64,000 bases of DNA from Diacronema lutheri (taxonomy: Eukaryota; Haptophyta; Pavlovophyceae; Pavlovales; Pavlovaceae). The stretch lies in NCBI GenBank assembly GCA_019448385.1, contig JAGTXO010000025.1, positions 372,001 through 436,000 of the forward strand, given 5' to 3'. Position 1 is the stretch's first letter, and the number at the start of each line of letters is the position of its first letter. Below, one piece after another: positions 1 through 64,000 of the stretch. The translations under genes were made by a program, and so were the position numbers. The notes below the pieces were generated by a model. The model had not been told where the DNA came from. It saw nothing but the letters and a program-made list of their open reading frames with translations, and did no database searches.

Positions 1-460
1 GCGCGTAGCTTACCAGCAACGCGCCCGCTGCGCCCGCCGGCGGCGGGGCACGCCTCGCCGCGACGAGCAGCGTGAGCGCGCGCAGGTGCATCGTGCGCGG
101 CCGGCCTCGTGGAGCGGCAGCCGCGGTTACGACCCGCGGTTGAGGACGGACTTGAGTCGGAGGCGGACTGTGCGAGCCGGCGTCGTGGCCTCTCTCTGTC
201 GGCGGCCTCGGCACCGCAACGCGACTGTGACGGCGAGGTCGATGGGCTTCCACGCGTGCATCACGCGTGCATCACGCGTGATGCAGCGGGCGCCCCGTTG
301 GCGGTGGTCCGGTTGCCATGGTCCGCGCAGCGGGCGGCCCCCCTCGCCCGCGGCGCGGCGGTGGCCCACCTCCCCCCCCCCCCCCCCCCCCTCCCCTCCC
401 GTCCTCCCCCCCCCCCCCCCCCTCTTGCTGCGACGCTAGTCTACGGCGCACTGACTGGCA
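1..460. other. Left-edge spacer, no supported gene
   Basis: No reading frame here has natural amino-acid composition; the open frames are Arg/Pro/Ala-rich chance frames. It holds a short direct repeat of GCATCACGCGT near 258-280 and two C tracts. Confidence 0.5.
372..422. repeat. Two poly-C tracts
   Basis: Runs of about 20 C (372-391) and 17 C (406-422) separated by a C/T-rich linker. Confidence 0.95.
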
Positions 461-895
461 TCACTCTCTGCCCCGCGCAAACTCGCCGAGATTTGGCCTT
501 GACCAGAAGCCCGCCCGGTTGCCCGTCACGTCCACCATCACGACGGGCGCGCGCAGCTGCTCCAGTGCGGCGGCGAGCGCCGGGTCGGCCTCCTTGACGC
601 CCAGCTCGCGTGCAGCTGCGTGCACGTGCGCCGCGTCCGCGCCGTCGCGCTGCATCGCGAGCAGCCGCTGCAGCTGCAGCTCGTCGAGCCGGCCATGCGC
701 GCTCGCGTCGGCGGTCGACGGTCGGTGCGCGGGCGGGAGCGCATCCTTAGCCTGCCTCTCGATCGCGGCGGCCGATTTGGCGCTCAGCGCATTCATCATC
801 TGCGCAAAGTCGGGCGGCGTCGGGTCCCGCCCATCCGACGAGAGGTGGCGCGTGGCGTGGCGAAGCGACCTGCCGAACATGCGCGCGGCCATCAT
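461..895 (-). CDS. Small putative mitochondrial protein, unknown function
   Basis: An intronless frame of 144 residues; I chose the ATG at 895 because the longer open frame starts at TTG. The N terminus (MMAARMFGRSLRHATRHLSS) is rich in Arg, Ser and hydrophobic residues and lacks acids, which fits a mitochondrial presequence. The remainder is charged and probably helical, with no motif I recognise. Its start codon lies 53 bp from the divergent start of the membrane-protein gene at 949, so the two probably share a promoter region. That it is a gene is inferred from composition, length and the tight divergent layout; it could be a chance frame. Confidence 0.5.
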   Translation of the reverse strand: MMAARMFGRSLRHATRHLSSDGRDPTPPDFAQMMNALSAKSAAAIERQAKDALPPAHRPSTADASAHGRLDELQLQRLLAMQRDGADAAHVHAAARELGVKEADPALAAALEQLRAPVVMVDVTGNRAGFWSRPNLGEFARGRE

Positions 896-948
896 TTCCA
901 CCCTCAAACTTGCGGAACAGGAATTAGTACTCCGGCCACGCCTTCGTC

Positions 949-2044
949 ATGCCCGTCTTGACGCGCGGCAAGAAATCCGAGGTGGACCTACCGCCGTCGG
1001 TGCCGGTACTGTACGAGGGCAAGACGAAGAATGTCGCCGTTGCGCCGGGCATGTCGACCGAGGCGCTCGCGAAGAGCTTGCAGCACGTCTTCAAGGCGGA
1101 GCTTAAGAAGGCGTACGGCTTGGTGCCGCACGAGGTGCTCGGCGTGTCCTTCAAGAACGAGAATGAAGAGGACGAGCTGATAATGCTCGACGTGCTCTCG
1201 CGCGCGCCGTCAATCATCCACGCCGCGTCCAGCGCGAAGATCGAGCTTGTCGTCACGCCCGACAAGCCCAAGACGGAGAGGCCAATCGACCTGCTCTCAA
1301 AGGCGATTGCATCGCTGCAGATGCCGCTCTTCACATGCGCGCTGGTCTGCGTCCTGCGCAGCTTCGTCGTCCGCCCGTTCCTCCGCGCGCTCTACAGGAC
1401 CGGCCCGTCGTACCGCCTCGGCATCGGCACCGTCGGCTTCTGGGAGGGCGCTCCGCTCTCAGTCATCTGCGCAAACTTGACGGGCACGCAGGACGCCACC
1501 TTTTGGGAGAAGAACCGGCGGCAGGTGCGCCGAGGCGCGCGCCGGCCCGCCGGCGCGCAGGTCGAGCGTCGCGACGCCCGCCGCGCACGCGCCACCGACC
1601 ACTCCGCACGGCCGCACGGCCGCGCGGCCGTGTGCCCCTTTCCCCCATTGCCCCACCCGCGCCGCCCTCCCCGTGCGCCGGCAGTGCGTCTCGATCTTTG
1701 CGCAGAAGGAGGAGGGCTTCTTGATCGCGGTGGAGACGCTCGCGCTGCTCGCTTTTATCTGGAAATACCGCGCGCCGCTCAACGCGGGCATCACGTCGCG
1801 GCTGCTCAACTTGTACGTGTCGTTCGCGGCGGTTCTCGCCGAGCGGCTGAGCGGCGCAGTCGTCTCCGCCGAGAAGGGGACCAAGGACTTTGTGCACGGA
1901 TACGCGCACGGCCCGGCTGAGCAGCTGAGCACGAAGCTGACCAAGCTGTGCGCCGAGTACAAGCACGCCATCCTCGGCGTGCTCGCGCTCGTGCTCGGCG
2001 CGCTCTTCCTCTTCTTTGGCCCGCTCAGCCCACTGCCACTTTGA
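949..2044 (+). CDS. Unrecognised three-pass membrane protein, two exons
   Basis: Exons 949-1524 and 1685-2044 are joined over a 160-nt GT-AG intron (donor GTGCGC, acceptor GGCAG, phase 0), giving 311 residues. Splicing is required: the second half lies in another frame and continues smoothly after residue 192. Residues 1-100 look like a soluble alpha/beta domain. Hydrophobic segments follow near residues 125-145 (LFTCALVCVLRSFVVRPFLR), about 200-215 and at the C terminus (about 287-307, AILGVLALVLGALFLFFGPL), the last with the layout of a tail anchor. I do not recognise the family. The gene ends 21 bp before a 45-nt poly-C tract that separates it from the convergent glucanase gene. Confidence 0.75.
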
Positions 2045-2064
2045 GGGTCCTTCCCGCACTCCCC

Positions 2065-2065
<1 letters not shown>

Positions 2066-2110
<45 letters not shown>
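2066..2110. repeat. 45-nt poly-C tract
   Basis: Uninterrupted C run between the convergent ends of the membrane-protein gene and the GH5 gene, followed by ACCCC repeats. Confidence 0.95.
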
Positions 2111-2157
2111 ACCCCACCCCACCCCTCTCCTCAGTGTGACGCTCTTCCAGCGTGAAC

Positions 2158-3687
2158 TCAGTGCGTCTCGGTCTCTGCCTCCGTGTCGCTGTCGGTGTCA
2201 CGTTCCGCAACATGGGAGGGCGCGCTCCACTGCGACGGTACGATCCAGCCTCGGTTGAGCGAGACGTTGTAGCCCCACTGGGCCTGCTCGCCGCTCACGC
2301 AACCCGGCCCGCGCACGGCCGAGAGGACGGGCGCGTTCCACGACCAGAACGCGCCGCCGAGCCGCGGCTGCACGTCGGAGCGGGCGGCGCGCGAGATGCC
2401 TCGGATCTGGTTGGTGGCGAAGCGCTGCAGCGTCGCGTTCTGCGCACTCGGTGTGAGCGCGCCAAATTCGTCACCAACCGCCGTGCCCCATCCGGGCAGC
2501 CGGAGCGACCACTCGCCAACAAAGACGGGCCGACCCGTCACCTGCGTGAGCAGCGACTGCACCCACACGAGCGTGCCCGTCACGGTGGCGAGCGACGTGT
2601 CGGCGAGCTGCTGCGGCAGGAACGCGTAGTATATATGCAAGTCAAAGATGATGTTTGCGAAGCCGCGCGCGGGCGTCAGCTGCACGTTGAAGACGCGCCA
2701 CGCATCCGTCGCGATCGCGAGGAGGCCGCGCTCGGAGAAGAGGTTGATTACGACCGCGACGCGCGACGCGGGCATGTGCTCGCGGATCGCGCGGATCGCC
2801 TTCTCATAAAAGGGAAGGAGCGTGTCCACCGGTAGCTCGGGCTCGTTGACGAGCCCAAGCGCAATCACGTTTTGCGCCGCCGCGTAGCGCTGCGCGAGCG
2901 TGCGCAGGATCTCGACTGACGCGCTTGCGTTGAACGAGCTGGGCGTCCACGCATGATCCTGAGAGCCGGTGGTCTGTGCGCCGGACTGGCCGCCGGGCGC
3001 GCCGTGCAGCTCGAGGACGACCGACAGGCCGGAGGCGCCAGCCCATCGAACTGCGTCGTCGACATGGCGCAAGCCCGCGCCTTGGTGAAAGCCGACGTCA
3101 CGCGGGAGGACGGCTGGGTCGACGATCCAGTAGCCGATTGGGAGCCGCACGCTGTTGACGCCACGCGCGCGCAGCAGCGCAAAGTCGCCCTGCGTGACGT
3201 ACGCGTCGCGGAATACGTCGATTTTGCTCAGCTCGCCGCGCGCGCGCAGCTCGATCGTGAGCGTCAGCTCGGACGTGGCCGTGCTGCACGCGGTGCCGTT
3301 GTACGGCGACTCGACGCGCCCGCAGCAAGTGGTGTTGACGTAGGCGTTGCCACCGACGAGCCAGCGCTCCATCAGCAGCCAGCCGCCGAGGTTGACGCCA
3401 CGCAGCTCGGCGTAACGCGCCGCCCACGCGCGCGCGTCTGGGTCGTTCACGCACCACGGCGCGCTGCGCAGGTCCGACGAGGCTGCGAGCGCGTCGCCGT
3501 CATCCGTGCATGCCGCACGAACCTCATGGATCGCGCGCAACGTGGGCCACTCCAAGAATTTGCGCACGTGCTCAGCACATCCAGCGCGGCCCTGACGGCC
3601 GGCCAGACCAATGAGGGTGAGCAGGCTCGTGCACGCGAGGACGGCGAGGCACGGGCCGGAGGACGGGTGGGCCTTGAGCAGAGCCAT
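2158..3687 (-). CDS. GH5-family exo-beta-1,3-glucanase-like protein, secreted or anchored
   Basis: Intronless, 509 residues from the ATG at 3687. I chose this start because a hydrophobic signal or anchor (about residues 12-27) follows directly, whereas upstream in-frame sequence is low-quality. The core has typical exo-glucanase (yeast EXG1-type, GH5) signatures: a RGVNLGGWLLME motif, SVRLPIGYW, LELHGAPGGQSG, the acid/base Glu in NEP (about E283) and the nucleophile Glu in VGEWS (about E392). The family releases glucose from beta-1,3-glucans at the wall or in the secretory path. Several N-x-S/T sites are present. The C-terminal tail is a run of acidic/Ser/Thr residues. It lies about 6 kb from two beta-1,3-glucan synthase genes, suggesting but not proving a shared substrate. 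Confidence 0.85.
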   Translation of the reverse strand: MALLKAHPSSGPCLAVLACTSLLTLIGLAGRQGRAGCAEHVRKFLEWPTLRAIHEVRAACTDDGDALAASSDLRSAPWCVNDPDARAWAARYAELRGVNLGGWLLMERWLVGGNAYVNTTCCGRVESPYNGTACSTATSELTLTIELRARGELSKIDVFRDAYVTQGDFALLRARGVNSVRLPIGYWIVDPAVLPRDVGFHQGAGLRHVDDAVRWAGASGLSVVLELHGAPGGQSGAQTTGSQDHAWTPSSFNASASVEILRTLAQRYAAAQNVIALGLVNEPELPVDTLLPFYEKAIRAIREHMPASRVAVVINLFSERGLLAIATDAWRVFNVQLTPARGFANIIFDLHIYYAFLPQQLADTSLATVTGTLVWVQSLLTQVTGRPVFVGEWSLRLPGWGTAVGDEFGALTPSAQNATLQRFATNQIRGISRAARSDVQPRLGGAFWSWNAPVLSAVRGPGCVSGEQAQWGYNVSLNRGWIVPSQWSAPSHVAERDTDSDTEAETETH

Positions 3688-4346
3688 TTTTTTGGGTCCT
3701 CTTCGATGTATTTTTGGCGTTCGTATGGTTCGGCGCCACGTGCGCCATTTTTGGCACGCGGACGGGGAGTGGACGCGGCTGGGCGCCGCGCTTCTGAGGG
3801 CCGAGAAGGCTGGCGAAGCGCCGTCGCACGCCGCCTGCATGGCGTGTGCCGCGCTTTCGGCTGGTCGGGCGTGACGGTTCGCGGCCCCACTCGTAGCCGC
3901 GCGCGCGCCCAGCGGAGAGATCTGGATGGCCATTTGCCGCGCGGCGGCACGTCGCCGTAGCCCTCGCGCGAGGGGCCACACTCGCGCGGGTCGAGCGCGG
4001 TGCACAAGCCTGGCACCAGACGGACCAGCACGGCGCGACGAGCTCATCGCCAACGAGCAACGCATGTTCGCACAGCTTGCCCGCGAGCGACGCGGCGCGT
4101 GCGAGCATGTCGATGCGCAACCGCGCGAAGAGCGCCGGCGGCTCTGGGTGCGGCGCGGCGCGGCGCGGCTTGGCGCGCGGGGGAAGGAGGGAGGAAGCGG
4201 GGTGGAGCGGTGCCGTTGCACGCCGACGGCTGATTGCTCCGCAACGATGGCGGCGGTTTTGACGTAAACGATTAATCATTGAAGGGACCTACACCGAAGT
4301 CCAAACTGGGATCCGCGTGAACGTCGAGCACGGGGCGGGCGCGTGC
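3688..4346. promoter_or_regulatory. Divergent spacer between GH5 and zinc-finger genes
   Basis: About 660 bp without a supported gene. T-rich patches lie just upstream of the glucanase start (3686-3715), and an AT-rich patch GATTAATCATT at about 4270-4280 lies about 70 bp before the zinc-finger ATG. These are the only AT-rich stretches nearby and are candidate promoter elements; no TATA box is certain. Confidence 0.4.
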
Positions 4347-5735
4347 ATGGACGACGCGCCGGTCTTGCCACTGGCGCTCTGGGCGTGCTCCGACGCGCCG
4401 ACGGCGTGCGCCCTGCCAAGGTTTGGGAATGCCGCGATGTTCAGCGCTCTGCCCGAGTGGATATCGCCGCAGCTTGCGGCGCCGCCACCGCCGGCGCGCG
4501 CCGCGCACACGGCGACTCGGCCGCCGGTCACGCTGAACGACGCAGACAAGACGCCCGTGAGAGAGCACGCGTACGTATGCGACGTGTGCCGCAAGACCTT
4601 CAAGCGCGAAACGAACCTGATGTTCCACATGGCCACCCACCGCAGCCGCGTCATCGACGCGGCGACGGGCATCGCCGTCGACCAGAAATGGGATGCGCCA
4701 ACCTCATGCTCGTGCTGCTCGCGCGTGTTTGCGACCAAGTACCAGGCGAAGAAGCACTTCTTGCGGAAGCACTTTGTAGGCGAGAAGATGTACGCCTGCG
4801 ACATTTGCAAGGTCAAGGCCTTCGCGGTCAAGGAGGACTGGTCGATGCACACCAAATCGTGCGGTCGCTTGTTCCCGTGCGCGTGCGGTCTGCGCCTCCG
4901 CTCGCAGGCGACACTCAAGCGGCACTGCAGGTCGAGCGGTGACGGGCACGCGCCCGTGCCGCTCGACGGCGCGCTGCTCGACCTCGCCGCCGACGGCACC
5001 ACCCGCCCGCACGCCGGCCGCGCGCCGCAGCCGCGCGCGCGCCCGCCGGCCAAGGCCGGCGCGCATGCGATTGGCTCTGAGGTTGGCCCGCCCTTCTTCT
5101 CGTCCCACGCGGGTGGGGAGGAGGTGGGGGAGGAGGAGAGCGACTTTGAGGGCGGCGACGATGACGAGGACGACGAGGACGGCGATGACGGCGCATGGCC
5201 CGCCTGGCCGCCGCTCCTGCCCGACGCGCCCTCTACCCTGTCGTGCGACGGTGACGTGTCGCGCGCCTCCTTCGAGACGCGCGCGCATCAGCCGAACTCA
5301 GCCGGCGGTGGCGGATGCGCGCGCTCGACGACGACCGAGGCCACCGCCGCCACCGCCGCCACCGACTGCACCGACTGCACCGCCCCCGTCGGCACAGTCC
5401 CGGGCACGCCGCCGCCCCCTTTCATCATGCCTGCACAGCTGCCATTGAGCAAGGCTGCGCGACACGCCGTCGCAGGCGGTGCGCCCGAGCCCGGCGCGCG
5501 CAAGCGCAAGGGCGCGCCCGTGGACGATGTGGCGCAGCTTGTGACGCGACAAACGCCCTCGCCGTCCGCCATCGCTGGCGCGCCGCTTCCCGCCTTTTTC
5601 TTTGGCGAGATGTGGGCAGCCGGAGCCGTGCAGCCGCCGATGCCGCCGATGCCGGCACCTCCGCCCTTCCAGATGCCGGCGTGCGACGACGCGCAGCTGC
5701 TCAGCCTCTTTGCCTTCTTTTCCGGCGCGACCTGA
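4347..5735 (+). CDS. IDD-like C2H2/C2HC zinc-finger protein
   Basis: Intronless, 462 residues from the first ATG (the open frame extends upstream only to a GTG). Four zinc fingers lie near residues 78-200 in the order and spacing of plant INDETERMINATE DOMAIN proteins: a C2H2 finger (YVCDVCRKTFKRETNLMFHM), a second C2H2 with KKHFLRKH, a C2HC finger (CDICKVKAFAVKEDWSMHTKSC), and a last finger with the C-x-C spacing (PCACGLRLRSQ). IDD proteins are DNA-binding transcription factors, so a nuclear regulatory role is inferred. The C-terminal half is low complexity, with an acidic Asp/Glu block near residues 263-290 and Pro/Ala-rich stretches that could be activation regions. The family was described mainly from land plants and their algal relatives, so this match deserves a search. 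Confidence 0.75.
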   Translation: MDDAPVLPLALWACSDAPTACALPRFGNAAMFSALPEWISPQLAAPPPPARAAHTATRPPVTLNDADKTPVREHAYVCDVCRKTFKRETNLMFHMATHRSRVIDAATGIAVDQKWDAPTSCSCCSRVFATKYQAKKHFLRKHFVGEKMYACDICKVKAFAVKEDWSMHTKSCGRLFPCACGLRLRSQATLKRHCRSSGDGHAPVPLDGALLDLAADGTTRPHAGRAPQPRARPPAKAGAHAIGSEVGPPFFSSHAGGEEVGEEESDFEGGDDDEDDEDGDDGAWPAWPPLLPDAPSTLSCDGDVSRASFETRAHQPNSAGGGGCARSTTTEATAATAATDCTDCTAPVGTVPGTPPPPFIMPAQLPLSKAARHAVAGGAPEPGARKRKGAPVDDVAQLVTRQTPSPSAIAGAPLPAFFFGEMWAAGAVQPPMPPMPAPPPFQMPACDDAQLLSLFAFFSGAT

Positions 5736-6091
5736 GTCGCAAGGCAGCCGGTCAAGCGCGGCCGCGTGTGCGCGGCTTGCTGCAGCCGGCAGCGCTCGCC
5801 GAACGCGCACGCCGGCGCGAACCCCCCCCCCCCCCCCCCCCCCCCTCAAACAAGCACCCGCTCCCTGTCCCGGCCTAGGCACGCCACAGCCCGCCGTTCG
5901 TGGCTGGTCTCGCACGCCGCCAGCGTCCTCTTGCCTTCTGCGCACACCGCACACGTGTGGATGTCCTTGCCCAACCTGTGTCCCAGTGTCAGTGAATTGA
6001 ATGAGTTCCCCTTTGCCCTGCTCCCCCCCGCACCCTCCTGACTCTTGACGTCGTCGCTTCACCAGTCTGCCCCCTATATGCGGCGCGAGGC
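5736..6091. other. Convergent spacer with poly-C tract
   Basis: 356 bp between the stop codons of the zinc-finger and GSA genes. Contains a 25-nt C run (5822-5846) and nothing else I can support. Confidence 0.6.
5822..5846. repeat. 25-nt poly-C tract
   Basis: Uninterrupted C run in a convergent spacer. Confidence 0.95.
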
Positions 6092-7947
6092 TCAAATGAT
6101 CTTGAAGACCTCGCGCGCGGCCGCGATGGTCTTGTCAATGTCCTCCTCGGTGTGCGCCGTCGACATGAAGCCCGCCTCGTACTGCGAGGGCGCGAGGTAG
6201 ACGCCGCGCTCGAGCATCGCGCGGTGCCAGCGCGCAAACTTGGCCGTGTCCGATTTGGTCGCGTCCTCAAAGTTCTTGACGGGGCCCTTGCAGAAGAAGA
6301 TGCCAAACATCCCCGAGACGTTGCCGCCGCACATATCGTGCCCCTCAGCGCGGCCCGCGGCGAGGATGCCGGCGATCAGCCTCTCGGAAAGCGCCGTGAG
6401 CTTCTCGTACGTGCCTGCGCGACGCGGGCGCCGCACGCCACGGACGGGCGGACGGGCGGACGGACGGGCGGGCGCGGCGTGAGGCCGCATGTGACCGCCA
6501 TGCAATTTTGCGCGCGAGATTCCGCGAGGCTCAAGCGCAAACTCAAACAGGGGTTGTCGCTGTGCGCGGCCTCTCACCCTTGGGCGAGGGCGCAGGCGTG
6601 GCCGCTGGGTCGCGACGCCACGCTGCCCTCGAGGCGCGGGGGCGGGGCGGGGCGGGACGCTGGCGCCGCGGGCGCACGGCGCGCGAGCAGCCCGCGCGCG
6701 GCGCGCGGCGCGCGGCGCGCACCGGGCTTCTGCAGCCGCTCGAGCGTCTTAATGCCGGCGGTCATCGCGAGCGGGTTGCCGGAGAGCGTGCCCGCCTGAT
6801 ACATGGGGCCAGCGGGCGCGACCATCTCCATGATGTCCTTGCGCCCGCCGTACGCGCCGACGGGCAGGCCGCCGCCAATCACCTTGCCCATCGTGGTCAG
6901 GTCGGGCGTGATGCCGTAGTACTTCTGCGCGCAGCCGTACGAGATGCGGAAGCCCGTCATCACCTCGTCGAAGCAGAGGAGCGCGCCGTGCTTGGTCGTG
7001 AGCTCGCGCAGGCCGGCGAGGAACGCCGGGTCGGGCGCGATGAACCCAGAGTTGCCCACGACCGGCTCAAGGATGACGCCCGCAATCTCGCCCGGGTTGG
7101 CATCGAAGATCGCCTCGACCGACTTGAGATCGTTGTACTTCGCGCACAGCGTCGATTTGGTCGCGCCCTGCGGCACGCCCGGCGAGTCCGGCAGGCCGAG
7201 CGTCGCGACGCCCGAGCCGGCCTGCACAAGGAATGAGTCCGCATGGCCGTGGTAGCAGCCCTCGAACTTGATCAGCTTCTCGCGCTTGGTGTACGCGCGC
7301 ATCAGTCGCAGCACGCCCATGCACGCCTCTGTCCCCGAGTTTGTGAAGCGCACCATCTCGACGGACGGGACGGCGTCGATGACCATCTTTGCGAGCACGT
7401 TCTCGAGCGCGCTCGGCGCGCCAAACGACGTGCCCTTGTCGATCACCTTCTTGAGCGCCGCGAGGACCTCGTCGTCCGCGTGCCCAATGATTGCCGGGCC
7501 CCACGAGCCGACGTAGTCGATGTACTTGTTGTTGTCAACGTCCCACGCGTACGCGCCCTTCACGCGGTCAAACACGACCGGGTCACCGCCGACCGACTTA
7601 AATGCGCGGACGGGCGAGCTTACGCCGCCGGGCATGAGGGTCTTCGCCTCGTTAAAGCACGCGTTCGACTTGGTCGTCGTGAACGGCTCGGTCGCCACCG
7701 CTCGCGCCGCCGAGCGCTGCACGCGGCTGCTCGCTGCGCGCGTCGGGCGCGCGGCGGCGGAGCCGCGCGCATGCGCGCGCGCGCGCCGCGCGGCGCGGGT
7801 GACGGGCGAGCGCGGAGCGCGTGAGCGGCGCAACGACAAGTGGCCAATGGCCCCGCGCGCCGCACGGGCGGCGCGGCGCCCGCGCGCACCCGCAGCGCCG
7901 TGCGGGCCGGTGAACGACGACGAGAGCAGCACGGCGGAGAGCCACAT
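6092..7947 (-). CDS. GSA: Glutamate-1-semialdehyde 2,1-aminomutase, plastid
   Basis: Exons 7947-6723 and 6414-6092 are joined over a 308-nt intron (donor GTGCGC, acceptor GCGCAG), restoring the conserved join KPG-TYE; 515 residues. The enzyme converts glutamate-1-semialdehyde to 5-aminolevulinate, the committed tetrapyrrole precursor, in the plastid. Diagnostic motifs include [56 protein letters not shown] and the PLP lysine in [10 protein letters not shown] (about K355). The first 85 residues precede the mature domain: a hydrophobic signal-like start ([14 protein letters not shown]) and then an Arg/Ala/Ser-rich segment without acids, which fits the bipartite presequence of a secondary red plastid. 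The intron is GC-rich and translates to Arg-rich nonsense. It shares a 56-bp divergent spacer with the methyltransferase gene. Confidence 0.95.
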
Positions 7948-8003
7948 GGCGATATGGCACGAGCGTGTTCGTATGCAATAATACGCTTAATTGCCGCCTC
8001 ACG
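7948..8003. promoter_or_regulatory. 56-bp bidirectional promoter region
   Basis: The GSA ATG (minus strand, 7947) and methyltransferase ATG (plus strand, 8004) are only 56 bp apart. The spacer is AT-richer than its flanks (GTATGCAATAATACGCTTAA). Both 5' UTRs and promoters must overlap here or lie inside the neighbouring gene. Confidence 0.6.
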
Positions 8004-9359
8004 ATGGCGACGCGGAGGCGGCTGATGCGCGAGTTCGTGCACGACTGCCTCTACGCGCGCTCGGGGTACTTCAGCTCGCCGTCGGAGCGTGTGTACCACC
8101 CACCTGCACCCGTGCGCTTCGGCGCGCTCATCGGCGAGGCCGACTGGCGGCGAACACAAGCCGAGCTCGTCTCGCGCGCGAGCGCCGGCTTCCTTACGCC
8201 GGTCGAGTACTTCCAGCCGTGGTACGCGCGCGCGCTCGGCCGGTACGTCGTCGGCGAGCATCTGCGCGAGGCCGCGCGCGCTGGGCTTGAGGGTGCACCC
8301 GCGCACCCGCTCCGCATCGTCGAGATGGGCGGCGGCAACGGCACGTGCGCGGCGGGGCTTCTCGGGTGGCTGCGTGACGAGTACCCATCGCTCTACGATT
8401 CGTGCAGCTACGAGCTGGTCGAGATCAGCCCGGCGATGGCCGAGCGGCAGTCGCATCGTCTGCGCGAGGCCGGCATCGACACCGACCGTTACGTCGTACA
8501 CAACACGTCGGCCATCGACTGGGCGCGACGCGGCGCCCGCGAGCGCGCGCCGTGCGCGCCCGCCGGCGGCGACGGCGGCGCGGGCGACGCGGCGCCGGCC
8601 GCGACGCCGTGCTTCATCCTTGGGCTCGAGCTGCTCGACAACCTGCCGCACGACCTCGTGCGGTGGACTGCGCGTGGGCTCGAGCAGGCGGTTGTCGTGC
8701 CGCGCGCCGCCGCCGGCGAGGCGAGCGGCGGAAACGACGCGTCCTGGGACGCGTTCGAGCAGCAGTGGGAGCCGCTCGCCGACGCGCGCCTGCGTTGGAT
8801 CGCCGACCTGCTCAAGCTTGACTCGCGCGCCGCATGGCGCGCAGCCGCGCTCTCGCGCGCGCGCGCGCACCCGGGCCTGGACGTTCTGCGTCCGGCGCGG
8901 GCGGGCGCGGCATGGCTATCGGCGGTCGGCGCGACGAGGCCGAGTCTGTGGGTGCCCACGTCCGCCGCGCTCCTCATTGACGGCCTGATCCGCTCCGAGC
9001 CCGCCCATCGACTCGTGCTCGCTGATTTTGATTGGCTGACGCCGCAGCCGGGCGGCGCGCTGCTCGCGCCCGTCGTGCAGAGCAGGGCGGGCGCGAGCAC
9101 CCTCGACCGGGGCGGGCGCGTGCTCGAGGCGAGCGACGGCGAGTGCGACGTCTTCTACCCGACCGACTTCCCGATGCTCGCGCGGCTCTACGAGGCGCTT
9201 GGCGGCGCGCGCGCGCGCGTCGTCAAGTCGCGTGCTTTCATGCGCGAGCACGCCGAGCTCGAGTGCGCGGAAACGCGCTCCGGGTACAACCCGCTCGTCG
9301 AGGACTTTTCCAACACGGCGCTGCTCCTAGGCGAGGCGCGCGCCGCGCCGTGTGCCTGA
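8004..9359 (+). CDS. MidA/NDUFAF7-family SAM-dependent methyltransferase-like protein
   Basis: Intronless, 451 residues from the ATG at 8004; an upstream in-frame GTG at 7965 is not a likely start. It resembles the DUF185 family (COG1565). Family signatures are the N-terminal block REFVHDCLYARSGYFSS, then FLTPVEYFQPWYARALGRYV, the SAM-binding glycine motif VEMGGGNGTCAAG, YELVEISPAM, and GLELLDNLPHDL in the place of the NEFFDALP motif. NDUFAF7 methylates an arginine of complex I during assembly; this protein has a variant glycine motif (MGGGNGT rather than LGPGRGT) and may belong to the separate plant/algal paralog whose substrate is unknown. No clear targeting peptide is visible. Confidence 0.8.
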   Translation: MATRRRLMREFVHDCLYARSGYFSSPSERVYHPPAPVRFGALIGEADWRRTQAELVSRASAGFLTPVEYFQPWYARALGRYVVGEHLREAARAGLEGAPAHPLRIVEMGGGNGTCAAGLLGWLRDEYPSLYDSCSYELVEISPAMAERQSHRLREAGIDTDRYVVHNTSAIDWARRGARERAPCAPAGGDGGAGDAAPAATPCFILGLELLDNLPHDLVRWTARGLEQAVVVPRAAAGEASGGNDASWDAFEQQWEPLADARLRWIADLLKLDSRAAWRAAALSRARAHPGLDVLRPARAGAAWLSAVGATRPSLWVPTSAALLIDGLIRSEPAHRLVLADFDWLTPQPGGALLAPVVQSRAGASTLDRGGRVLEASDGECDVFYPTDFPMLARLYEALGGARARVVKSRAFMREHAELECAETRSGYNPLVEDFSNTALLLGEARAAPCA

Positions 9360-9483
9360 CGTTGTTGCGAGCCACTCGTTTTGAGGGGCCCGGGCATGTG
9401 GGTGGGGAGGGGGACAGGCGACAGGTCAAGGCCGACATCGCTCGTGGAGGGGGACACAAAGTGGCGCGATCGTAACAGAAACG

Positions 9484-12076
9484 ATGGCGACCGGACGGAG
9501 CGTGAGGCCCGTCGTCATCCTCGCGCTCGCGTGTGCGCGCGGCGCGCGCGATAGCGAGTGGGTCGACCCAGACACGCCTGCGGACGCGCGCGTGCGCGAC
9601 CACCGCGGCGTGCGCTACACGCTCGCCTTTTCCGACGAGTTTAACGTCGACGGCCGCACGTTCCGCGACGGCGACGACCCGGTGTGGACGGCGCTGAGCG
9701 GGTTGGTGACGTCCAACGAGCAGTACAACGCGTACAACGACACGCTCGCGACGACGAGTGGCGGTAAGCTACGTCTCAAGACGATCGCCGCCGACTGGGT
9801 CTCGCCGAGCGACCCGTCCGTCACGCGCACGTACCAGACGGCGATGCTGCAGTCGTGGAACAAGCTGTGCTTCACCGAGGGGCTCGTCGAGATCTCCGCC
9901 CAGATGCCCGGCCGGCACGACGTGGGCGGGCTCTGGCCCGCCTTTCGGCTCCTTGGTAATCTCGGCCGCGCCGCTTTCCCCGCCTCGATGGACGGCGTGT
10001 GGCCCTTCAGCTACCGGCAGTGCCCGGCACCGCCAACGCAGCGGTACGATGGCTGCGCAGGGCGGCAGGCGCGAGGCGCGCCCGAGATCAGCGTCGTCGA
10101 GGCGATGGGTGGCACGCTGGAGCTCGACTATGCGCAGCGCGTCGCCGACGGCGCGTGCGCGCCTCCGATGCCGCCGGTTGATGCGAATGCGCCGACGGCG
10201 CTCCGCCGACCGTACGCAAGCTCAACAATTGTCGTCGCGCCGGGCATGCCGGCGGGCGCGCGCGAGCGGCCCGTGGAGGGCTGTTTGCCCGCGGCGGGGC
10301 AATGGTACCCCGAGCTCTTTCCGTCCGCGGGCCGATACAATGCGTCGGACGACGCGCCGTACGGAACGGCACCTGCCGTGAGCCCCAATTGGCTGCGCTA
10401 CGGCCGACACGCTGCGGGCTATGATTCATACAACGGCGTCGGTTCTGAGGAGGCCAGCGGCGTGCAGGCGGACGCGCTCTCGGCCAACACGATGCTCAAC
10501 GCGAGTCACTTTGAGCGGCAGCACATTTACCAGGTCGAGTGGAGAGCAGGTGCCGACGGGTTCGTGCGATTTTCCCTCGATGGCGAGAAGCAGTTCCATG
10601 TCGGCGCGGCGACGCTCACGGCGAAGCGCGCCGTCACGTTCGACGATGGCCGGCAGGACGGCACGATGCTGCCGCGGCACGTGCCCGACGAGCCCATGTA
10701 CTTGATCCTCAACGTCGACCTCGCGCCGCGCTGGGGCTGGGAGTTTTGCCCGGCGGAGTGCGACTGCTGCTCCGACTGTCGGCTCAGCCGGTGCACGACG
10801 TGCATGCAGCGCGACGCGAGCGGGTTCGAGTACAACGCGCGCGAGTGGCTCGCCAAGCTGTGCGCGCAGTTGCCCGTCGAATACACGATCGACTACGTGC
10901 GCGTCTACCAGCGCGAAGGCGAGCATTCGATCGGGTGCGACCCGCCGCGCAGGCCGACGACCGAGTTCATTCTCGAGCAGCGCTCGCGCTACACGCCCGA
11001 AGGGAGCGACGAGCCGCTGCGCGCCGTGCTGCCCGGCGGCGCCAACTGCTCGGCCGCCAACGGCGCGCTGCCGTGCGGCCTGCACGGCGACTGCGTGAGC
11101 GTCGACGGAGCCGAGCAGCGCACGTGCCAATGTGCGCGCGGCTTTACGGGCCCGCGCTGCCTTGCGCGCGAGGCCGGCGCGGCGCTCGCCTGCTCGCGGC
11201 TGCCCAACGGCGCGCGGGCGCTGCCGGCGGATCAGGCGGGCGCGTGCGTCGCGCTCGCCTCGTCCACGTACGACGAGCTCGACGAGTTGATTGATTTGCA
11301 GTGCACGCTCGCCGCCGCGCGCGCGCCCAGCGGCGGCGCACGCGCGTCGAGCCACGTCGGCGTCGCGGCGGCCGCGTGCGCGGCTGTCGCCGCAAATGGC
11401 ACGCTGCGCAGGTGCTCGATCAGGCAGCGCGCGAACCACGTGCTCGCCGCGCTCGTCGCCGAGCGCGGCGAGTGCTGCACGCTCCTCGGCAGGACGGGCC
11501 AGTGCGCGCCCAAGGAGCCGCTGCCACGCCCGGTTGCCCTTTTCATGGTGCTCGTCGCATTCGCCCTAGCGTCCTCTCCGCTCGGCCGGCTCGGCAGCAG
11601 CGCTGGGCGCGCGAGCGCGGCGCGGCTCGTGCGCGCCGGCTTCAAGTTGCCCGCGCCCGTTCGCAAGGCCATGTCCGCTGTGGAGCGGCTGCTGCTGCAG
11701 CTCGGGCTTGCGTCGCCGCCGTCCGCAACGCCGCCGCCGCCGCGCCTGCCGCTGCGCGTGCGCGCGCGCGTCTTTGCGGAGCGGCTGCCCGGTCGGCTCG
11801 CCGCGCTGCGCGCCGCGCTGGTCGCGCTGCGCGCGCGGACGAGCGTGCGCGCGCTCATCGCCCGCGCGAGGCTGCTCGACATGTGGGCGCACGTCGTCGT
11901 CGTCCTCGCCGCGCTGTGCGAGCACGTGCTGCGGCGCGCGCGCGAGACGCGCGACGCGGCGGTGCGCTCGGCGCGGTCAACGCGGCGCAGATGCGTTCAC
12001 GCGTGCGTCGCGGCGCGCGTTTGTCCGTGGCGCCGGGGCGCACGCGACGGCGCGGCGGGCGAGGACGAGCGTACCA

Positions 12077-12118
<42 letters not shown>

Positions 12119-15100
12119 CGGGCAGACGTGAGGGTGCCCAGCGGCTTGACCGCGCAGGCCGTAGACGCGATCCGACCAAGCTCGGCCCGCCCGCCGTGCG
12201 CCCGTCGGCTGCGAGCGCGTCGGCTGATCGCAGGACGCGTGCGAGCCCGTCCGGCGGTTCAACCGATGACGCGGCAGGCGCGCACACGAGCGCGGCCCTG
12301 TCGGGCGGCGGAGCCTGCGTAGTGGCGCACGCGCCTGCGCATGCCGGAGCGCGAGCCGCGAGCGGCGCGGGCGTGCCCGCGGGTGAGGCTGAGGGTGCAC
12401 GCGCGGGCGTGGAGAATGCCGCGACGCGCACGCGCAGCGTGCCGGGTGCATCGCTCCCGCCCGTCGCGCCACGCCGGGCCGCGCAGCGCGGCGCGCCGTC
12501 GCTCGCCGACGGTGACGCCGACGACGACGAGGCGGGCGGCGGTCGCCGCGACGCGGACGCGGCGCTGGCAGCGGTGGGTCGAGCGAGCGAATCAGGCACG
12601 GTGGAGGTGGCGGCGAAGCCCGATGCCAGCAACGCGCGCGCGACGCCTGCGGTGCGTGCGGAGGTAACGGCGCCACTCGTAACGGCGCCACTCGCAGCTC
12701 AAGCCGCCGCGGCGGACGCACGTGCACCGCACGCCGACGGAACGGGCGCAGGCGGTGCCCGACAATCCGAATTGGCGCCCGCCGAGCGCGCAGCGTCGCT
12801 CGCGCGCGGGGCAGTGCACGGCGTGCTCGTCGACATGGGCGCGCATGCCGACGTGCTGACGGAGGCGGGCGCAGGCGTGCGGGCGGGTGTAGTGAATGTG
12901 CGCGTGGGGGCGAAGGTGGAGGCGGAGGCGGAGGCGGAGGCGGAGGCGGAGGACGCCATCAGCGCGGAGCCCGAGGCAGGTTTGGACACGGCGGACACGC
13001 CGGCAGACGACGCGCGCGCGGCAGACGGCGACGCGGCGGTGGCGGCGCCGGCGCTGGAGGATGGTGCACGCATGTCCGAGGCTGGAAGCAGCGTCCTTGC
13101 GCGCGAGCTGCAGCCCGCAAACGCTCACGGCGACGCGTCCGCGCCTGCGGCTGGGCCAGCGCGCGGCGCCGGCGCAAGGTCGCGCGCAGGCCCCAAGGGC
13201 AACGTGGCCGCTTTTCAATTCCCGCGGCTGCCCGTCGGCCGCACGCGCGCGCCGCGCGAGCGCGACGCGTCGCCCGAGGGCAGGGCGGCACGCTCGCTTA
13301 CCGCGCAATTCAATATGCCGTCGGCGCATGCGCGCGCGCCCGACGAGCCGCGCGGCACGGATGGGCGAGCGGGCGCCGAGCAGAGGCGTGTGAGCCGGCA
13401 CGTGTCGTCCAATGCATCGAGCCGGCAGGGCTCGCGACTGCCCGTTGGCGCGTTCCTTCGGCGCAGCGCATCCAAGCCGGCCATCGACAAGACGCCCGAG
13501 GCCGAGTTGCTCCGGCCAAGCGAGCGGCGTGTGCGCGTCGCATCGTCGTCGCTCGCGCACGTGCGCGCGCTCTTCGCGCGGTGCGAGCGCGAGTTCGGAT
13601 TCCAGCCGGACTCGGTGCGCGCGCAGCAGGAGCATTTGGTGCAGCTGTGGGAGAACCAGACGGCGGGCTGCGGCGACGAGATCGTCGGCGCGTCGCAGCT
13701 GCACGACACGATGTTCGAGAGCTTTGAGCGCTGGCTCGACGTGTCGGCTGGCCTCTTCTCGTACGAGCGCCGTCGGCAGGTCGTCTTCGTCTCGTACCGC
13801 ATGCCCACGCACGAGCAGCGGCTGCGCGAGATGGCGCTCTACCTGTGCCTCTGGGCCGAGGCGAGCAACGTGCGGTTCTGCCCCGAGATCGTCTGCTTCC
13901 TCTTCGAGTGCGCGCGCAAGCATTTCGTCGCGCCCGACGCCGCAGAATCGGGCGGCGAGGGCGGCGAAGAGGACGGGCAGGACGATGAGGCGGCCCAGCG
14001 GCAGCCTTGGGCGCAGCCTGGCAGCTACCTGCGCGACTACGTGCAGCCGCTCTACCGGTACATCTTCGCCCTCGGCTTCACCTCGCTCGGCAAGGACGGG
14101 ATGCCCGCCGTTCGCACGCTCAGGCCGGGCGAGGTGCGCGCAAACTACGACGACCTCAACGAGATGTTCTGGACGCCCGCGCGGATCGGCGCGATCGTTA
14201 CGGCGGACGGCACGCCCGTGCTCGAGTACGCCGCGCACCTGCGCTGGAGCGCGCTCGGCCGCGTCGACTGGGTCGCGAGCCTGCGCGGCGCAAAGCGCCA
14301 CCTCGAGATCCACACGTGGCACTGCGTCTTTGCCTCGTACGCGCGCGTCGCCATCTTCCACGCGGCGGCCTTCTACGCGATGATGGTCGTCGCGCACCAT
14401 CTGTACGCCGTCGAGTCGTGGTTGCGCCCCGGCGCGACCGCGCTCGTTCACGGTGGCCTGCTCGTGCCCGCGCTGACGCAGCTCGCAGCCGACCTGTGCC
14501 GGCTGCGCATCAAGCCGAGCGCGACGCTGCTCGGCACGCTGCTCGACGCCGACCGCTCGTTGCCGACGCTGCTCCAGCTCGGGCTGTACGTGGGTGTGAC
14601 GATGCTGCCGAGCAACGAGGTGCTCGTCATCCTCTTCTACACGACCTCGGCGCTCGTTGTGTTCAAGGCGGTCCTCACGCCTCGCACGTTCCGCCGGCGG
14701 ATGGTCGAGTTTGACGCCAACATCTTCGAGCCGCGCGGCACGGCGCTGCCGCTGCTTCTCTTTTGGCTGATGGTGCTCGGCTGCAAGTGCGCGGCGGAGG
14801 GGCACGTCCTCTTCCGCAAGCTCGTGCAGTCGTCAGACCGGCTTGAGCAGCTGCTGCCACTTCGCGCGCTGATCGACCTCGGCCTCGCGTCCGAGCTCGT
14901 CTCGACGACCGAGCTGAGCGCGCGCGTCTTCCAGCAGGCGCTGCTCTGGGCGGTCGCATTGTGCGTCTTCTGCTCGTCTACCTACCTCTGGTACATTGTC
15001 GGCGTGACGGTGGTGGGCACTGGCCGTGGCATCTACATGCGCTACGTTGCAAAGCCCGCCAACGCCGCCGCGATCGACGGCGTGCGCATGCGCGCGATGA

Positions 15101-18100
15101 GCGACATGCCTGCGGCGGCGGTCTCGCAGATGTTTGGGATGGACGACGCCGTGCGCGACGGCGTGCTGCGTGAGCTTGTCAGGCCGCTCAACCCGGCGCT
15201 CGAGCGGCAGTGGGCGTCGCTGTGGAACGCGGTCTGCGAGTCGATGCGCTCCACCGATCTGCTCACGAACGTCGAGCTCGCCAGCGTGACGTATCGCCTC
15301 GCGGCGGCGGGCGACGCGATGCCGACACCCGCCGCCGAGCTGGCCGGCTTCGTCCGCCCGCGCATCTTTGAGCCGCCGCAAGAGGCGATGCCGCTGCGCG
15401 CGCCGCTGCCGCAGTCGGGGGAGTTTCGTCGCCGCCTCTTCTTCCTCGCGCAGACGCTCAAGATGAAGATGCCGCGGCCGACGACGGTCGAGGCGATGCC
15501 CTCCTTCTCGGTCCTCATCCCCCATTTCGCCGAGCCGATCGTCACGACCGACGCCGAGCTCTTTGCGCGCGTCGCGCGCTCGTCGGTCGCTTCGGCAGAG
15601 GCCGGGTTGTCCAAGGACGCGCCCGCGCCGCTGATCGCGCTGCTGATGGAGTACTTTGCGGACGACCTCCGCCGCTTCCACGAGCGGCTCGGGCAGGAGC
15701 ATTGGGCGAAGCTCTGGGAGGCGGTCGCGGACAAGCTCGCGGCGCAGGGCGAGGCGAGTGCGGCCGCGCTCGCGCGCCGGCAGAGCGGCTCGAGGGCCGA
15801 CGTGCTCAACGTGAACGCGCTCAGGCGCAAGGTGGGCTGGAGCCGCGCAATGGTTAATGCGGCCGTCGCGGGCGCGCGCGAGCAGGCGCTGCTGCTGCCG
15901 CTGCGCAAGTGGGCTTCGCTCCGGCTGCAGACACTCTACCGGACTGTGCACGGCATGATGCATTACGAGCAGGCGTTGCACCTGCTGCTGCAGGTGCAGG
16001 CGCCGCACCTCTCGGCCGCGCGCCGCGATCAGATCGTCGGCGCAAAGTTCCAGTGCGTCGTCGCCCTGCAGCGCTACGCAAAATTCGACGACGAGCAGCT
16101 GCGCGCGACGGAGGACATGCTGCGCGAGTTCCCGAGGCTCGAGATCGCCTACGTTGACGAGGTGCTCGATCCGTCCGTGCCGGGCGGCGTGCGCTTCTTC
16201 TCGTGCCTCATCGACGGCACGTGCCCCACAACGCGCGACAGGCGGCGCGTGCCGCGCGCGCGCGTCGAGCTGCCCGGCCACCCAATACTGGGCGACGGCA
16301 AGGGTGCGCGCGCCAGCCGGCACGACCGCGCGCGCCGCGTCATCTCGTGCCGCTGCGCGCGGCTCGCCTTTTGATCCGCTGCGCGCCGGAGCGCCTCGTC
16401 CACGCGCGCACGCGCGCGAGCGCAGGCGACAATCAGAACCACGCACTGCCGTTCGTGCGAGGCCGGCTGCTGCAGACGATCGACTCCAACCAAGAGGCGT
16501 ACCTCGAGGAGGCGCTCAAGATCTGCAACGCGCTCGCCGAGTTTGCCGTCGATCCGGCAGGCTCGCGCGAGCGCGTGACGATCGTCGGCTTCCGCGAGCA
16601 CGTCTACTCGGCGCTCGGCGCGGTCGCAACATTCGCCGCGTCGTCCGAGTTCGTGTTTGGCACACTCTTGCAGCGCACGATGGACAGGCCTCTGCTCTCG
16701 CGCCAGCATTGTGCGCCGCGGTCGCGGCCGTGTGCCGCGCGCCCTCGCACCGCTCGCAACGACGTCGGTCACTTCGCGCGTCCGCTGACTTTGCGCGCCG
16801 CGCGACATCGCCCGCTGCGCCGCCGCGCAGACGGGCATCCGGACATCATGGAGAAGTTTGCGATGGTCTCGCAGGGCGGCATCTCCAAGGCGACCAAGGG
16901 CCTCAACTTGAGCGAAGGTGCGGCGCCTCCCAAGGGCTCGACAAGCGTTGCCCATGCGCCCGTTCGGTGCCCTCAACGCGCGCGCAGCACCGACCACGCT
17001 GCGCCGCCGCCGCGCCGCCGCTGCGCCGCCGCCGCCGCGCGCAGACGTGTTTGCGGGCTTCGACCTGACGCTGCGCGGCGGCAACGTGATCCACCGCGAG
17101 TATTTGCAGGTGGGCAAGGGGCGCGAGATGATGTTTATCCCGCACATGCAGTTCATCTCGAAGCTGGCGCGAGGCTCAGCCGAGGTGACAATGACACGGC
17201 AGTCGTATCGGCTCGGCACGCGCCTCACATTCAGCCGACTGCTCGGCTTCTTCTATGGGCACGTTGGCCACTACCTCACGCCGGTCATGATGGAGCTCAC
17301 GACGTGGATGATCGTCTTCTCCCTCATGTACTTCACCCTCTGCGACGCGCGCTTCAAGAATGGGCTCGCTGCCGCCGTCCGTGCGCGGGCCGCTACGGCA
17401 GCTGGGCCAACTGGCGAGCTGCCTGATTCGTATGCATCGATCGCGGCCGACCTCGTCGACTCGCAGTTTGGCCCACTCGCGGTGCTCTTCATCACTGCGC
17501 AGGCGGTGCCTCTGCTGTTCGAGACAACCCTCAACCGCGGCTTTGGCGCGGGGCTTTGGGCGCTCGTGCTCCAGTTCGTCTCGCTCTCAAGCCTCTTCTT
17601 TGCCTTCCAATCGCAGCTCACCGGCTTCTACTTTCGGCAGGAGCTCTCGGCCGGCGGCGCAGCGTACGTCGGGACGGGGCGCGGGATGGCAAGCACGCGC
17701 GCGAGCTTTGATCTGCTCTACCGCACGTTCAGTCAGCCGTGCATCGTGCCGGGCGCCGAGGTCGGGTTGATGCTCGCCGTCGTCGTGCTCGCCGCGCCGG
17801 CGCGGCTGCCAGCGGTCGGCTTTTGGGTCGGGATGGCGCTCGTCTTGGCGTCGTGGATCTTCTCGCCCTTCATCTTCAACCCACACCACTTCTCGCTTAC
17901 AAAGATCTTGCGCGTGGACCTGTGCGACTGGGCGCGCTGGGTCGTCCAAGATGGCCGGCACGGCTGGGCGCACTGGAGGCAGCAGGCGCTGCTCGACATG
18001 TCGTCGCGCCGCTGGTGGAGCTTTGCGTACCCGGGACGGCGCGTGCTCGCCGCCTTCGTTCTGCTCTGCCTCCTCAACGACGTCGAGCAGCGGCCGTACC

Positions 18101-19362
18101 GGTACGACGTGCTCGAGCTCGCGCTCATCGCCGTGCCCGTCCTGCCGATTGCTCTCGCCGCGCTCGTCACCGTGCCTCTCCGGATGATCGGCAAGCGGCT
18201 CGACGAGCGCGCCGCTCGAGAAGCGGCGTGCGCTCGTGCGGCCGAGCTGCCGCCACCGTCGCCGCCGCAGCCGCTCGTCACCGTGCCTTTGAGCCGGAGC
18301 GCCGTGTTTGCGTGGGTCGTCCCGGCCCTCGCGATTGCGCTGGTCGGGTGGCACACCGTTGAGCTGTGGGTGCACGCCCGGTTCGGCGCGTTTGTCTTCG
18401 CCTTTGGCGTCGGTGGCTCGCATGCACCACTCCGCTTCGACGAGCTGCTCGTGGTCGCCACGGCAAAGTACTTCTCGCTGCACGTCGGCATGTCCTTCCT
18501 CGCCTTCTTGTTACCCGCGCGCGGGGCGGCCGGCGACGCGGTCGGCGGCGTTGGTGCGGCGGATGGTGGCTTGCTGCGCGACGCGCCTGGCGACGCGCGG
18601 CGGTTGTGGCACAGCCTTGTATCGGACACCGTTCTCGCATACTGGCTGGTCGCTGACGCCGCGGTGATGCTCCTCGTGCTGGCGCCGCTGCTGGTGCTCT
18701 CGCTGCTGCCCGGGATGAAGACCGCGCACACCCTGCTGCTGCTTCGCGCCATGCCGTCGCCTGACGTGATGCGCAAAGTCGAGCTTCTCACCGCGCCAAG
18801 GCGAAAGGTGCACGAGACCGTCGGAGGCTTGATGATTGACGCGCGCTCGCGCGCGCACACCATCGCCGTGGACGCGCGCTCCAAGGCGCAGAGCCTGGGA
18901 GCCGACGCAATCTCGCGCGCACACAGCGCACGGCACAACGCGCGCGAAACAGTCTCGAGCCGCATGCGCTCGAGCCCAAGCCCGCCGGCTACGCACGACG
19001 CGTCGCGCACCGTCAGTGTGTCCCAACTGGCGCATGACCGCTCGGCGCGCAGCGTGTCGACGCATGGCGTGCGCGGCTCGCCAGCGCAGCAGGCGCAACG
19101 GCACACGGGGTGCTCGCCCGAGCGGCGTGCATCGACGCCGACTTCGACGGGGGTCGTGCGTGGGCAGAGCGCGGTCACGGGTCTGGCGCAGCGTATGCGC
19201 ACGCTGAGCATCCGAAGAACGCCCTCGCTCGCCTCTTCCATGACGACGCGCAGCGCGTGCGCGCCGGCGCGCGCCGCGTGCGCGCGGGCGGCGGGCGAAG
19301 GCGACGTCGTGAGCGCCGCGCAGGCCGCTGCGCCACCTGCGTCGGCCTCGGTCGTCCAGTGA
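9484..19362 (+). CDS. GH16 (KRE6/SKN1-like)-callose synthase fusion, copy 1
   Basis: Four exons (9484-16303, 16426-16710, 16831-16917, 17045-19362), all GT-AG with GTGCGC/GTGCGG donors, give 3,169 residues. The splices restore conserved callose synthase text: GDGKG-DNQNH, RQHY-GHPDIM and LSE-DVFAGF. Order: signal sequence; GH16 KRE6/SKN1-like domain (about 45-480; SDEF at 50); EGF-like module (about 531-560); membrane segment (about 683-699); Ala/Arg low-complexity linker to about 1365 with DG and EA repeats; FKS1 N-terminal domain (about 1371-1485, GFQPDSVRAQQEHLVQLW); membrane segments; glucan synthase domain from about 1975; and about nine C-terminal membrane helices. Expected to make beta-1,3-glucan from UDP-glucose at a membrane. 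The GH16 ExDxxE catalytic motif reads E201-I-S-V-V-E206, so its central Asp is lost and hydrolase or transferase activity is doubtful. Confidence 0.9.
9505..9945 (+). repeat. Near-identical inverted block 1 (GH16 N-terminal half)
   Basis: 441 bp that pair without gaps with the reverse complement of 28990-29430 and differ at only a few positions. Identity ends abruptly after GCCCGCCTTT, where the two genes encode different residues (RLLGN against WMMGN). Confidence 0.9.
10471..11058 (+). repeat. Near-identical inverted block 2 (GH16 C-terminal half)
   Basis: 588 bp that pair without gaps with the reverse complement of 27862-28449; I saw two substitutions in the parts compared. Sequence on both sides is strongly diverged. 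Confidence 0.9.
13600..13849 (+). repeat. Near-identical inverted block 3 (FKS1 N-terminal domain)
   Basis: About 250 bp matching the reverse complement of about 26544-26793, with a small cluster of differences around the IVGAS/LLGAS codons. A further block of about 100 bp (around 14500-14590) matches about 25640-25735. Confidence 0.8.
15564..16060 (+). repeat. Near-identical inverted block 4 (glucan synthase core)
   Basis: About 497 bp that pair without gaps with the reverse complement of 24063-24559; only scattered substitutions were seen. It covers the stretch ASAEAGLSKDAPAPLIALLM to HLSAARRDQIV. Confidence 0.85.
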
Positions 19363-19392
19363 CCACTCACAGGTCCAAAATTGTGATGGAGT

Positions 19393-19420
19393 GATGACTG
19401 ATTGAGTCAAATCAGTCATC
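19393..19420. other. Perfect 11-bp hairpin with 6-nt loop
   Basis: GATGACTGATT, loop GAGTCA, AATCAGTCATC. It lies 31 bp after the stop of glucan synthase copy 1 and 17 bp before the next ATG, in unusually AT-rich sequence. It could be an mRNA 3'-end element or a dyad for a bZIP-type factor (TGACT/AGTCA half sites). Confidence 0.7.
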
Positions 19421-19436
19421 TCAGGGATCACGCACG

Positions 19437-21173
19437 ATGGAGGAGCACGTGCCGCTCTCGGACCAGAACGCGTCCGTTCAGGACGCGCTCAGGCTGTGCG
19501 CCTCGGCGGGGGACGAGGAGCGGTTCGTCGGCCTGGTCCTGACGGCGCGTGTCCTTCCTTTCCATGCGCAGCCCGACGCCCTTCTCCGCCGCGCCCTCGA
19601 CAGCTGCGGGTTTGTATTTGCCGAGCGGATGCTCCGCACGCCACCAGACTCGGGCGCGTCCGCGCACGCGCTCCGGCCGCTCGCGCTCAAGCTGCTCGCG
19701 CAGCGCGCACGCGCTGGGTCACTTGGCACGCGACGCGGGCCCCAGCTCGCCGCGCTCGCTCTCGACGCTTTTGACGCCGAGACACGCGGAGGCCGAAAGC
19801 GCGGCGCCGATGCGCCGCGCGAAGCCGCGCCAGACGATACGGCTGCCGAGGCCGCCACGGACGGGTTGCAGCTTGCGTGCGCGCTCGCGAGTGACAGCGC
19901 ATACGCATCTGACATCCTGCGCGTCGCTGCCGCGTCGCCCACGCTCGCGGCCCTTCTGGCTCCGCCGCTCGAGGCCGAACGCGTCGACGGCGCATGCGCG
20001 CTCGTCGGCGCGCTCTGCCACGGATTGCGGGCGTATGAGCAGCACGGTGCGCACGCCGGCGCGCGCAACGTTGCGCACACCGCCGAGCTCGCCGACGCGA
20101 TGCATTCTGTTGCGCGCGCGCTCACGCGGGCGGCCGGGTCGGCCGCCAGCGCTCGCGCGGAGCCGTGCGCGCCGCATGGGGACCCTCTATGCTTTCGGCT
20201 CGTGAGCGCGCTTTCGCAGTGGTTTGAGCTTCCCGCCGCGCTGTGGGCGTGCGGCGACGCGCCGCGCGACGCGCCAACGCCCGTTGCCGTTGCCACCGGC
20301 CTGCCCGACCTGCCGCCCGCTCATTGGCTCGGCTCGCTTCGATGTCTCCTCGGCCGGCACTTGGCCACGCGGCTGCCTCCACGCGCGCGCGCGGAGGCGC
20401 TCGGGCTCTGCTCCGCGGCGCTCGGGCTCTTTGGCTGCGCGTGGGTTGTAGTGCAGCCCGGCGATGAGCCGCTGGGCGCGCCGAGCGCATCCGCGCGCGC
20501 GCCGCCGCCGGCGATGGACGCGGGCGCAGCCGGCGCGCGCGGCGAGGCCGAGAAGGCGCAGATGGCGCCGATGGCGGCCGGCACCCTCGCCAACTTGATG
20601 GTGCAGCTGAGCGCGGTGGAGCTCGCGATGGCGCTGCGCACGGGTGGGGAGGGCGACGGGGCGCACGCACGCGCCCCGTCCACCGCGCACTCCACCGAGC
20701 TGCACGACGACGACGACGACGACGGGCTGCGGCAGCGCGTGCGTGCGGTGCTCGCCTGCGCCACCATCGTCGAGACGTGCCTGGTCGAGCTGCACGCCGA
20801 CGTGGCCGATGGCGACTCGGACGGCGGCGCGGACGCGGACGCATCGCCGGCTGACCGACCGCGCTGGGCGCACGCGTTCGACGACGCGAGCCTGCTGGCG
20901 ATCCACCGCGCCGTGCTCGGCGTCGTCGAGACCGCCGCGCAGTTTGCCGAGGACCTGCGCGAGCAGGCGCGCGGCGCGCGCGAGCGCGCCGCGCACCCGC
21001 TCGCACCCGTCGCGGCGCGGCTTCTCGCCGTGTGGCTCGTGCAGCCGAGCGCGCCCCACTCTACCGAACTGCACGCGCGCGTGCGCAACGTCGCAGAGTC
21101 GCTCGTCACGGCCGCGAGCGGGGGCGATGGCGGCGCGACTCCGTGGGCCGCGGCGCTCGCAACGTCAGTCTGA
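19437..21173 (+). CDS. Neurochondrin-like alpha-helical protein
   Basis: Intronless, 578 residues, all-helical and rich in Ala/Leu. Segments such as HWLGSLRCLLGRHLATRLPP, RVRAVLACATIVETCLVELH and PVAARLLAVWLVQP resemble the repeat layout of neurochondrin (a cytosolic armadillo-like protein conserved in animals, plants and algae); this is by-eye resemblance only. An Asp6 run (about residue 422) and Asp-rich linker break the helical core. The gene sits between the two inverted glucan synthase genes, reading the same way as copy 1, and ends 97 bp from the convergent stop of copy 2. No targeting or membrane segment is evident. Confidence 0.55.
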   Translation: MEEHVPLSDQNASVQDALRLCASAGDEERFVGLVLTARVLPFHAQPDALLRRALDSCGFVFAERMLRTPPDSGASAHALRPLALKLLAQRARAGSLGTRRGPQLAALALDAFDAETRGGRKRGADAPREAAPDDTAAEAATDGLQLACALASDSAYASDILRVAAASPTLAALLAPPLEAERVDGACALVGALCHGLRAYEQHGAHAGARNVAHTAELADAMHSVARALTRAAGSAASARAEPCAPHGDPLCFRLVSALSQWFELPAALWACGDAPRDAPTPVAVATGLPDLPPAHWLGSLRCLLGRHLATRLPPRARAEALGLCSAALGLFGCAWVVVQPGDEPLGAPSASARAPPPAMDAGAAGARGEAEKAQMAPMAAGTLANLMVQLSAVELAMALRTGGEGDGAHARAPSTAHSTELHDDDDDDGLRQRVRAVLACATIVETCLVELHADVADGDSDGGADADASPADRPRWAHAFDDASLLAIHRAVLGVVETAAQFAEDLREQARGARERAAHPLAPVAARLLAVWLVQPSAPHSTELHARVRNVAESLVTAASGGDGGATPWAAALATSV

Positions 21174-21270
21174 GGCGAATGGCCGTGCGGGCCAGCGAAT
21201 GCAAGTGGCGCGAGTGACGCTGTGACCGAGAGAGGCCTCGTGCCAGCACCTTGTCCACAGGCTCGTAGGA

Positions 21271-24200
21271 TCAGTTTAGGCGCGCTGGCTCGCTCGCGCC
21301 ATAGGCCTGTTCCGGTTGAACCCGTGCTGCGCCGGCACCTGCCTGCTTTGGCGAGGCGACGGGCGCCGGCGCGCCATGCGCGTGCGCGCCATCCTCCGCA
21401 GGGCGCAGGGAGACGCGCGTCGAGCGCGGCTCGGTCGAGACGCGCGTCGACTGCGTCTCGGTCGTGCTTGAGGCCATCGACGGGCGAGCGCTGCGCAGCG
21501 CGCTCGCCACGGATTCGATCGCCGCTTCCGCCCTGTTCGGCGGCCGCGCGCGGCGGATGGGCGACTGTGTGAGCTTGGCCGCTTTGGTCCGAACGTCGCG
21601 CGATGGGATCGCGTGGAGGAGCAACAGAATGTGTGCCGTCTTGATGCCCGGCAGCAGCGACGCAAGGAGGCAGGGCACGAGTACGAGCAGCATGATCGCC
21701 GTGTCCGCAATGCAGCAGTAGCCCAGCACTGTGTCCGTGAGCAGCGCGCGCCACGCCGCGCCGAGCGGCGCGCACGCACGGCGCGCGGCGCGCGCGCGCG
21801 CGGGTGGCGGCGATGGTAACAGCCACGCCATCGCGCTACAGCTCACGTGCGTGCACAAGTACTTGGCTGTCGCGACGACAACGAGCTGCTCGGCGCGCAG
21901 CGGGCTCGCTGTCTGTTGCAGCGCCCAAACGAAGGTGCCAGAGCTCCAGTGCAACCACAGCTCAAAGCCATGCCAGCCAACCAGAGCGCACGCGAGCGTC
22001 GGGTGGTGGAACGCAAGCCATTGCTCCGGGAACAGCTCGCCAAAGCAAAAGGCGACGAGCAGTGCAAGGCCAAGCGGGAAGAGCGGCAGTGCGACGAGCA
22101 GCAGCTCGACGAGGTCATACCGCGCCGGGCTGCCCTCTACCGTCGTGAGCATGCACAGCAGCGCACACGCGCCGAGCGTGCGGCGGCCCGGCGCGATGAA
22201 CTGCGGCCACGAGCGCGCGTTGGCGCGCGTGAGCTGCGCGCGCCGCAGCTCGAGCCAGCCCCGCGGCTTGGTGGAGATGAGCCAGCGCGCCCACGCGAGC
22301 ACGTCGAGCTCGAAGACGCGCCGCGGCCCAAACGCTTGCGGGTTCAAAATGGGCGGTAAGAAGAGCCACGAGCCGAGCAGTACGCCGATGCTCGCCCAGA
22401 AGGGGGCGCGCGGCAGCTCGGCGGGCCGCGCGAGGAGCACGAGCGCAACGAGGAGCGCGAGCTCGGCCGCCGGGCGCATATGCGACGCGGCGTGCAGCTC
22501 GTAGAGCTCGTGGAAGGGCTTGCGCACGCTCTTATCCGCCGCGATCGCCGCCGCCCTCGCCGCGAGCTGCGCGGTGAGCTGCGCGCTCGCAGCGTGCGCC
22601 GATGCGGCCGGGTCTGATTCGTCGCTCGTCGGAGCGCGCGCGGCGGCGCCGCCAGCCTCGCCGCGCGCGCGCAGCGCGCGCTGCGCGCGCTCGTCGGGTG
22701 GGTCGAGCGCTTCGCGGAACGCGTGGCCTGCCTGCTGCATGCGCCAGCACGCGAGTGGGACGGTCAGCGTCAGAGCGGCCTGCGCGAGCGCGCGCGCGAC
22801 GGCGAGCGGGCCGCCGTCGAGCGCGCGCTGTGCGAGGAGCGGCAGGAGCTGCTGCGCGAGGACGAGAAGCGCAAGCATGCCCGCGTATTGATTTAAAATG
22901 TGCGACGCGATCGCCGCGTGCGAGTCGGCGCGCGCGCCGGCGCCGTCGACCGGCGCGCCGCCCGCGGCCTCGTCCTGCGTGCTCTGCGGGAATTGCGTCT
23001 CGCACAGCGCAAAGTAGAGCTGGCAGAAGACAAGCGTCCACACGGCGTGCTCGACGAGCACGCCGCTCAACTGTGCGCCGGGTCCGGCGTAGAAACTTCC
23101 GAGAAGTCGGCCAAAGAAGAGGCGCGTGCCGAGTCTGTACGACTGGCGCGTGAGGGTCGCGTCCGCCGAGCCACGCGCCGCGTCGGCCACCGCGTCGCAG
23201 TCCGCGCCAAAGCTCGTCTCGGCACCCTTGCCCAATTGCATGTACTCGCGCTGGAGTAGGTTGCCGCCGCGCAGGACAAGGTCCATGCCGGCGAGCACGT
23301 CCGCCGATCGCGGGCTGAGGGCGATGCCGTCGTCGCTCGACGGCGCGGGCTTGTCGAGCCCGCCGCGGGACATCATCGCCAGCTTCTCCACGAACGCGCC
23401 GCGCCCGTCTGCGCGCGCGCGGCGCGGGGCTCATGCGGTCGGCGCGGCGCAGGCGTGCGGCGGGCGACGCGCGGCGACGCTTTGCGGCGCGCGGCGCGGA
23501 TGGGTGGCGCGGATGCGCGTGCGCGCGCACGCACGATGCTGGCATGAGAGGAGCGGCCGATGCAGCGCGCGCAGCACGATCGTGCTCGCGACGAGCTCGG
23601 ATGAGGCGGTAAACGTCCCAATCGCGCCGTGCGGCGAAAAAACGTGCTCGCCGAAGCCGACGGCCGTTACTCGCTCGCGCACGCCCGACGGGTCGATTTC
23701 AAATTCGGCGAGCGCGTTGCACACCTTGAGCGCCTCCTCGAGGTAGCCCTCATGGTTGGCTTCGACGCTCTGCAGCAGCCGGCCGCGCGCGAAGGGCAGC
23801 GCGTGGTTCCGGCTGTCGCACGTGTCGTCCGACGCCGACGGCGGGCCGGGCAACTCGACGCGGAAGCGCGGCACGCGCCGGCCGCCGCGGCCGTGCTCGC
23901 ATCGGCCGTCGACGAGGCACGAGAAGAAGCGCGCGCCGCCCGGCGCGCCGTCGTCCGCCAGCCGCTCCACGTAGGCGATCTCGAGCGCCGGAAATTCGTC
24001 AAAGAGCAGCTCGGTCGATTCGAGACGCTCGGCGCCAAAGTGCGCGTAGTTGGGCATCGAGACAACGCACTGGAACTTTGCGCGCACGATCTGGTCGCGG
24101 CGCGCGGCCGAGAGGTGCGGCGCCTGCACCTGCAGCAGCAGGTGCAACGCCTGCTCGTAATGCATCATGCCGTGCACAGTCCGGTAAAGTGTCTGCAGCC

Positions 24201-27200
24201 GGAGCGAAGCCCACTTGCGCAGCGGCAGCAGCAGCGCCTGCTCGCGCGCGCCCGCGACGGCCGCATTAACCATTGCGCGGCTCCAGCCCACCTTGCGCCT
24301 GAGCGCGTTCACGTTGAGCACGTCGGCCCTCGAGCGGCTCTGCCGGCGCGCGAGCGCGGCCGCACTCGCCTCGCCCTGCGCCGCGAGCTTGTCCGCGACC
24401 GCCTCCCAGAGCTTCGCCCAATGCTCCTGCCCGAGCCGCTCGTGGAAGCGGCGGAGGTCGTCCGCAAAATACTCCATCAGCAGCGCGATCAGCGGCGCGG
24501 GCGCGTCCTTGGACAATCCGGCCTCTGCCGAAGCGACCGACGAGCGCGCGACGCGCGCGACGAGCTGCGCGTCGGTCGTAATGATTGGCTGCCGGCCGTG
24601 CAGGATGAGGACCGAGAAGGAGGGCATCGCCTCGACCGTCGTCGGCCGCGGCATGTCCATTCGGAGCGAGCGCGAGAAGCCGCCCAGCCGGCGGAGGAAC
24701 TCGTCCGAGCGAGGCAGGAGCGGCGCGGGCGCGCCATTGCCCGACCGCTCGCGGAAGAGAAATGGCCGACTCATCGGCACGCCCGCCTCGGCGGGCAGCG
24801 CGCGCTCGTCCGTGCCATTGGACGGGGTAGTGCACCGCCCCTCGTGCACGTGCGCCGTCGCGATCGGCGAGTTGGGCGGGTCGCTCTGCCTCGCGCGCCG
24901 CGGCGCGCCCGCGTTGACGGCCGCGTACGCGAGCGGCTCAACCTCCGCCGCGGAGAGGAGGTCGGCGCGGAGCATGGAGAAACAGATCGCGTTCCACAGC
25001 GTAGCCCAGCGGCGCTCGAGCGCAGGGTGCAGCTGCGCGCCCGCGCCGAGCGGTCCGAGCGCTGCGCTGCGCAGCGACTCGTCCATCGGCAGCAGCTGGC
25101 GGAGTCCGAGCGCCGGAAGCTCGCGCAGGCCGCCGGACGCGCGCGCCGTGCCGGACGGCAGGTTGCGCGGCCGCGCGAGGCGCCCCATGGCAAAGCCGCG
25201 TGCGCCGCCCGCGAGCGCGACGCCGAGCATGTACCAGTAGTAGGTCGACGCGACGTGCACCGCCCACGCCGTGGCCCAGAGCAGAAGCTGCTGGAAGAGC
25301 CGGCTCGTCAGACGGGGTGTCGAGAGCACTTCGGCGACGAGGCGCAGTTCGACGAAGGGGCCGAGCGGACGCAGCGCCTCAAGGCGCTCGGAGGCGAGGA
25401 CGAGCGTGCGGAAGACGAAGTGCCCCTCGCATGCCGCCTTGGCGCACAGCACGGCCGACCAGAAGGCCCACACGTGCAGCCAGCTGCCGCGCGGCTCGTG
25501 CACGCGCGAGTCGAAGCCGCGCTGCCTGCGATTAAAAGTCCGCGGCGCGAAGACGGCTTTGAAAATGACGAGGGCCGAGACGGCGAAGAAGAGCACGTCG
25601 AGCACGGCGGTGCGCGCCGCGCGCGTGGCGAGTGCAACGAACAGCCCGAGCTGGAGCAGCGTCGGCAACGAGCGGTCGGCGTCGAGCAGCGTGCCGAGCA
25701 GCGTCGCGCTCGGCTTGATGCGCAGCCGGCACAGGTCGGAGATGAACTGTAGGATGCCGGGAACGAGCAGGCCAGCGTAGAGCGGCGCGCTCGCCGTCGG
25801 GCGCAACCACGCCCGCTCGGCGTACAGATGGTGCGCGACGACCATCATCGTGTAGAAGGCCGCCGCGTGGAAGATGACGACGCGCGCGTATGCGACAAAG
25901 ACGCAGTGCCACGCGCGCACCTCCGTGTGGCGCTTTGCGCCGCGCAGGCTCGCGACCCAGTCGACGCGCGCGAGCGCGGCCCACCTCTCGTGCGCGAAGA
26001 AGTTGAGCACGGGCTTGCCCTCCGCCGTAACGATCGCGCGGACCCGATCGGGCGCCCAGAACATCTCGTTCAAGTCGTCGCAACTCAGACACGCGCGCTC
26101 CGCGCCCGCCACGCCGGGCGCGGCGGACGCCGCGCGCGCCGGTGCGCGTGCGGCCGTTGGCGGCGCGCCGGCGCGACGCGGCGGCGAGTCGGGCGGCAGG
26201 TTGGCGGGCGAGTGCGCGCGACCTGACGCCTTGGCCCTCGCGGCGGACGGCGGCGTCTCCGCCTCCAAACGTGCGGCGTGCGAGCGCGCGAGGCAGGCAC
26301 TGAGCGGGGCGACGTAGTCGCGCACAAAGCAGGGCGGGCGCGTGGACGATGCGCCGAGCCCGCGCTCGCGCGCACCGCCGCCATGCAGCGCGCGCGCATC
26401 GTGGCTACCGCCCTCGAGGCCATCGTCGTCATCGTCGTCGCGCCCGTCGTCTGCGGCGGGCGGGCGCACGTGCTTGCGCGCGCACTCGAAGAGGAAGCAG
26501 ATGGCCTCGGGGCAGAAGCGCAGCTCGGCGGCTTCGGCCCACAGGCACAGGTAGAGCGCCATCTCGCGCAGCCGCTGCTCGTGCGTGGGCATGCGGTACG
26601 AGACGAAGACGACCTGACGACGGCGCTCATACGAGAAGAGGCCAGCCGACACGTCGAGCCAGCGCTCAAAGCTCTCGAACATCGTGTCGTGCAGCTGCGA
26701 CGCGCCCAGGAGCTCGTCGCCGCAGCCCGCCGTCTGGTTCTCCCATAGCTGCACCAAATGCTCCTGCTGCGCGCGCACTGAGTCCGGCTGGAAGCCGTAC
26801 ACTTGGAGCAACTCGGAAAAAAGCGCGCGCAGCGACGCGAGCGATGGCGCCGCGACCGGCCGCACGCGCGCGCCGTTGGGCGCGCGCGGCGAGAGCGCGG
26901 CCTCATCCGCGACGCCGCGCGAGAGCGCCTCGTCCGCGTCGAGCATCGTGCGCGCGCGCGCGAGCTCGGCCGCCGTCGCTGGCGCGCGCTCGGCGCCGCG
27001 CGCCGGCGCGCGCGGCGCGCCGACACCGACAGCTGGCCGCGCAATTTGAAAGCGCGAGCGGAGCCTCACGCCGTGCCCGTCATTCGCGCGCACGAGCGCC
27101 GCGCCAGGCGCGATGGACTTCCACGCGCTCGCCGCGCCGCGCTCGCCCGACGGGTCGGCCACCTCCCACGCCGTCGCGCCGGCCGCGCCATGGCCGTTTC

Positions 27201-29454
27201 CTCGGCGGTCGTAACGATCGACGCGCGGCGCGGCGCAAAGCGCCGACGCACCGGCCGCGCGCGCGAGCGCGCGCGGGAGCGCGCGCAGGGCGCGGCGCGT
27301 GCCAGGCGCGAGCGTGACGAGGAAGATGGCCGAAAGCAGCAGCAGCACGAGCGGGCGTGAGAGCGGCTGCCGCTGCGTGCATCCGAGCGTGTGCCCGAGC
27401 AGGGTGCAACACTCCGCGTCACCGTGCACGCCCTCCGCCCACGCGAGCAGCACATGGTTGGCGCGCTGCCGAACGGAGCACGCGCGGTACGCGCCATTTG
27501 GCCCAACTTCGCCGCACGCGCGCTCCGCCACTTCAAACCCCGCCGCGCGCGCGCACTGCAGGGTGATGAGCTTCTCGAGGTCTGCGACCGTTTCGACCTC
27601 GAGCGACAGGCATCGTTCAACCGCCGCCGCCGTGCCGCCCGCGACGGACGACGCGACGCTCGACGCGCGCACGTCGCTCCACGACGAGATGCTCGCGAGC
27701 GCGCCGTTGGGCAGCGAGCCGCACTCGCGAGCGACGCCGATGCGCCGCGCGAGACAAGCCGGGCCGGTGAACTCGGCAGCGCACACGCACACGCCGTCGG
27801 CACCACCGGGCGCAAACGGCGCGCACGCGCCGCGCGCCTTGCCGCCGCACGCGTGGTGGTCGGCGGCCGAGCAGTTGGCGCCGCCGGGCAGCACGGCGCG
27901 CAGCGGCTCGTCGCTCCCTTCGGGCGTGTAGCGCGAGCGCTGCTCGAGAATGAACTCGGTCGTCGGCCTGCGCGGCGGGTCGCATCCGATCGAATGCTCG
28001 CCTTCGCGCTGGTAGACGCGCACGTAGTCGATCGTGTATTCGACGGGCAACTGCGCGCACAGCTTGGCGAGCCACTCGCGCGCGTTGTACTCGAACCCGC
28101 TCGCGTCGCGCTGCATGCACGTCGTGCACCGGCTGAGCCGACAGTCGGAGCAGCAGTCGCACTCCGCCGGGCAAAACTCCCAGCCCCAGCGCGGCGCGAG
28201 GTCGACGTTGAGGATCAAGTACATGGGCTCGTCGGGCACGTGCCGCGGCAGCATCGTGCCGTCCTGCCGGCCATCGTCGAACGTGACGGCGCGCTTCGCC
28301 GTGAGCGTCGCCGCGCCGACATGGAACTGCTTCTCGCCATCGAGGGAAAACCGCACGAACCCGTCGGCACCTGCTCTCCACTCGACCTGGTAAATGTGCT
28401 GCCGCTCAAAGTGACTCGCGTTGAGCATCGTGTTGGCCGAGAGCGCGTCGGTGTGCAGCTCGATCCCGCCCGGCGCGAACTCGTCGCCGTAGAACCAGTA
28501 GTTGAGCGCAACGTCGAGCGCGGCGCCGTACGCGCGGTCGTCGTCGTCGCCGTAGTTTGCCGCGGTCGGGTACAGCTCCGGGTAGTACTGCTCGCCGACA
28601 GAGCCGCCGCGCGCGGTAAAGTTGGCGGGGAGACAGCCCAGCTTGGGCCGCTCGCGTGCGCCCTTGGGCTGGCCCGGCGCCGCCTGCACCGACGTCGAGA
28701 CCATCGGCTGGCGCGTGCGGATCAGGGCGAGCGTCTCGGCGTCGATGGCGGGGCACTCGCCCGACGCGATGCGCGCAGCGTAGTCGAACTCGAAGCGACC
28801 GGGCATCGTCTCGATGATGTCGATCTCGGGCGCGCCGCGCGGAGTCCCTCCGTAGCACGCATGCAACTCCTGCGTGCCGAACTGATTGGCGTCGCGATCG
28901 TCCCTCGTCGGGCACTCGTCGAACACAAATGGCCACACCTTGTCGGTGGACGCCGGAAAGGTGGCGCGGCCGAGGTTACCCATCATCCAAAAGGCGGGCC
29001 AGAGCCCGCCCACGTCGTGCCGGCCGGGCATCTGGGCGGAGATCTCGACGAGCCCCTCGGTGAAGCACAGCTTGTTCCACGACTGCAGCATCGCCGTCTG
29101 GTACGTGCGCGTGACGGACGGGTCGCTCGGCGAGACCCAGTCGGCGGCGATCGTCTTGAGACGTAGCTTACCGCCACTCGTCGTCGCGAGCGTGTCGTTG
29201 TACGCGTTGTACTGCTCGTTGGACGTCACCAACCCGCTCAGCGCCGTCCACACCGGGTCGTCGCCGTCGCGGAACGTGCGGCCGTCGACGTTGAACTCGT
29301 CGGAAAAGGCGAGCGTGTAGCGCACGCCGCGGTGGTCGCGCACGCGCGCGTCCGCAGGCGTGTCTGGGTCGACCCACTCGCTACCGCGCGCGCCGCGCGC
29401 ACACGCAAGCGCGAGGATGACGACGGGCCTCCGTATCCGTCCGGCCATGGACAT
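21271..29454 (-). CDS. GH16 (KRE6/SKN1-like)-callose synthase fusion, copy 2
   Basis: Two exons (29454-23535 and 23408-21271; 126-nt intron, donor GTGCGT, acceptor CGCAG) give 2,685 residues. The ATG at 29454 matches copy 1 (shared CAGAAACGATG); upstream open frame is rejected. The domain order equals copy 1 but the linker after the EGF-like part is some 300-400 residues shorter. The GH16 motif is intact (GAPE210-I-D-I-I-E215), so this copy may keep transglycosylase or hydrolase activity. It lacks introns 1 and 3 of copy 1. At the intron 1 site the conserved PILGDGK text is replaced by PPSASDDTCDS, and GHPD after the shared intron reads GRGAF, so the synthase core departs from consensus at two conserved sites. 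C-terminal membrane helices are retained. Function as a beta-1,3-glucan synthase is inferred. Confidence 0.88.
24063..29430 (-). repeat. Partner arm of the inverted gene duplication
   Basis: Minus-strand counterpart of the blocks in copy 1: 28990-29430, 27862-28449, about 26544-26793 and 24063-24559. Blocks 1 and 2 have different offsets from blocks 3 and 4 because the linkers differ in length. Confidence 0.85.
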
Positions 29455-30031
29455 CGTTTCTGCTGGCCCTCCAACGTCACGGTGGCCACAAAATGGCCAC
29501 CCGCGAGCCGGCGCTCGGCCTCGGCAGCGGTGGTCCGTTGGCGAGCAACGTCGCGGCGGCGCTGCTCGCGCTCGCCGCGTCACGTTGTGACAAGAACCGC
29601 CTTGCGGCCATCCTCCGCGCGAGCCTCTTCCCCTCTTTGAAACCGGAAGGTCGAGCCGTGCTTCATTGAGCTGCTTGACGCGATCCTGCTCGCCGTGCGC
29701 TCCGACAACCGCGTGCAACCGCTCGCCCGCGCTAGCCATTGGCGCCACCGTCTCGAGTGCGTCGGCAACTGCGCCGCATGCAGCCATGCGATGCGAGCCC
29801 GTGGACGTCCTCGAGGCGCGCCTCGTCGGCATAAGCCCTGCGCCAGCGCGATGGATAATGCGCGCCTACGGCGCGCGCTCGTTGGGCACGCGATCGGCGC
29901 CGCGGCCGCCGAGTTTGTGGCCAAGCACTGTGGCATACACATCAAGCTTTGCGCAAGGCGACCCCTCCCCCCACCCCGACGTCGGAAGCTACCGCATCAG
30001 TGCCGTGAGACTGTTCGCCCGTTGGCGCGGC

Positions 30032-30064
<33 letters not shown>

Positions 30065-30922
30065 GGTTTGGCGCCGGTGCCGTGCGCAGCAGCCGCCATG
30101 TGGGCGCCACGCGAGGTGGAGGCTGGGGCAGTGGCGGTGGGGGTCGAGAGGGGACGGGATGAGGGGGAGTTGAGAGGGAGAGGGGGTTGGGGAGGGGGGG
30201 GGGGGTGGGGCTGGCAAGGCGAGGGGCCGGGGGAGGGGGCGGGCATGGCATGGGGTTGAACAGGTGCCGACGATGGACGCGCGCGCGTGAGCGCAGGCAG
30301 GTGCGACGACGCGCGCCTGCTTCAGCGAGCTGCGCCCCGCGCGCGCGCCACGCGGTGTTGCGTGTGCGCCCCTGCGCTCGGCCCTTGGGCCCACCCACCA
30401 GCGCCCGATCGCGTTTCCCGGCGCGACCGCCCACTGTCGCATAGGGCGTGCCAAGCCGGCCTGGTCCAGCGCCTTGTGCAAGAGGGCCCCTTCCGCGAGA
30501 GCGCACCGGGTGCGCGCGCGCGCATCGCGCATCCGGCCGGCCCTTCGCGCATCCTCGCGCCAGCCGACCCGAGCTTGTGTCCCGCGTGGCTGTGCGCAGG
30601 TGTTCGTTCGCGCTGCAGACGCGGTGGCGCCGTTCGCGCTGCCGCGCAGCACTGCTTCCGCGTGGCGACGCAGCGTCGCCCACGGTGGCGGCGAGGCGAG
30701 GACCTCTGGGCGCCCGTGTGGTGACCGATACGCTCAGGCTGCGCGCGCTCGCCAGGACGTCGTGTACACGGCATTGTCCCCAAGCCTACACTGCATGGCA
30801 ATTCGAGGCTACAACGTCGCCCTTCGCGCGCGCATCGGGGGGCTCACGCCCATCCCCAACCACGCGCAAGGGGGTGTGCCCAATTGGCACACCCATCGGA
30901 TTCGGGCAAACCGTATATACCA
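29455..30922. other. 1.5-kb spacer, no supported gene
   Basis: Holds the 5' flank of glucan synthase copy 2, a 29-nt G run, a G-rich purine stretch (about 30112-30245) and the 3' flank of the DnaJ gene. Several overlapping open frames at 29580-29945 have mixed quality and no recognisable domain; I do not call a gene. A TATATA-like patch (about 30913) lies just past the DnaJ stop. Confidence 0.5.
30034..30062. repeat. 29-nt poly-G tract
   Basis: Uninterrupted G run on the plus strand. Confidence 0.95.
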
Positions 30923-32725
30923 TCAGTACGACGACCGCTGGCCTGCGGCCGCCGCGTGGCGTACGGCCTTTCGGTCAAGGCCGAGCAGCGCGTTGATCGC
31001 CGAGCCGGCGCTCGTGCTCGCGTCGGCCGCCGCGCGCATCGCGTGCTCGCGCGCCTCGACCGCTGCGCGCTTCACGCCGTCGACGTTGACGCCCCGCGTG
31101 CGCAGCTTGGCCTCCAAGGCGAACTGCGCCCGCTCGGCCGCGCTCGGCGGGCGGTCGCGCGCGACGAATCGTTCGAACGGCATCGCCTCAGAGAAGATGG
31201 CGCCGATCTCGATGAGCGCGTGCGCGCGCGCGAGTACGTGCGCGGGCACGTCGATCACTGGCGCGGAACGCTGCGGCTTGGGCGGTGCTGCATGCAAGTC
31301 GTGCCTCGTGAGCATGGCGGTGGCCGGCGGCGCCGCGTTCGCGCCCATGGGCGCGTGCGCCGCCTCGCCGATCGGAATGTGCTCGCTGCACGCGGGCGTG
31401 GGCGCGCCCGCGGCCGTCGCGCCCGGCCGTCCGTCCAGGCCCATTTCGCCGTTGGTCGGTGGTTCCTCGAGCACGCACGACACGACCGCGCGCAGGGTGC
31501 CCTCCATGTCACGCTTGGTCGCGCGCCACACGAGGCTGAATGCACGCTCGGCGATTCGGCGCGCGACCTCCTCCTTCTCCTCTTCGCGCATCGGCTTGCG
31601 CGCGCCCGCCGCCTCGCGCGCGCCCGCGCCGCGTGCGTCGGCAGCCGCCTCCTCCGCCTGTGCGTCGCTCGCCAGACGCGCCGCGTCGCCCGCGAGACCG
31701 GCAATTGAGCCGAGGGCGGAAATGCCCTCGCTCAGCTCATGGCCAAGCCGGATCGCGCCCTCTGCAACGTACCGCACCTTGTGCACGCCCACGCCTGCAC
31801 GTGCGCGGCGCGCGTCGACGGGCGGCATGTCAGCATGTTGCAAGGGGCGGGAATAGGTGACGCCGCGACGTCGTGAGGCGGTGCGGCGTCGCGCGCTCCG
31901 CACAGCGCGAGCGCCGCGCACCGTGCGCGCCGAGCAGCCTGCGCGACTCGTGCACGTAGACGTAACCAATCGCGGCAGCCATGGGCTCGCCGAGGGAGAC
32001 GAGGCGAAGGCGCTCGAGCTCGCGGCGCGTCTTGGCGCGGAGTGCGTCGGCGCCTGCTGGCCCAGCCGTCGTATACTCCTGCACGTACTCGAGCAGGTGG
32101 CGTGCGCACTGCGCAACACGTGCGTCCTGCACTTTGAGCGCCTCGACATCGAGCAGCGCGCGCTTCTCCGCGACGAGCTCATCAGCGGCGTGCAGCGCGG
32201 CGCGCAGCCGTTGCGACTCGGCTGCGGACAATGGCGGGCCTTCACGCGTGCGTTGGCGCACCTGCTCGTGGAGCGTGTGCTGCGTGGCCAAGCTCACCTC
32301 GTACTCGTGCGCAATGCGCTCGTCGATCGGCGCATTCATCGCGAGCACGCCCACCCACGGCTCAAGCTCGGGCCCGCCGAAGACCGCCGCGTAGACGGCG
32401 CGCGGGTCAAAGTTGGCGCCCTGCGCGCCCGCCGTGCGGCCAAACCGGTCGTACGCCGCGCGGCTCTCGTCGTCAAAGAGCGCCGTGTACGCCTCGGAGA
32501 GGGCCTGCGCGGGCGCATCGGCGCGCGTCAGCGCGAGCGCAGCCGCGACGGTCGCGCGAGCCGCGGCCCTCGCGCCTTGAACTCCGCTTCCTTGGCCTCT
32601 TCGCCCGGGTGTCGGTCGGGGTGGCACTCCTTGGCTCGCGCGTAGTACGCCTTGCGAATCTGCGTCTTCGACGCCGTGGGCTCGACGCCAAGCAGGTCAT
32701 AAAACGCCGTGTCCTTGATTGCCAT
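30923..32725 (-). CDS. DnaJ (J-domain) protein with DnaJ-X region
   Basis: Three exons: 32725-32576, 32504-31922, 31794-30923; 534 residues. Intron 1 (71 nt) has a GC donor (AAG|GCGCGAG) and CGCAG acceptor, the only placement that restores EFK-ALSEAY; intron 2 (127 nt) is GTGCGC-GCAG. The J domain is at 1-70, with HPD at 35-37 and the YDRFG ending. It is followed by a DnaJ-X-type region (GYVYVHESRRLLG, then FSLVWRATKRDMEGTLRAVV) as in CAJ1 and plant relatives. J proteins stimulate Hsp70 ATPase and deliver substrates. The extra C-terminal 200 residues (with a block homologous to nothing I know) are Ala-rich and helical. No signal peptide; cytosolic location is likely. Confidence 0.88.
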
Positions 32726-33013
32726 CACGAGCGCGCGCGTCCTCCGCGGCGCCCACTGCGGTCTTGACGACTGCGGCAGCGGAAGTCTCTGGGAAACGGC
32801 GGAAGCCGAGTGACGAGTGGCAGGACGCCGACTTCCCAAGACGTGATCAAGTTGGGGCCTGCGAGTGGCAGCTCCCGCTGCCTCGCCCAGCGAGGTATGG
32901 TTCGTCAGAGAAGCCTATGGGGCTACGCGGCGTGAGTCTCCGCCGCCACGCCACCATCGCCAACGCCGGAACGTGCGCCTCGTCGTACACAACCTCTGTG
33001 CCTGCGTTGATTG

Positions 33014-33070
<57 letters not shown>

Positions 33071-33110
33071 AGGTCGAGCGATAACTATTGGCCAGGCTCG
33101 ATTCGACAGG
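32726..33110. promoter_or_regulatory. Divergent spacer with long poly-C tract
   Basis: 385 bp between the DnaJ and M41-like start codons. The poly-C tract ends 42 bp before the M41-like ATG, so it lies inside its promoter or 5' UTR. Confidence 0.6.
33015..33068. repeat. 54-nt poly-C tract
   Basis: The longest homopolymer in the window; uninterrupted in this assembly, although such runs are often mis-sized. Confidence 0.95.
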
Positions 33111-34349
33111 ATGCGATGCGCCCTCCTCCTCCTGCTCGCCCCGTCGGCGGGCAGCGAGATGGCGCTGCGGCCGCGCGCGGCGTTGCGCGCGAGCGCCAAG
33201 CTTAGCTACCAGCGCGTGAGCGAGCTCGAGGCGCGCCTCTACTCGCGCCAGCTCCTCCGCTACTCCAATCTCGGGCTCGATGGCGAGTCGGACGCGAAGG
33301 CCATCTCGGCCGTCACGAGCGCGCTCGTCTTTGGCGGCGCAACAAGCGGCGCGCTCGTCGTGCAGGAATTGCCCGGGCCGGACATTGTACGCTGGTGCGT
33401 CTCCGCGCTCCTCATCTGCTCGCCGTACGCCTTTCTCTCCCTTGGGCTCACCACGCCCGGGCTCGTGCAGCGGGCCGTTTCCGCCGGCCGGCGGCTCATC
33501 AGCCCAGCGTACCGAGCGCGCATGCTGCGGCACGAGGCGGGGCATTTCCTCGCCGGATACCTCGTGGGGCTGCCCGTCACGCGCTACTCGGCCAACGCTG
33601 CCCTGAGCGCGGTCGAGTGTGGCCCGCCCGTCCGCGCGGACGGGGGCGTACCGGACGGCACGCGCGCGCGCTCGCAGCCGGGCGCAGCCGACGTCTCGGC
33701 GGAGGATGCGCTCAACCGGCTGGCAGTCGTGTCGCTCGCGGGCATCGTTGCCGAGTGCCTCTGCTTTGGCCAGGCCGAGGGCGGCCTTGCCGACCTCTCC
33801 CAACTGCACGCCGCGCAGCTGCGCGCGCGCGCCCTAGGCAGCACGGACGACGACGACGCCGTGCAGCGCGAGCGCGGCGAGGACGAGCGCAACCGCGTGC
33901 GCTGGGCGGCGGTGCAAGCGTACGCGCTGCTGCACGGCAATGGCGCCGCGTTCGAGCGCCTCGTCCGCGCGATGGGCGCTGACTTGGCAGTGCGAGACTG
34001 CGAGGCGGCCATTGATGGCGAGCGCGAGCGCGAGCGCGGCCGGGCGCCGCCCGCTGCTTTCGCTCCGGCGGCGCTCGCGGAGGAGCTTGCGGAGCCATGG
34101 GCGTACGCGAACGGGCAGTGGCCGGTCGAGCGGCGGGCCAAGGCGTCGGCTCGAGCGCACAAGAGCGAAGCTCGCTCTGTGGCCGGAAGCGCCGATGACG
34201 CCACGGCCGCCGCCGCGCTGAACGCAGCCGTACGACGAGCGCGCGACGTGGTCACGCGCGATCCGCAACTCTCGGCGGCGGTCGTTGCGATGATCGGTGC
34301 CGTCAGCCTCGTCGCCGAGGCCGTGGCCAAAGGGACGCCGCTGACCTGA
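33111..34349 (+). CDS. M41-like (HEAGH) membrane protein, probably plastid
   Basis: Intronless, 412 residues. It begins with a short hydrophobic signal (MRCALLLLLAPSAG) and then an acid-poor segment, which would fit plastid import through the secretory route. Two hydrophobic segments (about 66-85, 95-120) precede the zinc motif HEAGH (141-145) in RHEAGHFLAGYLVGLPVT. Downstream ALNRLAVVSLAGIVAECLCF and AEGGLADLSQL match a plant group of FtsH-like peptidase-domain proteins that lack the AAA ATPase part. M41 peptidases are zinc proteases of organelle membranes; whether this ATPase-less form is active is unknown. The C-terminal 120 residues are charged and Ala-rich, ending in a weakly hydrophobic helix. 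Confidence 0.75.
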   Translation: MRCALLLLLAPSAGSEMALRPRAALRASAKLSYQRVSELEARLYSRQLLRYSNLGLDGESDAKAISAVTSALVFGGATSGALVVQELPGPDIVRWCVSALLICSPYAFLSLGLTTPGLVQRAVSAGRRLISPAYRARMLRHEAGHFLAGYLVGLPVTRYSANAALSAVECGPPVRADGGVPDGTRARSQPGAADVSAEDALNRLAVVSLAGIVAECLCFGQAEGGLADLSQLHAAQLRARALGSTDDDDAVQRERGEDERNRVRWAAVQAYALLHGNGAAFERLVRAMGADLAVRDCEAAIDGERERERGRAPPAAFAPAALAEELAEPWAYANGQWPVERRAKASARAHKSEARSVAGSADDATAAAALNAAVRRARDVVTRDPQLSAAVVAMIGAVSLVAEAVAKGTPLT

Positions 34350-34460
34350 GCGTGCGTATGAGCACGCGCAAAGAGCCGCGCACACTTTTGACACGGCGCG
34401 GCCGTGGCCCTGCACTCACGCGGCGTACATCGGCCGCGCCGAGTCAAGCGGCCGCGAAAG

Positions 34461-35036
34461 CTACTTGCTGGCCGATTTTAGGTACGCGAGCATCGTCTTC
34501 TCGTCGGTCACCTCGTACGGGTCCGCGGCCGAGTTGGGCGTGATGCCGCCACCCTCGATGAAGATCTTCTCGACCTTCCTGTCGTTGAGGACGCACGAGT
34601 AGCGCCACGAGCGCTCACCAAAGCCGCGCTCCGTGTCCCACACGCAGCTCATCCCCATCCCACGCGTGAACGCGGCGGCGCCGTCGGGCAACAGCTTCAC
34701 CTTCTTGAAGCCGTTCGCGCCGAGCGTCTTGTCCTCCTCGAGGCCCTGCTTGAGGCCCCACTGGCGCATGACGAATGCGTCGTTCACCGAGAGGCAGTAT
34801 ACCTCGTCAATGCCGAGGCTCTTCATCTCCTTGTACGCCTTTTCGTAGCCCGGCAGCTGGAAGGACGAGCACGTCGGCGTGAACGCGCCGGGCAGAGCGA
34901 AGAGCACGCAGCGCTTGCCCTTGAAGAGCTCGTCGGATGTCACGTCCTTCCAGTCAAACGGGTTCTCGTCCTTCGAATTGATGCGCACGCGCGTCTTGAA
35001 GATGACGCTTGGCACCGTCGATCCCTCCTTGGCCAT
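34461..35036 (-). CDS. Type II (Prx5-like) peroxiredoxin
   Basis: Intronless, 191 residues from the ATG at 35036; an in-frame ATG at 35081 would add 15 residues. Thiol peroxidase that reduces hydrogen peroxide and alkyl hydroperoxides. The peroxidatic cysteine is C56 in LPGAFTPTCSS and C81 lies exactly 25 residues further, the spacing of the resolving cysteine in atypical 2-Cys type II enzymes. The conserved FVMRQWG and the Arg in WRYSCVL are present. No clear presequence, so cytosolic location is likeliest. It diverges from the MED14-like gene with about 120 bp between starts. Confidence 0.93.
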   Translation of the reverse strand: MAKEGSTVPSVIFKTRVRINSKDENPFDWKDVTSDELFKGKRCVLFALPGAFTPTCSSFQLPGYEKAYKEMKSLGIDEVYCLSVNDAFVMRQWGLKQGLEEDKTLGANGFKKVKLLPDGAAAFTRGMGMSCVWDTERGFGERSWRYSCVLNDRKVEKIFIEGGGITPNSAADPYEVTDEKTMLAYLKSASK

Positions 35037-35157
35037 CGGCGTTGGCGTCGACGCGCGCGCGCTCGAAAAGCACTTCCCCATTGATTCTCTCGTCCACTTT
35101 TTGGACAGCTTTTTCCAGGTTTGAGGTTTCTGGTTTTCTGGAAAGGGCGAAGGCGCG

Positions 35158-38100
35158 ATGGCGACGGGGCGCGACGATGTCGCATACGCCCACCCCGACT
35201 CGGTCGTCACTGTGCGCGCCGTGCACGCGACGATCGCGGCGCTTGACCGCCTCGTGGCGTGCTTGTCGGACAAGGCCGGCGCTGACCCTCACAGTGTGCT
35301 CGACGGCTTGTGCGCGCCACGTTGCGCACTGCGAGCGACGCGTCGCGCGCATGGTCAGAGGCTCACGGTGACGCCTGAACCCCACGTGCGCAGGTATTGC
35401 CTGAAGCGCGAGCTCGCGTCGATGGTTGCTACGATCGTCTCACACGATGCGGACATTCCCTTTGTCGCAATCGAGTGCGCGCCGCCGTGCGGTAGCCGCG
35501 CATACGTCTCCGGCGCCCCTCCCCACTGCGCTAAACGCTCACTGCGCTGCGCCCGCGCATCCCGCGTTTGCGCGCACGCGTGCGCGCGCACGCGCCTTTG
35601 GCTCGCCGCCTTTGACTTTGCGGCAGGCGCGTCGACGATGGCGTCAACCCGCTCCGCCTGCACTTTCCGGCCGACGGGAGCGCCCAGACTGGCGGCCTAC
35701 CCTCCTTCGCAGGTGCGATGGAGGAGCTTGCACTGCTCAGCGGAAAGCGCGCCATCCTGGAGGTGCGTGCGGCGCGCGGAAAGCGGGCGCGGCGCGGCAG
35801 GGTGCCAAGGGCAGGGTGCCAAGGGCAGGGCGCGAGGGCAGGTCTGCCGACAGAGCACCGCTCCTAACCCGCCGACAGGGCAGCTGTGCGAGCGCCGCGC
35901 TTGGCCCCGCCGTACGCACCTGCTCGTCCACGCACGCCTGCCGCTTTTGGGTTGGCCTTGGCCTTGGCGCTTTGAAGCGCGGCGCGCTCCTGGCCGCGCT
36001 CAGCGCACACCCCCCCCCCCCCCCCCCCCCCGGCGCGCTCTGCCTGCGATCCGCAGAACTTCCGCGTCGCATCGGCGGACGCGCTCGGCCTCGCGCTGCC
36101 CGCCGCGCCGCTGCTCCCGCCGGGCGCGCGCGCGCCGCAGCCCCAGTGCCCGCCACCCGAGCTGCCATGCATACGCCTCGCCACGGTCGCGTCCGCATGC
36201 GCGGACAGCACGTCGAGCGACATCGCTGTGGCCATGCGCATGCTTGCTCACAACACATGGCCGCCGACCGGCCGCCGGCTTGCCGCGGCGAGCCTGGCGC
36301 CGTTGGCAGCCGCGCTCGCAACTGCCAAGAGCGCGCTCGCACGCCTCGCCGCCATCGCGGGCTACGCGCCGTGGTTCGCCGCAGCGCGCGCGCTCAGCGC
36401 GCCGGGCGGCGGCGCGCGCGCGCTCGCGGACGCGCGCGCCGGGTTCGACGCGGTGGCCGGCGCGCTGCGCAGGACGGCGCGCTGCCTCTCCGACGGCTGG
36501 CCGCGCCCGTACGACGCGTCGCTCCCGTACGACACGCGCGCGGCGCTTGACTCACTCTGCGCTGGCCAATGGAGTCTGCTACCAACCGCAGTCTGGTCGT
36601 CCGCGCTGCCGCCCGAAGTTGCGCCCCTTCGCGCAGCCGAGCTCGAGGCGGAGGATGCCGCCGCCGACGCGCGCGCGTGCGCCGCAGGCGGCGAGCCCCC
36701 GACCGCGCGCGCGCACGAGCGCTTCGAGCGCGCGGCGAGGCTGCAGGCGGTGCGTCTGCGTTCCAGTGCGCGGCTGGCGGGGCGTTTAAATATCCGCGCG
36801 GTGGGCGGACTTGTCGTCGCGAGCCTTGACGGCCTGTACCGCGTCTGCCTCTTCCCGCTCGGCTCGCAGCGAGACGCGGGCTGGCGCGTGCGCCACCTCG
36901 AGCTGCAGCTGCGCGTCGGTGCGGCGGACGTCGCGCGCCTCGCGCGCGCGCAGGCGAAACTGGGCGCGGAAGTGGCTGCCGCGGTCGAATACGGCGCCGC
37001 GGTCGAGGCGGCCGCGGTCGACGCGTCGGGTGGCGCGGCGAGCGCGCGCAGCCGCAGCGCCGCGCGCTCGTCTGCGGCCGTGCCCTCGGCGCTGACCGCC
37101 GGACCCGTCGACGGCGCGCCGGACGCGCCGGACGCGCCGGACGCGCCGGACGCGCCGGACGCGCCGGACGCGCCGGACGCGCCGGACGTACCGGACGCGC
37201 CGGACGTACCGGACGCGCCGGGTGCGATGGACGCACATGACAGCACTGGCGCGCATGACGCGGAGGACGAGCAGCAAGGGCTGGGCGCGCGCGCCGATGT
37301 GCGCGCGCCGGTTGGCGGCGACGAGCCGCGGCAGCCGCCGCCCACTCAGCCGCCCCTGTCCGCTCTCGAACTCGCAGACTCGCTCGTGTCCGCATTTGCA
37401 GCCGCGCACGCTGTTGCGACGCTGCGCGCGCAGGCGCAGCAGCTGCGCGCCGCCGCGCCGCCATGGACCTCGTCCGGTGCGCTCGGCGTCGCGGACATCC
37501 TCGCACCGGCCGGGCGCGCGGCGGACGCAGCCGGCAGCGCGCTCGCGCTGCGCGCCGAGGCTGCGGCGGCCGCGGCGGGCGCGAGCGCCGCGGGCGCGGC
37601 GGCAATCGCGGGCACAGGCGTCCGTTTCACCTATTGGCCGCGCCAGGTCGCGGCGGGCGGCGCGCCATTCGGCGTGGTCGTCCGGCCGCGCTCTGCGGCC
37701 GAGCGCAGCGTTCGCCGCGCGCGCGCGGCGGTGCGCGATGCGGCCGGCGGCGTCGACGGCGGCGTCGGCGGCGGTGTCGACGGTGTTGCGCTCAGCTGCC
37801 CGCACTCGACCGAGTACCTCCACGTCGAGCTGCACCCGCCCCCCGACGCGCCCGTCGACGACGCGCACGCGACGTGCGCGTCCGTGCGCGCGCCGGCGTC
37901 GCGCGCGTTTGCGCCCGACTGTGCCGAGCGCGGGCGCGGGCTGCCGCTCACCTTACGGATGACCGCCGTTGACACGGAGGCGTTCCTGCACTCGTGCCTC
38001 CGCGCGCACTGCCACTTGCTCCTCGCCCGGCTCGCCGCGCTCCTGCGCGCCGCGCCCGCCGGCGGCTGGCGCTGCGAGCTGCACAACGCGGGCGCGCCCA

Positions 38101-39767
38101 CCGGCGACACTTTGCTGCCGCCTGGGCCCGAGCCGCCCCCATCGCTCGCCGCGTCCGCCGCGTTGGAGTCAGCGCGCGCGTGCCCCGCACGCGCGCGCGT
38201 CACGCTGCGCAGCGGCGGCGGCTTGCTCGTCGCCGTGACGCCGCTCACCGGTAACTGGCTCTTGGAGCTCGAGGGCTTGGCACGCACGTCGACTGCCAGC
38301 GGCGTGGGCGCGGGCGCGGGTGCAGGCGCGGGCGGCGCGCCGTCGTCGGCGCGCGACGGCGCTGACACCGAGCTGCTCGCGCCGCTCCTCGCGGCCCTCG
38401 ACCGCGCCTCGGAGCTGACGGCACCGCTCGCACCGCCGGGCACAGCGCCCGGCCGTCCAACCGTCGCGCCTGTAACGGCTGCGGCGAATGCGGGATCCGC
38501 GGCGCGCGCCACAATGCTTGGGGCAATCATCAGCGAGATGACACAGCTCGAGCTGAAGCTCGCGCTGCGCCGCGTCGGTGCGCGGCTCTGCGCGCGCGGC
38601 CTCGCGCGGCTCGCCGCGCCCGCGCCACCTGCCGCACGCGTCGCGGCCGTGCGCGCGTGGCGCGAGCGGCGGAACGCGTCCGCGACGGGCGCATCGGCCA
38701 AGTTGAGCGCGGCGGCTTTGGTGGGCGCGCGCTCGGCGTTCGAGTTCGACGTGCTAAGCGCACCTGGCGCAACGTTCGCCAGTGCGTCGAGCGCGATCGC
38801 CTCCGCGTGCACCACGGCGATCGCGCTCGATGGCGCGCCTGCGCGCAGCGGCCTGCCGTCGCTCGAGCTCGAGCTGTGCGCCGGGTGGGCGGGCGGCGCG
38901 CGCGACGCGCGCGACGGTGCCACAAGTTGCGCGTCGGGTGTAACGGGCGAGCTCGCGCTGCTCGGCTTTGGTCGAAACGAGCGTGCGCCGCGCGTTTCCG
39001 TTTCACTCATCCTCGTAACGGCACGCACCGAGTCCGGCGCCGCGCCGGACGACGCCAGCGCGGGTGCTGGCGAGGGGCCCGTTGCGAAGGCGCACGCGCC
39101 GTGTCCGCGATCCCCAGCCATCTGCCTCTTCCGGCTGGCGCTGCCCGTGAGATGTGTCGCGCACGGCACAGCGGCTGAGTCGAGCGGACGCGATGCGCGC
39201 ATTCCGGCCGAGCCGGACATTCCTCCCGAGCCGGACGGCACTTGCTTTATCTGGCTGGGCGACGGCGGTGGAGAGTTGGTGGACGGCCAGCTGCAGCCGC
39301 ATCGGGATGACGAGGCGGGCCGCAAGCGCGCGCGCGACGGCGCAGTGCGCGCACTCGGCGGCGCGCGCGCGCGACACGAGCGCGACGCGGGATGCGAGTG
39401 GGGTGGGTGTGAGTGGGCCCAGTGGCTGCACGACACGCTGCGCGCGGCGTCGTGCGCGCTGCGCCTCGCTCGCGCCGAGGCGGAGCTCGTCGCGCACGGG
39501 GCGCAGATGCACACGCCGGACGAGCCGACGGACGGGCATGGCGGCGCGGCCGCGGCCATGCCCGCGGCGCGCGCGCTCGAGCGCGTGCGCTCGCTCCTGG
39601 GCGTGCAGGGCGCGCCGGATGCGCGCGTTGGTGGCGGTGGAGGTCCGGACGGAGCGGACGCTGGCGATGCCTCCGGCGAGGCGTCAGGTGCGCGCGTGCT
39701 TGTACTGTCGCGCGCGCCAAGGGTGCGCGCAGCGCATCGCATCGCCCCCCTGACTCCCGAGCCATGA
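35158..39767 (+). CDS. Probable Mediator subunit MED14 (RGR1-like)
   Basis: Four exons (35158-35309, 35394-35474, 35627-35762, 36057-39767) give 1,359 residues in one frame. Donors are GTGCGC or GTGCGT, acceptors GCAG; the exon 3 join is set by the good frame DDGVNPLRLHFPADG, and intron 3 (294 nt) contains a poly-C tract. The segment GLVVASLDGLYRVCLFPLGS followed by GWRVRHLELQL resembles the MED14 repeat in which a beta hairpin leads into WRLL-x-L. MED14 is the backbone of the Mediator complex in the nucleus. Much of the rest is Ala-rich and includes a PDA repeat. The assignment rests on weak similarity, length and layout; exons 1-2 are the least certain. It could be another large helical scaffold. 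Confidence 0.5.
36010..36031. repeat. 22-nt poly-C tract within an intron
   Basis: Lies 25 bp before the acceptor of intron 3 of the MED14-like gene and could serve as a pyrimidine tract. Confidence 0.9.
37116..37218 (+). repeat. Nine-base tandem repeat encoding Pro-Asp-Ala
   Basis: About eleven units of GCGCCGGAC (two variant units with GTA) keep the frame and encode (PDA)n with two PDV units. Confidence 0.9.
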
Positions 39768-39876
39768 CGCTGCACACTCAAACCTAGACTTCGGGCGCGA
39801 GTGTTCTTTCAAAAGGGGTCGAGGTCGCGCCCGGCCACAGGGGCGGGGCGGCCTTTGCGGGAACTCGCGGCGCGAG

Positions 39877-42800
39877 ATGCTGCGGCTCAAGGCGAGCGAC
39901 TGGCAATGCGGCATGTGCGGATACTTCAACGAGGATGGCGACGACCTATGCGATATGTGCGACGCGCCCATCGAGCTCGACGAGCAACGGCTCACGCAGC
40001 GCGCGGTCGCGATCGCGCCGGACGCGGCCTCGTTGCACGCCGGTGCCGGCCTGGCGCCCGCCGCATTGGCGGACGTCGCGCCGTGCGCGCAATATGACGA
40101 GATAGAGGAGGTGGCGCTCGCGCGCGAGGATGCGTTGCGTTACTCGCGTGACGATAGCTTTGCGTGGACCGCCGCCGTGCACGTGCTCAACGCGAGCGCG
40201 TTTGGCAACATGTCGTTCCGCGGCGCGCAGCTGCCGGCCATTCACGCGGCGCTCGACGGCCGCGACTGCGTGCTGCTCCTGCCCACTGGTGCGGGCAAGT
40301 CGCTTGCGTACCAGCTGCCCGCGCTCGCGCGGCCTGGCATGACGCTCGTCATCGGTCCGCTCGTCGCGCTCGCCTGCGACCAGGTCGCGGGCCTGCGTGC
40401 GCGCGGCATCGAGGCGAGGCTTCTGAGCAGCCACCAGCCCGCCGAGGAGAAGGCGTACACGCTCGCGCTGCTCGATGCCGACCCGCCACCGCGGCTGCTG
40501 TACGTGACGCCTGAGCGCGTCTCGCAATCGCCCGCCTTCCTGCGGACGCTGGCGCGCCTCGCCGCGCGCGGGCTTTTGCAGCGCATCGCTGTTGACGAAG
40601 CGCACTGCATCGCCGCGTACGGCCACGACTTCCGCCCCGACTATCTAAGGATCGGTCAGCTGCGAGAGCGCTTTGCCGACGTGCCAATCACCGCGCTCAC
40701 TGCCACCGCCACGCACGCCGTGCTCGGCGAGCTCATGCAGCGCCTCCGCCTCCGCCGGCCGGTCGTGTTCCGCGCACCGCTCGACCGCCCAAATATTCGT
40801 TTCCAAGTTCGGCCCAAGACAGCCGGGACGCTCGACGAGATCGCGCAGCTCGCGCAAGAGCTTTGCCCGCTCGACAGCCAGCGCTGCATGCGCGCCGGCG
40901 CGCGCGCGCGACACGGCGCGCCCGACGCCGACGCCGACGACCCGCCGCGGCACGACGACCAGGCGCTGTGCGCGCGCATCGGCGGCGGCTGCTGCTGCGC
41001 CACCGCGCGACGTGCGCGACACGCCGGCACCGACGCGGACGACGACTCTGATGCGAAGGACGCGCGCGTGGGCTCGGACGTTGAGGCGGAGGACGACACG
41101 AGTGCGCTGCGCGCGCGCTGCGATGACGGCTTACGCGCGCGCTCCGTCGGCGTGGTCTACTGCCTGTCGTGCAAGGAGGTCGAGACCGTCGCGGACGCGC
41201 TCGTCCGGCGTGGCGTGCGCGCCTCCTTCTACCACGGCCAGCTCGAGCTCGACGAGCGGCAGGCGGCGCACGAGGCGCTGCGCGTCGGGCGCGTGCAGCT
41301 CCTTGTAGCAACTTGCGCTTTTGGCATGGGCGTCGATCTGCCGACCGTCTCGCTCGTCGCACACTTCACGATGCCCGGTGCGCGCCCGCCCGCATTACTG
41401 CCGCGGACGCGAGCGCCGAGCGCGCGGCCGTCGACGGCTGACGGCCGACGGCGCGGCGCGCCGCCGCGCCAAGCCGAGCTGAGCGCGCAGCTTCACCTGG
41501 TCACGCGCTGTGTCACGTACCGTGACGCCCGCGCCTGCGCCCATCGCACGCCGCGTTCTCACCTCACGCGCCGGACGCGTGTGTGCGGTGCGTGCGCGTC
41601 CGGCCTGCCCTGCCTTGGCCGGCGCGCGCGTCCGCCGCGGCCGATCGCAGGCGCGCCGGACGCACTCTACCAGGAAGCGGGCCGTGCCGGCCGTAACGGC
41701 CAGCCGGCGCAGCACGTGCTTTTCTTCGCGTACGCGGACAAGAACCGCATCGAGGCGATGCTCCGTCGCGGCGCGCTCGCGCGCGCTGACTCGGACGCAG
41801 CTGGCGCCGAATGCGCGAGCGCGCTCCGCCGACGGCTCGCAGACCTTCTCACTGTGACTGGGTACGCGCTCGACGCAGCTGAGTGTCGGCGCGTCCGGCT
41901 GCTGCGAGCCTTCTCGCAGACGCCGCTCGCGCGCGCGCCGGCCGCGCGCGCGGACTGCTGCGACGTGTGCGCGCGTGACGGCGACGGGCCTCATCCGCCG
42001 CGCGACGCGCGCGCGCTCGCCGCGCACGTCCTCGCGCTGCTGCGCGCGCTGCGCGGCGGCCGCGGCGCGGAGGCGGCTGGTGGGCTCTCCGTGCGCTACC
42101 TTGCAAAGCTCGCGGCGGGGAGTCGCGGGCGCGACGTGCTCGACGCCGAGCACCAAAAGCTTCCCGGCTACGCCGCCGTCGCCGAGCTTGGGCAGGCGGG
42201 CGCGGTCAGGCTCGTTCAAGCGATGGTCGTCGCGCGCTTTTTGAATGAGCGCGCGACGCCGACCGCGCATGGCGGCGTGAGCACCGACGTGAGCGCGGGG
42301 CCGCGCGCGAGCGAGCTGCTTGACGGCGCGCAGAGCCGCGATCACGAGCCCTTCTTGGTGTGCTTGCCGCCGCTCTCGGCGCCCGCGCGCGACGGGCGCG
42401 CGGCCGGCCGCCCGCTCCCCGTCGTGCGGCGCGGCGCGAGCGCGCACGCTCGCGGGCGCGCGTCGCCGCGCGCCGACGAACCGCAGCACGAGCGCACGCC
42501 ACTCGCGGCAAAGGGCAGCGGGTGGCATGTACATGCAAGCTCGGTGCTGCTCGAAACTTGGCTCCAGCCAGCCGGCGCGCCCGGCGCATGCGCGCGCGGC
42601 GTGGGCGCGGGCGCGCGCGCGCGCGCGGCGCGTTCGGCCGACGCGGGCGGCGCGGACGCGAGGACCGGCGGCGCGGACGGACGGCATGACGGCGGTGGCG
42701 GCGGGAGCGCTGCCGATGACGACGACGACGAGGCGGAGGCGGAGGCGCTGCTGTGTACTCTGGACTGCGAGGGCGACCGCCGCCTTGACCCCGTCCGCGT

Positions 42801-44004
42801 GCGGTGTGGATGGGACGCGGACGACCTGGGCGCTTTTGAGTTCAGGCACGCGCGCTGCGCCAATGTGGACGGCATGGCGGCAGTCGAGCAGCTGCCCGAC
42901 GGCTCGAGCGGGCGGAAGCGGCCGTGCCGGCGCGAGCTCTCCGCCGCGCGCACGCGAACGCGCGGCGACGACGCCATGCGCTCGACTTGTGCGCGCGCGC
43001 GCGAGGGCGCGACCCCACCAGCGCGGCGGGCGCGCGCGCGCGCGCGCGGCGGCGGAGCGGAGGAGGAGGAGGAGGCGACGATGGCAGTTGGCGAGCAGCA
43101 GGTGGTGGACGCGGCGGAGCACGTGGGGGCGACGGAAGGCGCGCGACCGCGCGGCCTGTTCGCGCACTTTGCCCACCGCCCGAACCGCGCGCCCCTCGCG
43201 CGGCTTGACGAACCAAACGGCGCACGGCGCGCCGCGGCGCGCGGCAAGGCCGGCGGCGCGGCGCGTTGTGCAGACGGTGCGCAGCACACTGGTGAGGGCG
43301 GCGACGGCGGCGGCGACCGCACGGGGGTGGCGCGCGTCGGGGAAGAGGGTGAGCCGAACGATGGCCGCGGCTCCTCGCACGATGGCGGCGATGCCTCGCC
43401 AGGGCTGCCATGCGGCGAGCAAAGCGCATCGCCGCAGCTGCTGCGCGAAAAGGCCGCGTCGCGGACAGCAGCAGGGCGCGCGCCCGAGCAGCGGCGGCCG
43501 ATGCGCCTCTTTTTAACATCGGGCGGAGGCGAAAAGCCGCCGTGCAGGGAAAGCAGCGCCGCGGTGCGAGGGCACGTGCCGCACGGCGCGGGGGTGCACC
43601 CGCTGCGGCGGCGAGGCGCCGAGCAGGGGGTGCACGCACGCAACGCGCCGCCCGTGCCACATGCGGCGAGCGCCGATCGCGCCGCGCGCGCGCACGGTGC
43701 GGTCGGCGTGGGCGTCGCTGCCGACGACGACGCCGCGCAGCCGCTGCGCGCGTGCAAGCAGGACCCAAGGCTCGTTCGGCGCGTATGCCAGCTTGGACGC
43801 GAGGGCCTGCCGCCGGCCGCCATCGACCGCCGGCTGAGCGCCGACGGCTTCAAGAATTCGAGCGGGCGGCCGTGGGCGGCCAAGAACGACGGGCGCGTCG
43901 TCGTGCGCATCTTGCTCAATCACGGCCTCGCCGTCAGCGGTTCGGATCCCAAAATCCGAGAGTACGCGCGCTCATACGCTGCCGTGCTGGAGGGCAGGGT
44001 GTAG
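39877..44004 (+). CDS. RecQ-family DNA helicase with N-terminal RanBP2 zinc finger
   Basis: Two exons (39877-41377, 41651-44004) give 1,284 residues. The intron (273 nt, donor GTGCGC) is in frame and stop-free, but removal restores the motif join HFTMPGAPDALYQEAGRAGRNG. A RanBP2-type zinc finger (WQCGMC..CDMC, C11/C14/C25/C28) is followed by superfamily 2 motifs: LPTGAGKS (K141), DEAH (about 240), TALTATAT, YHGQL, ATCAFGMGVD and QEAGRAGR, and by a RecQ-type zinc-binding Cys cluster (ADCCDVC). The enzyme unwinds DNA 3' to 5' in repair and recombination. An Asp/Arg-rich insert separates the two helicase lobes. The long C-terminal tail is low complexity but ends in a compact segment (about 1205-1284) like the HTH part of serine recombinases (GLPPAAIDRRLSADGFKNSS). 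Confidence 0.9.
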   Translation: MLRLKASDWQCGMCGYFNEDGDDLCDMCDAPIELDEQRLTQRAVAIAPDAASLHAGAGLAPAALADVAPCAQYDEIEEVALAREDALRYSRDDSFAWTAAVHVLNASAFGNMSFRGAQLPAIHAALDGRDCVLLLPTGAGKSLAYQLPALARPGMTLVIGPLVALACDQVAGLRARGIEARLLSSHQPAEEKAYTLALLDADPPPRLLYVTPERVSQSPAFLRTLARLAARGLLQRIAVDEAHCIAAYGHDFRPDYLRIGQLRERFADVPITALTATATHAVLGELMQRLRLRRPVVFRAPLDRPNIRFQVRPKTAGTLDEIAQLAQELCPLDSQRCMRAGARARHGAPDADADDPPRHDDQALCARIGGGCCCATARRARHAGTDADDDSDAKDARVGSDVEAEDDTSALRARCDDGLRARSVGVVYCLSCKEVETVADALVRRGVRASFYHGQLELDERQAAHEALRVGRVQLLVATCAFGMGVDLPTVSLVAHFTMPGARPPALLPRTRAPSARPSTADGRRRGAPPRQAELSAQLHLVTRCVTYRDARACAHRTPRSHLTRRTRVCGACASGLPCLGRRARPPRPIAGAPDALYQEAGRAGRNGQPAQHVLFFAYADKNRIEAMLRRGALARADSDAAGAECASALRRRLADLLTVTGYALDAAECRRVRLLRAFSQTPLARAPAARADCCDVCARDGDGPHPPRDARALAAHVLALLRALRGGRGAEAAGGLSVRYLAKLAAGSRGRDVLDAEHQKLPGYAAVAELGQAGAVRLVQAMVVARFLNERATPTAHGGVSTDVSAGPRASELLDGAQSRDHEPFLVCLPPLSAPARDGRAAGRPLPVVRRGASAHARGRASPRADEPQHERTPLAAKGSGWHVHASSVLLETWLQPAGAPGACARGVGAGARARAARSADAGGADARTGGADGRHDGGGGGSAADDDDDEAEAEALLCTLDCEGDRRLDPVRVRCGWDADDLGAFEFRHARCANVDGMAAVEQLPDGSSGRKRPCRRELSAARTRTRGDDAMRSTCARAREGATPPARRARARARGGGAEEEEEATMAVGEQQVVDAAEHVGATEGARPRGLFAHFAHRPNRAPLARLDEPNGARRAAARGKAGGAARCADGAQHTGEGGDGGGDRTGVARVGEEGEPNDGRGSSHDGGDASPGLPCGEQSASPQLLREKAASRTAAGRAPEQRRPMRLFLTSGGGEKPPCRESSAAVRGHVPHGAGVHPLRRRGAEQGVHARNAPPVPHAASADRAARAHGAVGVGVAADDDAAQPLRACKQDPRLVRRVCQLGREGLPPAAIDRRLSADGFKNSSGRPWAAKNDGRVVVRILLNHGLAVSGSDPKIREYARSYAAVLEGRV

Positions 44005-44034
44005 GGGGTCGCTCTCGCGCACTTTACGCCAAGG

Positions 44035-44937
44035 CTACACGGCGATTGCTGCGGTGCTTTGCGCGAGAAGGCGGGCTCGCCACGCGTCGGCGCAGCCTGC
44101 GCGCGCCAGGTAGCCGTCGACCGAGCCGTGCGCGGCCGCGAGCCACTGGAGCGTCGCGACCATTGCGGCGGGCGGCGAGCCCTGAAGGTTGGTGAGATCG
44201 GCGCCGTCGATTTTCTCCGCATTAGTCTCGGCCATGAAGGTCTGGCGGCCCAGAATCTGCTCGGAGAGGCCGTACGCCTCAATAATCTCGTCGCGCGAGT
44301 CGCCCGCCGCGTGCTGCAGCAGCGCGGCGAGCACGCCCGTCCGGTCCTTGCCGTAGGCGCAGTGGAAGAGCACGCCGTCGCCGCGCGCCACGCCCTCAGC
44401 GACGGCATGCATCGCGCGCGCAAAATCGCCCGCGTTGGCGGCGAGCATGGCGGTGTTCAAGACGGCATTGCCTCCCTCGGAGAGCGCGTCGTACAGCAGC
44501 CGATTGAGCTGCTCCCCGCTGAAGCCGCGGAAGAGGAGCGCCTGCGCTCGCTTGGCGACCGGCAGCTGCGCCTCGATCGCGTCAAAGAAAGCGTCCATGT
44601 CGTTGAGGACGGGGACGTGGATGCGGCGCCAGCGGCCATCGCCGCAATCGAGCCGCTCGGCGAGAGCAAGCCCGTGCGGCGTCGCCTTGGCGCGCGCCTT
44701 CGCCATCTCGTCCGCGTTGCGCAGGTCGATAACGCACGTGATGCCGTGCGCAGCGAGCAGCTCGCAGTCCTCCGCGGTCGCCGTCTCGACCGCCGCCGAG
44801 CGGTACACGCCAGGCAGCCGTGAGCTCACGGCGCGAAAGTTGCGGATCCCCGCCAGCTCGAGCGCACGCGCGCCGAGGCTGAGCGCACTGAAGGCGAGCA
44901 GGCGGACGGCGCACCAAGTCGGCCGGTGCACGGCCAT
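44035..44937 (-). CDS. Tyrosine-phosphatase-like protein (Y_phosphatase3 type)
   Basis: Intronless, 300 residues. The active-site loop HCAYGKDRTGV contains Cys193 and Arg199 (CX5R), the form found in MptpB-like and related eukaryotic phosphatases, which act on phosphotyrosine or phosphoinositides. Upstream GIRNFRAV.. and CVIDLRNADEM are the usual start of this family. The first 26 residues (WCAVRLLAFSALSLGARALE core) look like a signal peptide or organelle leader. Stop codons of this gene and the RecQ gene are 30 bp apart, and it diverges from the YbaK gene over 67 bp. Substrate unknown. Confidence 0.85.
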   Translation of the reverse strand: MAVHRPTWCAVRLLAFSALSLGARALELAGIRNFRAVSSRLPGVYRSAAVETATAEDCELLAAHGITCVIDLRNADEMAKARAKATPHGLALAERLDCGDGRWRRIHVPVLNDMDAFFDAIEAQLPVAKRAQALLFRGFSGEQLNRLLYDALSEGGNAVLNTAMLAANAGDFARAMHAVAEGVARGDGVLFHCAYGKDRTGVLAALLQHAAGDSRDEIIEAYGLSEQILGRQTFMAETNAEKIDGADLTNLQGSPPAAMVATLQWLAAAHGSVDGYLARAGCADAWRARLLAQSTAAIAV

Positions 44938-45004
44938 TCTCGATCTTGCCCGGCAAAGATTCTTCGCCGCTCAAAACCAAAATCTGAAAATCTCGCCACG
45001 CGGC
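44938..45004. promoter_or_regulatory. 67-bp bidirectional promoter region
   Basis: AT-richer spacer between divergent ATG codons of the phosphatase-like and YbaK-domain genes (TCAAAACCAAAATCTGAAAA at about 44973-44992). Confidence 0.5.
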
Positions 45005-46380
45005 ATGGCCGCGCGTTTCGCGCGCATCGCGGTGGGCAACGGGCCGCGCCCGTACGTGAAGCTTACGCTGAATGTGTCCGTCTTTGCCCCCGCGGGATCC
45101 GCCGCGCCGTGCTCGACGCTCGCGAGCGGCGACCTGATCAACTTGCAGCTCGTGCTCACCGGCAGGTCGGGTGAGCCGGTCGATGTGCACCTCACGACGT
45201 GCGTCGCCGATGCGCGCCCCGCGCGCGCTCCGCGTGGCTTGGGCGCGTCGGGCGTCAGCACGGCCGCGGCGCGGTCTGACGACGTGCTCGCTTTGCAGCT
45301 GATTATAAATGGTTCGAGCGCGGGCGAGCTCGTCACCGTAAGGCTCGATGGGCACGCGCCGCCTGTTGGCACGGCCTCGCCGGCTAAGGCCGGCGGGCGC
45401 GCCGGCGCTCGTGCAGACGCAAGCCAAGGTGCCACGCCGGCGCCTTGCTTCGCTCGAGCGCAGCCGTGCACATCCGAGCCCTCGCGTCCGTTTGCCGCGC
45501 CCGCCGCGCCGAGCCCGTCCGCCCTGCCGCCCGCAACCAGCCATGGCCAGAAGAGCTCCGTGCAGGCGCGTCTGGAGCTCGAGGCGGCCACGCTGGGCCT
45601 GACAGGCTGCGTCTTCGCTCGCGTGCCAAGCGAATACTACGACCAGAGCCTCGAATGGCGGCGCGACCAGCTGGGTGCGGCCTCGGTCGAGCACCTGTGC
45701 AAAAGCATCATTAGTAAGCGCCGCCATGCTGCGCCCTGCGCAGGGCGCCTCTATCTCGCGCGCGCGCGAGACGCACTCAGGCCGCTCGCGCGCTCGCTCT
45801 CGCGTGCGCACAGTGGAGAACACGCGCTTCGACCCGCCCGCGCGCGGCGTGCCGGTCGTGGCCGGGCGTGTCAAGTATGTGCTCGTCGTCGTGCAGTACG
45901 TGCAGAAGCTGCACAAGGAGCGGCTGGCGGCGGCCGTGCGCTCGCTTGAGGGCGACAAGGCTGTGGGCAAGAACCACGTGCGGCCATCACAGCGCGCACA
46001 CGGCGTTTTGCGCGCGCGCGCGCGTGCGGCACGCGTCGCGACCCTGCCGCTCGTTCGCGTGAGGCATCGCGTTGACGTACGCCCCGCCGCGCCGCCGCCG
46101 CGCCGCCGCGCCGCCGCGCCGCCGCCGTCGCGTCGGCGGGCAGTACAACATGCGGCTGATCGACGGCGCTCTCTCGGACGCCATGTCGGGCTTCGAGCAC
46201 AACGCTGTGACACCGCTCGGCCTCGCGACGCCGATGCCAATTATCGTGCACTCAGCGATTGCTAAGCTGCCGGGCGGTCATTTTTGGCTGGGCGGCGGCG
46301 AAGTCGATCTCAAGCTGCGCTTCGACACGGCCGTCTTCCTCGAGCATTTCAAGCCCGTCGTCGCTGACGTTTGTGGGTGA
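45005..46380 (+). CDS. YbaK/ProRS-associated-domain protein with N-terminal extension
   Basis: Exons 45005-45713, 45814-45977 and 46144-46380 give 369 residues. Intron 1 has a classic GTAAGC donor and CACAG acceptor; intron 2 is GTGCGG-GGCAG. The C-terminal half matches plant YbaK-like proteins: FARVPSEYYDQSLEWRRDQL, VEHLCKSIIMENT, KYVLVVVQYVQKLHKE, YNMRLIDGALSDAMSGFEHN, FWLGGGEVDLKL. YbaK-type domains hydrolyse mischarged aminoacyl-tRNA in trans, though the role of this plant-type group is not established. The first 120 residues hold two similar beta-strand units (SGDLINLQLVLTGRSGEPVDVHL and a second around LALQLIINGSSAGELVTVRL) not usual in the family, followed by an Ala/Pro linker. No targeting signal seen. 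Confidence 0.85.
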
Positions 46381-46412
46381 AGCCTTGTCGAGACTACAGG
46401 TAATCGCGGGCA

Positions 46413-49400
46413 TTAAGAAAGCAGGGATTTGGGGTTGGGCCTCAGTTTCTTCGCTGTTTCACAAGCCTTCTCAGTGGGCAGCCACAGTTTCTTGTGTGCA
46501 ATTTCTAAAGGATGGTGAGGGGACAGCAAGGATAACGTCAGAGTAGCGGCCATGGCCTTCGCCAAGCCCCTGAGCGCCGCCGGTGGCGGCGGCGGCGGCG
46601 GCGCGGCGGCGGGCGGCGGCGCGACGGCGGGCGGCGGCGCGGCGGCGGGCGGCGGCGCGGCGGTGGGCGGCGGCGCGGCGGTGGGCGGCGGCGCGGCGGC
46701 GGGCGGCAGCGGCGGCGGCGCGGCGGCGACGGCAGCACCAGTCGGCTTGTCCGCCCACGCACCCGAGACGCTGTCCCAGGCCTTGCCCGGTGGCGCGCGC
46801 CCACGCGGCCGCGGGTGGCGGGCTCGAGCGGCGGGGGGCGGGCGGCCGGCGCGCCAGTCGAAGACAGGTGCAACCGTGGCGGCAGGCGCCGAGCGCAGCG
46901 CGTCGGTCACAGAGCGCGTGGTGCGCGCGGCGACCGTGGCGCGCATGGCGGGCGGGCGGTGAGCAGCGCCCGCCGGCGCGCCGGCGGGCGCGGCAGCCGG
47001 CGCGCCGGCGGGCGCGGCCGCCTCGAGCCCGGCGGAGGCGCCGCGCTTGCGCTTGCGCGTGCCGCCGCGCGTGCGCCTGCGCGCGCGCCCGCCGCGCGCC
47101 CGTTCGGCCTGCGCGTCGCCAGCCGCGTCGCCGGCCGCGTCGCCGCGCCGCACGTAGACGACCGCGAACGCCTCCTCGCCGGTCCCGTCGACGCCGCCGC
47201 GCGCGCGGCGCAGGACCGACCGCCACTGCAGCCGCCGCGCGCGGCCGGGCTCGCACGCAAACCAGCGCCCACCGCGCCTGACGACGGCCACAAAGTCGTC
47301 GTCGCGCCGCCCGCGCCGGCGCGTGCGCAGCAGCACGCACTGCACGTCGAGCCAGCCCTCGTGCCAGTCGGCCGTGCTGGGGGCGACGCGAATCGACTGC
47401 GGGAGCTCGACGCCAAAGCCGGCGAGGCGCACGATGTGCGCGACGATGACGCTCGAAATGGCGGGGGCGCTCGACGGGTCGCCCGCTGCAGCGAGCACCG
47501 CCCCGCCCCAGTGCTCACGCGTGACGCAATCCGCGTCCTCGACGTGCACGTGCGCCACGCTCGCGCCGAGCTGGTGCAGCAACGCGCAGATGTCGGCGTC
47601 GACCGTCCTCTCCTCCTCGGCCGCCTCGGCCGTGCCGCGGGCGGCGGCGTCGCCTGTCGGCTGCCCGAGGTACGCGATCGCCCGCTCGACGGCCGCGCGC
47701 TCCGCACGCGCTGCGCTGTCGATCGCCGCATTGCCGACGGGCGCGCGCAGCGCCGCGATCGCGTCTTGCAACGCCGTCGCGTCGCCCGTCGCCGCCGCCG
47801 CCGTCACCGCCGCCGCGCTCGCGGTGCCGTGCGCGACGGCGTGCAGCGCGGCGGCGCGCGCGGCGGGGATGCGCCCGTCCAGCGCGAGCACGAGCGGCGG
47901 CCCGGCCGGCGTCTGCTGCCGCCGGTGCCGCCGGCTCGCAGCCGGGTGGTCGGCGCGCGCGCGCTCGAGCCGCGCGCGCCGCTCGACGACGCGCGCCCAG
48001 AAGGCCTGCACCCTCGGCTGCGCGAATGCAAGCCAGCCGGCGCCGCGCGTCACGACGTGCACGACGATCCGGTCCTCGTGCCCGAGGTACTGCACGTAGA
48101 GCGCTTTGCTCACGCCGAGGACGTGCATGCCGAGCTGCAGCTGATCGCGGTGCGGCTGCGGCGGCCCGTCCTCGTGCGCCGTGGCGCCCGCCTTGGTGAG
48201 CGTCTTCACCTCGACGAGGACCTGCTCGTTGTTTTCGGGGAGGATGGCGAGCCCGTCCGGCGAGAAGGCGAACGGCGCGCTCTTGTCGTGCGGGTCCGCA
48301 CGCACCATCGGCAGGTTGCACACGACGGTGATGCCGTACGCGGCCGCCAGCTTGCGCAGCGCGACGGCCTCGCCGAGGATGCCCGCGGTCGTCGCCTTGG
48401 TCCGCACCTCGCGCCGCCGCCGGTGCACGTACTCGTCGGTGAGCGTCTCGTGCGCGACGCCGGCGTTGTCGTTCACGACGTCGCCAACCTTGCTGCCCGT
48501 GACCTCCTCCCATCGCTCGTCGTGCCAGCGCGGGCTGCGCTGCGCGGGCGCGCCCGCGCCGACGGCGTCGAGCACGCGGCGCAGCGCTGTGCCGTCGGGC
48601 GCAGCAGGCACGCGCGCGCGGTCCTGGGCCTCGCGAGCGTCGAGGACGCGGCCCGTAGTGGAATCTTGGGGTAGGTCGAGCTTGCTCGCCTCGCCGTAGC
48701 GGCTCTCCAGCTGGCGCGGTGCGTCGGCAGGGCCGCCGTCCGTGCGCGCACCCGACGCGCCCGCCAGTGCACGCGGCGCAGCGTCCGAGGCGCCCGCCGC
48801 GCCCGCGCCGCCGCCAATCGCGCCAGCGCACGCGCGCGCCGCGACCTGCGGACGGCCAGCCGCAGGGGCCTCGTCCGCTCGGCCGGCCGCTGCGTCGGCC
48901 GTCCGCTTGGCCGCCTCGCGCACGTCTCCGAGCGCGAGCGTGGCTGGCGCCGTCCAGCTCCCGTTGCGTTTGTCCCAACATTTGAGCAGCCCGCCAAGGA
49001 GGGGCGTGCCCGTCGGGCGGTCCTCGGGCACCTCCGCCAGGATCGCGTCGACGCGCAGCGCGGCCGCCACATCGCAAAACGCGCGCGCGGCGCGCGCCAT
49101 CCGCTCGGCGCGCGCGCCGCCGTCGTCCGCCGCGCGGCGGATGGCGTGGCTCACGTGCGCGACGCGGAGCGAGACGACGGCGTGCGCCGGCGCGCCGGCG
49201 CCCGTGCCGAGCGTGTGCCGCCGGATGGCCAGCTGCCCATCGCCCATGCGCGGCGGCAGCGACGCGCACGCCGCGACGGTCGTCGTGCCGGCCGCGCTGT
49301 CGCACAGCCAGCTCGCCTCGCCGCCGCCCGCAAACTCAAAGGTCGCGAAGCCCTCGCGGCCGAAAAGCGCGACGAAGTGGTCGAGCACCGCCTTGTTGAT

Positions 49401-52241
49401 CGCGCGCGCCGCCGGCCGCGTCGATGCGCCGCGGGCAGCGCCACCCGCCGCGCCGCGCGCATCGCTGCACGTCGCAGGGCAGGTGCAGCCGGACGCGCGC
49501 ACGCCGTCCGACCGCGTCCGCGGCAGCTCGAGCTCGCGCACCTTGGGGCAGAACCAGAGCGGGTTGGACGCCTCGAGGCACAGCACGACGAGCCGCCCGT
49601 CCGTGCCGGCCAGCGCGCGCGCGTCGCGCAGCAGCTCGACGGCGAGCTCGGACGTCGCCGCGTGCACCGCCGGCTCGCCCGTCGCGCGGTCGGGCGGGAA
49701 GAGGCCGCCGCCGACGAGCGGGCTGGGGCAGCGGCCGAGCATCACGAGCAGCGGCGGCGGCGGCGTCTGCGGCGCCTGCTGCCCGACCGCAGCCGCCGTC
49801 AGCCCGGCCAGGTCGGAGCTCGTGCGGAGGGCCTTGAGCGCGACGCGCGAGCCGGTGCCCGCCTGCTCGGAAAACGTGGCGAGCATGGCGCACGTGCTCG
49901 CCCTCGCGCCGCACTGCCAGCTGACGCGCGCGAGGAGGCCTTCCAGCGTGTCGTTTTCGCGCGGCCGCGTGACCGCGTCGAGCGCCGCCGGGCCGAGCTG
50001 GAGGCTGCCGGGCGTGACGCACAGCACCGCCTCGTGGTAGGCGCGCAGCAGCTCCCTCGGCAGCTGCTCGGCGGGCGTCGCCGCCTGCCCGCCCACCCAC
50101 CGTGCACCGTGGCCGCCGTCGCCCGCGCCCGCGAGCCGCACCGCCGGCCCGCCCGTGATCGCCGAGGTCGGCGGCGTGCCGAGCGCGTCGACGAGCGCGC
50201 GCACGGGCGCGACACGCCTGCGCGCAGCGTCCGCGCCGACGGCGAGCGCGGCGATCTGAGCGCCCTCCCATGCGCGCCCCCTCGCGTCGTCCCGCGCGGC
50301 CGCCGGCGCGGCGCCCGGCCGCGCGCCGTGCGGCACCGCGCACGCCGCCGCGACGACCTCCGCGCGCGCGCCGGCGGCGTCGGGCGCGTGCAGCTGCGCG
50401 AGCGCGCCAAAGAGCGCGGCGGCCGAGCGGTAGCGGCCGTGCGCCGCGACGAGCGCGTAGAGCACGCGCAGCGCGGCCACGCCCGCCTGGTCGGGCGCGT
50501 CGCCAGCGATTTGCTCGACCTCCCACGTGCGCGTGGGCGGCGGGCTGCCGTCGGCCGGGTCCGGACGCAGCGCCCACGCGCGCTCGACGATCGCGTTGAA
50601 CACGCCGTGCGCGGCGCCCTCGTCAAACTCGGCGGCGCCCGCCGCGTGCGCGCACCACCCGTGCACGCGCGACGTGGGCGCATCCACGGCGCGCTGCACG
50701 ACGAGCACCGCCGGCCGGTCGACGCAGCCGAGGCTCACCGCCGCGTGCTTGCCCTCGAGCAGCGCCGCCGCCGCAGCCTCGACCAAGGCGTCATCAGGCG
50801 CGTCGCCGACGACGACGGCACAGCCGTCGCCGTACTCGGCCTGCATCGCGGCGACGCACGACGCGACAAAGTCGCCGCCCGCGGCCGCCGCGTGTCGCGC
50901 CGCCAGCATCCGGCGCGCGATGGCAAGCCAGACGTACTCGGCCGGCGCGCGCGCGGCGCGCGCGCGAGGCGCGCCGGCCGCGCCGCGTGCGCCAGCGCGT
51001 GCGCCTCCAGCGGCCGCAACGGCCGAGGCGGCTGGAGCGGCGGTGAGCGTGCGCCGCGCGCGCTTCGCCGGCCGCGCGATGGGCGATGCACCCGCCATCG
51101 CACCGCCCGCAGCAGCCGGTGCGGCCGCCACAGCGCCCGCCGCAACGCCACTCGTCACGACGCCCGTGGCGGGCGGCGCGGCGGCGGACGTGGCCGCCTC
51201 GACGGGCGTCGCGCAACTACCGCCAGCGGTCGCGGACGCGCCCGGCGACGCGTCGGCGAGGAGGTGGCGCAGCACGCCGCGCGCGAGCGCGACTCGCACG
51301 GCGAGCGTCAGCGCGCGCAGGCGGTCGGAAGGCGAGGCGTCGCGCTCGGCGTCGGCGGACGTGGCGGCAGCAGGCGGGGCGGCGGGCGGCACGGCGGCGG
51401 GCTGGGCGGCCGCCGGCGCAACCTCGTCGGCCTTGGCCAGCCAGACGAGCCCGGCGACTGCGAGCACGACGCTGTACGCGCCGACATCGTCACCCGCAAC
51501 GCGCGCCAGCCGGGCGTGGGCGTCGGCCTCGGACACGGCGACGCGGAAGAGCACGTCGTCGCGGGCAGCTTGCTCGGCAAACTGACGCAGCTGCTTGGCC
51601 ATCGTCACGCCGGCGACGCACGCCTCGCCCGCCTCTGCCTCGACCTGCTCGTCCTGGCCGATGGCGGACGCGCCGGCCTCGGCGCCAGCGTCGAGTGTCC
51701 GGCGGCGCTCGAGGGCGAAGCCACGCACACAGACGCGCTGGAGGCCGCCGAGCGCGCCCGCCTTCTCGTGCAGCGCGCACGACAGCTCGACCACCGAGTC
51801 CACGCGCCTCGCGGCGGCGCCCCCCCGCTCGCCGCGCGTGGCCGCGCGCACGACGAACACCGTGAATTGCGCGCGCTTCGCCGCGCGCGCCGACGCGCAC
51901 GCGTGCTTCAGGAGCCGGCAAAGCGCGGGCCTTTGCGCCGCTGCGCCCCGCGTGCACAGCAGCAGTTGGCCGCGCTCGTCGCCCAGCTCCTGCTCGACGG
52001 CGGCCTCGAGCGCGTCGTCCGTCAAATCGCCGTGCTCCGTCGAGGCGAGCGCGCGCGCAGCCGCGAGCGCCAGCTCGCCTGCGCCCGCGCGCCGCCGGCG
52101 GCGCGCACCGGCGGGCGCGTGCGGCGCCGACGCGTGTGACGACGCCGCCGCGTCCGCGCGCGCACACGCGGCGCGCAACGCCTCACGCGCCGAGGCGGCC
52201 GCGCGCGCCCTGGGCGCGAGCTTCAAGAACGTGCGCGCGGC

Positions 52242-52316
<75 letters not shown>

Positions 52317-55300
52317 GGCCGGCGGCGGCGGTGGCGGCGGTGGCGGCGCGGCCACGGCGGCGGCAGCAGCGGCGGCGGCGGCGGTGGCGGCGGCGGCGGC
52401 GCCCAGCGCGGGCGGCGGCGGCGTGGCGGCGGCGGTGGCGGCGGCGGTGACGCCAGCGGCGGCCTTGGCGCCGCGCGTCTGCGGCGGCGTTTCGGCGCGA
52501 TCGGGGCTGCCCCCGCCACGCACCGCGCTCGTGACCGCGCAGACGCCGCCCGGCGCACGATCGCTGGCCGCGCCGGTCAGCGCGACGCGGAGGCGCTCGC
52601 CGACAGCGTACATGTCCGCCACGCTGAACGTGCGCGGCGCGGACGAGCAGCCCGCCGCGGCGAGCGCGTCGTTGAGCGCGCCCACTATCGCGAGGCCGCA
52701 CGTCGCGCCACGCTGCGCCGCCTCGTTGAGCAGCAGCGCGCGGCGCACGCGCGAAATGTCGAGACCCGCCGCGTGCAGCGTGGCAGTTATCGCCTTGGCG
52801 AGCATGAGCGCCTGCCTGCAGGGCGACGCGAGCGTGTCGACGAGCACCGCGTCGTAGCGATGCTCGCCCGCGCGCGCGACGCGCACAAGGCGCAACGCGG
52901 TGAAATGGCCGGAGGCGAGCTGCGCGCCGTCGTCACCGCCCGCGCCGCCGCGCTCGTCCGACGGGCTCCACACGCCGATGACAGCCTGCGTTGTCGCCTC
53001 GCTGCGCAGGCGGTGCAGCAGCGCGGCGCGCTCGGCGTCGTCCTGAAACACCGCGGGTTGCGCGGCGAGCGGCACGTGGCAGACATGCCCGCCGCCGGCC
53101 TGCCCGTGCACGCGCAGCACGACCTCGCAGCACGCGTCGACGGTTGAGGCGAGCATGTCGCCGCTGGCGATGCGCTCCACCTCTGCCTGCGGGAGGCCGG
53201 CGCTCGCGGCGGCGGCGGCCAGCCGGCGCGCAGCCGCGTCGCCCGCCCACGCAAGCAGCGCCGAGTTGGCGGGTTGGAGGGGAAGCTCAAGGGCGGCTGG
53301 TTCGGTGGCGGTAGCCTCGTTGGCAACGGGCACGTTGGCGGTGCGCGCGTTGGCGGCGGGCGCGGCGGCGATGGCTGGTGGGGCGGAAGACGCGCCCGCG
53401 GCGGCAGGCGCGGACGCGGCAGCGGCAGCGGCTAGTGGGGCGGGGAAAACGCCGTCGGTGGCAGGCGCGGAGGCGAATGCAGGAGCAACTAGTGGGGCGG
53501 GAAAATCGGCGGCAGGCGCGAAGGCGGATGCAGCAGCGGCTAGTGCGGCGGGGAAAACACCGTCGGCGGCAGGCGCGAAGGCGGATGCAGGAGCGCCCAG
53601 CGGGGCGCAGAAAACACCGTCGGCGGCAGGCGCGAAGGCGACAGCAGCAGCGGCCAGTGGAGCGGAGGCGCAGGGCCACGCGCGCGCCAGCCGTGCAAGC
53701 CCAAGCCGCGCGCGAGCGACGCACGCGCCGATGGCCGAGGCGGCGGCGCAGGCCACGACGTGGCCTGGCACCGGTGTGGCCAGCCGCTCGCGGGTGTGCA
53801 CGTCGAGCCGCGCCCCACGCCAAGAGCGGCGGCGCGCTGAACGGAGGCGCGCGACCCCGATCGATCCGCCCGCGCACGCGCGCGCCGGCTCAGTGTGGCC
53901 AACGCGCGCCGCTATGCAAGGCGCGCGCGCGATAACGGCGGCTGTCGGCCGTGGCGTGCGCGTGGCGGCGCCGCGGCGACGGGCGCGGCACACGAGCCGC
54001 TCGGGCGCGCCGCCGCCGCGCGGCACGATGTCGAGCAGCACGGTCACGCCGCGCGCGCGCGCGACCGCCGTGCACGCGAGCCGCACGGGCAGCGGCGGCC
54101 CGTCCGGGCGCGCGAGCGCCGCCACCTCGGCGTCGGTGAGGCTGTGCAGCTCGCGGCGCGCGCGCGCGAACGCGGCGATGTCCGCGCGCAGCTCCGCGTC
54201 CGTGCCGAGCGCGGCACGCGCGTGCACGGGGAGCGACGCGCGCAGCGCGTGGAGCACGCCGCCGCGCGCGCCGCGCGGCGCCGGCGCGCGCTCGCGCTCA
54301 GCGCGCGCGGCGCGCGTGAGCTCGCGCACCGCGCGCGCGAGATTGCGCCGCGCGGCCGCGACGGGAGGGCTAGGTGCGCGCGCGCGCCGGTTGTAGCGCG
54401 GCCGCGCCGAGTCGAGGGGCGGCGGACGCGGTGCGTACGCCGCGGCGCGGCCCGCGCGCCAAAAGGCCGGCGGCGGGCGCAGCTCCGTCGCGTCGACCGC
54501 GGCCGCGAGCGCGCCGAGCGCGGCGTCGCTGTCGCCCGCCGCGTCGGCCGCGTCGACGAGCACGAAGAGCGCGCCGAGCGCGCGCGACGCGGCCGCCTGC
54601 GCGGCGGTGGGGCGGGCGCAGGCAGCGACGCATGCGGCCGCCATGCCGCGCGCCGCGGCGAACGCCGGTGACGTGACGGCCGCGCCGATGGCAACGGCGG
54701 CGGCGGCGACGGTGGAGGCGGCAGCGCCGGCGATGGAGGTGGCAGCGGCGGCGGCGCTTGCCATCGCGCGGCGCGCGAGACGCGAGGCGCCACCGACCGC
54801 CGCCGCCGCAGCGCGCGCTGCGCGCGCGCCGGTGGCGCGCATCGTCGCCGCGCCAGGCGCCGCCGCGCCGACGCCGCCGGCGCCCGCGCCGTCGCCGCTC
54901 TCGGCCGTGCAGGGCTCCGATGGCGAACCCGGCGTGCGCTGGCGCGTGATGCGCGCGCCGAGGCGCGCGCTCCGCGCCGCGCGGCCGGCGACGTCGAGGA
55001 AGCGCCGTGCGCGCGCCGCGCGCAGGCCACGCGCGCGCGGCGGCGCACCGACAGGCGCCGAGCGCCGCGGCGCGCACGCCGGCGCGTCGCTGTCGGGTTG
55101 CGCAGCGCGCGCGCGGGAACTCGGCGCGGCGTGTGCGGGCGGCGGGCGCGCGCCCGCGCGGCGCAGAGGCGCGAGGCGCCGGCCGCAGACGAGGCGTGTG
55201 CGCAACCAGGACGGCGAGGGCCGCAGGGCGCCGTCGACGTCGCGCATCGGCGGGCCGCGAGCCCGCCGCGCAGCCGTGCGGCGCGCGCGAGGCGCTCGGC

Positions 55301-58300
55301 GGCGCGCGCGCCGCACGGCGCGCGCGGCGGCGCGCACGCCAGCGACGGCTGCGGCCACGCCGCGCGCCAACACGGCCGCGGCGTGCGCCATCGCACCGAG
55401 CACGGCGCGTGGCGCGCCGAGCAAGCGCAGCAAGCGCGACGCCGTCGCGCGCGCCGGCGCACCGTGTGCAGGGGCCTCGCCAGCGCCAGCACCGACGCCG
55501 CCATCGCCGCAGCCGCAGGTGGCGTCGCCGCCGCCGCAGGCGTCGCGACGGACGCCGCCGCCGCCGAAACAACCGCCGCACACGTCGCCGCCGACGTTGC
55601 CACCCCAGCCGCCGTTGCGTGCGCAGGTGGCTGCGGCGCGTGCGTGCGGGAGGCGTGCCGTGCGGCGCGCATCACACGGGCTGCGCGACGCGAGCGACGC
55701 CGCCGGGGTCCCCGCTGCGCCAGGCGCGCCGTGCGCGCCAGCCTCGCCGGCCTCGCCGGCGCGCGGTCGCGCGCTCGCCTCGACGTGGCCGCCTCCGCCG
55801 CCATCGCCGCCGTCGAACCGGGCGGCGGAGGGCTGCCGCTCGAACCGCTCGTCGGCGTCGGCCGCCACCGCCGCCTCGCGCTCCGCCGCCGCGGCGGCCG
55901 CACGGCGCGCGTGGCGGAGCGCGCGGCCGCCGTCCGCTGCGCGGCGTGGCGGCGCGGGCGCGGGCTTCGGCGCGCGCGGCCCCTCGGCGCGCTCGCGGAG
56001 CACGGCGAGCGGCGTGCCCGTGGCGACGCTCGTGCAGACGCGCCGCAAGGCGGCGCTTACGCACGCGTGGACGACGCGCGCCGTCCGCTTGTCGGCGGCG
56101 CGCGCGGCGCGGCGCGCGGCCTTGGCGGCGGCCTTTTTGGCGCGCCTCTGCTCCGCCTGCTCCGACAGCGCGCGCGCCTGGCGCTCGGCTGCGAGCGCGT
56201 CCTCGGGCGAAACGGTCGGCCTCGGCGGCCGCGCGCGCGCGCTGCGACGCTGCGCGCTGCGGCGGTCGGACGGCGGCTGCCGCGGCGGCGAGGACGGCGA
56301 GCGCGAGCTCGGCGTGGGCGACCAATCGCCGCTGACGGTTGCGAGCGGCGCAAACGGGTTGTCGTCCCCGCGACCCGCGGCGTGCGACAGTGCACGCGGC
56401 GTCGGGCGCCGGCCGACCGCTGGCGGGCCCCACTCGGACGGCGGCTCCGAGGGCGAGCGCGCCGTCGGCGCCGCGCGTTGCGCGGCCGGCGGCGCCTCCC
56501 GGTCCAGCGCCGCCTGCTCTCTCGCCGCGGCCTGCTCGTCACCCTCCGGCACGCCACGCGGCGCGAGCACCGCGGTGGCGCAGCGCGTCGCGTTGAGCAA
56601 CGCCGCCTCCATCTGCCGCACGCTGGCCTTGGCGCACGCCACACCCTCTCTCGCCCGGCGCTGCGCCTCGTGCGCGCGGCGCACATCCGCGTCGGCATCT
56701 TCGCGCATGCCAAAGTGCGCCTGTTGCAGCCGCAGGTCCGCAGGGCGCCCCTGCGCGCGAGGGGCACGGGCGCGGCGGCGCGCAGGTGACGGAGCTGGCG
56801 CGCCGTTCTGCGCTGCGCGCACGCCAATCGACGGGCGCGCGCGCGGCGGGGCGCGCGCGCGCGCGCGCGCGCGCTGCCTACCCAGCCGCCGGCCGGCTCG
56901 CGCGAGCGCGCCAGCTGCTCCGCCGCCTCGGCGTCGAGCACGCGCTGCTGCGCCTCCTCCTCGCCCAGTGCAGCGAGGTGCAGCCGGCGGGCTGCCTTGC
57001 GGCAGTTGCCCTCCGCCTTGCCCACGGCCTTGCGCGCCGCGTCGACGGGGTCGTCGTTGGCTCTGGCGCGCCTGCGCTTGCCCTTGTCGGCGGGCGGCGG
57101 CTTGGCGCGCTGCAGCGTGCCGAGCGCGTCGTCGGCTCCGCGCGCGGCCGCCCGCGGGCGGCGGGCCCCAAAAAGCGCACCGGTCGCCGTGCGCGCCGCG
57201 CAAGCAACGACCAGCGCTGACATGCCGGCGAAGACCGCACCGCCCAGCGCCACGGTTGCCACGATGCGCAGCGTCCCGTGCGCAAGCTGCGCTGCCTCCG
57301 CCGCTTTGGCGGCCTCGCGCGCGCGCGCATCGGCGGCTCTCATCTCGTGCAGCAGCCCGGCCGCGCCGCTCGCGCCGTCGCGGCCGCGCGCGAGCTCGCA
57401 CAGCACCGCCGCCGCGCGCCGCGTGGGCTCGCGCGCGAGCAGCTGCGCGCCGCCGTCGGGGCGCAGCTTCTCAACGAACTCGACAAACGTCGCGTCGCGC
57501 CAGAGGGACATGCGGAAGGCCCTGTGCACCGCCCCCTCCTGCTCGCGCATCCGCCGTGCCGCCCGCCTGCCGTCGCGCGCGTGCGCGTGCGCGGCCGCGT
57601 CGAATCCCGCGACGCCGCGCTGCGCGTCGCGCGCGGCCGACGACGGCGCCGCCGCGCTGCCCGCCAAGGGCGCCGCAGCGGCGACGCGCGCGTGCGGAGC
57701 GACGGGATCGCCGGCGGCCGGCGGCTCGGCGCGCTGCGGCGTGCCGTTTGCTCCGCGCGCGGCCGTCCCGGGGGAGATGGCCGCGATGGCGCCGCCAGCC
57801 GCGCCGCGCGCCAGCCACGCGCATAGGCTGCCGACGAGCTCGCCGAGACCCCCGACGGTCGCCGCGGCGGCGAGTGCGCCGGGCTTGCCGGCCGACAGCG
57901 GCTCGCGAGCGTCGTCGTCGCAGCCGCCGGCACCCGTCTTGGCGAGTGCGTCGCGCTCGCCCTCGACGCCCGCCACGACCGCCGCCCCTCCGTCGTCCGC
58001 CGCGCCGGCCGCGCGCGCGGCCGGGCGCAGAGGAGGCGTGCCGGTGCAGCCGTCGCCGCTCGTCTTCGCCGTTTCCTCCACTTTGGTCACTTCGTCGCCA
58101 CCTGCGCCATCTCCGACGCCGGGGCCCTTGGTCACGCTTGCCGCCATGCGCGCCGTGCCCGCCGGCCAGCCCGCCGACTGCTCGAGCGCGGCGGCGAGCG
58201 GCGCGACGCGCGTCGACTCGGGCGCGCTCTCGTCATCGGGCTCGAGCGCGTTGTGCAGGCGCGCGAGCGCGCGCTCGACGGCCGCGGCGCCACTGCCGGG

Positions 58301-60556
58301 GGCGCGGCTCGCCGCGCGCACCGCGCGCCGCCAGGCCGGCGCGAACATGAGCGCCGGCTCGAGCGCCGCGAGCGCGCGCGCCTCGCGCGCGTCGCTCGCG
58401 CCGAGGCGCGGCGGCACGCGCGCGGCTCCGCGCGGCGCGGTGCCTCGGAAGCGTGGGCTCAGCGTGTAGGCGAGGTGCTGCGGCACGCCGCGCGCCTCCG
58501 CGCGCGCGCGTCCGTCCTCGACCTCGCGCCGCGCCTTCGCGATCGCCGGCGTGGCGCGCGCGAGCCAGTCGGGGTCGGCGGGCAGGTGGATCACGACGAG
58601 AATCGGCGCCCAGTCCAGCCGCGGGTTCTTGTGACGGTCGGGCACGACCCACACGAGCAGCACCGTGCCCTCCGCGCCGCACGCCGCCTCGTAGATCCTG
58701 GGCTGCGAGCGCCAATCGGGCCTGACGCGCAGCGCCCGCGCGTGGTCGATGGCGGCGGCGCGGTCGCCATTGAAGTGAACCGTCGTCACCTCGCCGATGA
58801 CGGACCGGCCGGACCGCCAGCAGAACACCGCGTCCGCCGACCCGCCGGCGATGGCCGCGAGCGATTCGGGCGCGGCGAGCCGCGGCAAGCCCTCGAAGGC
58901 GGCAAAGTCCTCGTGCGCATTGTACACGCCGCCCCAGCCGTCGTGCGCGTACGCGCGCGCGGCCGCTCGTACCGCGCGCGGCTGGTTCTCCACGCCCGAC
59001 GTCATGTGCCATGTCGTCCCCGCGAAGCCGGGCTCGCCCAGCTCGGCCCGCACGACGGTACCGTACCCCGCGCCCTGCGTCGGGGCGGCGAGGTGGTGCA
59101 TGCCCGCGCCGGTCACGCCCTCCGTGCGCTGCCGCGTGACGATCGTGCCCGTCGCGTGCGCGAAAAGCGTGTCGACCACGGCGGGCGCGCGCCCGCTGTT
59201 CGCCCGTAGCCGCGCCCTGCCCGCTTTTAGCTGCTCGGGGTCCTTGGCGTCGTACACGCGCGCGTCCGCGTCGCCCTCATCAGGCGCAGTGTAGACGCAG
59301 CGGCGTTCGAGCGGCGCCGAGCCACCGCCGTCCGCCGCCGCCGGCGAGGTTGGCGCCGCGCCCGCCGCCACCGCGCTCGTCGCCGCCGTGCCCGTCGCCA
59401 CCGCCGCAGCCGCCGCGCCCGCGGGGTCGTCGTCCCCGTCCTCCGCGCCCTCCCCGTCGTCAGCGGTGGTGGCGTCGCCATCGTCCCCGTCGCCCTCGCC
59501 CCCGCCGAGGCTGCTGAATGGTCGGGGCCCCCACGCCGAGGCGGCGCGCCGCTGCGGCGCACGCGGCGGTGGCGCTCGCGACGGCGGCCTTGGCGCCGCC
59601 GCGCCGCGCGGCCTGGCCGCCGTCGACAGCGCGCGGCCTGCAGCGCCCGTGAGCGCGTCGAGCGCGGCCGTGCGTGCGATGCGGTCGTCGGGCGCGCGCA
59701 GCGCCGCCTCGACGGCCTGCAGCAGCCCGTCGGGCGCGGATCCGCCGACACTGGCATCGCACGCCTCGGCGAGCCGCGCGGCCTCGGCGAGCCGCGCGGC
59801 CTCGCGGGTGAACGGGCCGAAGCGCCTGGCGCGGTCGCCGAGCAGAGCGCCGATGGCGGCGCGGAGCGTGCGCGCGCGGGTCTCCTCGTACGCGGCCGTC
59901 GTGAGGCGCGCGAGGCGCGCGTCCAAAGCCTTCTTGATGTCGACAAGGACACTCGCGCGGCGGCCGTAGAGCGTCGATGCGCTCGCCACGACCTCGGCCG
60001 CGACTGTTGCCGCGGCGAAGCAACACGCGGCCCCACTCTGCGGGGGCGCCTTGAAGGCATCGATGGGCGGCGCTGTTCTGCCGATGCGCTGCGCAAGCTT
60101 CTTGATGAGCACGCCGGCCGCCGTGGCGTACGCCGATTCGCCGTTGCCCAAGGTGCGCGAATCGGCGAGCAGGGCGAGCGCGGCGCCGGGCGGCGCGCCG
60201 CGCTGCGCGGGCGGCGCGAGGAGCAGGTACGCCGCCGTCCAGTGCACGAGGCCGCTGGACGCGCGGAGGCAGAGCGGTAGCACGACCACGAGCACCTGCC
60301 CAAACCGGTCCGCATCCGCGCATGCTTTGCGCAGGTTGCGCAGCGCCACCTTGAGCGCATGCTGCGAGCACCCCGTGTCGCCCACCCTAACCCTGCTCGT
60401 GCCGAAATCCGCGTAACGCAGCAGGGCGATGAGGCAAGTGGATGGGACCACGTGGGGGTGGGTATCTCCCGGCGACAGAATGGTGCTGAGGGCCAGCGAG
60501 AAACTGTCCGAGCCGCCCCGCCCGCCGGGCAAAGCGTCCTTCACGGAGTCCTCCAT
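46413..60556 (-). CDS. Giant multidomain protein with C48-like proteases and YqaJ nuclease
   Basis: Exons 60556-56882 and 56807-46413 with a 74-nt intron (TGG|GTAGGC..GCGCAG|AAC, phase 0, containing a (GC)12 tract) give 4,689 residues. Seen: an N-terminal C48 (Ulp1-like) module (H105-W, D132, Q173, C179); a nuclease-like block (about 500-640) with D575 and E589 but Thr591 where Lys is expected; a membrane-like helix (about 1096-1121); charged and Ala-rich spans; a second C48-like module (H2526-F, D2549, Q2590, C2595-G); two degenerate ones (nt 51500-51900; nt 50460-50760, H3246, with Ala at the Cys site); and a YqaJ/lambda-exonuclease nuclease (E4038, D4076, E4091-V-K4093, then QLQLGMHVLG). 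The tail is (AAPPP)n plus an AT-rich-coded end. I do not recognise the whole. It could be two genes, a virus- or transposon-derived polyprotein, or a host factor. Confidence 0.6.
46571..46735 (-). repeat. 15-base tandem repeat encoding Ala-Ala-Pro-Pro-Pro
   Basis: About eight imperfect units of GGCGGCGGCGCGGCG type, in frame with the giant gene. Confidence 0.85.
52238..52314 (-). repeat. (GGC)n tract encoding polyalanine
   Basis: A trinucleotide run of about 25 units inside the giant gene, followed by GGC/GGT and GGCGGCGGC stretches that encode polyproline and more alanine up to about 52450. Confidence 0.9.
53410..53660 (-). repeat. Tandem repeat of about 20-24 codons
   Basis: Units of the form SAFAPAADGVFPAPLAAAA recur about five times in the giant protein just before its second C48-like module. 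Confidence 0.8.
56851..56874. repeat. (GC)12 dinucleotide tract
   Basis: Falls inside the inferred intron of the giant gene, exactly where the reading frame changes. Confidence 0.95.
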
Positions 60557-61075
60557 CTGCAGACTGTGGGCACGTCAGTGTCCGGATGGCGGCCCGGATG
60601 ATACTTGGGAGAATTTACATGATGCCCTGGAGAATGCCCCGCTCTCCCACAACCAGGACCCGCCAGCGCGCCGAGCCTACTCGTTTGCCCGCGCCGCCTC
60701 TCTTTGCGCGCCCGAGCGCGGCCTCCGAGCGCGGCCAACGTCCTCCGGGGGCGTGCATCGTGGCTGCTCGGAGGGGCTGCGACGCGGCGAAAGCTCGCTG
60801 CGCGGCCGCAACGTGAGCGCGCGCGCGTGGCCGCGCGCCGGCCTGCGCTGCTCTGCACGGCCGCGCGCCGGCCTGCGCAGCCTCGTCGCGCAGCGTGAGC
60901 GCGAGCGCGCGCGAGGTGAGCTCGGCGGATGGGTGCGCGGCGGCGTTGGCGGCGGGTGCGGCGGCAGGCTGGGCGGCGGGTTTGGACGGAGAGTGTCGGG
61001 GAAGAACGGGGCGCATCCTGGCTGGGAGTTGGACGGCGCCCACCACGCGCTGGCGGATCCTGGTTGCCACCACCA

Positions 61076-61094
61076 CCCCCCCCCCCCCCCCCCC
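61076..61094. repeat. 19-nt poly-C tract
   Basis: Uninterrupted C run followed by GGAGACGAGGAC, a word that recurs near the G tract at about 63524. Confidence 0.9.
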
Positions 61095-62462
61095 GGAGAC
61101 GAGGACCAGGGGCATGGCCGACTCGCTGCGCCGCACAGCGCGCGGCGCGCGGCATGCTGCGCGACCTCAAGCACATCCAGCCGCGCTCCGCCCACGCAAC
61201 GCGCGCAATGCCGCGTTGCACTGCAGGTGTGCACGTGCGGCTCTCACGCGCACTGTGTTGCACGAACGGCATCACGCCACCGAGCTGCGTCCGGACCACG
61301 CGCCGCGCGCAGGCGACCACACAGGGGCGCGCCGCGCCGCGCGTGCGCGCCCTCGCAACCGTTGCAGCACGCTCTGCCTTGCACTGCGCCGAGCCGCCGC
61401 GCGCTGTGCGCGTGCATGCAGGGCGCACGCGTGCGACGAAGCGCGCGCGCGGCGAGGCGCGCGGGCGGCTCGCTGCGCGGGCGGCAACGCGCCCAGCTGC
61501 GCCCAGGCCAGGCGCGCGCCCGCGAGTGCCACCGGGACGCACTGCCCCCGCCGGGGTCGCCGCGCGCTCTGTGTGTGCGCTCGCGCGCTGCGAGCGCGGC
61601 GGAACGTTCGTGCATGGCGCGAAGAGCGCGGCACCCGAAGACGGCTGCCCCGAGCCCGCGCCGGGTGGCAGCGAGCGGCGGCACCTCCTCGGCGAGCCCG
61701 CCCCGCGCCTTCCCCTCCACGTGGCGTTTTGAGGCAGACGGACACGCGCCCACACTGCGACTGGGCACGCTGCTCGAGGCAGACACGCACCCAACGCGCG
61801 CGCACCACGCGCCCGCGTCGGCGGGCCGGTGTGAACGAGCGAGAGCTCGGTGTCGCCAACGGGGGCACGGGCGCGACTTCGGTCCGCCTCTCGACGGACG
61901 CAGGCGACGCTGCCGGGAACTTCCCCGACGCCTGCACATCCAGGGCTTCGAGGTACAGAGCTGGGCAACAGTGCCGCTCGTCACCGATGAGGCGGCCAAG
62001 CTCGCTATCCTTGCTGCCCTCGGCTCCACCAAACAGCCGGGCGACCCAACGGTTCGTGATCGCCTGGCCGCCAGGTGCGAACCGCGCCCGTGCAAGCGCT
62101 TCACCCGCATTCTCCGCCCCGCTGCGGACGTCCGCCTGCCGGCCGCGAACACGGCCGGTGCGCGTTGCCGCCTGGCCCAACACGAAAACCCGCCCGCCCC
62201 CGAGGCCGCAGGTCCTACCTGCCCAAGCGCAGCCCAACGGCACGCAGACAGCCCGCCTTGGCAACCGACTCGTGCGCGAGCGCTCCGCCCTCCACAAGAG
62301 CCTGCCCCACGCCACCGCCGACGCGGAGCCAGCGCAGCCGACGCCCCTCCGCGACGCTCGCGCCGCAAGGCGCAAGGGCCCCGGCGAGACGGCGTCAACC
62401 AAGCCCGCCGCTGGCACAGCGCCGGCACCCGGAGCCCACCCCAAGCCCCCGCGCACGCCTCG

Positions 62463-62491
62463 CCCCCCCCCCCCCCCCCCCCCCCCCCCCC
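62463..62491. repeat. 29-nt poly-C tract
   Basis: Uninterrupted C run. Confidence 0.95.
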
Positions 62492-62639
62492 GATCGGCGG
62501 ACCGATTGCGTTTTGGTGCGCCAGGCTCAATGCGCCATCGCAGTGGCGGGCCCGCAGACGCAGACGCTGACATGCCCAACGCTGGGCACTGAGGCCGCAG
62601 GCCGGCCCTCCTGGACCTGGCGGGCGAGCTGCCCGCGCA

Positions 62640-63300
62640 GCGGCCACGCGAGCCTCGCACTGACCGTGGCGGTCGCTGCCACCGTGATAGCTGCGGGTGC
62701 GGCGGCCTTGGCCCCAACCCCATCATCCGTCTTCATCCCCGCCCTGCTCGCGCTCGCGGCCTACGTCGGCAATCCCTGCACCGGGATCCGCCCCGCGAAG
62801 TCCACACAAGACTTATCCGTGCTGCACGCCAGCCGCGCGCGCCGACGCGCGCCGCTCCCACACGCTCACCTCCGTTTCCGCGGGCGGCCCAACGCCCCCC
62901 CCCCCCCCCCCCCCCTCCCCCCCGGCAGGCGGCCATCGAGCCGCATTAGCACACCCGCCCGGGGCCTCCAGCCGCACCCGCAGCGGCTCGGCGCCTTGAA
63001 TCCTCCCGTCCCCCGGGGTGAGGCCTTCAACCCGGGCCCAGCGCGCTCCGACTGCCTCACGCGCGCCAGCGCCAACCTCGGCGGCATGGTAGACCCCGAG
63101 CGAAAAGCCGCACTTCTCGCCGTCCTCGTCAGGCGCAAGTACGTTATCCTGCTCCTACTGCCGACGCGGCTCCCGCGCGCGCGGACTACTACGCCGGGCA
63201 GATCGCCGCAGACGCACGTGAGTGCACACGTGCGGACAAGGCGCACACGCTCGACGTCCAGTTAGCGCACGTGCACGTGCGCGCCACTGGTCACATTTGA
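62640..63300 (+). mobile_element. Decayed LINE-like (non-LTR) retrotransposon fragment
   Basis: A hydrophobic stretch (LALTVAVAATVIAAGAAALA) precedes RGEAFNPGP (about 63017-63040), then ANLGGMVDPERKAALLAVLV and RRKYVILLL, which looks like the start of an AP-endonuclease domain of LINEs (NPGP and then first strand, helix, second strand). In another frame a segment DYYAGQIAADARECTRADKA ends at a stop at 63298-63300, as if a frameshift and deletion had removed the catalytic core. No reverse transcriptase is visible in the window. The NPGP word lacks the Asp and Glu of a true 2A peptide. Similarity is by eye. Confidence 0.4.
62895..62915. repeat. 21-nt poly-C tract
   Basis: Inside the LINE-like fragment's open frame, where it would encode polyproline. 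Confidence 0.9.
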
Positions 63301-63468
63301 GCGTCCGTGCTCGCCCACAGCGTCGCCATCCACAAGATGCGCGCTGGAGCCATCCAAGCAGGGCTCTGCCTGCTCGGCTTCCGCAAGGCAATTTGGGCCG
63401 CGGACAGCGGACAGCGGACGGCGTGCGCGTGCGAGGTGCGAAAGGAGGAAGAAGGTAGGGAGAGTTGT

Positions 63469-63516
<48 letters not shown>

Positions 63517-64000
63517 CGGCCGCCGGAGACGAGGACGCACTCACCGCTGTTGGCAATGCGCGCGTCACGGAGACAACTTGGCGGGCTTCGCACGCAGCTG
63601 GGCCGATCGCCGCCGTAGAGATGTCTGCAGCCGTCTCCGCGATGCCGATCGTCGCATCTGTTGGCACCGCTGCCATCTGCCGCACCCGCGGCCAGGCTGC
63701 CGGCAAGGTCGGCGCGTCGGGCTCCGAGCTCGGCCACGCAGGCGATGCGGCCGACGGCGGTGACGCTGAGCCCAGCGCCGGGTCCAACGGCTCCACGTCG
63801 AGCCGGCTGTGAACGAGCATGCTCGCACCACTTGCCCACGCCAGCGCGTCGGACTCAGGCACGTTGTAGATCTGCGCGGGCAACGCGCGTGCGTGCGGCA
63901 GGCGCGCGCGCGAGCTTTCAGGCCACGCGCGCGTGCCGCGCGGGAGGACGGGGCGGTCGCGGCTGCGCTCGACCGCCGGTCGCGGCACCGAGCGACCGTG
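63301..64000. other. Right-edge region, unresolved
   Basis: Open frames run on both strands (for example minus strand 63988-63155 through a Pro run from the G tract; plus strand to a stop near 63810). Composition from 63530 to 63900 is fairly natural on either strand, so a partial gene or more of the retroelement may continue past the window. No domain recognised. Confidence 0.3.
63483..63511. repeat. 29-nt poly-G tract after a (GT)n run
   Basis: A short (TG)n run (about 63467-63482) passes directly into an uninterrupted G run. Confidence 0.95.

Follow-up and report, generated by a model that had tools for sequence, protein, structure and literature searches.

A young, high-copy mobile DNA element of about 31 kb in the alga Diacronema lutheri carries a giant protein frame and, directly after it, a Fanzor RuvC domain

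Helitrons carry a PIF1-type helicase. Fanzor1 is reported in algal Helitron2 elements that have hairpins at both ends, and Helitron2 insertions have no target site duplication (TSD) if they end exactly at the 5' consensus and otherwise have variable TSDs of 7-19 bp (PMC3627910). Helentrons can carry OTU proteases (PMC6431247). The listed hosts of Fanzor1 go with named transposases (PMC10711439), whereas the algal Fanzor1 elements CRe-1 to CRe-3 have no transposase and are taken as non-autonomous Helitrons (PMC3627910). One proposal is that cutting by Fanzor may aid elements of this sort in making new copies by way of repair (PMC10432273).

The element described here is a mobile DNA element of ~31 kb of the pavlovophyte alga D. 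lutheri, and it is a further form of a known kind, the large Fanzor-carrying mobile elements; a description of it was not found in titles and abstract openings of the literature, mostly outside the subscription journals. It resembles Helitron2 elements and Helentrons in that no terminal inverted repeats (TIRs) were seen in it, and in its mostly missing TSD and its palindromes near both ends, as well as a PIF1-type helicase, cysteine-protease-like parts and a carried Fanzor (PMC3627910, PMC6431247). It differs from them in having no recognisable Rep, a length of 31 kb, a frameshifted helicase, and a giant protein with a putative RecE-type nuclease and a chromodomain. Its ends are CTATATA...CTATAC and not the TC...CTRR of Helitrons, and its target is also different, with T directly before the element in 12 of 27 left flanks. 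With Fanzor-carrying transposons it shares the TnpB/Fanzor RuvC and zinc-finger motifs adjoining the 3' end, but none of the transposases named for Fanzor1 hosts was seen in it, as in CRe-1 to CRe-3. Cryptons and IS607-type elements are similar in the absence of TIR and TSD and in a short direct terminal similarity, while no tyrosine or serine recombinase was found in the element frames scanned. Polintons and Polinton-like viruses cover its size range (15-40 kb; PMC6431247) and have protist hosts, but PolB, capsid and packaging ATPase were absent from the frames scanned, and no TIR or TSD was seen. Replitrons likewise have short direct terminal repeats without TIRs; however, they are 0.9-4 kb long and have an HUH enzyme and 2-8-bp TSDs (PMC10741241), none of which applies to the element. 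The transposase of the KDZ group (Zisupton/Kyakuja/Dileera) gave no Pfam match in the element ORFs scanned.

The window, which is the whole stretch of 64,000 nucleotides analysed (C32:372001-436000; genome searched, 43,492,796 bases in 103 contigs), contains two overlapping minus-strand open frames, 46416-57470 (3,685 codons) and 56060-60574 (1,505 codons). The long frames of the window exceed chance: the longest frame was 3,622 codons, as compared to a mean of 1,113 and a maximum of 1,939 in 200 second-order Markov copies of 46603-60574. The GC content was in the order third > first > second codon position in 16 of 17 600-nt windows from 56.8 to 46.6 kb, and the 420-nt windows that cover 60,582 to 58,182, in the N-terminal part, gave the same signal; the frame was read as coding because of this order. 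The N-terminal part of the giant frame extends from the ATG at 60556 to a GC tract (56875..60556, minus strand), and its C-terminal part within the window, supported by the ORF, the Markov test and codon-position GC, is 46603..56834 (minus strand). It includes an Ala/Pro-rich linker of GCG repeats (52237..52489) and a tandem repeat with a 57/108-bp period (53399..53665), neither with an assigned strand. The earlier note had joined the frames into a single 4,689-residue protein. This did not hold, since one frame gives way to the other within a (GC)n tract and the codons in 46413-46602 are non-element DNA. A long frame does exist; however, what it represents is a truncated copy of a high-copy mobile element of ~31 kb and not a host gene of 4,689 residues.

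The (GC)n tract (56835..56874, no strand assigned) varies in length among copies and breaks the frame in the window. Over the first ~7.9 kb of the gene, the window and a copy on contig C48 differed by 4 substitutions and one change in GC-tract length in 7,897 aligned bases, and the C48 copy reads straight through the tract where the window frame breaks. An intron at 56.7-57.0 kb was thus rejected, the break being a difference between copies in the length of the GC-dinucleotide repeat. The N-terminal piece lay inside a frame of 3,752-6,136 codons at 9 of the 129 scored places, and therefore long unbroken frames exist; one copy other than that of the window is a single unbroken frame of 5,746 codons. 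At the remaining places the frame was mostly about 1,345 codons, and assembly error in the GC tract may be the source of the split frames.

The part of the element within the window is 46603..64000 (minus strand), and the copy continues to C32:444282 (72282 on the window scale). On the upstream side, all 30 loci compared (L032-L061) were colinear with the window. On the other side, 28 of 29 loci (L003-L031) ran on past 46603 with another sequence that they have in common, the exception, L004, ending earlier. The element in the window stops at ~46,603, and therefore the last 62 codons and the stop of the called ORF (46413..46602, minus strand) are flanking DNA. The truncation point (46602..46603) lies directly after a GCCGCC-ACC-GGCGGC hairpin and GCTC, a hairpin recognised by eye; the repeat there is rich in GC, and hairpins are common in such sequence. 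The window copy lacks the last ~5.3 kb of the 3' side, which in the copy on contig C1 (L062) holds about 1,065 further codons, including a chromodomain, followed by a Fanzor RuvC domain that is in a different frame after the giant frame with no long gap in the coding signal. A second 3'-truncated copy, at C9 near 757.0 kb, matches L062 only from base 2109 on and therefore also lacks the Fanzor end.

Adjoining the element in the window is a DEAD helicase of the RecQ type (39754-44001, plus strand), probably a host gene, whose RecQ zinc-binding and RQC matches were just under the cut-off. Elsewhere in the window, two gene sets in opposite orientation (9385-19359, plus; 23434-29865, minus) both carry SKN1/KRE6 and 1,3-beta-glucan synthase (FKS1-type) domains, and 4263-5732 (plus strand) encodes a C2H2 zinc-finger protein. 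Runs of C or G of 29 to 65 bases were observed at 2061-2125 (imperfect), 30034-30062, 33015-33068, 62463-62491 and 63483-63511. The GC content of the window is similar to that of the genome (73.25%; PMC8379373).

Among the readings offered by the earlier note, that of a new selfish element was borne out, since the ends are exact and the dispersed copies, which are nearly identical, number well over 100; that of a domesticated one found no support, and a self-cutting polyprotein is a hypothetical third. All copy counts are lower bounds. A query from the YqaJ stretch, an off-frame translation that marks copies and not the protein, found at least 141 places in the genome (236 first-look candidates), the N-terminal gene piece at least 129 (193 candidates), and a third gene piece at least 150 (226 candidates); every scored place matched, with 97-100% identity. 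Relative to the window, 30 loci had 0-4 substitutions each in ~2.35 kb of N-terminal sequence, and 27 loci had 18-30 each in ~3.4 kb of C-terminal sequence, many of the latter in common. As judged from neighbouring end coordinates, copies are 31.00-31.08 kb long, and shorter versions of 26.3-26.5 kb and 21.6 kb exist. When the truncated loci L004 and L016 were left out, the changes among copies were 39 nonsynonymous, 22 synonymous and 1 stop in the C-terminal part and 7 nonsynonymous and 5 synonymous in the N-terminal part, which is close to the neutral expectation and without sign of selection.

The YqaJ exonuclease-like domain proposed in the earlier note was upheld. The E, SPDG (D), EVK (ExK) and Q motifs are present at 47976..48551 (minus strand), and the best support came from a PHROGs RecE-like exonuclease match (E 2.5e-17). 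In the window copy, the NCBIfam lambda-exonuclease family (4.6e-7, 30.1 bits; cut-off 68) was under the cut-off and Pfam YqaJ (5.3e-4, 20.7 bits; cut-off 22) just under it; in a copy on contig C71, Pfam YqaJ reached 28.2 bits and exceeded it. A phage virion-protein family of PHROGs also matched the region (4.5e-9). Among phage proteins, the closest (28% identity over 66%, 2e-5) go under the labels hypothetical, tape-measure, virion or tail-fibre protein, and the phage names are therefore not uniformly exonuclease. These profiles support a RecE/YqaJ-type nuclease in the giant protein as a prediction from sequence. A possible second, decayed PD-(D/E)XK nuclease (GVENQPRAVRAAARAY ... SADAVF ... 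IGEVTT; 58756..59056, minus strand) and a possible decayed USP-like stretch (DDFVAVVRRGGRWFACE ... AFAVVYVRR; 47140..47360, minus strand) were seen by eye; the former had no Pfam and no convincing PHROGs support, and the latter no Pfam support.

The repeated C48-like proteases of the earlier note fared less well. Two stretches with the His/Asp/Gln/Cys pattern do exist, namely HW...DS...PPQSGAACC (60020..60244, minus strand) and HF...DT...QRGATCG (52695..52907, minus strand), but their identity as C48 found no Pfam C48 match at E<=10, so that the label is a putative one, drawn from motifs. Shuffling gave an expectation of 0.005 matches to the pattern, which was written post hoc, against the two found. 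A whole-genome search with PF02902 gave 8 scored candidates, none at a known element copy, and AlphaFold models made without homologues had a mean pLDDT of 41.9 and 42.7 for the two modules. Several further, decayed C48-like stretches were seen by eye; among all the protease-like stretches, the two named above keep His/Asp/Gln/Cys. In a search of PDB sequences, which returned nothing firm, the best hits were FtsK (E 0.13) for the second stretch, taken as chance, and Cas12f1 (E 0.4) for the Fanzor.

The earlier note had seen no further motif of a transposase, polymerase or capsid. This holds for the frames in the window, and the remainder of the element contributes a helicase, a deubiquitinase, a chromodomain and a Fanzor. 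Upstream of the giant frame and on the same strand, the window's own copy (upstream stretch L063) carries a UCH/USP gene and a PIF1 helicase. The end of the USP-type deubiquitinase gene lies at 63921..64000 (minus strand) of an ORF at 63921-65414 on the window scale; it matched the UCH profile PF00443 over the cut-off (7.7e-8, L063:2-1414), and both the Cys and His boxes are present. The PIF1 helicase (PF05970, 4e-24; Pif1_2B, 5.3e-13) was found by Pfam in three alternating frames at L063:2100-4914 (minus strand). About four changes of frame interrupt it, introns would have no evident space there, and it therefore may not work; the stretch bearing it is 99-100% identical in 16 copies, and a dead gene, frameshifting or a shared assembly error may account for it. 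An 872-bp inverted repeat (L063:5411-6282; ~90-91% identity between strands) lies beyond the helicase gene on the way to the 5' end of the element; it was present in all 16 scored copies and could be an origin or a regulatory structure. A small plus-strand coding signal was also observed near 70.6-71.1 kb on the window scale.

At the 3' side, in the C1 copy, the chromodomain matched the Chromo profile (2e-12) and the Fanzor RuvC domain matched Cas12f1-like_TNB (PF07282) over the cut-off (3.7e-6), with the motifs ADPN, EPYTSMHCS, CPAC and RDYNAARN (RuvC and zinc finger); NCBIfam TnpB (0.022) was far under its cut-off. Approximately 113 of 150 scored Cas12f1-like_TNB places carry the score of the element (~31.0-31.5 bits, by eye); the ~37 that remain differ from it, being uncertain or other Fanzors. 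Another locus with a Fanzor (L132, C9:377000-385500) has a frame of 1,681 codons, and 12 other places have its score of 43.9 bits; it was rejected as a further copy and belongs to another element, the similarity being confined to the Fanzor part. No transposase, polymerase or capsid domain was found in the open frames of the element scanned with Pfam, and Rfam gave no match in the window, L062 or L063.

The ends of the element were defined by comparing copies. All 16 scored copies matched L063 on the 5' side, 13 of them up to L063:8281-8293 and the other three up to 8273, 8187 and 8179; on the 3' side, all 40 scored places matched L062 from base 1, 2 or 4. The element starts with CTATATA[C/G/T]GG, except that the copy C9b starts with TTATATACGG, and its terminal 3' sequence is GACCATCTATAC. 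A palindrome, GTACGACCCGGGTCGTAC, begins at base 48 of the 5' end (16 of 29 5' ends), and another, GGGGCGCGATCGTGCCCC, lies 28 nt before the 3' end (19 of 32 3' ends); the 13 5' ends and 13 3' ends without one are fetched stretches too short to contain the whole palindrome. When the terminal 90 bases were folded to minimum energy, the 3' palindrome formed with RNA parameters but not with DNA parameters. No TIRs were seen at the ends. Junction ends were paired by nearness and orientation, a pair on C69 being left out for want of a 5' end at the expected place and a pair at C8:156094 having no 3' flank at a contig end. No TSD was found in 20 of the 21 pairs, which shared 0-2 bases, the chance level also seen in shuffled pairs; the remaining pair, C9b, has a 12-bp duplication. 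C9b is the copy at C9:2907.8-2938.8 kb (L094, L095), and its target also contains CTATATACGG.

The base 3' of the element was G in 20 of 26 flanks, and the flanks are AT-enriched, the GC content being 0.59 for left and 0.52 for right flanks as compared to 0.73 for the genome. By eye, 4 of 27 left junctions fall on, or close to, the end of a repeat of the L066 type, a short high-copy repeat (L066:170-269; 472 first-look candidates, 40 scored). These four insertions in one repeat family are at three different offsets with no evident common core, and in an empty-site comparison the shared part of the repeat beside L066 ended 4 bases beyond the insertion point. An element end is found no more than ~70 bp from at least 14 of the 206 contig ends, eleven of which were chosen because of this nearness; the repeat probably breaks the assembly there. 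No telomere repeat was found in the little sequence (~0-62 bases) beyond the element at the 11 chosen contig ends, and a telomere-bound element is without support, internal copies being abundant.

Based on these results, we tentatively favour, at a probability of roughly 45%, a young DNA element that spreads in rolling-circle style, with Helitron2/Helentron-like ends and assistance from its Fanzor. The fit to a Helitron2 type is drawn from the palindromes near both ends, the helicase, the 3'-truncated copies and the carried Fanzor, and an ordinary DDE element is disfavoured because no TIR was seen and there is no TSD. One strand would be copied, and the nicking Rep enzyme would be either unrecognisable or supplied in trans. 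A guide RNA arising at the element's 3' end might direct the Fanzor to cut empty sites, so that repair would copy the element in, and the exonuclease and helicase would help this repair copying. The protease-like parts may act on SUMO/ubiquitin marks or on the giant protein itself, which the chromodomain may tether to chromatin. Against rolling-circle spread count an offset 7-mer in common in the C43 junction pair, a weak match of 9 of 10 bases (by eye) to asymmetric terminal inverted repeats, and, at C8:74203, the absence past the 3' end of ATAT, the usual end of the neighbouring repeat. A canonical Helitron was rejected: a genome-wide search with PF14214 (Helitron_like_N) found one place, C63:35738-36019, where there is no known element copy, although a very divergent Rep is possible, and HUH-like strings in the element frames were unconvincing. 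Since no Rep was found at known copies and the terminal bases differ, the element would work like a Helitron and is not called one here.

The short direct terminal similarity CTATA(TA)C, with the repeats CTATATAC and CTATAC, would also suit an element of the Crypton or IS607 sort, with a tyrosine or serine recombinase, whose circle recombines with the target at a CTATA-C core. The missing TIRs, the 20 of 21 pairs without TSD and the frequent G at +1 agree with this, and Fanzors are found with Cryptons and in IS607-type elements (PMC10711439); we nevertheless regard it as unlikely, as the Pfam-scanned ORFs contain no recombinase domain, no convincing motif was seen, a string in the giant frame that resembles a tyrosine recombinase being judged not meaningful, and the insertions into one repeat family have no evident common core. 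It is decidedly unlikely that some other element of the genome moves this one in trans as a giant non-autonomous passenger, in the manner of CRe-1 to CRe-3: the PIF1 gene is frameshifted within a stretch common to near-identical copies, the giant frame is split at most of the 129 scored places, and the Helitron_like_N place at C63 is a possible helper element, but some copies keep frames of at least 5,700 codons. The Fanzor, the RecE/YqaJ exonuclease and the helicase are the recognisable DNA-acting activities, and no transposase of a known class was seen in the scanned frames; an RNA-guided copy-and-paste in a eukaryote, in which breaks by a Fanzor read from the giant protein or beside it are resected by the exonuclease and filled in by helicase-driven copying, with a tether and SUMO/ubiquitin-type proteases supplied by the giant protein, has a slim chance of being correct. 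It leaves the exact ends at unrelated target sites unexplained and needs a PIF1 that is frameshifted, and for a protein that is divergent and rich in GC the lack of a match says little. Algal viruses carry YqaJ genes. The size of the element and the occurrence of Fanzors in large dsDNA viruses (PMC3627910) would likewise fit an endogenised Polinton-like virus or giant-virus fragment. This origin is very improbable, given that no capsid, polymerase or packaging domain was found in the Pfam-scanned ORFs; close-match scans of viral contigs confirmed no relative, though distant ones would escape them. As for an assembly artefact or a segmental duplication of a host gene, the contig ends near element ends speak for it, but internal copies have different flanks and the same exact ends on both sides, and it is scarcely credible. 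Rolling-circle-style spread thus stays the reading that we prefer.

At full length, 129 copies would amount to ~4.0 Mb, or 9% of the 43.5-Mb genome, an estimate that takes no account of the shorter copies. The genome paper implies a smaller share for LTRs, about 3.3 Mb (32.7% of the 22.9% that is repetitive; PMC8379373), and its excerpted main text has no word starting with 'transpos'. A nuclease of the RNA-guided type, a predicted RecE-type exonuclease, protease parts of the ubiquitin type and a chromodomain come together in one mobile unit. The element is so young that excision, copying and guide RNAs may be caught in a culturable alga, and what Fanzors do for their elements thereby becomes testable.
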